DNA of 47,980 nucleotides from Allomuricauda sp. Its GTDB lineage: Bacteria > Bacteroidota > Bacteroidia > Flavobacteriales > Flavobacteriaceae. Position numbers and translations under genes: made by a program. The notes beneath the pieces were generated by a model, which searched no databases, had not been told where the DNA came from, and worked only from the letters and a program-made list of their open reading frames with translations. The stretch is taken from assembly GCA_030148305.1 (NCBI GenBank), contig JASBTS010000049.1, positions 1-47,980 on the forward strand. The letters are read 5' to 3'. The first letter of the stretch is position 1. Each line of letters begins with the position of its first letter. Of the stretch, positions 1 through 47,980 are shown piece by piece.

Positions 1-2
1 AG

Positions 3-2795
3 GTAGTCATTGTTGGATATGGATCCGTTAAGCGTTCCGACTTGACCAGTGCCATCAGTACAGTCTCCGAGAGCGAGCTCGAGGAGCGCGTGACCACAAA
101 CCCACTTCAATCCCTTCAGGCCAAGGTCCCTGGATTGAACATTTATAACAATAATGGGAACCCTGGAGGGGATTTGAGTTTTAACATCAGGGGGTTTTCT
201 TCGATAAATGGGTCCAATACTCCTTTGATTCTTGTAGATGGCGTTATCACAAACAATATTAACGGCTACCATCCTTCGGACTTTGCTTCCGTATCGGTGC
301 TCAAGGATGCTTCGGCCACAGCCATTTATGGTGCGAGGGGAACTAATGGGGTTATTCTCTTTACTACAAAGAAAGGAAAAGAAGGAGGGTTCAATGTTAC
401 CTATGATGGTAATTTAAGTATTGGTGTTGCCGCAAGGGAAATAGAAATGTTGGATGCCGACGGCTATATGGAACTCTTCAAAAGAATGTGGGAATACGAT
501 CCGGCAAGAGGCTCATATGACGAGGTCATAAGACCAAGGCTTCATGACGATTACCCTCTTTTGTTTGATGAGAACAACGATCCAATCTATAATACCAATT
601 GGCAAGATGAAGCATTGAGGACGGCATATTCAACACACCATCACTTGTCCATAACCAATGGAACCGAAAAATCCCGTACTGGAATTTTCTTGGGACTCAA
701 TGACGAACAAGGGCTGTTCAAATCAGATTACCAGAAGAAGGCCACATACAGGGTAAACGTGGAATACGATTTGAGTGATTGGCTAACGGTAGGCGGAGAG
801 CTTAATGGTTGGTCCGTAACACAACAGATAAGGAGTAATTTAGGTATAGGCGGACTCAACTTGTCCCGTACCTTGATTGAGACCCCTCCTATTTTACCAG
901 TTCAGTTCCCTGATGGCAGTTTTGCCACGTTCCGGGACTGGGGCTATAATACCAGTGGCGAACCTGATATTTATTATTTTGAGGGGAATAATCCCGTGGC
1001 CCTATCCAATAATTCCTTGGGAGAGTCACCGGTCAGGGAATCCAATTTACGTTTTAGCGGTTTTGCACAGTTCAAGCTTTACAAGGGGTTGGAGTTTAAA
1101 TCGGTTTATACCAATGAAACCCTGAATAACCTTAGCTATTCATGGAACACCTATAAGAACATTTCCGGGAATGGCTTAGGAAGTGCTAATGGCAGCACAT
1201 ATAGAACTACCATATGGACTTCGGATAATTATTTCACATACGATAAGTACTTCAACGAGAAACATCATTTCAATGCTATGTTGGGTGCCCAATGGTCCTC
1301 TTCCGATACCCATAACCTGGGGGCCAATTCTTCAGGGTACACGACCGAGTTTTTTAAATATTACAATTTGGGCGTAGGTTCCCAACCACCAACGGTCAGT
1401 TCGGCATACAGTGCATTTTCGTTAAACTCCTTTTTCGGAAGGTTGAACTATGTATACGATGAGAAATACTTGGTTACTTTCAGTTCCCGATATGACGGTT
1501 CTTCTGTCTTCGGTGCGGATAACAAGTATTCCTTTTTCCCTTCCGGAGCCTTGGGATGGGTGGTGTCAAAGGAAAACTTCATTGCCGAAAATGAATCCCT
1601 TTCAAAACTGGTATCCTTCTTTAAGCTAAGGGGAAGCTATGGTATAACAGGTAATTCCCCAGCCCCGTATTCTTCCTTGGGTACCATAGGGAACTATACC
1701 ATAAACCTGAACAATCAGATTGTTAAGGGCTCAGGTATTGGTGGGGCACCGAACCCTGACTTGAAATGGGAACGAACGGCCCAGCTCAACATCGGGGCGG
1801 ATATCCGGATGTTCAATGACCGTTTGTCCCTTACAGCGGATTGGTACAACAAGAAAACCACAGATCTTTTGTTCAACGTGCCGGTTTCCACGGTTTCTGG
1901 TTATTCCACGGTTACCTCCAATATTGGAAGTGTCCAGAATAGGGGTATAGAACTGGCCTTGTCCGGTGATATAGTTAGAAACGCCGACTTTAACTGGAAC
2001 ATTGGAGCGGTATTTTCAAAGAACAGGAACAAGGTTCTTAAACTTGGAGCAACCGATGCAGATGTAATATCCTCCGGCTTTTTGGGTAATGCCACAATAT
2101 TGAGGGTAGGTAAACCAATGGGATCTTTTATAGGCGTTGAACGATTGGGGACTTGGGGTACCGATGAGGTTGAGGAAGCGGCCAGATACGGTAAAAGACC
2201 AGGGGACATCAAAAGGAACGATGTCAATAATGACGGTCAGTTTGATGAAGCCGATATGAAATTCTTGGGAAGTCCCTTTGGTGACTATGATATGACGGTG
2301 TCTACTTCTGTTCGCTATAAGAACTGGGATATGAACATGGATATCCAGATCAGACAGGGAAACAAGATACAAAATGTGGCCGCACTTACCGTTGAGGACC
2401 GTACTTGGTATGCTTCGGGTTATGCAACGGTATTGAAGGATGCTTGGACACCTGATAATCAGGACACCATGGTTCCTGCTTTGCGTATGGGCTCTGATCC
2501 TTGGAACACCGATTTTGGCAGTTTTGCGGACAGTCATTGGTTGGAAGATGGTTCTTTTGTCAGAGGAAGAAGTTTCAACCTAGGATATAGACTGCCTACT
2601 GACACAGTGGACAAATTTGGGATGAAGGCCGTACGATTGTACTTCAATATGGACAATTTCTTCTTGATTGCCCATAACAGGGATTTTGACCCAGAAGCTT
2701 CTTCCTTTGGTGGAGGATATGCTCAGCAAGGACAGACCTTTTATGGCACCCCTCGTCCAAGAACCTATACGTTTGGTATTAACCTTAACTTTTAA
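3..2795 (+). CDS. SusC-like TonB-dependent outer-membrane receptor, 5'-truncated by window edge
   Basis: Frame is open upstream of the listed ATG (VVIVGYGSVKRSDLTSAISTV, the typical SusC plug start); GARGTNGVILFTTKKG; C-terminal beta-barrel; followed directly by SusD. Confidence 0.95.
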   Translation, partial: VVIVGYGSVKRSDLTSAISTVSESELEERVTTNPLQSLQAKVPGLNIYNNNGNPGGDLSFNIRGFSSINGSNTPLILVDGVITNNINGYHPSDFASVSVLKDASATAIYGARGTNGVILFTTKKGKEGGFNVTYDGNLSIGVAAREIEMLDADGYMELFKRMWEYDPARGSYDEVIRPRLHDDYPLLFDENNDPIYNTNWQDEALRTAYSTHHHLSITNGTEKSRTGIFLGLNDEQGLFKSDYQKKATYRVNVEYDLSDWLTVGGELNGWSVTQQIRSNLGIGGLNLSRTLIETPPILPVQFPDGSFATFRDWGYNTSGEPDIYYFEGNNPVALSNNSLGESPVRESNLRFSGFAQFKLYKGLEFKSVYTNETLNNLSYSWNTYKNISGNGLGSANGSTYRTTIWTSDNYFTYDKYFNEKHHFNAMLGAQWSSSDTHNLGANSSGYTTEFFKYYNLGVGSQPPTVSSAYSAFSLNSFFGRLNYVYDEKYLVTFSSRYDGSSVFGADNKYSFFPSGALGWVVSKENFIAENESLSKLVSFFKLRGSYGITGNSPAPYSSLGTIGNYTINLNNQIVKGSGIGGAPNPDLKWERTAQLNIGADIRMFNDRLSLTADWYNKKTTDLLFNVPVSTVSGYSTVTSNIGSVQNRGIELALSGDIVRNADFNWNIGAVFSKNRNKVLKLGATDADVISSGFLGNATILRVGKPMGSFIGVERLGTWGTDEVEEAARYGKRPGDIKRNDVNNDGQFDEADMKFLGSPFGDYDMTVSTSVRYKNWDMNMDIQIRQGNKIQNVAALTVEDRTWYASGYATVLKDAWTPDNQDTMVPALRMGSDPWNTDFGSFADSHWLEDGSFVRGRSFNLGYRLPTDTVDKFGMKAVRLYFNMDNFFLIAHNRDFDPEASSFGGGYAQQGQTFYGTPRPRTYTFGINLNF

Positions 2796-2805
2796 AAGAT
2801 TGAAA

Positions 2806-4299
2806 ATGAAAAAGTATGTAATAATTATATGTGTGGTTTTGGGCTTGGCTTCCTGTGAAGATTTTTTGGAAGAGGATGCAAGGAGCATGCAGACCAATGA
2901 GAATTTCTATCAGACGGAGGAGGATATTGAATCTTCCGTGAATTCAGTGTATTCATTTCTTTATGCGCCATATGCCCGTTATGGTTTTGATGATTTTCCA
3001 AGTGCAATGTTGGAAATGGTCACAGGCCAATGGAACAATGTGTCCCAATATCCCGAAACAGGGTTTTACTACAATTTGACCAATACTTCGGGTAGTTCCT
3101 ATGTGAAAATATTTTGGGAAAGTTGTTACAAGGGTATTGAATCCGCCAATTTGGTGATAGACAATATAGAGGGTGTCGATTTTCTGGATAATGGCGAGAA
3201 AAACAGCCTACTTGCAGAAGCACGCTTTCTAAGGGGGTACTATTATTACCTGTTGGTCAATATTTTTGGGGATGTCCCCCTAAAGTTGACCTCTACGGTT
3301 TCGCCGATCAACGATGGGTTGTTGCCCAAGACCCCAATTGCAGACATCTATGATGAGGCCATTGTACCTGATTTGATCTTTGCTGAAGAAAACCTAAAAT
3401 TTGCTACTCCTGTGGCAAATGGCCGGGCTTCCGTTGGAGCTGCAAAAACCCTTTTGGCCAAGGTATATCTCAGCATGGCAGGGCATCCATTGAATAGGGA
3501 CAATACCATGGAGCTGGCAAGGGCAAAATCTTTGGAGGTTATGGACAGTGGTGACTTTTCCTTGTTCCAAAGTGATGGTAGCCTGACTTGGTTTGACAAG
3601 TTGAACAATGCGGATTATGACAATCTTGAAGAACATATCTGGGATTTGAACTATAACCAACCGGATTATCCAAATGGATTCAATATCTATTTCCTTCCCC
3701 AGGGAGTTGTATTCACGGAAACCGCATTTTTTCAATTTGGAGGATATTATCCTGACGAATCCTTCCTGGACAGTTATGCCAGTGAAGATTTGAGGGGAAG
3801 AAACAACATGGGTTTTTTCTATAATTCCTTTACTACAGGAGGGGAGACCTATGACTTTCCTTGGGCCGTTTACAAGTTTTTTGACAAGGGAATCTTGCAA
3901 ACAGCCCCAAATAATGGTAAAAATTTCCCATTGCTAAGGTATGCCGATGTGCTACTCACCTACGCCGAGGCACAGAACGAGGTGGATGGAAATCCTAATG
4001 CAACGTCCTATCAGGCAGTGAACGATATCAGGGAAAGGGCCGGTTTGGCCCCGGTATCCGGTCTAACACAGTCAGAGTTCAGAAAAGAGGTATGGAAACA
4101 AAGGTATTGGGAACTTTGTGCGGAGAACAAAACCTATTTTGATATTGTAAGGACACAAATGGTCTTTGATACACAACTAGGGGATTTTGTCCCCCTAGCT
4201 GGATTTGAATTGCCCAGTGGGGCGGTGGTGCCTGGGGATTATTTGCCTTTTCCAATACCATTGTCCGAGGTCCAGATCAATCCTTTACTGGCGGATTAG
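2806..4299 (+). CDS. SusD/RagB-family nutrient-binding lipoprotein
   Basis: ATG at 2806 gives MKKYVIIICVVLGLASCEDFLEE (lipobox GLASC); SusD signatures FLRGYYYYLLVNIFGDVPL and LLRYADVLLTYAEAQNEV. The upstream part of the 543-aa ORF overlaps susC and is rejected. Confidence 0.95.
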   Translation: MKKYVIIICVVLGLASCEDFLEEDARSMQTNENFYQTEEDIESSVNSVYSFLYAPYARYGFDDFPSAMLEMVTGQWNNVSQYPETGFYYNLTNTSGSSYVKIFWESCYKGIESANLVIDNIEGVDFLDNGEKNSLLAEARFLRGYYYYLLVNIFGDVPLKLTSTVSPINDGLLPKTPIADIYDEAIVPDLIFAEENLKFATPVANGRASVGAAKTLLAKVYLSMAGHPLNRDNTMELARAKSLEVMDSGDFSLFQSDGSLTWFDKLNNADYDNLEEHIWDLNYNQPDYPNGFNIYFLPQGVVFTETAFFQFGGYYPDESFLDSYASEDLRGRNNMGFFYNSFTTGGETYDFPWAVYKFFDKGILQTAPNNGKNFPLLRYADVLLTYAEAQNEVDGNPNATSYQAVNDIRERAGLAPVSGLTQSEFRKEVWKQRYWELCAENKTYFDIVRTQMVFDTQLGDFVPLAGFELPSGAVVPGDYLPFPIPLSEVQINPLLAD

Positions 4300-4314
4300 G
4301 GCATATGTATAGAA

Positions 4315-4345
4315 AATTCAGCCTTGAAAATTTCAAGGCTGAATT
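4315..4345 (+). terminator. Perfect 15-bp inverted repeat between susD and the first GH38 gene (terminator or processing hairpin)
   Basis: AATTCAGCCTTGAAA-A-TTTCAAGGCTGAATT, 16 nt after the SusD stop; no strong T tract. Confidence 0.6.
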
Positions 4346-4394
4346 CTTCCAAAGGGAAAATCAAGTAACTTAATTGAAAGAAAAACAGAACCCT

Positions 4395-7292
4395 ATGATT
4401 GCACAATCAATTATGGCATCAAGAATCAAAAGGAACTTACATATTCTGTTTGTAATGTGGTGTTGCCATGGCTTTGGCCAGACCGATACAAACTTGAACA
4501 TGGTTGCCATAGAATATGTAAAACCTTATGAGTACCATCAACAAGGAAAAAATCTCGTAACCAAGGCCTTCCTTGACCTGGAACGCCCACGGGATTTCAA
4601 AGGAATTGTTCTGGAAAATGGCTATACCTCTAATTTGGAATTTGAAAACGGTAAAGCATGGGTGTGGTTACCGGTTTTTGGGAAACCACAAACAATGAAG
4701 ATTGTGGCCTCAAAGAAACACGCGGTCAAAGAACAATTGTTTAAACCTTTGGTAACTTCGGATTGGGGGTACTTTAAGGAGGGAACGTTCCATATTATTT
4801 CATCTTCACATCAGGACATTGCATGGATGGATACACCAGATTACTGTCGCCATGAAAGGGTTAACGATATTATAGCTCCTGCCCTTGACATCATGAAGAA
4901 AGATGGGGAATACCGTTTTGGAATGGAACAGGCGCTAAACTTAAAGGAGTTCATTGAAGAATTTCCTGAAAGAAAGGAAGAGGTCATCCAAAGACAGAAA
5001 GAAGGAAGGTTTGCGTGGGGTGCCACATACAACCAACCCTATGAGGGAATGCAAACAGGGGAACAGCTTGTTCGTGAAATGTATTTCGGAAAACGTTGGA
5101 TCAAGGACAACTTTGATGGGATTGTTGAAGAAACTGCCTTTAATACCGATGTGCCTGGACGAACGCTTCAATTTCCCCAGATATTGGCAAAGGCCGATGT
5201 AGAGAATTTATTTGTGTCCAGAATGAGGGAGGGTTTTTATGAATGGTACTCCCCGGATGGTTCTTCCGTTCTTACCTATACCCCTGGAAACTATGGCTGG
5301 GCAGTAATGTTCTATAAGCTGTTTGAAGAGGATGCCATTGAGGCAATGCATAAGATACAAAACCGAGTGGAGATGTGGAGTGATTATTACAAAGAGCATA
5401 ACCTGCCTCCCCATTTTGCCATTGTCATCAGCAATGATGCCTCGGGGCCGGCCAACTATGGTAATCTGATAAAGGAATGGAACAACATTGTCTCTACAAC
5501 CGGAATGGCAATGCCCAAAATAAGACACTCAACCGTGTCAGGATTTCTTTCCGAAATCAAACGGCCGGGAGCCAAATTTGAACAGTTGGAAGGTAGCAGG
5601 CCAGATTTATGGGCGTATATCCACGGTCCCGGACATTATGAAGCGGTAACCGCATCAAGAAAGGCGGGCAGGCTGTTACCCTCAGCTGAGATATTCGGTA
5701 CAGTTGATGCCCTGCTCAAAGATTCCTTTGAAGACTATCCACAAGAGGAACTGTCCAAGGCATTTGAAGAGTCCATTTATCCCGATCATGGATGGGGCGG
5801 AAAAAATGGGGATATCACAGATAGCATCTTTAGATCAAAACTTGAGTTTGCGGCCAATGAAGCGGATAGAATTTTGGATTCATCCTTGAAATCCATTTCA
5901 AACAAGGTCGTGACCAAAGCAAAGAATGCCATTTTGGTATTCAATGATCTATCTTGGGATAGGGACGGCTTGGTGACGGTAGAGTTGGAAGACAACGGGC
6001 CGTTTTATGTGATTGATGAAAAAGGGATGGTCGTGCCCTCTCAAATGTCAGATGCCAATGGTAAATTACTTTATTTTCACGCTTCAAAAATACCTGCAAT
6101 CGGATATAAGACCTATTACCTCAAAAAGGGAAGAAAGGCCGTTGCAACCAATAAAACCGTACTTCCCAATTCCCTGACCAACCAGTTCTATTCAATTCAA
6201 CTTGGAGATGGTGGTATAGCATACCTGTATGACAAGGTCCTTGATAAAGAAGTACTGAATACGACTAGATTTTCGGGTGGGGATGTTCTTACCCTAGGAT
6301 ATAATGGTAATGGGGCCGGTGAGTTTACGCAGATAACGGAACCCAACATGCAGGATTATGACAAGATGAGCGACCATGTCGCAAATTGGGTCCTAACTTC
6401 GAATGGCGATGTATTTACTGAGTTTAAGAATGAAACAAAGTTTAAACATACGGGAATTGTCCAACGGATCAGGGTGTACCACCATGAAAAGAAAATAGAT
6501 TTTTTTATCGATTTGTTGGATTGGGACGGAACCCATAATCGTGAATTCCGTTTTGCACTTCCCCTACAGATGGTAGGATCGAGAATCAAATACGAAGTTC
6601 CCATGGCCATAGCGGAAGTTGGCAAAAGCGAAATGAAGGAAGCTCCCGGTGGATGGGCCTGGGGTGGCAGCTATGACCAAAAACCTGTGACAATCAGACC
6701 AAGGGAGGTGATGAACTATATATCATCTCAGAATGATGATCTGGCAGTAACGCTGGGAACAGACGTAGCCTTGGCGGATTGGGTGGACCCGACACGGGAA
6801 GCTGTTGATTATACTGTACTTCAAGGGATATTGTTGGCATCCCATAAGAGCTGTCATGCAGAGGGTAATTGGTACCATCAAACAGGAGACCATCATTTTA
6901 AGTTTTCCGTGGCGTCCCATGTGCCGGACGATAGGCTTTCGTACGAATTCGGAGTAGGGTCCAACCATCCGTTCCGCGCTGTGTTGAAGAAGCATACCGA
7001 TGGCACGGGAACCTTGCCACAGCAGATGGGCTTTTTTAAGGTATCGGAATCCATGGTGCGGATAAGTACAATTAAAAAAAGTGAGAGCGGGGAGGATGTC
7101 ATTGTCAGATTGGTGGAAATGGAAGGTAAGGACAGACATGCAACTATTTCCCTTCCTACTCAATTTCAAGAATTGATCCGCACAAACTTGATAGAGGAAG
7201 ACAAGGAGTCCCTGGGAAAAATTTCCAAAAACTTGAATGTGGATATCGGACACAATTCCATCGACACATATAAACTAATCTTAAAAAAGTAA
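4395..7292 (+). CDS. GH38-family alpha-mannosidase-like glycoside hydrolase, secreted
   Basis: N-terminal SSSHQDIAWMD (GH38 HxD metal site), NTDVPGRTLQFPQIL (nucleophile Asp region), IYPDHGWGGKNGD (later His ligand candidate), signal-like N-terminus. Listed ORF start at 4374 is a TTG. Confidence 0.85.
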   Translation: MIAQSIMASRIKRNLHILFVMWCCHGFGQTDTNLNMVAIEYVKPYEYHQQGKNLVTKAFLDLERPRDFKGIVLENGYTSNLEFENGKAWVWLPVFGKPQTMKIVASKKHAVKEQLFKPLVTSDWGYFKEGTFHIISSSHQDIAWMDTPDYCRHERVNDIIAPALDIMKKDGEYRFGMEQALNLKEFIEEFPERKEEVIQRQKEGRFAWGATYNQPYEGMQTGEQLVREMYFGKRWIKDNFDGIVEETAFNTDVPGRTLQFPQILAKADVENLFVSRMREGFYEWYSPDGSSVLTYTPGNYGWAVMFYKLFEEDAIEAMHKIQNRVEMWSDYYKEHNLPPHFAIVISNDASGPANYGNLIKEWNNIVSTTGMAMPKIRHSTVSGFLSEIKRPGAKFEQLEGSRPDLWAYIHGPGHYEAVTASRKAGRLLPSAEIFGTVDALLKDSFEDYPQEELSKAFEESIYPDHGWGGKNGDITDSIFRSKLEFAANEADRILDSSLKSISNKVVTKAKNAILVFNDLSWDRDGLVTVELEDNGPFYVIDEKGMVVPSQMSDANGKLLYFHASKIPAIGYKTYYLKKGRKAVATNKTVLPNSLTNQFYSIQLGDGGIAYLYDKVLDKEVLNTTRFSGGDVLTLGYNGNGAGEFTQITEPNMQDYDKMSDHVANWVLTSNGDVFTEFKNETKFKHTGIVQRIRVYHHEKKIDFFIDLLDWDGTHNREFRFALPLQMVGSRIKYEVPMAIAEVGKSEMKEAPGGWAWGGSYDQKPVTIRPREVMNYISSQNDDLAVTLGTDVALADWVDPTREAVDYTVLQGILLASHKSCHAEGNWYHQTGDHHFKFSVASHVPDDRLSYEFGVGSNHPFRAVLKKHTDGTGTLPQQMGFFKVSESMVRISTIKKSESGEDVIVRLVEMEGKDRHATISLPTQFQELIRTNLIEEDKESLGKISKNLNVDIGHNSIDTYKLILKK

Positions 7293-7300
7293 GCCTATTA

Positions 7301-7756
7301 ATGATAAACAAGAAGGCAGAAGGGAAACTTCCCAATTTAGGTACCATAGATACCTATTGTATTCAAGACAAGGGCAGTCATCCTTTCTTGGTCCGGGACA
7401 GTTGGCAAATGGTCAAGTTGAATTATTTTGAAAAGTATGGTTTTTTAAATATAGGGACATTATATAGACACGAAGACACCGACAAGGGTATGGCGCTAAT
7501 GTCAGGGACCGTATATGTAATCGCCATGGAAACTGTGGATGACCTTACCCATTTTGAAATGGAACTACTGAAGAAAGGGGTGTCCTACAATATTCCAAAA
7601 AAAACGTGGTACACTTTTATAATGGAGGAGGGATCGGAACTCATCTTACTCGAAAAGCCAGATACCCAGTTGAACGACACGGTTACAGTTCAATTAAATG
7701 AAGCACAGTTAAATCTCTTGAGGGAATTGTTCAATTCCAAAAAAGTAAAATTATGA
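7301..7756 (+). CDS. Cupin-like small protein (paralog of 9944..10366), metal site apparently degenerate
   Basis: Aligns with the second cupin (HPFLVRDSWQMVKLNYFEKY / HPFLIREGWQLAQLNYIESQ); ATGA overlap with the next gene. Confidence 0.7.
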   Translation: MINKKAEGKLPNLGTIDTYCIQDKGSHPFLVRDSWQMVKLNYFEKYGFLNIGTLYRHEDTDKGMALMSGTVYVIAMETVDDLTHFEMELLKKGVSYNIPKKTWYTFIMEEGSELILLEKPDTQLNDTVTVQLNEAQLNLLRELFNSKKVKL

Positions 7757-8460
7757 TCGATCCTAAAAAAACACTCTGGAAAACTGATGATGAATTGTTC
7801 TCCATTGCCAAGAAGGAGCTTTTTGTTGCTCTTGTCGGTGACATTTTGGATAAAATTGGGTTTAGAAACCAATTTTTGCCCCCAACAATAAAGCCCTTGC
7901 ACAATGATTTTGTGGTCATAGGGCGTGCCATGCCGGTGCTGGAGGCCGATGTCTTTGAAGAAGTGGTGGAAAACACCAAAAACCCTATGATGATGAAGCC
8001 CTTCGGGCTAATGTTCGAGGCTTTGGACAGTTTACGGCCAAACGAGGTATATATATGTTCAGGCGCTTCACCGAGGTACGCCCTTTGGGGTGGATTGATG
8101 AGCACAAGGGCCATGAAACTTGCTGCATCCGGGGCGGTATTGCATGGATGGTCTAGGGATACCAACGAGATATTGAAGTTGGGTTTCCCTACATTCAGTT
8201 ATGGAGGCTATGCCCAGGATCAAGGTCCTAGGGGAAAGGTAATCGATTATCGTGTGCCCATTGAGATCGACGGGGTAAGGGTAAACCCAGGAGATGTGAT
8301 CTATGGGGATCGGGATGGTGTCCTTGTGGTCCCTTCGGAAGTGGTGGTCGAGGCGTTCAGCGGAGCCATTGAAAAGGCCCGTGGTGAACAATTAGTCAAA
8401 AAAGCATTGGAAGAAGGAATGAGCACTGTGGCTGCATTTGACAAATTTGGCATCATGTAA
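7753..8460 (+). CDS. RraA/HMG-aldolase (CHA aldolase)-family protein
   Basis: LHGWSRDTNEI (RD motif) and VNPGDVIYGDRDGVLVVP, typical of the RraA-like aldolase family. Confidence 0.85.
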   Translation: MIDPKKTLWKTDDELFSIAKKELFVALVGDILDKIGFRNQFLPPTIKPLHNDFVVIGRAMPVLEADVFEEVVENTKNPMMMKPFGLMFEALDSLRPNEVYICSGASPRYALWGGLMSTRAMKLAASGAVLHGWSRDTNEILKLGFPTFSYGGYAQDQGPRGKVIDYRVPIEIDGVRVNPGDVIYGDRDGVLVVPSEVVVEAFSGAIEKARGEQLVKKALEEGMSTVAAFDKFGIM

Positions 8461-8481
8461 TGCCGGTATAAGAAACACGAA

Positions 8482-9927
8482 ATGAAGAGTAAGATATCAT
8501 TTTATTTATTGAGGATAAGTTTTGTTTCAACCATTGGGGGCTTTTTGTTCGGCTATGATACCGCTATAATCTCTGGCTGCAATGGCTTCTTGGAACAACA
8601 ATTTGACCTTACACCGGCTATGTTGGGTTGGGTTGTTTCCTCCGCACTTTTGGGAACCATCATTGGTTGTATAGCTTCTGGCGCCATAACGGACGGATTG
8701 GGCCGAAAAAAAACACTCATCATTGCCGCAGGCTGTCTTACGCTTTCTGCGGTCGGATCCATGCTCCCACCACAGTTTTTGGGAGATCTGGAAAATCCAC
8801 TCTGGATTTTGGCCAATAAAGATCTTTCCCTAAAAGTACTCATTTCGGTACGCCTGCTTGGAGGAGTTGGCGTTGGTATTACCTCGGTGGTGGCACCAAT
8901 ATATATCTCGGAACTCTCCATGCCTAACAGCCGTGGGAGAATGGTATCTCTTTATCAATTGTCCATAACCCTGGGTATCTTGTTCGCCTTCCTTATTGAC
9001 TGGTTGGTGCTGGGTTTTGCAGGTGATGCAGCGGGAGTCATTGCACAGGAACCTTCCAGTTTTATCGACTGGCTTTTTGTAAGTGAGCTTTGGAGAGGAA
9101 TGTTGGGTACTGAAATTCCCATTGCCCTTTTGTTTTTTCTACTGCTGTTCTTTGTGCCGGAATCCCCAAGATGGCTGGTATCCAAAGACAGGTTTGAAGA
9201 AGCCAACGAAATCATGCAGAAGGTCAACGGGCCCGAGTATGCCGAGACCAGTTTGAATGAAATTCGAAGTGCCGTTAAGGAAGAATCAAAAGGGATAAAG
9301 GAACTATTGAATCCCGTGCTGAGAACTCCGCTTTTGATAGGTATTTTACTACCCATGTTCTCCCACTTGAGCGGAATAGCTGCCATCATGTATTTTGCTC
9401 CCAACATTATCAACGAATCGGTCAATAGTGTGGAAAACTCCTTTTTGGGAGCTGTAATGGTAGGAATTGTCAATAGCGCCTTCACTTTTGTGGCCATTTT
9501 TAAGATTGATAGCCTGGGAAGAAGGAAATTGTTGTTGGCAGGGGTTGTGGGCACGTTCATTTCATTGTCTTCCATAGGTATTCTGTTTGCCGTTGGGTCA
9601 TCATACGTCATTGTTCCTTTATTGGTTTATGTGGCCTGTTTTGCCTTTTCTTTTGGTCCCGTTGTATGGGTGGTGATCAGTGAGATATTCCCAACATCTA
9701 TTAGAGGGCTTGCGGTATCGGTGGGAAGCTTTTCCTTAATGACCACCGGATTCTTGATAACGCTGACCAATCCTATGCTAATAAAGGAAATTATGCCTTC
9801 GGGGACATTTTTTCTATATGCCGCACTGACCCTTCCCGCCATATGGTTCATTTGGCGGTTTGTGCCCGAGACCAAAGGAAAGACCTTGGAGGAAATACAA
9901 CACAGTTGGACAAAAAAGCAGAGATAA
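8482..9927 (+). CDS. MFS sugar porter (XylE/GLUT-like)
   Basis: GGFLFGYDTAIISG, DGLGRKKTL, PESPRWLVSKDR, VPETKGKTLEEIQ sugar-transporter signatures. Confidence 0.95.
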   Translation: MKSKISFYLLRISFVSTIGGFLFGYDTAIISGCNGFLEQQFDLTPAMLGWVVSSALLGTIIGCIASGAITDGLGRKKTLIIAAGCLTLSAVGSMLPPQFLGDLENPLWILANKDLSLKVLISVRLLGGVGVGITSVVAPIYISELSMPNSRGRMVSLYQLSITLGILFAFLIDWLVLGFAGDAAGVIAQEPSSFIDWLFVSELWRGMLGTEIPIALLFFLLLFFVPESPRWLVSKDRFEEANEIMQKVNGPEYAETSLNEIRSAVKEESKGIKELLNPVLRTPLLIGILLPMFSHLSGIAAIMYFAPNIINESVNSVENSFLGAVMVGIVNSAFTFVAIFKIDSLGRRKLLLAGVVGTFISLSSIGILFAVGSSYVIVPLLVYVACFAFSFGPVVWVVISEIFPTSIRGLAVSVGSFSLMTTGFLITLTNPMLIKEIMPSGTFFLYAALTLPAIWFIWRFVPETKGKTLEEIQHSWTKKQR

Positions 9928-9943
9928 TGAACATTTTAAAAAT

Positions 9944-10366
9944 ATGGAAATGATAGAAACTTATGTGGTGTCGGGGATTGGCTACCATCCTTTTTTGATA
10001 AGGGAAGGATGGCAATTGGCCCAACTAAATTATATTGAATCACAGCACATTGACCAAATTTTCCATTTGGATGTGCATAGGCACACGGATGAAGTGTTTG
10101 TCCTTATCAAAGGACAAGCAGTATTGATCGGAGCGACTATCCACAATGGCGAACCCATTTTTGAGGCGGAGCTCATGAGGTCCGATGTAATATATAATAT
10201 TCCTCAAGGAAGATGGCACAATATAGCCATGGGGGAAGGGAGTGAAGTATTGATTGCTGAAAAATCCAATACACATGTGTCGGATTTTGAACAATTTCAA
10301 TTGAACAAAACCCAAGTAAGAGAGTTGAGGAACCTTGTCAAGAAATTTTTCGACTCCGAGATATAG
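9944..10366 (+). CDS. Cupin-domain protein
   Basis: HLDVHRHTDEVFVLIKGQAVLI...IPQGRWHNIAMGEGSEVLIAEKSNT cupin motifs; ATG at 9944 is in frame with the listed ORF. Confidence 0.8.
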   Translation: MEMIETYVVSGIGYHPFLIREGWQLAQLNYIESQHIDQIFHLDVHRHTDEVFVLIKGQAVLIGATIHNGEPIFEAELMRSDVIYNIPQGRWHNIAMGEGSEVLIAEKSNTHVSDFEQFQLNKTQVRELRNLVKKFFDSEI

Positions 10367-10392
10367 TGGGTCGAAACAATCCAACACGAAAG

Positions 10393-11193
10393 ATGCAAAA
10401 AATAGATTTAACAGGAAAGAAAGCTTTGGTAACAGGTGGGAGTAGGGGCATTGGAGCTGGGATATGTCGTGAGTTGGCCAAATGTGGTGCGGATATATTC
10501 ATTAATTATTTCAATAGGGAAAATGAGGCAATTGAATTGAAGAAAGAAATCCAGCAAAAATATGGCGTTCAGGCAGGCATATATAAAGCGGATATTTCAA
10601 AAGCCCAAGAGGCAAAAGATCTTTTTGATCAAATGGACCGTGAAATAGGAACATTGGATATTTTGGTCAATAATGCGGGAACAGAAAGTATTTCCCATGT
10701 CTTGGATCTCGATCCACACGAATGGGATAGGGTCGTTGATATAAACCTGAAAGGCCCCTTCCTCTGCTCTCAGCAAGCTGCACATCGAATGTCGGTCAAG
10801 GCAAAGGGCGTGATTATCAATATAACCTCAATACATGATGTGGTTCCTAGAAAGGGTTTGGTGCACTATTGTTCAGCAAAAGCAGGGTTAAAGATGTTGT
10901 CCAAATGTCTTTCACTTGAATTGGCGGATAAAAATATAAGGGTGGTTTCCGTTGCGCCCGGAGCAATCGAAACGGAAATGAACCGGGAGGAAATCGCCAA
11001 GTTCGGGAAACATAGGTTTGAGGAATGGATTCCTCAGGGACGGATAGGGAAAATAGCCGATGTTGCTCCAACGGTTGCCTTTTTGGCAAGTGATCTGGCG
11101 GCATATATCAATGGTGCGGACATTTATATTGACGGTTCCTATATGAACCACACGATCCAATATGATCCAAGACCTAAAAAAGAAAATAACTAG
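10393..11193 (+). CDS. SDR oxidoreductase, aldose/glucose 1-dehydrogenase-like
   Basis: TGGSRGIGAGI (Rossmann), NNAG, ITSIHDVVPRKGLVHYCSAKAGLKML resembling the Bacillus glucose 1-dehydrogenase S(S/I)VHE-V-P-FVHYAASKGG region; VAPGAIETEMN. Confidence 0.88.
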   Translation: MQKIDLTGKKALVTGGSRGIGAGICRELAKCGADIFINYFNRENEAIELKKEIQQKYGVQAGIYKADISKAQEAKDLFDQMDREIGTLDILVNNAGTESISHVLDLDPHEWDRVVDINLKGPFLCSQQAAHRMSVKAKGVIINITSIHDVVPRKGLVHYCSAKAGLKMLSKCLSLELADKNIRVVSVAPGAIETEMNREEIAKFGKHRFEEWIPQGRIGKIADVAPTVAFLASDLAAYINGADIYIDGSYMNHTIQYDPRPKKENN

Positions 11194-11205
11194 GCTGTGT
11201 TCGTC

Positions 11206-12357
11206 ATGTCAAATAAAATTATATTAAAAGGAATTGCTTGGGACCACCCCAGAGGTTATCAACCATTAAGAGCAACTTCCAAGGCATTTTCAGAACAGAA
11301 CCAAGAAATTTCCATTCAATGGGATGTACGGTCCTTGAAGGAATTTGGGGATACACCTATTGAAGACCTGATGGAAACGTATGATCTAATAACTGTAGAT
11401 CACCCTTATATGGGCCAGGCCCATGCTAACAAGTTGCTTTTACCCCTGGAGAAAAAGATATCTGAAAAAATACTACAGATACTGGAACAGCAATCCATTG
11501 GCCCAAGTTTCCACTCGTACCGATATATGGGCCATTTATATGCACTGCCCATCGATGCCGCGGCATTGGTTGCCGCATCCAGAGATGATCTGATCAAGGA
11601 ACTTAAAATAGGATTGCCCATGATAAGGGCGGACCTATTCAGGCTCTATAAGAAAGTTCCCGATAGCCAAAGCATTGCATGGCCCCTATGTCCTACCGAC
11701 TTATGGTGTACCTTTTTGACCCTTTGTGCGCAGGACATCGGAAGGGACTTTATCAAAGATCATACGATTAATGAAAAAGCAGGGAGTTCGGTGCTCAATG
11801 AAATAAAACAACATTTAGAACATCTTCATCCGGATTCACTGAACTGGAACCCTATCCAAATTTTAGACGCAATGGCATCGGGGGATGAAATTCTATATTC
11901 TCCTTTTTTGTTTGGATATGTCAACTACTCCCAAACCGGGTTCGCAAGAAAAACCGTGAGTTTTCATAATAGTCCCACAGGCGCAAAGAGTGGGGTTTCC
12001 ACCATTCTTGGTGGGGTAGGGCTTGCGGTTTCCAACAAATGTGAACACCCTGATGAAGCTGTTTCCTATGTGGTCTATACTGCAATGGGTGATGTTCAAA
12101 AGGGCATTTATGCCAAAAACGGAGGACAGCCCGGTAATTTAATAGCTTGGCTAGACGAGGAAAATAACAATAGAAGCCTTGATTTTTTCAAAAACACACT
12201 TCAAACGATGGAGAATGTGTACGTACGTCCAAAGCATCCTGGCTGGAACCGATTTCAGGAACAAGGAGCTGATCTATTGCATTCTGGACTGGTAGGTGAT
12301 ATTGAATCGGATAGAGTAATGAAGGACTTGAACCAATTATATAGATCAATTGAATGA
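11206..12357 (+). CDS. Extracellular solute-binding protein-like (family 1 SBP fold) without a signal peptide
   Basis: SBP-like patterns (YDLITVDHPYMGQAHANKLLLPLEKKI, GHLYALPIDAAALV, STILGGVGLAVSNKCEHPDEAVSYVVYTA); hydrophilic N-terminus; no ABC permease or ATPase genes nearby. Confidence 0.75.
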   Translation: MSNKIILKGIAWDHPRGYQPLRATSKAFSEQNQEISIQWDVRSLKEFGDTPIEDLMETYDLITVDHPYMGQAHANKLLLPLEKKISEKILQILEQQSIGPSFHSYRYMGHLYALPIDAAALVAASRDDLIKELKIGLPMIRADLFRLYKKVPDSQSIAWPLCPTDLWCTFLTLCAQDIGRDFIKDHTINEKAGSSVLNEIKQHLEHLHPDSLNWNPIQILDAMASGDEILYSPFLFGYVNYSQTGFARKTVSFHNSPTGAKSGVSTILGGVGLAVSNKCEHPDEAVSYVVYTAMGDVQKGIYAKNGGQPGNLIAWLDEENNNRSLDFFKNTLQTMENVYVRPKHPGWNRFQEQGADLLHSGLVGDIESDRVMKDLNQLYRSIE

Positions 12358-12358
12358 T

Positions 12359-13126
12359 ATGGGTGGAAATTATGAAAATATTAAAGTAGAAGTCCATGAA
12401 GGCGTGGCTACCCTTCGTTTCAGCCGCCCCGATCAACTCAACGCAATGAACAGGAAAATGATGGATGAAATCATTTCTGGAATAGAAGTGATCAATGCGA
12501 ACGATAAAATTATGGTTGCCGTGATTACGGGTGAGGGCAGGGCTTTTATGGCCGGAGCCGATATAAAGGAATATGCAGGCCAGACCCCGGAAGAGTTTGA
12601 AGCCTTCCAAAAAAATGGGATCAGATTATATGAAAGTATAGAAAATGCCCCAAAACCTTGGATAGCCGCTGTAAATGGTTTTGCATTGGGAGGTGGATTT
12701 GAAATCGCTTTGGCATGTGATATGATCGTGGCTTCCAAAGTGGCCAAAATGGGTCTGCCCGAAGTGTTTTTGAGCTTGGTTCCAGGAGGCGGGGGAACCC
12801 AGCGTTTGATTCAGAAGATAGGGGTCAACAGGGCAAAGGAAATGCTTTTTACAGGGGGACAGTATTCGGCAGAGACATTATTGGGCTGGGGAATTGTCAA
12901 TCAAGTGTTTCAGGAAGAAGAATTTGATCAAGGGGTTACTGGTTTTGCACAAAAACTGAGCAGAAGGCCATCACGGGCCATTGGACAGTTGAAGCGTTTG
13001 GCAAATTTGAGTCTTACTTCCATTCCCTTTGATCAAAAGATCGAAGAGGAAGGAAAGGTTGTAATAGCACTGTTTTATAGTGAGGAGGCCCAAAAGGCCA
13101 TTCATGACTTTATGCATAAAAGGTAG
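12359..13126 (+). CDS. Enoyl-CoA hydratase/isomerase (crotonase) family
   Basis: AFMAGADIKEYA, ALGGGFEIALACDMIVAS, LPEVFLSLVPGGGGTQRL; both catalytic-position Glu residues present. Confidence 0.92.
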   Translation: MGGNYENIKVEVHEGVATLRFSRPDQLNAMNRKMMDEIISGIEVINANDKIMVAVITGEGRAFMAGADIKEYAGQTPEEFEAFQKNGIRLYESIENAPKPWIAAVNGFALGGGFEIALACDMIVASKVAKMGLPEVFLSLVPGGGGTQRLIQKIGVNRAKEMLFTGGQYSAETLLGWGIVNQVFQEEEFDQGVTGFAQKLSRRPSRAIGQLKRLANLSLTSIPFDQKIEEEGKVVIALFYSEEAQKAIHDFMHKR

Positions 13127-13129
13127 GAT

Positions 13130-14179
13130 ATGTGGATTACATTCTTTATTGGCAGCTATACGGAATATCCCATACCAGGTTTCGGGGGAATGGGCCAAGG
13201 TATCTATACCGTCAAATTGAATACCAAAACAGGTGAATTAAAACATATACACTCCAAAAAGGAACGTAACCCAAGTTATTTGGCCATAAGCACTGATAAC
13301 AGGTTTTTATACTGTCCCACAGAGTTGGATGAGACCGAGTTCCCCAGGATTAGGGCCTATAAGGTCAATAAAGATTTTTCCCTTGAGTTTTTGAATGAGC
13401 AGCAAATTTATGGAGGTTACCCTTGTCATGTTGCTGTGGATTCGAGAAGTGTTTTTGTGGCCTGCTACGCCACTGGTAATATCATTCAATATCCGTTGAA
13501 TACGGATGGAAAGTTGGGGACTGCAATTGCAGATTACCAGCATAGGGGAATCGGGATTGACAAAGACCGTCAAGAAGGGCCTCATGCACATCAGATTGCG
13601 GTCCATCCAAACGGAAAGGACATTTATGTTTGCGATTTGGGTATTGATATCATCAAGGCTTATAGATATAATGGAGCAAAGTTAAGTCCAAAAACCATTG
13701 GAGATTGTACGGTAAGCAAAGGTAGTGGGCCCCGCCATCTGGTCTTTGGTTCAGAGGGAGGCCGTGCCTATGTCATCAATGAATTGAAAGGGAATATTTC
13801 AGTCCTTGGAATGTCTGGAGAATCCTATAGGGAAATCGATGTTTATCCCTTTCTTCCCAAGAATTATTTGGGAAAGCCAAGTGCTTCAGCGGTTCGCATC
13901 CACCCAAATGGCCGATTCTTATACGCTGCCAATAGGGGGTCTGAGACGATTTCAGTTTTTTCCATTGCAAAAGAAAAATTGGATTTGGTTGGATATGAAC
14001 ACACTGGAGGTGAGGAACTACGTGAATTCAACATAACCCCAGATGGCCACTGGTTGTTGGCATGCCTCCAAAACTCACACGATATCGTGGTGTATAACAT
14101 CAATGGGAATGGCATGTTGTCCGAGAAATTCAGGACCAAGGAAATTTTGTCACCGGTCTGTGTAACATTTCTTAATTGA
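13130..14179 (+). CDS. 6-phosphogluconolactonase-family (Pgl/YbhE, seven-bladed propeller) lactonase
   Basis: FFIGSYTE..GIYTVKLNTKTGEL, NPSYLAISTDNRFLY, GPRHLVFGSEGGRAYVINEL, IHPNGRFLYAANRG, REFNITPDGHWLL. Confidence 0.9.
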   Translation: MWITFFIGSYTEYPIPGFGGMGQGIYTVKLNTKTGELKHIHSKKERNPSYLAISTDNRFLYCPTELDETEFPRIRAYKVNKDFSLEFLNEQQIYGGYPCHVAVDSRSVFVACYATGNIIQYPLNTDGKLGTAIADYQHRGIGIDKDRQEGPHAHQIAVHPNGKDIYVCDLGIDIIKAYRYNGAKLSPKTIGDCTVSKGSGPRHLVFGSEGGRAYVINELKGNISVLGMSGESYREIDVYPFLPKNYLGKPSASAVRIHPNGRFLYAANRGSETISVFSIAKEKLDLVGYEHTGGEELREFNITPDGHWLLACLQNSHDIVVYNINGNGMLSEKFRTKEILSPVCVTFLN

Positions 14180-14207
14180 ATAAAATAACTAAACCGATTT
14201 AGTTTTT

Positions 14208-15407
14208 ATGAAGAAAAATAATGAAGTAAATGAGGGAGCTTTAGAAGGGCTGGTGGTAGCCGATTTTTCCCAATTGGCCCAAGGTCCTTGGGCTACCCAA
14301 ATGCTAGGGGATATGGGGGCGGAAATCATCAAGATTGAGCCCTTAAAAGGAGATTGGATGAGGCATTTCTCATATGGAAACCTATATCCCAAAGGGGAAA
14401 GTATATCCTTTGTAAGTTTCAACAGGAACAAGAAGAGTATCGCCTTGAATCTAAAGGATAGTGCCGACCATGAGATTGCAAGGAATATTATCCGTAAAGC
14501 GGACATCCTTGTGGAGAATTTTAGGCCAGGGGTAATGGAGCGGCTTGGTCTTGGCTATGAGGCGATGAAGGAACTGAACCCTGGGTTGATATATTGTTCC
14601 AGTTCAGGATATGGCTCATCGGGCCCATACACCAAACGCCCCGGACAGGATTTGTTGGCCCAAGCGGTAAGTGGAACAGCTTCCTTGAATGGAAGAAAGT
14701 ATGATATTCCCATGGTTACGGCCGTAGGACAAGCAGATTTGCTCACAAGTCTATTTTTGGTTCAGTCCATCTTGGCCGCTATCTATTCCAGGGAAAAATC
14801 GGGAAAGGGACAGAAGATAGAAACCAATTTGTTGAGCTCCATTATAGGGTTTCATATACAGGAAATTACCGCCTTTCTATACCAAAAAGAAAGGCCGGAG
14901 CGCAGTGAAAGAGGCATACCGAACCCATGGCTCGGGGCACCATACGGATTGTATCCAACCAAAGACGGTTATTTGGCGATAGGCATGAACTCGGTACGAA
15001 AATTAGCAGATTTGGTGGGATTGGATAAATATAGGTCTCAGGAATATGAATCCAATAATATCATGAGGGACAGGGATGAAATTAGAAAGGATTTTGAGAC
15101 TGTTTTTGTGACAAGGACCACCAAGGAATGGCTCGATGACCTATTAAAAGAGGATATTTGGTGCTCACAGGTGAATACCTTGGAAGAGATGGTTTGCGAC
15201 CCCCAGGTGCTTCATAACCACATGATCATGTCCTATGAACACCCTACTATCGGGAATATTGGAACAACTGGGTTTCCTGTGGAGTTCAGTGATACCCCAC
15301 AGTGTATTTATAGACCTGCACCACTACTGAACGAACACCGTGAAGAAATCATCGTGACATTTTGCGGAGAAATCAACCATAACAAAACAAAAATCAACAC
15401 AAAATGA
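14208..15407 (+). CDS. CaiB/BaiF (family III) CoA-transferase
   Basis: LEGLVVADFSQLAQGPWATQMLGDMGAEIIKIEPLKGD, SFNRNKKSIALNLK, ADILVENFRPGVMERLGLGYE, PGQDLLAQAVSG (catalytic Asp region). Confidence 0.95.
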   Translation: MKKNNEVNEGALEGLVVADFSQLAQGPWATQMLGDMGAEIIKIEPLKGDWMRHFSYGNLYPKGESISFVSFNRNKKSIALNLKDSADHEIARNIIRKADILVENFRPGVMERLGLGYEAMKELNPGLIYCSSSGYGSSGPYTKRPGQDLLAQAVSGTASLNGRKYDIPMVTAVGQADLLTSLFLVQSILAAIYSREKSGKGQKIETNLLSSIIGFHIQEITAFLYQKERPERSERGIPNPWLGAPYGLYPTKDGYLAIGMNSVRKLADLVGLDKYRSQEYESNNIMRDRDEIRKDFETVFVTRTTKEWLDDLLKEDIWCSQVNTLEEMVCDPQVLHNHMIMSYEHPTIGNIGTTGFPVEFSDTPQCIYRPAPLLNEHREEIIVTFCGEINHNKTKINTK

Positions 15408-16468
15408 AATTAGGTTTTGGACTGTACCGGCACATGCTCGACCAAGAACATTACAAGTTTGCAAAACAGTGCGGGGCCACCCATTTGGTCATACACATGG
15501 TAGACTATTTTGGGCACAATGACAAAAATGCAGACCAACCCATTGGCGGAAGCAAAGGATGGGGCAAGGCCGGTCGTAAGGATAAAATATGGAGCTATGA
15601 AGAGTTGAGATCCATCAAAGATGAAATCAATGCCAATGGATTGGAATTGGAAGCCATTGAAAACTTTGATCCGGCCCATTGGTATGATGTCCTTTTGGGA
15701 GGTCCCAAGAGGGATGAACAACTTGAAAATTTGAAGCAGCTCATCCGAAATGTCGGCAAAGCGGGAATTCCTGTTTTTGGATATAATTTTTCACTTGCGG
15801 GGGTGTCCTCAAGAACTGTTGGGGCCTACGCCAGGGGAGAAGCAATGTCTGTTGGCATGGAGGGTGAGGTAGATGGTAACCCCATTCCCAATGGCATGGT
15901 CTGGAACATGGTTTATGATGAAAATGCCGTTGAAGGAACCCTCCCCAGGATTTCCCATGACGAGCTATGGAATAGGTTGCACTACTTTTTGGATGCGCTG
16001 GTTCCGGTAGCTGAGGAGGCAGGAGTCAAATTGGCCGCTCATCCCGATGACCCACCTATGCCCTATGTCCGAGACACTCCTCGTTTGGTCTACCAACCCG
16101 ATATGTACCAACGCTTGATAGATCTACGACCAAGCCCCAATAATAATTTGGAGTTCTGCCTGGGTTCCATTGCAGAAATGTCCGAAGGAGATGTCTATGA
16201 AGCAACGGACAGATATACCAAACAGGGTAAGGTTTCCTACATACATTTTCGAAATGTCAAAGGAAAAGTCCCCCATTATAAAGAAGTTTTTGTGGATGAA
16301 GGGGACATAGATATGTTCAGAATACTTGAGATTTTGAAGGAGAATAATTTTGAAGGGGTCCTTATTCCAGATCATACCCCGCAAATGAGCTGTGGTGCAC
16401 CATGGCATGCCGGTATGGCATACGCCATGGGTTATATGAAGGCAGCCATGGAATTGGTAGGGAACTAA
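15404..16468 (+). CDS. Mannonate dehydratase (UxuA-like TIM barrel)
   Basis: AIENFDPAHWYDVLLGGPKRDEQLENLKQLIRNVGKAGIPVFGYNFSLAGVSSRT, KLAAHPDDPP, LEFCLGSIAEM, YIHFRNVKGKVPHYKEVFVDEGDIDM; ATGA overlap with the CoA-transferase gene. Confidence 0.85.
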   Translation: MKLGFGLYRHMLDQEHYKFAKQCGATHLVIHMVDYFGHNDKNADQPIGGSKGWGKAGRKDKIWSYEELRSIKDEINANGLELEAIENFDPAHWYDVLLGGPKRDEQLENLKQLIRNVGKAGIPVFGYNFSLAGVSSRTVGAYARGEAMSVGMEGEVDGNPIPNGMVWNMVYDENAVEGTLPRISHDELWNRLHYFLDALVPVAEEAGVKLAAHPDDPPMPYVRDTPRLVYQPDMYQRLIDLRPSPNNNLEFCLGSIAEMSEGDVYEATDRYTKQGKVSYIHFRNVKGKVPHYKEVFVDEGDIDMFRILEILKENNFEGVLIPDHTPQMSCGAPWHAGMAYAMGYMKAAMELVGN

Positions 16469-16519
16469 TGCCAAAAAATCAAAGAACGCTGCTTATGGCG
16501 GTTGGTTGAATTAGCCTTT

Positions 16520-16563
16520 TTGAATTGTGGAGTGCATCGAACATGAAGGTGCACTCCATTCAA
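16520..16563 (+). terminator. Long imperfect inverted repeat downstream of the uxuA-like gene
   Basis: TTGAAT(TGT)GGAGTGCA ... TGCACTCCATTCAA, one 3-nt bulge. Confidence 0.55.
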
Positions 16564-16617
16564 AGAGATCAGCAAATTATGATGAGGTTAACTAATGTGA
16601 ATATTAACAAACAAACT

Positions 16618-19314
16618 ATGAAAAAAACGATAATTCGGTTAGCTCTACTATGCTGTTTTATAGGAATCAATTCAATAGATGCCCAAGAAACGTTGAAGTG
16701 TGATGAGGAAACCTATGATCTGCTCAAATCTCTGTCGGAATCCAAACTTTCCAAAGGAAATATCCTGTTGTTCGTAACCACACATGAGGACATTGCTTGG
16801 TTGGACGAACCGGAGATATGCAAGATTGACAGGGATGAAAAATGGTTGACACCCTATTTTGAAAAACTGAAATCCACAACCGATTTCAAGATGGATATAG
16901 AGCAATCCTCCATAGTGATGGAATACCTACATCGTCACCCGGAAGAAAAGGAAAATATAGTAAACTTTATTGATCAAGGACGAATAGGTATCGGAGGAGC
17001 CTACGTACAGACTTATGAAGGTATGTATTTTGGGGAATCCCTTTCCAGACAGTTCTACTTCGGGAAAAAATGGATGGAAAACAGCTTGAACGGATATCAA
17101 GCCAAAACCTATTATAATGTTGATGTGCCAGGACGGACCATGCAAATGCCACAACTGGCAAGCAAAGCCGGAATCGATCATTTTGTGTTCAGTCGCCATA
17201 TCAAGGGTCTGTTCAATTGGGAATCTCCAGATGGGACAAAGGTTACATGCTACAGTCCGGGCAACCACTACATGGATTTTTATAATCTTTTGGGAATGGA
17301 GGAACCTGAAGGGATTAAAAAGATGGCCAAAGATGCCGTGGATTGGTATAAGGTCTACAACAATAAATCCCAGGGCCATCCCGTGATGCCGGTCATGCTC
17401 AATTATGAGTTCATCTGGAATCAAAAGCCCGTGGAGAACATGGAACCTTTTATAAATAGGTGGAACGGGATTGGATATATCGAATCTGAGGGCAGAAAGA
17501 AGTTGAAGGTCAAGTTGCCCAAGATTGTTTATTCTACGGCCGACGAGTTTTTTGCAAAAGTTGAAAAAACAACTGTTTTACAAAAGACCATCAAAGGGGA
17601 GCGGCCAAATATGTGGGTATATATCCATGGGGCATCCCATCAAAAGGCATTAAAAGCCAGTAGGGAAGGCGATATATTGATGACCCAGGCAGAGAAGTTT
17701 GCTACGGCAAATGCCATGATCGAGGGATCGTTCAAAAAATACCCTGAGCGAAAGCTACAGAATGCATGGGAATCAAAAATATACCCGGACCACGGATGGG
17801 GAGGTAAAGGGGGAGATGTTACCGATAATGTTTTTTTGCAAAAATTCCTTTTTGCAAAGTCTGAGGCGGAACAAATTGTGCAATCCTCCATTAAGGATAT
17901 AGCCGCTAAAATTGGTTTTGAAACAACCAAGGGAATTCCGATAGTGGTCTTTAATAGCTTGAGTTGGGATCGTACCGACAGGGTGGATTTTTCCATAAAA
18001 TTTGATGAGGGAGAAACCAAAGGAATTGAATTGTTCGATTTAGATAACAATCCAATTCCGGTACAATTGTCCAATTTGGAGCATTATTCCGATGACTCCA
18101 TTAAGGCTGTAATGGTGCATTTTATCGCCAATGATATACCCTCGGTGGGTTATTCCACATATTACTTGAAAAAGACCTCAACCAATCCCCAATTGTCAGG
18201 TAACGGTTTTGATGAAACTTTGGAGAACAAATTTTACAGATTGGAGTTTGGCAATGGAGGGCTTACCCAAATACATGATAAAGAGTTGAACAGGGATTTG
18301 ATTGACTCGGGGAAATTTAAAGCTGGTGAGATTTTTGAATTAAGTTCTGTTGGTAATGGAGCAGGTGAGTTTTCTGAGGTTCAACAGGCAAACACCGATT
18401 ATTTTGATCAATTGGGTACTTCCAAAACTAATTGGAAAATCAAGGAAATAGGATCGGTATATACCAGTGTGGTTATGAGGCAACCTATGAAGGATGCCGT
18501 TGTGGAAATGAGTGTCAAACTTTACCATGACATAAAGAAAATAGACTTTGATGTAGACCTTTTGAATTGGAACGGGACCATGTTCCGGGAATTTCGGATA
18601 GCTTTCCCCCTAAATATGGATACAGGAAAGGTTACCTACGAAGTGCCTTTTGGGGCAGTCACTGTTGGACAGGATGAGCTAAAGGGGACAGGAGGTGAAT
18701 TTTATAAAGGGGAGGTAAGTAAAATTCATCCAAGGGCTATTGGAAATTGGATTTCAGCAAGTAGTTCCGAGTATGGGATCACCCTTACATCAACTGTAGT
18801 TTCAGCAGATTGGAGTGATCCAACGGACTCTTTGAACACCAAGGTTATTTTGCAACCCATTTTATTGGCTTCTAGGAAAAGTTGCCATCATGAAGGGAAT
18901 GATTACCACCAGACAGGGGACCATAATTTTTCATTCAGTCTTACTTCTCATAAACCTGGCTGGCAAGAAGGACGTCAGTTTGGTAACCAGCACAATGAAA
19001 GAATCCTTACCGTGGTAGATCCTTCTTCATTTAAAGATGGCGGATTGCCAGAAAGATTGAGTTTTTTCAGCACAGGAAGTGATAATATCGTCATCAGTAC
19101 CGTGAAGAAAGCCGAAAATGATAATAAGAGTGTCATTAGAATTTTTGAGGCCGATGGTATTGGGACAGAAGCAACGATATCTGTTTTCAAACCAGTTGAA
19201 AAGGCTTGGCAGACTACATTGATTGAGGAACCCAAAAACGAACTAAAGGTTGGTGATGCGATGATGTATTTGAAAATGGGGCACAATACCATTGAGACCA
19301 TAAAATTTGAATAA
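16618..19314 (+). CDS. Second GH38-family alpha-mannosidase-like glycoside hydrolase, secreted
   Basis: ATG 16618 gives MKKTIIRLALLCCFIGINSIDAQ signal peptide; VTTHEDIAWLDEP, NVDVPGRTMQMPQL, KIYPDHGWGGKGGDVTD collinear with the 4395..7292 product. Confidence 0.85.
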   Translation: MKKTIIRLALLCCFIGINSIDAQETLKCDEETYDLLKSLSESKLSKGNILLFVTTHEDIAWLDEPEICKIDRDEKWLTPYFEKLKSTTDFKMDIEQSSIVMEYLHRHPEEKENIVNFIDQGRIGIGGAYVQTYEGMYFGESLSRQFYFGKKWMENSLNGYQAKTYYNVDVPGRTMQMPQLASKAGIDHFVFSRHIKGLFNWESPDGTKVTCYSPGNHYMDFYNLLGMEEPEGIKKMAKDAVDWYKVYNNKSQGHPVMPVMLNYEFIWNQKPVENMEPFINRWNGIGYIESEGRKKLKVKLPKIVYSTADEFFAKVEKTTVLQKTIKGERPNMWVYIHGASHQKALKASREGDILMTQAEKFATANAMIEGSFKKYPERKLQNAWESKIYPDHGWGGKGGDVTDNVFLQKFLFAKSEAEQIVQSSIKDIAAKIGFETTKGIPIVVFNSLSWDRTDRVDFSIKFDEGETKGIELFDLDNNPIPVQLSNLEHYSDDSIKAVMVHFIANDIPSVGYSTYYLKKTSTNPQLSGNGFDETLENKFYRLEFGNGGLTQIHDKELNRDLIDSGKFKAGEIFELSSVGNGAGEFSEVQQANTDYFDQLGTSKTNWKIKEIGSVYTSVVMRQPMKDAVVEMSVKLYHDIKKIDFDVDLLNWNGTMFREFRIAFPLNMDTGKVTYEVPFGAVTVGQDELKGTGGEFYKGEVSKIHPRAIGNWISASSSEYGITLTSTVVSADWSDPTDSLNTKVILQPILLASRKSCHHEGNDYHQTGDHNFSFSLTSHKPGWQEGRQFGNQHNERILTVVDPSSFKDGGLPERLSFFSTGSDNIVISTVKKAENDNKSVIRIFEADGIGTEATISVFKPVEKAWQTTLIEEPKNELKVGDAMMYLKMGHNTIETIKFE

Positions 19315-19334
19315 TAATACCATCTAACATAATT

Positions 19335-20729
19335 ATGAAAAGACGAAAATTTATAAAGGTCACAGGAAGCTCCAGTTTGCTGCTGACCGCTACCGGAAGC
19401 TTGGTCAGCTGTGGCTCCTTTATCGGTGAAGACCAAGATAAAAAGCTGTTGGAACAATCAATACAAGCGTTCAAGCGGTTTTCAGAAGTATGGGATTTCA
19501 AGGACTTTTGGAAAAGGGGAAACACTTTTGATGCCTGCTTGGTATTTGTGGATGCAATGATAGAACGCTGGCCAAATGAAGAGCGTGTGAAAGAAATACA
19601 GTCAGAGGTCCAAGCGATGTTAAGGGAAAACCTCACTTTTTTTGGCAGTTACGATCCAGGGACTTTATGGGCAGATGATTTTGGATGGTGGGGTCTAATG
19701 GGACTTAATGCGCGCAAGCATCTTCTAAGAATGAAGGATCGAGGGCTTGCTGACAAATATCTGGCCCTTTCCATGGATCTATGCTGGGAGTACAAAAGAA
19801 AAACAGCCTATGACCATTCGGAAGACAGCAGACCAGTTGCACATGGTTGTAGAAACGGGGATGCCAACGGGAGTAGCAAAGGAGTCAAAAATACGGTGAC
19901 CAATGTGCTGTTGTTTTTACTGTCATCAAGAATATATAGGTTGACTTTGGAGGAAAATCTTGAAGATAATGAGAAGTATTTGGACATGGCCTACAAACAA
20001 TGGTTATGGTTCGATCAATGGTTTAACTTGGAACAATACAGGTATCTGAAGGAGATATCCAATTCTGCAGCTTTGGTACAAGAAAGACCCATGGCATTTT
20101 TTGAAGGTTCCGATTATCAGGAAAAGATACATCCACCTTGGTCGGAAGGTTGGGTTTGGACAGGTGATCAAGGCATGTTGTTGGCAGCTTTGATGGACAT
20201 GCATGCATTGGGTCATGAAATTTCCACATATGTGATAAAAAATGACATAGATCCCGGTTTTGATGAAGCTGATTTTAAAGCAAGGGTCGATACTATAATA
20301 AAGAAAATAGGACAGGGAATCAAGTTGGCATTGGTTGGTAATCAGGATGGGATAATAAGGGAAGCCCCATGCTTATCCAGCTTTGGCCCACAACATGGAA
20401 ATGATTATGTGGCGGGTAGAGGAATCTTGTTGCGATATATAGGGGCAACGTATGAAAATGGATTGTTGGGTGTTGATTTGGACAAAACAGTTCTGGCAAC
20501 TATGGAGGCCATATGGGAAACTCGTGATATATCCAACAATCAATTCCTGCCAGAATTTACCAGTATTGAAAATGATAGCAGCTATGTTGAGCAATTCAGG
20601 GAACTTTGGGGACTGGCGGACAATGTCCATAAATGGAATCTTGACAAGATGAAGGAGCAGAACAGGCTTGGTGTGTGCCAGGCCATAGGGTTGGATGCAC
20701 TGGGAGCGGCAATAAAAATGACATCGTAG
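19335..20729 (+). CDS. GH76-like (alpha/alpha barrel) putative glycosidase with Tat-type lipoprotein signal
   Basis: MKRRKFIKVTGSSSLLLTATGSLVSCGS (twin-Arg plus lipobox); WADDFGWWGLMGL and WVWTGDQGMLLAALMDM resemble GH76 DD and (Y)NQG motifs. Confidence 0.6.
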   Translation: MKRRKFIKVTGSSSLLLTATGSLVSCGSFIGEDQDKKLLEQSIQAFKRFSEVWDFKDFWKRGNTFDACLVFVDAMIERWPNEERVKEIQSEVQAMLRENLTFFGSYDPGTLWADDFGWWGLMGLNARKHLLRMKDRGLADKYLALSMDLCWEYKRKTAYDHSEDSRPVAHGCRNGDANGSSKGVKNTVTNVLLFLLSSRIYRLTLEENLEDNEKYLDMAYKQWLWFDQWFNLEQYRYLKEISNSAALVQERPMAFFEGSDYQEKIHPPWSEGWVWTGDQGMLLAALMDMHALGHEISTYVIKNDIDPGFDEADFKARVDTIIKKIGQGIKLALVGNQDGIIREAPCLSSFGPQHGNDYVAGRGILLRYIGATYENGLLGVDLDKTVLATMEAIWETRDISNNQFLPEFTSIENDSSYVEQFRELWGLADNVHKWNLDKMKEQNRLGVCQAIGLDALGAAIKMTS

Positions 20730-20796
20730 TCCAAGGGTAACCTGTTCTCAAAGGTATTTACTGAAAATTAAGAACAATAAAATATTAAACAGCTAA

Positions 20797-21837
20797 ATGA
20801 GTAAAGTAGTAACCTTCGGAGAGATTATGCTGCGGTTGGCACCTCCCGAGTTTTTAAGGTTTTCGCAAGCGAACCAGTTCGATGTGGTGTACGGCGGAGG
20901 GGAATCCAATGTGGCGGTATCGCTGGCCAACTATGGCGTGCCGATTGACTTTGTCACCCGTCTTCCCAAGAACGACATAGGGGAATGTGCCCTGATGGAG
21001 ATGCGAAAAAGGGGGGTGGGGACCGATAAGATCATATTTGGCGGCAGCCGTCTGGGGATCTATTTCCTAGAGACCGGCGCGGTGAGCAGGGGGAGCAAGG
21101 TGGTCTATGACAGGGCCCGTTCCGCAATGGCCGAGATCGAAAGGGGCATGGTCGATTGGGACCAGGTGTTCCAGGGAGTGGAATGGTTCCATTGGACCGG
21201 CATCACCCCCGCCATCTCGCAGGGTGCCGCGGATGCGTGCATCGAGGCGGTGAAGGCGGCGAAAAGGCATGGCGTAACGGTATCCACGGATTTGAACTAC
21301 AGGGCCAAATTGTGGGATTATGGGGGCGATCGCGAGGCCATCATGACCGAGCTGACCTCCTATTGCGATATTATTCTGGGCAACGAGGAAGATGCCGAGA
21401 AACATTTCGGGATCAAACCGGAAGGATTGGACATAACCACCCAGGGGGAACACGTAAAGGCCGGGGCCTTTTTGTCCGTCTGCCAGCAGATGATGAAAAA
21501 ATTCCCGAACGCCAAAAAGGTGATCACCACCCTGCGAGGTTCTATCAGCGCCTCGCACAACACCTGGGCGGGGGTACTGTATGATGGCAGGACCATGTAC
21601 AGGTCACGGGAATACCAGATCACGCACATCGTGGACCGGGTAGGGGGCGGCGATTCCTTCATGGGAGGGCTGATCTATGGCCTGCTCAAATATCCGGAAG
21701 ACGACCAGAGCGCACTGGACTTCGCAGTGGCGGCCTCTTGCCTGAAACATACGATCAAGGGGGACGCCAATCTGGTAACGGTGGACGAAGTGGAAAAACT
21801 GATGGGGGGCGATGCCTCCGGACGAGTGGCACGATAA
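20797..21837 (+). CDS. kdgK: 2-dehydro-3-deoxygluconokinase (PfkB family)
   Basis: KVVTFGEIMLRLAPPEFLRFSQANQFDVVYGGGESNVAVSLANYG; DRVGGGDSFMGGLIYGLL PfkB signature; immediately followed by eda. Confidence 0.93.
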   Translation: MSKVVTFGEIMLRLAPPEFLRFSQANQFDVVYGGGESNVAVSLANYGVPIDFVTRLPKNDIGECALMEMRKRGVGTDKIIFGGSRLGIYFLETGAVSRGSKVVYDRARSAMAEIERGMVDWDQVFQGVEWFHWTGITPAISQGAADACIEAVKAAKRHGVTVSTDLNYRAKLWDYGGDREAIMTELTSYCDIILGNEEDAEKHFGIKPEGLDITTQGEHVKAGAFLSVCQQMMKKFPNAKKVITTLRGSISASHNTWAGVLYDGRTMYRSREYQITHIVDRVGGGDSFMGGLIYGLLKYPEDDQSALDFAVAASCLKHTIKGDANLVTVDEVEKLMGGDASGRVAR

Positions 21838-21846
21838 GCAAATAGT

Positions 21847-22512
21847 ATGGCAAAGTATTCAAGGATAGAGGTGGCGATGGCCATGGAGGGAACGGGAATG
21901 GTACCCTTGTTCTATCACCCGGATGTGGAATTGGGCAAGAAAGTATTGAGGGCGTGCTATGATGGTGGAGCCCGCTTGATGGAGTTCACGGCACGTGGCG
22001 ATTTTGCCTTCGAGGTCTTTTCGGAGCTCAACAAGTTCGCCATAAAGGAACTCCCCGGGATGATGATGGGTGTAGGCTCCATAACCGATGTGGCCGCTGC
22101 TTCGCTCTTTATGCAGATGGGCGCCAATTTTGTAGTGACCCCATCCCTGCGTGAGGATATCGCCATAGCGTGTAACCGTAGAAAAGTACTTTGGTCACCT
22201 GGTTGTGGTTCCCTGACAGAGATCAACAGGGCGGAGGAACTGGGTTGCGAGATCATAAAGCTTTTTCCGGGATTCGTCTACGGCCCCGAATTCGTGAAGG
22301 CCATTAAAGGGCCACAACCCTGGACCAAGGTGATGCCCACCGGGGGGGTGACCACAGGGGAATCCAATCTGAAAGCATGGTTCGACGCAGGGGTCACCTG
22401 TGTGGGCATGGGATCACAATTGATAAGCAAGGAAGTATTGGAAAAGCAGGATTTTGCCAAGTTGGAAAACGAGGTGAGAAGAGTTTTGGAAACCATTAGG
22501 ATTATTAAATAA
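21847..22512 (+). CDS. eda: Bifunctional KDPG/KHG aldolase
   Basis: MEFTARGDFAFEVFSEL, GVGSITDVAAASLFMQMGANFVVTPSLREDIA, SPGCGSLTEI, IIKLFPGFVYGPEFVKAIKGPQPWTKVMPTGGVTTGESNLKAWFDAGVTCVGMGSQL. Confidence 0.95.
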   Translation: MAKYSRIEVAMAMEGTGMVPLFYHPDVELGKKVLRACYDGGARLMEFTARGDFAFEVFSELNKFAIKELPGMMMGVGSITDVAAASLFMQMGANFVVTPSLREDIAIACNRRKVLWSPGCGSLTEINRAEELGCEIIKLFPGFVYGPEFVKAIKGPQPWTKVMPTGGVTTGESNLKAWFDAGVTCVGMGSQLISKEVLEKQDFAKLENEVRRVLETIRIIK

Positions 22513-22564
22513 ATTTTTTTAAATGAAATAGTAGTATAGGTTAGTTTAGTTAATTATTGAGATG

Positions 22565-22589
22565 CGGCCCTTAGGGGCCGTGTTTCTTT
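22565..22589 (+). terminator. Rho-independent terminator after kdgK-eda
   Basis: CGGCCC-TTAG-GGGCCG stem followed by TGTTTCTTT. Confidence 0.75.
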
Positions 22590-22963
22590 GAAAAAAGTAA
22601 ATTTTTGCCTTGAATAAATGGGTTGTTTTCTGGTGTAGATACCCCGATCTTTAGGACAGATTTTCTACAAAACTAATATAATTATCAAGCCGCTCTCTTA
22701 AATAGATCAATAGGTCTTTCATAGTTGATGGACTTGGTGTCTTCTTTCATGGTTGTATTAATCAAAGTACTGCGCTAATAACAGATGGAGTTCCATACCG
22801 TCCCTTAGAGGGTTCAGATAGATATTCACATATCTAATGTGACAGAACCTTTAGTTTCCCTTGAAAGCTTTAATTTTAGACAACAGAATTAAATTTGCTA
22901 TGTTTAGACAATGATTTTCGAAATAATGAATGTATTTGATCGGTGATGATCGGAGGGAGGAAG

Positions 22964-23911
22964 TTATAAACCAAGTTTGTCCATTTTTTCCTTTTCATAG
23001 GAGCCATCTTCGGCCGGATACCTTAAAATGGAATCATATTTCCCGGATTGTTTGGCCAAGGACCAAATAAGGCTTTCTCCTGCAAATGCTGCAAAAGGGA
23101 TGTTTTTGAAAACACTATCGTTATAAGCTTTGTCAGAATCTACCACTTCCCAGCCCTCATCCTTGAACTTTTGTACAAGGTCACCGAGAAACAAGGCAGA
23201 AGTTAAATTATGATGCAGCAAAAGGGTATGGTTGATATGCCTGCCATGCAGTTCAAGAGAAAGCTTTTCATAATATTCAGCTCTTGCCATAATGTGGTCC
23301 AAATAGAAATTTTTATATCCTTCCAAATCGGTTTTTTCCATGCCTTTTTTCTTGAGCATGGCTATCAACCTTTGGTTTACGTACCAATCGGAAGCATCTA
23401 TGGTTACATAGCCATTGGTGTAATGATGGGAGGTAAGAATGTTTCTAAGGCTATCGGTTTTTGATATTGAGCCACCTTCCTTCAAATAGGGAAATCGGAA
23501 CAGTTTAATGTTATTGTTGAATTTAGAAATTATGCTGTCCGTCTTGAGCAACTCCTGCTCGAAAAATAGGGTGTTGTTTTTTTGGGAATTGAAATTAGGG
23601 TGGGAAAAGGTATGGTTTGCCAAGTGATGGCCGGCATCGTTCCATGATTTCAAAAGATAGTTTCCCCTTTCATCCAATTTATTGTTTCCGGTTACAAAGA
23701 AGATCGTCTTAATGTTCTCTTTTTCCAAATGGTTCAGAATCATTCTATTCCATTCTTCAAACTTGAAGTTTTGAATATCAGTGGTAAGGCCATCATCAAA
23801 AGTGAAGCTCACCTTTGGCGTTTCCACATTGATGTTTATTGTGTCGGGAGTAGAACTTTTACATCCGAATAGAAACAAGAACAATAAACCTAAAAATGGA
23901 TTAGGGGTCAT
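22964..23911 (-). CDS. Polysaccharide deacetylase (NodB/CE4-like) lipoprotein
   Basis: MTPNPFLGLLFLFLFGCKSS lipobox start; VSFTFDDGLTTD, HHLANHTFSHPN NodB motifs. Confidence 0.88.
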   Translation of the reverse strand: MTPNPFLGLLFLFLFGCKSSTPDTININVETPKVSFTFDDGLTTDIQNFKFEEWNRMILNHLEKENIKTIFFVTGNNKLDERGNYLLKSWNDAGHHLANHTFSHPNFNSQKNNTLFFEQELLKTDSIISKFNNNIKLFRFPYLKEGGSISKTDSLRNILTSHHYTNGYVTIDASDWYVNQRLIAMLKKKGMEKTDLEGYKNFYLDHIMARAEYYEKLSLELHGRHINHTLLLHHNLTSALFLGDLVQKFKDEGWEVVDSDKAYNDSVFKNIPFAAFAGESLIWSLAKQSGKYDSILRYPAEDGSYEKEKMDKLGL

Positions 23912-24095
23912 TCGTTTTATTTTTATGTATTGCCAATTATTCATTGATAAAATTAAAAAACCATACAGATTGTAAATGTTTGTTAAGGTAAGAAGTGGAC
24001 ACCGCAATGTCCCGATAAATACCAACTTATTATTTTAATTCAACCATCTCAGAGCCATGAGGATTGGGAAACCCCATTTGGCAAATCTGTAATGT

Positions 24096-25217
24096 CTATT
24101 TTTTGGCATGTTCACGGACAATTTTATTGAACTTTTCAACTTCTTCCATATTAGGACTATGCGCGGAGTTTTCAAATGTGTGGAACTCTTTTATCGGAGC
24201 CTTTAGCTGATTATAGAAATCCTTCGCAACGGGATATGGAGTTTGGTAATCATATAAACCCTGAAGAATGTAAACAGGAACTTGTATGCTGTCAATTTCA
24301 TTGAAAAGATTTGTGTTGATTACTTCTTTCCATAAGTATTTGGCTGAAAAATCACTCCCTTTTAAGTAGTTGAACTTATCAGCAAGGGTGTATTCTCCGG
24401 CAAGAAAAATCATCTTGATCAGGGGTAGTATGTCCTTCATCTCTCGCATGGCACCGCCACCGTACTTCATAACATAATTTCTCTCAGTGCCTATATAAGC
24501 ATCCCAAGCAGCGTTGAATGCATCCAAATCTGCATAATTTTCTGAAGGTTCGGGAAAACTCAAATTGGCCAAATCATTCATGCCCGTCATGTCACTTTGT
24601 AATTGGGCCTGATCTTTAGCCCATTCAAATGAAACAAGTTCCCCCTCATATTGGTTCCCTATCTGACCCACGCCGAAATAGGCATGAAAAAGTTCTGGAT
24701 ATCTGTGGGCCGTTAAAATCCCCAAAAGCGTTCCCCAAGAATGCCCCATGATGTAAATCTTGTCCTTTTTGAATCGTTTGGCAAGATATTGGCTAAGCTC
24801 TCCTGCATCCATGATAAATTGTTCTAGGGTCATTGTTGCAGGCGGTACATCGGGAGAATAGGATTTTCCCGCTCCTCTTTGTTCCCAATATACCATGACG
24901 AAGTCCTTTTCAATGAGTTGGTTGGTTTCTTTCATCATGCCAATTTCTGGTCCACCAGGACCTCCGTGGACAAAAAGCATTACAGGTTTGGTCGCATCTA
25001 CGCCACGAATGATCACATATTGTTTTACCCCTCCAATTTCAAGTGTATCGATGGTCGATATACTTCCTTGTATTATTTTTCCATTCTTATCGGTAATAGG
25101 ATCAGCTTTACCGGGGCTATTTGTCCACCAAACTGTCACCACGACCAGCAAAAGTGTTAAGATGCCCACGGTCAAATAAACCATCACTTTTAAAAATTTT
25201 CGTAACATCGGTTTCAT
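24096..25217 (-). CDS. Alpha/beta hydrolase, proline iminopeptidase-like
   Basis: VMLFVHGGPGGPE, VYWEQRGAGKSY, IMGHSWGTLLGIL, C-terminal NSAHSPNMEE. Confidence 0.88.
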   Translation of the reverse strand: MKPMLRKFLKVMVYLTVGILTLLLVVVTVWWTNSPGKADPITDKNGKIIQGSISTIDTLEIGGVKQYVIIRGVDATKPVMLFVHGGPGGPEIGMMKETNQLIEKDFVMVYWEQRGAGKSYSPDVPPATMTLEQFIMDAGELSQYLAKRFKKDKIYIMGHSWGTLLGILTAHRYPELFHAYFGVGQIGNQYEGELVSFEWAKDQAQLQSDMTGMNDLANLSFPEPSENYADLDAFNAAWDAYIGTERNYVMKYGGGAMREMKDILPLIKMIFLAGEYTLADKFNYLKGSDFSAKYLWKEVINTNLFNEIDSIQVPVYILQGLYDYQTPYPVAKDFYNQLKAPIKEFHTFENSAHSPNMEEVEKFNKIVREHAKK

Positions 25218-25314
25218 CTTTTATAATTTGTCATTTAAGCATTCTTGATTATTGGTCAACCATTGCGATAGTGGAATGAGGCGTTGGAATGAATTGAATT
25301 GGCCAGTCTGAACG

Positions 25315-26160
25315 TTACTCGGTAAAAATGTATCGTTCCTTTACCATTTCGGAAAGTCTGAAATAGCCATATGGAAAGTTCTCTGGATTGGTCCTGTTGA
25401 TACAATTGCCCTTAACTGCAGCGGGTACCGGGGTAAAGGGACCTGAATTTCCCATTTGACTGATCATGACTTTGATATAATCATAATACGGTCTTGATAT
25501 CCCATACATATTGATATCTAAAATGTCGCCTGGTTCAAACGGGACAACATTTTGATCCTCGTCTTCCATAATTTCATACCACCAATCAATTTGGTTTCCA
25601 TTGATGAATTTGTCGTCCCCGGCCTCCAAAACAGGTAAAAGGTCCCCGGCACGTTTAAATTTGAACAGATAGTTGTTGCTTTCCTCGTCTGGGTCGTTAA
25701 AGAGAATATGGGCTTCCAAGGCTTCATCGTCAAAACCGTCCTCCCTACTTTGATAAATGTCGATAATATTTGTCACTGGGGTCATGGTTTCAAAGGCATT
25801 GTAGATTTCTCCATCATACTGAATGGTCAGGGAATAGGATTGACCCATAACAGGTTCAAAACTGGAGGTGCGGTATTCCCCATCTCCTTGATCTGTGAAA
25901 ATATAGGTTACGGAACTGCTCAAGTTGGTAACGCTTACCTGGGCACCTTCCGCGGGAACAAATGCATTGGAATCAAAATAGGGGGTAGACTTACTCAATC
26001 GAATGGTCTGCTCGTTTCCGGCTGTGCCTTTTTCCCAATCCAAGGAAGCTTCAATCACCAAGCGAGTTGGACCTTGTGGTACTTCAACATCAATGACATC
26101 GGTACAGGAAAGAATAGGGATTATACTTAAAATCAAGAGGGAATTTATGAACTGTTTCAT
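25315..26160 (-). CDS. DUF4249 family lipoprotein
   Basis: MKQFINSLLILSIIPILSCTDVIDVEVPQGPTRLVIEASL; partner of the adjacent TonB receptor. Confidence 0.85.
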   Translation of the reverse strand: MKQFINSLLILSIIPILSCTDVIDVEVPQGPTRLVIEASLDWEKGTAGNEQTIRLSKSTPYFDSNAFVPAEGAQVSVTNLSSSVTYIFTDQGDGEYRTSSFEPVMGQSYSLTIQYDGEIYNAFETMTPVTNIIDIYQSREDGFDDEALEAHILFNDPDEESNNYLFKFKRAGDLLPVLEAGDDKFINGNQIDWWYEIMEDEDQNVVPFEPGDILDINMYGISRPYYDYIKVMISQMGNSGPFTPVPAAVKGNCINRTNPENFPYGYFRLSEMVKERYIFTE

Positions 26161-26164
26161 GATG

Positions 26165-28564
26165 TTAAAATTTAAAGTTGTAGGTAATGGAGGGTACAAT
26201 TCCGAAAATGGCTGTTCGGGTAGCTTCATTGGCTCCGGTTTCCAAGTTTTGGCCAAAGGATATGGAGGCAGCATTTTTTCTGTTATAGAGATTGTAAATA
26301 CTCAATATCCATTCCCCTTTTAGCCTTTTGTTTTCCGATCTATTGGGTTTGTAGTTCACGGAAAAATCTATTCTGTGATAAGCGGGTAAACGGTCCGAAT
26401 TACGGTCTGAGTAACTGGTAAAAGATCTGCCCTCATAGGTATATTGACCAATAGGGTAGGTTACGGGCCTTCCTGTTTGAAATACCAGGCTGGATCCAAA
26501 ACTCCATCGATCGTTCAATCGATACGATCCCGATACGGAAATATCATGTGTGCGATCAAAAAAGGCATTATACCATTCTCCACCGTTGATTCCAGGTCCA
26601 CCGGCGTTTCCTCCCGGAGTTCGCTGCTCCGATTTCGATAGGGTATAGGCTACCCAACCAGTGAGGTCCCCTTCGTTTTTCCGAAGTAACAGTTCAAGAC
26701 CATAGGCCCTCATTTCGCCGTTCAGAATTTCTGTTTCAATGGTATTTTGACCAATGAGCTCAGAACCGTCTATATAGTCGATGCGATTATCCACCGTTTT
26801 GAAGTAACCTTCAACCTCCAAAGAATAAGCCTCGTCATTAAAGTCATGAAAATATCCAAGAGAATATTGATCGGACAATTGGGGTTTGATGAAAGGGCCA
26901 CTGGGGGTCCATACATCCAATGGGGTAACAGAGGAGGTATTGGAAAGGAGATGGATGTATTGGGCCATTCTTGAAAAGCTGGCCTTAACTGAGGATTGCC
27001 TGCTAGCTAGAAAAGCAAGAGACACCCTTGGTTCCAAATTGCCATAGGTTTCTATAGTCTCACTTTTGGAAAAATAGGTTTCACCTGTAGGCTTTCCACG
27101 CTCATAAATATCCAAGGTGGGGTTGTAAACTACAGGTTGGTCATTTTCATATGTTGTGATGGCCTGACCTCCGAACCGTATAAAATAGCTATATCGTAGA
27201 CCATATTGCAGCGAAAGTTTTGAGGTGATCTTTTGTTCCGCACTCACATATAGGCCACTTTCTAGGGCACGTTTTCTATCTAATTGAAGTTCGTTGATGA
27301 TGGAATCGTCCGAGGTCGGGGCAATTTGCCCTGGATCAAAATTGTAAGCGATGCCGTTTGCCCCAAAATCAATTTTGAAGGCGTCACTTACATAATATTT
27401 AAAATCATATTTAAGGTTTAAATTGGTGATGGATGAAAGCCATTCAAAATCTTCCTGTTGAAAGTTCAGGTCATAATCATAACGACTTAGAATAAGTGAT
27501 AGGTTGGAGAATAACCTATCGCTGAAGATATGGTTCCACCTTAAGTTACCGGTGGCATTGCCGTAACTGCTTTCAAAAATACTCCCTAGTTGAAAAGCAT
27601 CCCTGCCAAAATATCCGCTAAGGAACAATTTGTTGTTAGGGTTGATACTGTAATTCGTTTTTAAGTTGAGGTCATAAAAGCTGACACTGTTCTTTTCTCC
27701 TGCAGCTTTCAGGAAGAGATCAATATAGGACCGTCGGCCCGCAATCAAAAATGATCCTTTGTCCCTGAACATGGGTCCCTCCGCAGCCAATCGGCTTGAG
27801 ATAACACCAATACCCCCCGTAAGGGCAAAGGATTTACTATTGCCATCTTTTTGACGGACATCTAAAACTGAAGATACCCTCCCTCCAAATTGAGCAGGAA
27901 TTCCCCCTTTATAAAGTTTCAGGTCCTTAATGGCATCTGCATTGAACACGGAAAAGAAACCGAACATATGTGAAGTATTATAGATGATGGCCTCATCGAG
28001 CAATACCAGATTCTGGTCCTGGGCACCGCCCCTTACATGGAAGCCTCCGGTGCCCTCGCCATTGTTGGTAACCCCCGGCAACATCTGTAACGATTTTAAA
28101 ATGTCCATTTCTCCCAACACCACGGGCATTTGTCTTACAGTTCCCATATTCATTTTGGCAACACTCATTTCGGGTTTTCGTAAAATGGCCTTTTCCGGCT
28201 CATCACCAGTGACCACCACCTCTTCCAGCAGGGTTGAGGCTTCTGATATTTCCACATCTTGTTTAATATCACTTGTAAGACTGATGGTGATGTTTTCATC
28301 ATGATATCCCAAATAGGAAATGTGCAGTACATAATTTCCCTCCGGAGCGGTTATGGAGTAAAAACCATATTCATTTGTGGTCCCACCAATGGTGGTGCCC
28401 GACAAATAGACCGATGCACCAAAAAGGGTTTCACCATTGCTTTTATCGGTTATGGTACCGCTTACGGTACGGGATTGTTGGCTACTTACAACAAAGCAGC
28501 CTAAAAAATAAAACCACAGGAACCCTAATTTATAAGCAGGTGTTGGTTTCAATCGTGTTTTCAT
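26165..28564 (-). CDS. TonB-dependent receptor with carboxypeptidase-regulatory-like N-terminal domain
   Basis: SGTITDKSNGETLFGASVYLSGTTIGGTTNEYGFYSIT; LPGVTNNGEGTGGFHVRGGAQDQNLVLLDEAIIYN plug. Confidence 0.93.
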   Translation of the reverse strand: MKTRLKPTPAYKLGFLWFYFLGCFVVSSQQSRTVSGTITDKSNGETLFGASVYLSGTTIGGTTNEYGFYSITAPEGNYVLHISYLGYHDENITISLTSDIKQDVEISEASTLLEEVVVTGDEPEKAILRKPEMSVAKMNMGTVRQMPVVLGEMDILKSLQMLPGVTNNGEGTGGFHVRGGAQDQNLVLLDEAIIYNTSHMFGFFSVFNADAIKDLKLYKGGIPAQFGGRVSSVLDVRQKDGNSKSFALTGGIGVISSRLAAEGPMFRDKGSFLIAGRRSYIDLFLKAAGEKNSVSFYDLNLKTNYSINPNNKLFLSGYFGRDAFQLGSIFESSYGNATGNLRWNHIFSDRLFSNLSLILSRYDYDLNFQQEDFEWLSSITNLNLKYDFKYYVSDAFKIDFGANGIAYNFDPGQIAPTSDDSIINELQLDRKRALESGLYVSAEQKITSKLSLQYGLRYSYFIRFGGQAITTYENDQPVVYNPTLDIYERGKPTGETYFSKSETIETYGNLEPRVSLAFLASRQSSVKASFSRMAQYIHLLSNTSSVTPLDVWTPSGPFIKPQLSDQYSLGYFHDFNDEAYSLEVEGYFKTVDNRIDYIDGSELIGQNTIETEILNGEMRAYGLELLLRKNEGDLTGWVAYTLSKSEQRTPGGNAGGPGINGGEWYNAFFDRTHDISVSGSYRLNDRWSFGSSLVFQTGRPVTYPIGQYTYEGRSFTSYSDRNSDRLPAYHRIDFSVNYKPNRSENKRLKGEWILSIYNLYNRKNAASISFGQNLETGANEATRTAIFGIVPSITYNFKF

Positions 28565-28616
28565 GTTTTTAATTGATTTAGTGAATGTCATTATTGGAAT
28601 TGGGTTGTGGTCGGTG

Positions 28617-29507
28617 TTATTGGAATCTTTTTTTTAGGATGGTAAGGATTTGTTTCCTTACATTTTTACCTTCCCTTACAATCGGCAGAAGGGGCCAAAT
28701 GTGTGGCATACCCTTTCCAAAGTATACATGATGCGGGACATTGGCTTGACAAAGCTTTATTGCAAAAAGTTCTTGGTCAGGTCTGGAAATATCATTTTCC
28801 GCAATGAAAAGATGGACTTCGGGAAAAGCTTGAAAACTTCCATAAAGGGGTGAAATACAGGTATTGGTCAGCGGTACCCCTTGGGAACACATTTTTTTTG
28901 CTTCCTGAACACCAACTTTTGACAGCATAATATCCTTGGATTCTAGAGCGCTGATTTTTGGATTACTGAAACTTGCATCTAATACCGGTGACATCAGGAA
29001 CATTGCATTGGGTAATGCCTTTTTTCGTTGACGCAACCTTTGGACCAAGGCAATGAGCAAGGTACCCCCGGCGGAGTCTCCCATTAGAATGATTTGATTA
29101 TAGGGGAATCTTTGGGTAGCCAGATCATATATGGAGTCCATATTGGAGGAAATTTCTAAGATTCCGTGTTCCGGTGCCTTGGGATAATCGATCATCCAAA
29201 TGGAGAAATCCGTGGATTCGGATAGTTCTGCCAATAGATTCCAATGGTGCATGGCAGGTCCGGATACAAAGGCTCCGCCAGGAACATATATGATGAGCTT
29301 TTCCAGACTACCCATGATTTGTGTAACGGTACTTTCAAGGACTTTGAATTTTTGAACCATCCGCTTGTCCAATAGCCTAGTGGGAGTTTCTGGAACGTCA
29401 TTCTTTCTAAGTATCTTTAAGTCTAGTGGGGTTTTCTGAAATGCTTTTTTAATTCCCTTGATTTGTACAACAAGGGCCAATATATAATAAGAGAAGCTTG
29501 CCTTCAT
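28617..29507 (-). CDS. Alpha/beta hydrolase (HSL-type esterase-like)
   Basis: YVPGGAFVSGP (HGG-like oxyanion motif), MGDSAGGTLL nucleophile elbow, YPKAPEH. Confidence 0.8.
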   Translation of the reverse strand: MKASFSYYILALVVQIKGIKKAFQKTPLDLKILRKNDVPETPTRLLDKRMVQKFKVLESTVTQIMGSLEKLIIYVPGGAFVSGPAMHHWNLLAELSESTDFSIWMIDYPKAPEHGILEISSNMDSIYDLATQRFPYNQIILMGDSAGGTLLIALVQRLRQRKKALPNAMFLMSPVLDASFSNPKISALESKDIMLSKVGVQEAKKMCSQGVPLTNTCISPLYGSFQAFPEVHLFIAENDISRPDQELFAIKLCQANVPHHVYFGKGMPHIWPLLPIVREGKNVRKQILTILKKRFQ

Positions 29508-29654
29508 GGGCTTGACTGTTCGTTTGAACAGTATGGATTACATGTTTGTGATTAAGGTTATTGAAAGCCAAAGGGAATTATTCCGGCCTTTGTTTCAGGC
29601 TGGTTGTTTGCTTTTAAATGCTATGGAACGAAATACTTCGTGAAGCCTCGGTTT

Positions 29655-30269
29655 TTAGAACAAACTATCGGTATCCCTTACTTTTGCCTTGACCACATCG
29701 CCATTGGTTTTGATTTCCACCTTTTTTATGGCAAAGGCCATGTCATTCACATTGTAATGGTATATTCTTTCAATTGGGGCGGATCCAATGTACATTCCCC
29801 CTAAATAGGTATGTGTATATCCTTCCACCCTTGTTGTACTTTTGGTTCGTATAAAATTGAATTCCGATATCAGAAAATATTCCCCTGCAGGTAAACCTGT
29901 AAATTCAAATTCTCCTTTTTGACCTTTAACCGCAGTTTTTAAGAGGCATTCGGCGGCCCCTTCGGGTAAGGGGAGTGGGTCCTCGTTCCTCTTTGCCGCT
30001 TTTTTGTTATAGTCCAACCAATATTGGAAATAGGCGGTATAGGGAATGAGAACTACCTCGGTACCTTGCGGAGCGAATTGTTTTTTATTGATGTTGATAA
30101 TAGCGATACCTTTTATAGGTGCTGTGTTGTCTTTGGCAAACACTACCCCTTCGATGGTAGATTTGCCGTTGGACATTAATTTTAAGGTTTCTTCCTTGTT
30201 GAAGGCGACCTCTTGGGAAATTCCTGAAAAGTAAAATCCGAACAGGACGAGGATTGCAATTTTTTTCAT
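29655..30269 (-). CDS. Secreted protein of unknown function
   Basis: MKKIAILVLFGFYFSGISQEVAF signal peptide; 204 aa; GEFEFTGLPAGEYFLIS CNA-B-like stretch. Confidence 0.75.
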   Translation of the reverse strand: MKKIAILVLFGFYFSGISQEVAFNKEETLKLMSNGKSTIEGVVFAKDNTAPIKGIAIININKKQFAPQGTEVVLIPYTAYFQYWLDYNKKAAKRNEDPLPLPEGAAECLLKTAVKGQKGEFEFTGLPAGEYFLISEFNFIRTKSTTRVEGYTHTYLGGMYIGSAPIERIYHYNVNDMAFAIKKVEIKTNGDVVKAKVRDTDSLF

Positions 30270-30321
30270 GGTATGATATGTTACGATTGATGATTTTTTT
30301 TTAATCCTTGGAATATCGGTT

Positions 30322-31383
30322 TTAGTTTATTTTATCCACATCGATGATGCCTCCTTGGCTACAATTGGTAGACGTCCAAGGGCCAAGAAGATTATCCCCG
30401 TTTTCCGTGAGTACTGCTTGGGCATTTTCACAGGGAACAATATTGGAAGGCAATTCAAATGCATAAGGATAGGAGATGTCGATGGAAATGGTACCATTGG
30501 AATTGACCAGTCCGTTAAAACGTCGAGTGAGAAAGTCATTGTTATAGGTAATGGTATATTCCCCTCTTATGATGTTGCTGTCCTGATGGAGATAGAGGTT
30601 ACATACCCATGTGCGGCCAATATCGGGATTGGTTAAGGTCCCCTTATAGGCTGCATCATACTTTTGCCTGCCTATATTGAACACAATGGCGTCTCCGATA
30701 TCCGAAGGAATTTGTCCATCAATGAATTGATACCTTCGCTCCAAAAGAAGGTCCAGCAATTGTATTGGAGTTGCTGTTGGAAAATCTGTAATGAGATCGA
30801 TACCTACAGCAAGGTTATGTCTAGAAATTGTGATACTACCTGGGTCACAGGTTTGATGGGCCTCGGCCATCTCCTTGGCAAAGTTGGTGTCCGTGGCATC
30901 GATCATCAATAACACCCAATAAGCGCGCCTGAATCCATCTGCTTTGGAATTGGCCTTTCCTGCATCTTGAGGGAATTTTTCCATGGCAGCGGTCAAGGAT
31001 TGTTGAATTGATGCCTTCATGGCCGTATAGGATTTTATGGGCTTGGTCAAAACAAGTTTCCATTCCTCTTCACACATCCGGTTATCCAAAGAGAACATCG
31101 GATTCGTTGAAATATTTGGAGCGGACTGCGCTTTGATGTCGTTGAAAATTTGCAAGGCCAACCCATCCTCATCGTCCAATAGATCTGGCTCTGCTGTGAT
31201 GGCCGCTTCGTAACTGTTAAGAAATTGTTTGTAGGTCGGAATTGCTTGCTTTTGGAATTCCTCACAAGAGATCGGACCGACATTAGCTGTACAGTCCTCC
31301 GTATCGTTGGAACAATTGGAGAGAAGTCCGCTCATGAAGATAATTAAAACAAAGAACCCCTTGTTAATCATTTTTTTTGTCAT
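30322..31383 (-). CDS. Lipoprotein of unknown function
   Basis: Likely start MTKKMINKGFFVLIIFMSGLLSNCSND with lipobox; no family recognised. Confidence 0.75.
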   Translation of the reverse strand: MTKKMINKGFFVLIIFMSGLLSNCSNDTEDCTANVGPISCEEFQKQAIPTYKQFLNSYEAAITAEPDLLDDEDGLALQIFNDIKAQSAPNISTNPMFSLDNRMCEEEWKLVLTKPIKSYTAMKASIQQSLTAAMEKFPQDAGKANSKADGFRRAYWVLLMIDATDTNFAKEMAEAHQTCDPGSITISRHNLAVGIDLITDFPTATPIQLLDLLLERRYQFIDGQIPSDIGDAIVFNIGRQKYDAAYKGTLTNPDIGRTWVCNLYLHQDSNIIRGEYTITYNNDFLTRRFNGLVNSNGTISIDISYPYAFELPSNIVPCENAQAVLTENGDNLLGPWTSTNCSQGGIIDVDKIN

Positions 31384-31715
31384 GATATGTTGTTTTTTAG
31401 ATTGTTGTATTATCATAAGTGTCATTTAGGTAAGTTGGGCTGCCATTGTGAACTATTCCTATAACCAATCCGCACCCGAAGACCCAAAGCCCTTGGGTGG
31501 AATGGTTGGTAGAGGCATTTCGAAATTTTGATGCCAATATGACAATGGGTTTCGCCAAGATTTCCTTTCGTAAAAAGCCCAAAACACAATATGCTGGGCC
31601 ATTTTGGAAATCCAATCGGCTAAAGAATAGGACATGTTCTTTTTTAAGCACTTTTTGGTACGAAATTATAGGGAATACCAACGGTTGTCAATCGATGGAA
31701 CTGACTATATATTTC

Positions 31716-31731
31716 TACTGGATTACCAGTA
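31716..31731. promoter_or_regulatory. Dyad site 3, TACTGG-ATTA-CCAGTA (putative response-regulator operator)
   Basis: Perfect inverted repeat in the 31.4-31.9 kb intergenic region; half-site shared with two sites flanking rpfF. Confidence 0.5.
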
Positions 31732-31904
31732 GAGACTAAGAATTAATTGAATGTTCTTTTGCTATGAGAAAATTTTCACATCAATATTCAGAACCCTTAG
31801 AGCAGAATGGAAGCAGGTAAAATTATTTTTTCAAATAGTCATTCCACTTTAGCCGCTTAGATAGTAGCTGACCTAGAATCTATTTTTGTAACTGTCCTCC
31901 AGAA

Positions 31905-32543
31905 TCAAATAAGTTTACTTTTTGATGCTTCCATGATCAATTCCGCGGCATTCCGTACTTTAAACTTGGACATGAGGTTCCTTCTATGCGTTTCTATAGT
32001 AAGGGGGCTTACAAAGAGTTTATCCGCAATTTCTTGGGTGGTGAGCCCCTTGCTTATCAGTTCAAGAATCTCTTTTTCCCGCTTTGTTAACCTAGGAAGT
32101 TCCTTTAACTCCTCCATATTGGGGTTGGCCATAATGGAAGATACCTCCCTTGAAAAAACGATTTCTCCGTTCATGGCGGCATGAATACAATCTTTAAGTT
32201 CCATGGATCCAATGTTTTTAAGAAGATATCCATTGGCACCATTTTGGATCATTTGTAGGATGATGCTTCTTTCAGTATGGTTGCTAAGAGCCAGTACCTT
32301 TGTTTTGGGCGACATCAATTTGACTTTTTTACAAAGGTCGATTCCGCTGATATCAGGAAGGGATATGTCCAAAAGAATGATATCCGTGTTGGTCCTGTTC
32401 AGAAAATTCATCAAGGACGATCCAAGGGAAAATGTTTCCAAAATGTTGATTTCAAGATCCCCATGTAACATGGTCTTGATTCCTTCAACAACAATGGAAT
32501 GATCATCTACAATGATCAGGGAGATTGGTTTATTTGTACACAT
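31905..32543 (-). CDS. NarL/FixJ-family response regulator
   Basis: SLIIVDDHSIVVEGIKTML receiver, DIILLDISLPDISGI, C-terminal LTKREKEILELISKGLTTQEIADKLFVSPLTIETHRRNLMSKF HTH. Confidence 0.95.
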   Translation of the reverse strand: MCTNKPISLIIVDDHSIVVEGIKTMLHGDLEINILETFSLGSSLMNFLNRTNTDIILLDISLPDISGIDLCKKVKLMSPKTKVLALSNHTERSIILQMIQNGANGYLLKNIGSMELKDCIHAAMNGEIVFSREVSSIMANPNMEELKELPRLTKREKEILELISKGLTTQEIADKLFVSPLTIETHRRNLMSKFKVRNAAELIMEASKSKLI

Positions 32544-34530
32544 CCAATTCTATATTTATTATGGTACCTTCATTTGGAACACTTTTGATCTCTAGCTGGC
32601 CATCCAAATAGGAGACTCGGTTTCTGATGTTATCCAGCCCCATACCGGAGTGAAAGCTATTGGTTTCTAAATTAAAACCTTTCCCATTGTCTTCGACCGT
32701 GATGAACAGTCTATTTTGATTTTGGCTGCATTGGACCAAAATCATGGATGCTTGTGAGTGTTTTATGGCATTGGACAGCAGTTCTTGGACAATTCTGTAG
32801 ATGGTCAATTGGTTCTGTTGCGGTATATCCTCCTCAATTTGAAAGGATTCGTATTCAATTTGTGTCCCCGGGGTTCTGTAAAGCTCACATAGGTCCCTTA
32901 ATCCTGTGTTGATGCCAAATTTCAATAGACTTTCTGGCATCATATTCCTGGCAATCCTTCGTAGTTCAACTAAGGAGTAGTCTATTTTGTTTTGTACTTG
33001 CTCCAAGGCAATATTCGTAGTATCTCCCTTATCCTCTATCTTGGAAAGATTCATTTTAATTCCCGCCAATATACCTCCCAATCCATCATGGAGGTCTTGG
33101 GCAACCCTTTTTCTTTCGTTTTCTTCACCGACCAGAATGGCCTTTGCGGAATTCAATTGCTGCTGTTGGTTCATTTCTTTCAATTCCTGCTTGTAATTGA
33201 TTTCTCGTTGAAGGGAAAGTTTCTTATGCTTTTGGTAATAGGACCAAAGAATTATGGCAAAAAGTAAGGAAAAGAAAAGGGATAATTCCAAAAGCAAATA
33301 GTATAATTTATTGTTGTTTGTGGTCAATTCAGTCAATTCTTTTTCCGCTTCCAAGGAGGCAATTTTTTTCTCATTTTCCACGGTCCTGAACTGGATTTCC
33401 AACGCATTCAATTTTTCCTTGAACTGACTCTGGTTAAGACTATCGTTGATGCTGTTATACTTCAGCAACCAGTCGTAGGCTTCTTCCTTTTGTCCCATTA
33501 GCGCCGTTACCTGTGACAATTGCTGAAATAAGGTGCGCCGATTGTTGGTGTCGGAAAAGAAAGGTTTTCTGTCCATGAGACTCAATAAGGACTGCTTGGC
33601 CATTCTATAATCCTTAAGTTCCAAATAGGCATTGTATTTCCGGAAGACCAACATTTGTTCCAACATTTGTTGATGGTATTTTTGGGCAATGGCAATGCCT
33701 TGATCTGCACTTTGTATTGCGGCCAGAAACTTTTCGGTCACTGTGAAGTACAAGGATTCAATGAAATAATACACACCAAGGTTTATGGATTCGGGATAGG
33801 GATCAAGCATGGCCTTAGCTTGGTTCAAATGTGCCTTTCCCATAATGCTCTCGCTCATATACAAGTAACTGCTCGCGGTAAACAAGTGCACAAACAACAA
33901 TACACTGGAATTTTTAAATCGATCTTGGTTTAAAAGGGACAATGCCTTCTCTTGGTATTCCAAACTCTTTTTAAACTGGGAATTGTATAAGAAGGTAACG
34001 CCGATCTGCGAATAGAAATGGGCTTTTTTTTCTATCTCGCCCACCTCGTCCAACAAGGGAATGGCCTTTTCCAGGGCATTTTCCACAAAAAACTCATATC
34101 CTTTTTCATTTTTCATCATCATGCCATAGTCAAACCAGGCCGTGGCCCGTAAAAGTTTTGCTTCCTTCGTGTCAAATTGGGATAGTTTTTCTACTGAGGT
34201 TTTAAAACAATCGGCTGCTTTGGTGACATCATGGTTGAAATAGAATTGTCCTTCGTAAAAGGGATACATGGCCTCCATAAAGTCATCCCCTTGGCCCCAA
34301 TCCTTGGCCAGGTTCAAGTACCTTCTGGCCTCAATGGTATCCCGGCCACGCCAATAATCCGATAACCAGAAAGCGGCCTTGGTCCTGTCAGATGTTCCGA
34401 TCTTGGAACGGATCACGTTTTCAAGACTATCTACATATTTGGTTTCATCAAGTGGTAGGACTTGTTGGGCAAAGGCATAAAACATGGACAAAAGACAAAA
34501 AGTTGGTATTAACCAATTCCGCTTGGTCAT
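32530..34530 (-). CDS. Sensor histidine kinase with periplasmic TPR-like sensor (HisKA_3/HATPase)
   Basis: Signal peptide, TPR-like region, TM helix LYYLLLELSLFFSLLFAIILWSYY, NERKRVAQDLHDGLGGILAGIKMNL, VEDNGKGFN; overlaps the regulator gene. Confidence 0.93.
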   Translation of the reverse strand: MTKRNWLIPTFCLLSMFYAFAQQVLPLDETKYVDSLENVIRSKIGTSDRTKAAFWLSDYWRGRDTIEARRYLNLAKDWGQGDDFMEAMYPFYEGQFYFNHDVTKAADCFKTSVEKLSQFDTKEAKLLRATAWFDYGMMMKNEKGYEFFVENALEKAIPLLDEVGEIEKKAHFYSQIGVTFLYNSQFKKSLEYQEKALSLLNQDRFKNSSVLLFVHLFTASSYLYMSESIMGKAHLNQAKAMLDPYPESINLGVYYFIESLYFTVTEKFLAAIQSADQGIAIAQKYHQQMLEQMLVFRKYNAYLELKDYRMAKQSLLSLMDRKPFFSDTNNRRTLFQQLSQVTALMGQKEEAYDWLLKYNSINDSLNQSQFKEKLNALEIQFRTVENEKKIASLEAEKELTELTTNNNKLYYLLLELSLFFSLLFAIILWSYYQKHKKLSLQREINYKQELKEMNQQQQLNSAKAILVGEENERKRVAQDLHDGLGGILAGIKMNLSKIEDKGDTTNIALEQVQNKIDYSLVELRRIARNMMPESLLKFGINTGLRDLCELYRTPGTQIEYESFQIEEDIPQQNQLTIYRIVQELLSNAIKHSQASMILVQCSQNQNRLFITVEDNGKGFNLETNSFHSGMGLDNIRNRVSYLDGQLEIKSVPNEGTIINIELDVYK

Positions 34531-34599
34531 ATGGGAGATGTTTTAAAGGAGCCAAATGTAAATATTATCCTTTTGGGAGCAAGTTTTTTGTCTTGTATA

Positions 34600-34615
34600 T
34601 ACCTGAAAACCAGTA
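34600..34615. promoter_or_regulatory. Dyad site 1, TACCTG-AAAA-CCAGTA in the divergent HK/rpfF promoter region
   Basis: Lies 84 nt upstream of the rpfF ATG and 70 nt upstream of the HK start; shares 16 exact bp (CCTGAAAACCAGTAGA) with site 2. Confidence 0.55.
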
Positions 34616-34698
34616 GAAAAAAATGGTGTTTTCAATCCATTGATGATTATCTGAATAAATAGGATAATTGGGGTGTTCAAAAAAGTAAAATCCCAATT

Positions 34699-35523
34699 AT
34701 GGCAAATATTCGAAGGGAAAAAATCAGTGTATCCGTTGAAATGGAAATCTTTTATGATAGACCAAGAATGCTGATTCTTTATTTGGGGTCTCGAGAGGAA
34801 ATGTATTATTCCTATGATACGATCTCTGGATTTTGCGAAGCAGTTCCTGTGGTAAAAAAAATGGTTGAGGATTACCATATCACGTTCATTGTAATCCGAT
34901 CTATCAATGCCACTGTCTGGAACATGGGAGGAGATTTGGAGTTGTTCGTAGAATGCCAACGAACCCATAACATAGCCCTTTTAAGGGACTATGCATATAA
35001 ATGTGTGGAATTTGTGAGCCAATTGAACAAAGGATTCGGTACGGATGTCCAAGTAATCAGTCTTGTGGAGGGCAATGCCTACGGAGGCGGATTTGAATGT
35101 GCATTGGCCACAGAGTTCATCATTTCAGAGAACCAAGCATTGTTTAGCTTTCCAGAGGTACTTTTCTCCACATTCCCGGGTATGGGTGCATATAGTTTCT
35201 TGACCAGGAGAATTGGTCATTCCAATGCCCAAGATATCATTAACAGTGGTAAACGTTGGAGTGCAACCGAAATGAAGAACTATGGCATTGTGGATGGTAT
35301 CTGTGAAAAAGGAAAGGGGCTGGAATACATTGAAAATTTGATAGAGCGCAATGCTTTTTTGAGCCCTGAGTTCTCTAGGATATGCAGAAAAGTAAATATT
35401 GGGGAATTAAAGGAAATAGTGGACATCTGGATGCGGAAGGTTATGGAAATCAAGGAGGAAGATATAAAATTAATGGAGCGAATTGTTGCTGCGCAGAAAC
35501 AGAAAATGGGCAACCGGGTATAG
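34699..35523 (+). CDS. rpfF: RpfF-family DSF (diffusible signal factor) synthase homolog, crotonase fold
   Basis: NMGGDLELF, LVEGNAYGGGFECALATEFIISE, FSFPEVLFSTFPGMGAYSFLTRRI, and C-terminal IVDIWMRKVMEIKEEDIKLMERIVAAQ match the Xanthomonas RpfF pattern over most of the length as recalled; both catalytic-position Glu present. Confidence 0.85.
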   Translation: MANIRREKISVSVEMEIFYDRPRMLILYLGSREEMYYSYDTISGFCEAVPVVKKMVEDYHITFIVIRSINATVWNMGGDLELFVECQRTHNIALLRDYAYKCVEFVSQLNKGFGTDVQVISLVEGNAYGGGFECALATEFIISENQALFSFPEVLFSTFPGMGAYSFLTRRIGHSNAQDIINSGKRWSATEMKNYGIVDGICEKGKGLEYIENLIERNAFLSPEFSRICRKVNIGELKEIVDIWMRKVMEIKEEDIKLMERIVAAQKQKMGNRV

Positions 35524-35526
35524 ATA

Positions 35527-35542
35527 TCCCTGAAAACCAGTA
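35527..35542. promoter_or_regulatory. Dyad site 2, TCCCTG-AAAA-CCAGTA between rpfF and the DoxX gene
   Basis: Direct repeat of site 1 (CCTGAAAACCAGTAGA at 35529..35544 and 34602..34617). Confidence 0.5.
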
Positions 35543-35676
35543 GATAAAAGTACTGTTTTCCACTTATTGTCGTGGTACCTGTGGGGCGGTACCTTTACTT
35601 CAGGTATTTCTAAGATTTGATCCTAGTGTGATGAGATTGACCCATCAAGAATTTTAAACCAAAACATTAGTAATGT

Positions 35677-36090
35677 ATGAATGTCACCAACCGATTTAAC
35701 TTAGTTTTTTGTATGTATCGGGCCTTAGTGTCCATTCTTATGATCATCCACGGAATCACTAGATTGTACTTGGGCACAATACCTGATTTTGGAGTCTTTT
35801 TGGACGGGCAGGGGATTCCTTTTGGTGTGGTTGTGGCATACGGTATTACCGCTTTTGAAATACTTGGTGGATTGCTGCTCATATTCGGTAAGTTCCCAAA
35901 ATGGATTGCTTCACTTTTTGCATTGGAACTTTTGTTCGGCATTATTATGGTTCATTCCAATTTTGGATGGTTTGTCGTAGGGCACAGCTCAAACGGTATG
36001 GAGTATAATATTTCATTGATTTTAGCTTTTCTGTTGATTGCGGCAGAAGATTTTCTTAAACCAAAATCCACCATTTTCAATAATGAATAG
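35677..36090 (+). CDS. DoxX-family membrane protein
   Basis: RALVSILMIIHGITRLYLGTIPDFGVFLDGQGIPFGVVVAYGITAFEILGGLLLIFGKFPKWIASLFALELLFGIIMVH. Confidence 0.8.
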   Translation: MNVTNRFNLVFCMYRALVSILMIIHGITRLYLGTIPDFGVFLDGQGIPFGVVVAYGITAFEILGGLLLIFGKFPKWIASLFALELLFGIIMVHSNFGWFVVGHSSNGMEYNISLILAFLLIAAEDFLKPKSTIFNNE

Positions 36091-36643
36091 ATCACAAGTA
36101 TTGTTCCTGTTATTTTTTTTCCTGCATTTTTCACATTCATTTTCCCAAAAGGTTCCAAGTGTGGAGTTTACAGGGAGACCCTATTTTTTGGTTGAGGATG
36201 GCAAACTGGCGGACATGGAGCGAGTCGATGCCCAAATGGATTATAAAGTAAAGGCCTTGGGATATGGAGGTACTGATATCTATTTTACGGTATTCTCACC
36301 GTCATCACCGATCACATTTGAAATAGGTACTTTGCCCAAGATCATAATCCGAGTGGAAGAAAACGTGGATCCCAGTGAAATTGTCACACTTTCCAAAGCC
36401 GTTCTTAAAAAGGATAGGAGACGTTTTTTACAAGGCAGTATGGCATTTGGAGGCAAAGCGAGGGATGTCAGTGATTCCTTTGTACAAATAGAATTTGAGA
36501 TGATCGATAAGGGACTGTATCAAATTGTGCTCCCGGGCGAACTTGAACCTGGCGAGTATGGATTTGTTCCTATCGTGAACAATGCCAACCCCTTGACCGG
36601 CATGAAAACTACTGTGAAGGTCAGCTGTTTTTCCATTCAATAA
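36083..36643 (+). CDS. Secreted protein of unknown function
   Basis: ATG 36083 gives MNRSQVLFLLFFFLHFSHSFSQ signal peptide; overlaps the end of the DoxX gene. Confidence 0.75.
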   Translation: MNRSQVLFLLFFFLHFSHSFSQKVPSVEFTGRPYFLVEDGKLADMERVDAQMDYKVKALGYGGTDIYFTVFSPSSPITFEIGTLPKIIIRVEENVDPSEIVTLSKAVLKKDRRRFLQGSMAFGGKARDVSDSFVQIEFEMIDKGLYQIVLPGELEPGEYGFVPIVNNANPLTGMKTTVKVSCFSIQ

Positions 36644-36672
36644 ATTTCACTAAAACTAAATAAATATAAAAA

Positions 36673-37197
36673 ATGAAAAAGTTTCTTTCTTTGGTTGCCA
36701 TGGCCCTTTTGTTTACCACCGTTACCGTAGCCCAGGAGTTTGAACAGGATGATAATATAGTATCCTTGGGCATTGGCCTAGGTGGTGATTTCGGAAGTTT
36801 TGACACGACCAAATCCAGTCCGGGCCTTAGCCTTCAGTATGAAAAGGGCATCTGGAACATTGGAGAACAGGATGTGATAGGTCTCGGAGGATATTTGGGG
36901 TATAAGTCCTATACCTATAAAACGGATGATGCCGATTATAAATGGACCTATACGATCATCGGTGTAAGAGGAGCTTATCATGTGAACAGTTTGGAAGTTG
37001 AGAACCTTGATGCGTACGGTGGCTTGATGCTTTCCTATAATATACTCTCATTTGATGGGGAGGGAAGCTATGGCAGTGCCATGGGACTTACTGCCTTTAT
37101 CGGTGGTCGCTGGTATTTTACCGATCAGTGGGCCGCCATGGCAGAGATAGGTTATGGTGTATCCTATTTGACCGTTGGGGTATCTTATAAATTGTAG
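36673..37197 (+). CDS. Outer-membrane beta-barrel-like secreted protein
   Basis: Signal MKKFLSLVAMALLFTTVTVAQ; alternating Gly/aromatic strands; YLTVGVSYKL C-terminus. Confidence 0.75.
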   Translation: MKKFLSLVAMALLFTTVTVAQEFEQDDNIVSLGIGLGGDFGSFDTTKSSPGLSLQYEKGIWNIGEQDVIGLGGYLGYKSYTYKTDDADYKWTYTIIGVRGAYHVNSLEVENLDAYGGLMLSYNILSFDGEGSYGSAMGLTAFIGGRWYFTDQWAAMAEIGYGVSYLTVGVSYKL

Positions 37198-37231
37198 GTT
37201 GGTTTTTTTTTGAGTTTTGCCTTGCGGGACT

Positions 37232-37259
37232 GGGGAACACGCTAGGATGTTCCCCTTTT
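37232..37259 (+). terminator. Rho-independent terminator
   Basis: GGGGAACA-CGCTAGGA-TGTTCCCC followed by TTTT. Confidence 0.85.
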
Positions 37260-37528
37260 CCGTATAGGGTAAAATGAAATTGCTCATGTTTACCAAAGGT
37301 TTGTTCAATTTTATGGTAAGACTAACATGTCTGTGGGCTGTTTAAAGAGCATTTGGAGTGTCTTGATCCAATGCTTCCATTTCATTTTTAATATTGGTTG
37401 TATTCCCATTCTTCTAAAAGGGAATAAAGGAAAACACTGATTATCCGTAGTATTTAACAACGGGATGGAAATCCCATTTTAACCTTAATACTTTAAAAAT
37501 TGCTGAATTAAAACAAAAATTGATTGCT

Positions 37529-38644
37529 ATGAAAAAAAACAAATTTTTACAAAGGAAAAAGAAAAGCATTCTTGCAAAATGTTTAAAGACGTTATCAGTC
37601 GTAACGGCATTGTTCATGATTGGTTGTTCCACAGGTAAGCACGATAAAAATCCGCTGGATTTGACTTGGGACCAAGTAGGTTTGGACGGACTCGTGGTTA
37701 ACCGACTTGAGTTGATCGCAAATAAGCTATATGCTATCACGGATGACGGGCTTTACGTGATGGATGTGGAATCGGGAAACGGATTTGCACCTTTGGGACT
37801 TCAAGATAAGAATATTCTGGATTTAGTGGATTTTGGTCAAGGGCACTTAATGGCATCTTACCGCAATCCAAATGACTGGGAAGATTTTGGACTTTATGAA
37901 ACTTTTGATGGAGGAAACAACTGGTTGCCCAACGGGAATGCGTTTGGGGAAGATGGACAAGACGAAGCCATTAATGATTTTTATTGGGACGGAACCAATT
38001 CTACTCTTTATGCAACTGGTGTCGGTGTCTTGGCAAAATCTTTGGACATGGGCACAACTTGGGAGTTGATATATGGCTATTGGATAGCCAGTAGTACAGC
38101 GATGATGGTTGAGATAAACCCCATCAATAAGAGTGATATCTGGTTCGGTGGACAAGGTTCCATTGAAAATGGTTATTTGGTGCACATACGGAATGGATCT
38201 ATTATAAAAGAATGGGGTGATTTGGTTCCTAACCCGTCCGTGGTAAAGGAAATTTATTTTGATGGTTCCTCATCACAGAACATTTATGTGGGATGGGAAG
38301 GGGCACTTTTGAAAACTTCTGATAATGGCAATACATGGAATACATTGATCGATGAGCATGCTGAGGCTTCATTCTTCTTTGGTATTGGTGCAAGTGGTAC
38401 TAATTCTGATTTGGTCTTTTCGGGAAAATGGAACAAGGGAATGGATAAGCAACGCTTGACTTTGTATTATTCCATGAATGGGGGGAACAATTGGTTTAAG
38501 GAAAACTATCTGCCAGAAAAGCATGGTGGAATCTTGGATTTAAAGATAGTGAATGGTGCTGCAGGGGAACGTATCTTTTTGGCACTTGACAAAGGCGGGG
38601 TCTATGAGGTTACTTATGAATTGTCCGATGATTTGGACGAATAA
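37529..38644 (+). CDS. Lipoprotein with BNR/sialidase-like propeller repeats
   Basis: FMIGCSTGKH lipobox; repeated YETFDGGNNW, AKSLDMGTTWE, LKTSDNGNTWN, YYSMNGGNNW. Confidence 0.8.
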   Translation: MKKNKFLQRKKKSILAKCLKTLSVVTALFMIGCSTGKHDKNPLDLTWDQVGLDGLVVNRLELIANKLYAITDDGLYVMDVESGNGFAPLGLQDKNILDLVDFGQGHLMASYRNPNDWEDFGLYETFDGGNNWLPNGNAFGEDGQDEAINDFYWDGTNSTLYATGVGVLAKSLDMGTTWELIYGYWIASSTAMMVEINPINKSDIWFGGQGSIENGYLVHIRNGSIIKEWGDLVPNPSVVKEIYFDGSSSQNIYVGWEGALLKTSDNGNTWNTLIDEHAEASFFFGIGASGTNSDLVFSGKWNKGMDKQRLTLYYSMNGGNNWFKENYLPEKHGGILDLKIVNGAAGERIFLALDKGGVYEVTYELSDDLDE

Positions 38645-38696
38645 AGATTTTGTGAATAAATAGGAATAGATCCTAACAGATTAAGGAATTCAATGC

Positions 38697-39620
38697 ATGA
38701 TGAAGGCAATTCTTTGCAGAAAATATGGACCTCCAAATGTTTTGGAATTGGCAGAGGCGCCAAGACCAAAAATAAGGTCGAATCAAATTTTGGTAAAGGT
38801 CAAGGCCGCTGCAGTGAATTCTGCCGATGTGAGGATTAGGGAACTCAAGGTGGATTCTTTTTGGCTCCGTCTAACAATGAGGTTTGTTTTAGGTCTTTTT
38901 GGACCAAGAAGACGCATCTTGGGTTCCTCATTTTCCGGCATCATCGAAGAAATGGGAAGCAAGGTTTCAGGGTATCAGGCTGGACAATCCATATTTGGTA
39001 CCACGGGGCTTAAGATGGGTGCCTATGCCGAGTATTTGGTGTTGTCCAAGAATGCCATTTTTTCTTTTAAACCTACAACGGCAACCTTCGAAGAGGCAGC
39101 AGCATTGCCCTTTGGTGGTACCACTGCCCTTTATTTTTATCAAAGAACACAGATTTCTGTACAACATGGATTGGAGGTTTTAATCTATGGGGCAACAGGT
39201 TCAGTAGGTGTTATGGCTGTGGAAATGGCTAAACACTATCAAGCCCATGTTACATCGGCTTGTAGCCATGAAGGTGAATCGTTGGCAAGAAAACTGGGAA
39301 GTGATGAAATTATCATTTATACGGATAAACCAATTGTTGGGATATCTAAAAAATTCGATATCATCTTTGATGCTGTTGGACGTATTTCAAGAAAAGAATG
39401 CGGTCATCTATTAAAAGAGAATGGCAAATTTTTGACCGTTGGTGGGTTGGAAATGGCAAAGGAGACAAAGGGACAATTGCATTTGCTCCGGGAACTTTTT
39501 GATCAAAAAAGGATCCACGCCAATATAGATAGAGTATATCCATTGGATGATATTATTGAAGCACATTCCTATGTGGACTCTGGAAGAAAAAAGGGGAATG
39601 TCATTATAAGAGTGGGATGA
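38697..39620 (+). CDS. Zinc-type/quinone-oxidoreductase-like NAD(P)-dependent alcohol dehydrogenase (MDR)
   Basis: MKAILCRKYGPPNVLELAEAPRPKIRSNQILVKVKAAAVNSADVRIR; LIYGATGSVGVMAVEMAKH. Confidence 0.92.
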   Translation: MMKAILCRKYGPPNVLELAEAPRPKIRSNQILVKVKAAAVNSADVRIRELKVDSFWLRLTMRFVLGLFGPRRRILGSSFSGIIEEMGSKVSGYQAGQSIFGTTGLKMGAYAEYLVLSKNAIFSFKPTTATFEEAAALPFGGTTALYFYQRTQISVQHGLEVLIYGATGSVGVMAVEMAKHYQAHVTSACSHEGESLARKLGSDEIIIYTDKPIVGISKKFDIIFDAVGRISRKECGHLLKENGKFLTVGGLEMAKETKGQLHLLRELFDQKRIHANIDRVYPLDDIIEAHSYVDSGRKKGNVIIRVG

Positions 39621-39687
39621 CTTTTTTATGTGATGTAACACAACCAAATTTCAAATTGAACATCCTAGTTGAAATAAAAAAACTAAA

Positions 39688-40206
39688 ATGAAAAAGAAAA
39701 TTTTGAATACCATGTCGTTATTGTTGGCAGGAGCCATGCTTTTTTCCTGTGACTCGGACAGTGAAAACAATTGCCCCGAAAATTTTACAGGGGCCTTGCT
39801 TGCAGAGGAAGAGCTACTGGTAGGGGAGTGGAGATTAACAGGTGTAATGTCCGCTAAGGAGATTGATTTGACAGACGATGATACGGACAATCCTTCAAAG
39901 GATGTTTTTGCCCAATATGATGAGTGTGAGAGGGATGCGGTTTATATCTTTAAAACCGATCGCAGCTATACCTATGAACTAGGTCGTAATACTGATGATT
40001 GTGATTACAGCATCCCTTCCAGGGGTACTTGGCAATTGCGATCTAAAAACCTGAGCTTGGTCACTTCATGTCAGCTATTTATCACTGGCTTAGAATTAAA
40101 TGAGGATGAAACGGAGTTTTTATATTCCAATGTGTACAATATTACAGATGTGGATGGGAGTATTATCCAGACCAATATTGAATTTAAATATACCTTGGTT
40201 CCCTGA
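39688..40206 (+). CDS. Lipocalin-like lipoprotein
   Basis: MLFSCDSDSEN lipobox; LLVGEWRLTGV...YIFKTDRSYTYE...GTWQL pattern. Confidence 0.75.
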   Translation: MKKKILNTMSLLLAGAMLFSCDSDSENNCPENFTGALLAEEELLVGEWRLTGVMSAKEIDLTDDDTDNPSKDVFAQYDECERDAVYIFKTDRSYTYELGRNTDDCDYSIPSRGTWQLRSKNLSLVTSCQLFITGLELNEDETEFLYSNVYNITDVDGSIIQTNIEFKYTLVP

Positions 40207-40316
40207 TGTATTTTACAGATTCAATGACCCTAGTACATCATTATTTTTAAGGTGTCGATCTGTTATTTGGGTTTAAACTTCGAATTAAATCTCAGTAATC
40301 TATTTTTTAAACATTT

Positions 40317-40350
40317 AAATCCTGATGGTCATTGTTCATCAGGATTTTTG
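40317..40350. terminator. Rho-independent terminator, possibly bidirectional
   Basis: AAATCCTGATG-GTCATTGTT-CATCAGGATTT followed by TTG/TTTTT, between convergent genes. Confidence 0.85.
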
Positions 40351-40476
40351 TTTTTAACGACACACCTTATCGCTCTCTAATAGATCTCGTAAAAAAACCA
40401 GTGGGTTAATCAGGTGTTCCTTGAATATCCCATATCAATAATGGTCAATTGGGGAAGTTGTTTTTATTTGGAGGAT

Positions 40477-41121
40477 TTAATCTTTGATTTCCAGCCTATA
40501 AAATTGGTCTAGATCCTTATTGCTGTTCATGTTAACGTCCAAATCCTTAATGATGCCGGTTCCGACGCCATACACCCAACCGTGCAGATGAAGGACCTGT
40601 CCTTTTTTCCATGCCGTTTGTACAATGGAGGTTTTGGCCAGATCAAGTACCTGCTCCCTTGTATTGAACTCTACAAAACGGTCGAAACGCAATTCCTTGT
40701 CCTCAATACTTTCCAGGCTGTGCTGGTGAAGTCTATATACATCCCTAATATGTCGGATCCAATTATCTACCAATCCGTAGGAGTGATTTTCCATGGCAGC
40801 TTTTACGCCACCACATCCATAGTGACCGCACACAATGATATGGGTTATTTTAAGTGCGTTAACGGCATAATCCAGTACGCTTAGCATGTTCATGTCGGAA
40901 TGTACCACCATATTGGCAATGTTGCGATGGACGAAGACCTCGCCAGGTTGTGCACCGATAATCTCATTGGCGGGAACCCTACTATCTGAGCAACCGATCC
41001 ATAGGAGAGGGGGTTGTTGCCCCTTTTCAAGCTTCTTGAAAAATTCCGGGTCATCGTCCAGTTTGGATGCTACCCATTTTTTATTGTTCTCGATTAAATT
41101 TTTGTAGAATTCAGAGTCCAT
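40477..41121 (-). CDS. Beta-class carbonic anhydrase
   Basis: LLWIGCSDSRVPANEIIGAQPGEVFVHRNIANMV; VCGHYGCGGVKAAM. Confidence 0.95.
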   Translation of the reverse strand: MDSEFYKNLIENNKKWVASKLDDDPEFFKKLEKGQQPPLLWIGCSDSRVPANEIIGAQPGEVFVHRNIANMVVHSDMNMLSVLDYAVNALKITHIIVCGHYGCGGVKAAMENHSYGLVDNWIRHIRDVYRLHQHSLESIEDKELRFDRFVEFNTREQVLDLAKTSIVQTAWKKGQVLHLHGWVYGVGTGIIKDLDVNMNSNKDLDQFYRLEIKD

Positions 41122-41168
41122 TACTGTTTTTTATAATTAAATGCTTGGGTTCTTACCAAGATTCATAA

Positions 41169-42104
41169 CTAATTCAAAGCGGCCTTATAGGTTTGGTCAA
41201 TACCACCAACATCAATAGAAACACCAGATCCATGTCTTTTGGTAAGATAAGTGAATTTTTCTCCCCATTTGATTTCGTTGGCTTTATAGGAAGATTTTGA
41301 ATACACTGTTTGCGAAAAGGATTCATCAAAGGCCTTGATGAAGATTAGGAATTCGGCATCCCTTTCCATCATTTCTTCTGGGGATATTCCCAACAAGGGA
41401 CTGTTTTCGCCAATCGGATGTACAATGGTCCACATGGTGGGAAATAAGATCACCTTGGATCTTTCAAGTTCCAAAAGATGAAACTCCCGGGAATCAGGGT
41501 TATCCTTGCGCTGCATGGAAAGGGTTACGGAAGCTTCCACTTCAATGAGCTGATTGTTTTTAGGATTGACGACCCTGAACATAAAACCATTAATATCCAA
41601 GTAAGGTGCAATCAAACCAAAGGTACTATATTTTATGGAGGCATAAGGTTTGGAGAACCGCCCATACATCAATCCAGTGGCCAAGGCAAACAGCAAAAGC
41701 CCCAATAGGGACTCAGTGGCGGCCACAATATTGGCAGGAAGGTTCAAAGGAGCTACTTGGCCGTATCCCAATGTGGTAATGGTCTGGGCACTAAAGAAAA
41801 AGGAGTCCAGAAATTTGTCCATGGTTGTGGTCCCTCTAATTCCGGTCAAATGTTCGGTGCCGATAATAACATAAAGGCTTGCAAAGAATAGGTTTATCCC
41901 AAAATAAACCGTGACCAGTATGGCAATAAAGGAAGGCCATGACATCGTCACCAAAGAATGGAACATGTTGATGCGTTCCAAAAAAGGGACATTATGTTTT
42001 CTTACATTGAAAGTTCCATCTTTGTTCAGGGCGCGATATCCAATGGTACCTGTTCTGGTATCCAGGCCCAAATCTTCAAATCGCGCTTTTCGTCTGGGTC
42101 TCAA
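41169..42104 (-). CDS. Inward-rectifier-type (KirBac) potassium channel
   Basis: FFFSAQTITTLGYGQVAPLN selectivity filter; two TM helices; C-terminal Kir cytoplasmic domain (FGLIAPYLDINGFMFRVVNPKNNQLIE). Confidence 0.9.
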   Translation of the reverse strand: MRPRRKARFEDLGLDTRTGTIGYRALNKDGTFNVRKHNVPFLERINMFHSLVTMSWPSFIAILVTVYFGINLFFASLYVIIGTEHLTGIRGTTTMDKFLDSFFFSAQTITTLGYGQVAPLNLPANIVAATESLLGLLLFALATGLMYGRFSKPYASIKYSTFGLIAPYLDINGFMFRVVNPKNNQLIEVEASVTLSMQRKDNPDSREFHLLELERSKVILFPTMWTIVHPIGENSPLLGISPEEMMERDAEFLIFIKAFDESFSQTVYSKSSYKANEIKWGEKFTYLTKRHGSGVSIDVGGIDQTYKAALN

Positions 42105-42607
42105 AACCTGATTTTATTAATGTCCAATTGATGATTTTAAAAATACACATTTTGGCGCTGAAATTTTATTTTCAAAAGTGCATATATAGATTGTAGTAGC
42201 TTTTTAACTACCCAAGGATATATAGAAGTCTAAAGAATAACATGAAGATGTCCTATAGGATACCTTTTTAAGAAAGTAGAACATAAATAATTGTTTTATA
42301 GTTTTTTATATCTTGTTCTACCATCTTGTTGTTTACATTTTCTTAAAAGTTCATGATAGGTATTTCCTTGGTTGCCAGTCTTATATTAAATCTATTATTA
42401 ACACTGAATGCGTTTAGTGGAAATTATAAGGGGTTCTTAAAAGTGTGCTGTTGTGAACTTCAATATCAAAACCTCGTAATATCGTTTCTTAATAAATAGT
42501 TGTTTGGCGGCATTTTCAAAATGAATCGTTTTAATAATTCTTCAAGGTTCGGAAACTGTGATATTTGAATTTTGTGTATTCCCAAATAACCCTTAATTGC
42601 CTATAAA

Positions 42608-42621
42608 TTGACATTTGTCAA
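42608..42621. promoter_or_regulatory. FNR/CRP-like palindrome TTGAC-ATTT-GTCAA
   Basis: Perfect 5-bp half sites, N4 spacer, 97 nt upstream of the likely Crp/Fnr start. Confidence 0.55.
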
Positions 42622-42718
42622 ATTCATCGAAATTACCGCACTGCTGAAAGTCGTTAATTGCTTCAAAATGCTATTTTTGGGAAACGCTTTACTCCTCGCC
42701 AGAAATTTCATTCAAAGC

Positions 42719-43324
42719 ATGATTGCCAAACCAAACCCCGAAAAAAACCTTTTCGTTCTTTTTTATCTCAATTCCATTTATCCACTCGGATCCGGTATAA
42801 AATCATATCTGTCGGGTAAAATAAAGAGCTGTTCTTTTGGTAAGAATGAGATGATCAGCAAAAAAGGAGAAGTATGTAATAAATTGTACTTTATCAAAAC
42901 GGGTATGGTGAGAGGGTATTTTAAAAGCGACTCCACCGAAATTACCACATGGATCGATAGCGAGAATGAAGTGTTTACCTCTATAACCGGTTTTTTCAGA
43001 AACGTTCCCACCAAAGAATACATTCAAAGTATTGAGGAAACCCACTGTGATTACTTGGAGTATGAGGACTACAAGTATTGCCTCAATAATTTTTCTGAAA
43101 TGCGGCAAATCTACAGAATACTGCTCGAGGAATATTACATATTGGCAGAACATAGGGTATACTTGGCCAGAATTCCCAATGCTAAAAAACGCTTGAATTT
43201 TTTTATAGAAAACCTCAATCCGCATATCATCAATAGGATCCCTAAAAAATACTTGGCCTCTTACTTGGCCATGAGACCGGAAACCCTATCCCGGCTACTG
43301 ACAGAAAAGAAAATCACTAGCTAG
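42719..43324 (+). CDS. Crp/Fnr-family transcriptional regulator
   Basis: cNMP-binding-like ISKKGEVCNKLYFIKTGMVRGYF; HTH IINRIPKKYLASYLAMRPETLSRLL. Start at 42719 (MIAKPNPEKN) preferred to the upstream non-ATG start. Confidence 0.88.
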   Translation: MIAKPNPEKNLFVLFYLNSIYPLGSGIKSYLSGKIKSCSFGKNEMISKKGEVCNKLYFIKTGMVRGYFKSDSTEITTWIDSENEVFTSITGFFRNVPTKEYIQSIEETHCDYLEYEDYKYCLNNFSEMRQIYRILLEEYYILAEHRVYLARIPNAKKRLNFFIENLNPHIINRIPKKYLASYLAMRPETLSRLLTEKKITS

Positions 43325-43447
43325 TTTTTCTTTCATATCTAAGGAAATTTGTGTCAACAATGTATTCCAAAAATGGACCGTACTGCATTGATTGACATAG
43401 ATTTATTGATTGAATTGCTTACTTTTTTGTAAGAAAATAACCTAAAA

Positions 43448-43461
43448 TTGATTTTTGTCAA
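43448..43461. promoter_or_regulatory. Second FNR/CRP-like near-palindrome TTGAT-TTTT-GTCAA
   Basis: Same spacing as 42608..42621, one half-site mismatch; upstream of the DUF4347/adhesin operon. Confidence 0.4.
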
Positions 43462-43800
43462 TTCCCCGAAAGATTTCTTGAAATAAGACGAATACCCCTC
43501 CGTTTCTTAGACAAAGGATAGGAAAAATGCTACATTTTTTTATTTAAAAAGTAGGAGAAGAGTTATCCGAGAAAAACGAAATAATTAAAAAAGGTTCCCT
43601 TGTCATGAGATAAATTTACTAAACACTCCTGAATAAACTATCACAGGCTTATTGAGCGGATTCCCAATTGGAAATAACATTCTGGGCATCCATGAAAATT
43701 GCTACCTCTTTGGTGGCCTGACCTTCCCATGCCTTTTTTGGGCTGAAGGAGCATACGAAACAAATCACTTACAAACCAATAAATCAAAATCAACAAAACA

Positions 43801-44349
43801 ATGAAAAATCAAGTTAACTGGAAATCTTCATCCTTCTTTTTGATGCTGACTATCCTCTTCATTACCAGAACCATGGCCCAATCCAATGAAGTGGTCGTCA
43901 TGGATTCCAACTATTTCCAAAAACAGCAAGTACTCGATCATTTGGCTTCGGGCATACCTGTTTTTGAAGTTGATACGTCCAAAAATCCTTGGGAATCCAT
44001 CCGCCAATATCTAGAGCGGAACAGGTCTGCAAAGGCGGTCCATCTGTTTGCCAATGCTGGCTACAATGCTTTGGAGCTTGGGGGCAAAACTTATGATGCC
44101 GGTGCAGTAGACCAGGAATTTGAGCTTTCCATGCTCGAAGGACTCTATCAAGGAACCAACCTACAACTCCTTATTTACGATTGTAACCTCGGTTCAAATC
44201 CTGATGGACTTGCCCTGTTGAAGAGGATCAGTGACAAGGCTTATTTCAACATTGCGGTGCCTACCCATTGTAGTTCCATTTTTGGGACAGATTTGGAGTT
44301 TGATCATACCACAATGAACCAACCAGTCAATAATTCAATATTTCAATAG
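43801..44349 (+). CDS. DUF4347-domain secreted protein, standalone
   Basis: Signal peptide; VVVMDSNYFQKQQVLDHLASGIPVFEVDTSKNPWESIRQYLE, AVHLFANAGYNALELGG, LLIYDCNLGSNPDGLALLKRIS. Confidence 0.75.
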   Translation: MKNQVNWKSSSFFLMLTILFITRTMAQSNEVVVMDSNYFQKQQVLDHLASGIPVFEVDTSKNPWESIRQYLERNRSAKAVHLFANAGYNALELGGKTYDAGAVDQEFELSMLEGLYQGTNLQLLIYDCNLGSNPDGLALLKRISDKAYFNIAVPTHCSSIFGTDLEFDHTTMNQPVNNSIFQ

Positions 44350-44360
44350 ACCAATCAATC

Positions 44361-47300
44361 ATGAAACAGAATTTCATAAGCAGAGTATCGTTTTTTGTAT
44401 TATTTCTCCTGTTTGGAGCCGTACAGGCCCAAACGGTTGACATGACTGTAAAACAGGGACCCAATGTGGATGTCATGGTAACTGTTGGTTCGGCCAATGT
44501 GGATCTCTCCACGTTTGAGGCCGATCTTGAACAGGCCATGCACCTTAAGGGAATTCCTTTGGGAAAACTCCGTGTGGAAGCTTTTCAAAGGAGCTCCATT
44601 TCTTCCGACCACGCAGATGCCAGCGATATTTACAACAGCTGGAACAAAATGAACTTTAATGGTACCGAACCACCGGTGCATTCTTCCTACACAGGAGATT
44701 ACTTCACCTTTGATTCTGGAACCAACCAGATTATTGCGGATTTTGTGAGCCGTTACAATGGTTATGGATATGCCATGTATGACCCTGCCGGTGATATAGC
44801 AGATGGTTCCATTTCTGCAACGTGGGGGTTAATAGGAGCACCCTATGTACACGGTGAGGTAGGCTTTATCTTTAGAAAAGTGGACAACCAAAACTTTTAT
44901 GCCTATATCATTGACAACCACACAGCATGTGGAAATGTGAGCGGCTATGGAACAGACGGTGACCCTGCCGAGGCCATCATAAAAATTGAAAACGGGGTTA
45001 AAACCGTTTTGGCCTTGAACACCAATAGTGGTAATTCAGGTACAGCAACCTATGGCTGGAACGGAAACCGTGCCGATATGTTTGCCGCCTATTATGATGG
45101 ACAGAGCATTGAATTTAAGATTGAAATGAGTGGTGACGATATCAAAATCTCAAGAAAAGGCGGGGGAGGAAGTGCCGGTACGGATTGGATTGAATCGTTC
45201 AACATTTCCGATGCAACGTTCTCTGAAGGAAGTTATGGTTTTTACGTACACGAACAATCCGGTGCCTATTTCAAGGATATCAATATCGAAAAATTGGAAT
45301 TGCGTGCCTTTAAAGATGTACTTAGGGAGCCTCAATGGCGAAACAGTGCATTGCGTTTCAACGTAAACTTGGATGATATTGAAGTTGCCGATTTTGATGT
45401 GGACACTGACCTTTCCGAAATCTTGATGCGTACCATCAACGAGGATATCCATTACATCGGTTGGGGAACCAATGCCAATGAGACACAGTTTGAACGGTTT
45501 ATTACCCAAAACAACAGTCAAGGAACCTTTATCAATAGGGATGCTGGTAGTTGGTCCACTTGGATCGATGATATGGCACAATACATTTATGAACAATATC
45601 AATTTGGTACCGTAACTGCCGGTGAGTTCTTTATTGCGGGCACCTCGGTTGAGATCGATGTGGACCCGGCACAGCTGAAAAACAATACCGCCAATGCCAG
45701 TTACCCAAGTGGGCGTTGGAAAATTACCCATGATGAGACCTATTTCGAGAATAACACGGGGCGTGTTTCTTGGAGTGGGTTGTACTTGGAAGATGTACCC
45801 GAGTATTATGAAAAACCAGGTAAATATACCTTCACCTTTGAAGAAATGCCAACGGCACCAACTACCTTGTATTTCCATCGTAGGCCAGTAGCAAGTTTCA
45901 CCTATAGCAGTGCCACAGGTTTTATCAACAATACCTCCTACGATTTGGATGGTGGTTCCAATAATGGAATTAACCAATCCGAATGGAAATGGAAAGCCGT
46001 TGACGCAGGATCCACTAACGATTGGGTGGATGGCCAATTTGATAAGAACTCGGTTTCCGATGGTCAATATTTGGTAATGCTTCGGGTACAGGACCATCAA
46101 GGTACCTGGAGTAGTCCTACCAGTATCTATGTGGAAAAAACTGCAAGCACCGGCGGGTCCAGTGATTTGCCCATTGCCCAGTTCAACATCCAACCCGACT
46201 TGATCAATACCTATACTGGGAACATGACCATTGCCATTGAGGACAACTCTGTAGATCCTTACGGCAGGACGTTGTCTACCCAAGAATGGATCGTTACCCA
46301 ACGAACTTATGATGGTGACGGCGACCCAACCGATACGCAGATTTACAACGCTTCGACTCCATTGACTGATTTCTCGGCCTATAACAACCTTTCTGCCGAT
46401 TACATCATCAGTTTGCGTACCCAAACCGATACAGGGGTATGGTCGGAACCGTTCTATAGAACGCTTACCATCGTGGACGATAATACCCTGCCGACCATTA
46501 CGGCAAATCCATCCAGCGGAAGCTTGGATACCAATACCGATATCCAACTGGTTTTTCAGGATGAGAATGGAGGTAGTGGTTTTGATGTACAGCGTTTTGC
46601 AAAAGTACAAAGTGCCACACCACCGGCAACGGACAATTCGGCTTGGACCTCATGGAGCAACAGCCAATCCAAAACAACCTCATTCAATTCCGGAGGTTCA
46701 GGATGGTATATCCATGCCGAGGTAATGGACAATGCAGGCAATGTAGGTACGGCCACTTTTGGACCTTATGATATTACCTTGGTGGTAAGTGCCGATGATG
46801 ACTTGGCCATTTTGGATGAAGATACCGTATCGGACCCTATCGATGTATTGTACAATGACGTATACGATACAGGTGTTACCCCAACGGTGACCATCACGGT
46901 ACAAGGAACCAAGGGTACTGCCGTGGTCAATGGGAGCAATCAAGTTGTGTATACTCCCGATGCCAACAAAAATGGTACCGATACCGTTACCTATGAACTG
47001 GACGATCAAGGCCAAAAGGTAACGGCCAATATCACGCTTTCCATTCTTCCTGCTGATGATGAACCTGTGGCAAATGCAGATAGCTTCAATTTGGACGAAA
47101 ATGGAACATTGAACGAGGATGTTTCCACCAACGATGTGGAGCTCGATGGAGATGATTTGGTATATCACATCATCACGAATCCAACCCATGCGGCTTCATT
47201 TACTTTCAATGCGGATGGTACTTTTTCCTATGAGCATGATGGTGACGAATCAGGAACGGACAGTTTCACATACAACTTTGAAGACGCTGTTTCTTTCTCT

Positions 47301-47980
47301 GAAACGGTAACCGTTTCCTTTAGCATCAACAATGTGAACGATGTTCCCGAAGGAGGTAATATCACAGTGGATGTTATTCAGGATTTAGGATATGCATTTG
47401 CTGTTAGCGATTTCACTTTTGCCGATGATGATCCCAGTGATGCATTCAATGGCATTCAGGTGGTATCTCTTCCCTCAAAAGGAACATTGACGTATAACGG
47501 CAACCCAGTATCCATCAATGATATGATTGATGATGTGACCTTGTTGGTATACACCACGGAGAGCGGTGAATTTGGCGAAAGCTACGCTTCCTTTTCATTT
47601 AAAGTGAAGGATGGGGATGATGCATTGAGTAGTACTACCTATAATGCAAATATTACAGCGGCCCAAGATACCGATGGTGATGGGATCCCTGACGATTCTG
47701 ATGACGACGATGACGGGGATGGTACCTTGGACATCAACGATGCCTTCCCAAAAGACCCAACAGAGGACACCGATACCGATGGTGATGGAACCGGGGACAA
47801 TGCTGATGACGATGACGATGATGATGGCACTTTGGACATAACGACGCTTTCCCGAAGGACCCAACGGAGGATACCGATACCGATGGTGACGGAACAGGCG
47901 ACAACGCCGATGACGACGATGACGGTGATGGCACTTTGGACATCAACGACGCCTTCCCGAAAGACCCAACAGAGGATACC
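44361..47980 (+). CDS. Giant secreted adhesin (VCBS/cadherin-like and TSP3 repeats), 3'-truncated, frameshifted near 47839
   Basis: MKQNFISRVSFFVLFLLFGAVQAQ signal; ADSFNLDENGTLNEDVSTNDVELDGDDLVYHI tandem domain; TSP3 DTDGDGIPDDSDDDDDGDG. Not in the ORF track because it runs off the window end. Confidence 0.85.
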   Translation, partial: MKQNFISRVSFFVLFLLFGAVQAQTVDMTVKQGPNVDVMVTVGSANVDLSTFEADLEQAMHLKGIPLGKLRVEAFQRSSISSDHADASDIYNSWNKMNFNGTEPPVHSSYTGDYFTFDSGTNQIIADFVSRYNGYGYAMYDPAGDIADGSISATWGLIGAPYVHGEVGFIFRKVDNQNFYAYIIDNHTACGNVSGYGTDGDPAEAIIKIENGVKTVLALNTNSGNSGTATYGWNGNRADMFAAYYDGQSIEFKIEMSGDDIKISRKGGGGSAGTDWIESFNISDATFSEGSYGFYVHEQSGAYFKDINIEKLELRAFKDVLREPQWRNSALRFNVNLDDIEVADFDVDTDLSEILMRTINEDIHYIGWGTNANETQFERFITQNNSQGTFINRDAGSWSTWIDDMAQYIYEQYQFGTVTAGEFFIAGTSVEIDVDPAQLKNNTANASYPSGRWKITHDETYFENNTGRVSWSGLYLEDVPEYYEKPGKYTFTFEEMPTAPTTLYFHRRPVASFTYSSATGFINNTSYDLDGGSNNGINQSEWKWKAVDAGSTNDWVDGQFDKNSVSDGQYLVMLRVQDHQGTWSSPTSIYVEKTASTGGSSDLPIAQFNIQPDLINTYTGNMTIAIEDNSVDPYGRTLSTQEWIVTQRTYDGDGDPTDTQIYNASTPLTDFSAYNNLSADYIISLRTQTDTGVWSEPFYRTLTIVDDNTLPTITANPSSGSLDTNTDIQLVFQDENGGSGFDVQRFAKVQSATPPATDNSAWTSWSNSQSKTTSFNSGGSGWYIHAEVMDNAGNVGTATFGPYDITLVVSADDDLAILDEDTVSDPIDVLYNDVYDTGVTPTVTITVQGTKGTAVVNGSNQVVYTPDANKNGTDTVTYELDDQGQKVTANITLSILPADDEPVANADSFNLDENGTLNEDVSTNDVELDGDDLVYHIITNPTHAASFTFNADGTFSYEHDGDESGTDSFTYNFEDAVSFSETVTVSFSINNVNDVPEGGNITVDVIQDLGYAFAVSDFTFADDDPSDAFNGIQVVSLPSKGTLTYNGNPVSINDMIDDVTLLVYTTESGEFGESYASFSFKVKDGDDALSSTTYNANITAAQDTDGDGIPDDSDDDDDGDGTLDINDAFPKDPTEDTDTDGDGTGDNADDDDDDDGTLDITTLSRRTQRRIPIPMVTEQATTPMTTMTVMALWTSTTPSRKTQQRI
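47667..47980 (+). repeat. Three tandem TSP3-type units (105, 104, 105 bp)
   Basis: Units start at 47667, 47772 and 47876; each encodes DTDGDG...DDDDDGDGTLDINDAFPKDPTEDT. Confidence 0.9.

Follow-up and report, generated by a model that had tools for sequence, protein, structure and literature searches.

Does a flavobacterium possess an RpfF-type enzyme of its own, and if so, what would it do there? RpfF-family enzymes produce fatty-acid signals in pathogens of plants and of humans, and DSF signalling is, to our knowledge, known almost only from Proteobacteria. We examined a stretch of 47,980 nucleotides from Allomuricauda sp. (assembly GCA_030148305.1, contig JASBTS010000049.1), hereafter the window, on which an earlier note had read one gene as an RpfF-type DSF synthase homolog and as a sign of an undescribed fatty-acid signalling system in this lineage. 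The gene, here called rpfF, lies on the forward strand and runs from an ATG at 34699 to a stop codon ending at 35523, in an intact frame of 274 aa.

We compared the protein with RpfF-type and ordinary crotonases. It scores 228 bits against NF006452/PRK08788, the NCBIfam model of RpfF-type crotonases, above the cut-off of 177. Its 171 bits against the narrow equivalog NF053515 ("DSF synthase RpfF") fall under a cut-off of 550, a failure that is uninformative because the RpfF of B. cenocepacia (RpfFBc/DfsA), from a species in which a BDSF synthase is proven, fails as well with 188 bits. Searching the PDB by sequence returned the RpfF-type chains 7zq7, 3m6m, 5fus and 6dgn at 9e-43 to 4e-31, whereas the best ordinary hydratase came at 4e-14. 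An AlphaFold model built from a four-sequence alignment (pLDDT 79, pTM 0.80; a model from only two sequences, with pLDDT 59, was set aside) gave the same picture. Foldseek placed RpfF crystal chains at all ranks from 1 to 12 (TM 0.81-0.85, E ~1e-19, 25-31% identity across the whole model), and the first non-RpfF crotonase, at 6e-13, followed some five to six orders of magnitude behind. Likewise, in the phylogeny the RpfF-family rows, the window protein among them, split from ordinary crotonases with support of 100/100. Together these results show that, by HMM, sequence, tree and predicted fold, the gene is an RpfF-family enzyme, as the earlier note had proposed; the peptides it quoted are all present in the protein.

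An ordinary enoyl-CoA hydratase, acting in the breakdown of fatty acids or phenylacetate, would share the ECH_1 Pfam domain, which the window protein carries, and the two catalytic Glu. This reading is nevertheless scarcely credible, with the tree and the fold ranking against it and with separate ordinary hydratases encoded in the same genome, one of them at window 12350-13126. As nearest kin, ordinary hydratases are ruled out by the PDB search together with that split and ranking.

The active site points in the same direction. Both catalytic glutamates that had been claimed to be kept are indeed in place, E133 corresponding to E141 and E153 to E161 of Xanthomonas campestris (Xcc) RpfF. Of the ten published active-site and pocket residues of Xcc RpfF (PMC9864630), eight are identical in the window protein, namely (Xcc numbering) Gly85, Gly137, Gly138, Glu141, Glu161, Gly169, Met170, equivalent to window M162, and Trp258, equivalent to window W244. 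Xcc RpfF (3m6m/3m6n) and RpfFBc (5fus) have in common with the window protein the fold, both catalytic Glu, Met170 and Trp258, the FPGMG and GGDL motifs and the C-terminal helical region. The two changes in the pocket are Leu136 to Tyr128 and Leu276 to Ile262, and the Tyr sets the window protein apart from both characterized enzymes. In the alignment, the window's clade and a group of siderophore-cluster genes described below both have Tyr or Phe where Xcc RpfF has Leu136, which might change chain-length preference.

We next consider how widely the gene occurs. The RpfFs of the window, of F. sedimenticola and of a further genome, G752, form one clade (support 99-100/98-100), whose other members are 41-45% identical to the window protein, that of F. 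sedimenticola ~45%. The nearest plasmid-borne proteobacterial relatives found by protein search reach 35-39%, and the tree leaves the branching order among the flavobacterial groups and the proteobacterial RpfFs unsettled. Searches with query P0001 found rpfF in one of the 73 genomes from the genus, in 3 of 201 from the family and in 1 of 250 from the genus of genome G129; NF006452 matched in 1 of 398 genomes of the phylum and a three-sequence profile in 5 of 400 of the family, in samples that overlap and most of which count the window's own genome. From this rarity at all three ranks it follows that rpfF is an accessory gene of sporadic occurrence. The claim of an undescribed system in the lineage thus holds for membership of the RpfF family and fails as a lineage-wide statement (1/73 genomes of the genus, 1/398 of the phylum).

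The absence of the gene from 72 of the 73 genomes of the genus, in a draft assembly of 239 contigs and ~80% completeness, would also fit a contaminant foreign to this genome or decayed, non-functional cargo. We regard this as very unlikely. GC and GC3 of rpfF match those of the neighbouring genes, giving no compositional sign of recent transfer relative to them; the adjoining kinase and DoxX genes have paralogues elsewhere in the same genome; and the frame is intact, with the pocket residues kept. Elsewhere in the window, at 20797-22512, lie sugar kinase and aldolase-like genes, the first of which was probably acquired, because its GC content is 56% (GC3 71%) in a window of 42% GC.

The genes around rpfF offer a different kind of partner from those of the known systems. 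RpfC, RpfG and RpfR are not found among the ORFs neighbouring rpfF, as the earlier note had said, but that note overlooked an adjacent histidine kinase and response regulator. Divergent to rpfF, at 32530-34530 on the reverse strand, lies a gene for a sensor histidine kinase (HisKA_3 and HATPase_c) with a signal peptide, TPRs and, by eye, one TM segment; its homologues are 29-41% identical. Overlapping it at 31905-32543, on the same strand and in one operon with it, is a gene for a NarL/LuxR-type response regulator with REC and GerE Pfam domains. Downstream of rpfF, on its strand, are a DoxX-family membrane protein gene (35677-36090; with one homologue, 49%, in the F. sedimenticola island and another, 35%, next to a paralogous kinase of the same genome) and a gene for a secreted protein w​ithout Pfam match (36083-36643), which has a homologue beside the same paralogous kinase/DoxX module (232 bits). 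On the reverse strand beyond the regulator lie genes for a putative lipoprotein with DUF6973 (30322-31425) and for a 204-aa secreted protein (29655-30269), to which weakly similar proteins are encoded in the F. sedimenticola island and close to three further TPR kinases of the genus. Thus, unlike the genes for Xcc RpfF and RpfFBc, the window gene lacks RpfC, RpfG and RpfR nearby and adjoins a TPR kinase and a NarL-type regulator.

As far as GGDEF proteins go, a canonical c-di-GMP output for this RpfF seems unlikely, because they had no match in any of the four genomes searched: the window's own (~80% complete), G752, G073 and F. sedimenticola. RpfF-like genes of the same PRK08788 family on alphaproteobacterial plasmids (Bosea, Sphingomonas and Methylobacterium; 35-39%) differ in adjoining a gene for an EAL protein, a pairing that resembles known RpfF/RpfR pairs (PMC6361424).

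We then looked at the DNA between these genes. Two imperfect 46-nt direct repeats, 80% identical and on the forward strand, bracket rpfF exactly (34597-34642 and 35524-35569), and the 14-mer core of the first copy has no other exact occurrence in the 3.1-Mb assembly. RNA structure in the repeats was no better than in shuffles, and the repeat was not found around rpfF in F. sedimenticola or G752. At its heart is the 16-mer TACCTGA-AA-ACCAGTA (34600-34615, in the divergent intergenic region of kinase and rpfF), which reads as the 7-2-7 inverted repeat typical of NarL sites (PMC7419079). A second putative operator, TCCCTGA-AA-ACCAGTA (35527-35542), directly follows the rpfF stop codon upstream of doxX, and a third, the near-perfect TACTGGA-TT-ACCAGTA (31716-31731), lies between the regulator gene and the lipoprotein gene downstream of it.

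A matrix trained without the window's site ranked 34600, 31716 and 35527 as the three best matches in the 48 kb. No site in 3 Mb of simulated DNA scored as high as either of the two best, the score at 34600 being partly circular because training sites were partly picked for likeness to it; this circularity does not touch 31716 or the F. sedimenticola sites. The 16-mer recurs 60-86 nt upstream of the start codons of homologous kinases elsewhere in the genus, with 5 of 8 matching at 13-16 of 16 positions and only 0.04% of shuffles reaching 13. Two pairs among the five look like orthologues, leaving about three independent cases. Exact copies in the genus-wide search occur only in the window's genome and in one other (G262), both upstream of a TPR kinase, and one-mismatch matches elsewhere in the genus look like chance. 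When dyad symmetry was the sole criterion, the regions upstream of the kinases could not be told from shuffles (4/10 against a mean of 2.4), and defining the operator of the kinase promoters strictly as a palindrome was dropped. Since that test failed, the operator claim rests on the 16-mer at its fixed distance and on the palindromes of F. sedimenticola.

These palindromes surround a second rpfF island. Within 19 kb of the F. sedimenticola contig (C24:8732-27507) are found genes for a DoxX protein (8732-9139), two TPR kinases (11981-13972 and 14084-16081), a response regulator (16086-16718), a member of the 204-aa family (22351-22968) and RpfF (26692-27507), whereas none of these families occurs at 50-130 kb of the same contig. 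The perfect palindrome TACCTG-N4-CAGGTA is present seven times in the genome, and six of the seven copies fall in the 31 kb around rpfF (C24:14004-44959), a clustering with a chance scan bound of ~4e-9. Sites on the contig scoring at least 14 are all intergenic except one (51115). In F. sedimenticola, rpfF comes fourth in a closely packed series of genes, an apparent operon, that starts at 33124 and is headed by a perfect palindrome at 33270, 146 nt upstream. Upstream of rpfF, in one run with it and under the palindromic operators, sortilin/BNR-repeat proteins that bear type IX secretion tails are encoded in arrays (locus L008:28-7907). Together the data from the two genera are consistent with predicted 7-2-7 operators at kinase and target promoters, as would suit a NarL-type two-component regulon. 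The likeness to E. coli NarX/NarL consists in the NarL-family regulator and the 7-2-7 inverted-repeat sites (PMC7419079); it differs in that the window's sensor is a TPR protein and the putative sites are local to an accessory island.

Other loci weaken the link between kinase and rpfF. In G752, whose RpfF belongs to the same clade, neither the kinase nor operator palindromes were found in the stretches read near rpfF (7-86 kb of its contig C21). A TonB receptor and partner lipoprotein at window 25315-28591 are closely similar to a pair at the G752 rpfF locus (L024:1594-4790; 955 and 143 bits); each pair lies ~4-6 kb from rpfF, which may be a coincidence of a common gene pair. The window's kinase is 40% identical to rpfF-less paralogues and only 29-30% to the F. 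sedimenticola kinases. Because it is nearer to the former, kinase and rpfF did not simply co-evolve, and the kinase is ruled out as an rpfF-specific partner by orthology. A paralogous module in the same genome (L022) contains the kinase, the regulator, DoxX and the family of 36083-36643, and there a small gene, glyoxalase-like by eye, occupies the place of rpfF. No recognisable intergenic DNA is common to this module and the window, hence it offers no clean empty site. Given rpfF without the kinase in G752 and the module without rpfF in L022, the kinase/regulator/DoxX module does not seem to depend on rpfF, and rpfF looks like interchangeable cargo in the first divergent slot of the module. 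From gene order and motifs, rpfF thus appears to be carried as accessory cargo of a recurring TPR kinase/NarL-type regulator/DoxX module and to be flanked by NarL-like operators.

We consider it fairly probable that rpfF encodes an inducible RpfF-type enzyme, carried as cargo of a two-component regulon, that releases free 2-enoic fatty acids. The TPR region of the kinase would sense an envelope or extracellular cue, and the kinase would phosphorylate the regulator. The regulator would bind the 7-2-7 sites and switch on rpfF, doxX, its own operon and the neighbouring secreted proteins. RpfF would then dehydrate 3-hydroxyacyl-ACP to 2-enoyl-ACP and hydrolyse the thioester to yield a free 2-enoic fatty acid, both reactions being established for RpfFBc (PMC12838280). 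The acid could act as a signal on that very kinase, as a message to other bacteria, or as a metabolite linked to the membrane or to stress, and any signalling role would be an inference. It is probably cis-2 and, as Flavobacteriaceae are rich in iso-3-hydroxy acids, probably iso-branched.

If the first of these roles applied, the locus would be a true DSF quorum-sensing system, in which the RpfF product leaves the cell by export or diffusion, the TPR kinase is its receptor and rpfF, driven by the regulator, closes a positive loop. The divergent arrangement of synthase and kinase around a common operator region, the joining of synthase and kinases in one operator-rich island of F. sedimenticola, and the unlikelihood of an RpfR route in a genome with no GGDEF proteins found would suit such a loop. 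We nevertheless think it unlikely: close homologues of the kinase occur without rpfF and thus do not in general serve to sense fatty acids, a TPR region stands where RpfC has its sensor and RpfR its PAS domain, and G752 has rpfF with no kinase nearby.

A better candidate, possible though we incline against it, is a metabolic acyl-ACP thioesterase/dehydratase that serves no signalling and supplies 2-enoic acids with which the membrane or envelope is remodelled or a secreted product acylated. RpfF-like genes do occur in flavobacterial IucA/IucC siderophore clusters of three genera (genomes G073, G975 and G1057; L021:9585-10417, L085:9962-10870 and L086:9469-10293), accompanied by an acyltransferase-like membrane protein and an MFS exporter; the enzymes there perhaps make the 2-enoyl chain of an acylated siderophore, and a frameshift splits the copy in G073 (L021). 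Likewise, genome G052 has two tandem RpfF-like genes (L020:1343-3060), the second with GLGFE for GGGFE, in a cluster with a PUFA-synthase-like megasynthase, a P450 and a phosphopantetheinyl transferase, and secreted sortilin/BNR proteins bearing type IX secretion tails abound in the F. sedimenticola operon. Because relatives sit in siderophore and PUFA-synthase-like clusters, membership of the RpfF family alone does not mean signalling. Against a metabolic role, these genes form clades of their own, the three siderophore-cluster genes a second and the G052 pair a third, apart from that of the window, and no biosynthetic genes adjoin the window's rpfF.

Two more distant relatives, both 28% identical to the window protein, lie on mobile DNA. 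A full-length RpfF-like protein with both Glu motifs kept is encoded on the IMG/VR viral contig IMGVR_UViG_3300001270_000004 (L052:1009-1815), close to an ORF resembling a phage primase, and is possibly a phage-borne DSF-synthase homologue; searching the viral contigs with an ordinary hydratase returned nothing. On the IncK2/Z E. coli plasmid NZ_CP060058.1 an RpfF-like gene (L028:5944-6777) lies among a run of ABC-transporter and lipoprotein-sorting genes.

Full-text searching of open-licence papers turned up a single study touching on RpfF in Flavobacteriaceae (PMC6801697). There, rpf-like genes were claimed in Flavobacterium from a BLASTP match to RpfF in Flavobacterium akiainvivens, and a FaRpfC-FaYpdB pair was proposed, the genes being scattered. 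The window's locus resembles that proposal in this claim of rpf-like genes; in the section examined, the crotonase match is not separated from ordinary hydratases and the regulator is of LytTR type.

The locus thus provides an RpfF in Flavobacteriaceae with its active-site residues intact, linked in each of two genera with a kinase/regulator pair and putative operators. Within this single family, RpfF-type enzymes are found in no fewer than three settings, namely a two-component regulon, siderophore clusters and a PUFA-synthase-like cluster. It is conceivable, if rather doubtful, that the sporadic island is a flavobacterial DSF-type circuit in which a TPR kinase and a NarL-type regulator would replace RpfC/RpfG and RpfR, with direct transcriptional output and not c-di-GMP. 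The finding offers a specific candidate, open to testing, for the way in which Bacteroidota could produce and regulate DSF-type molecules.
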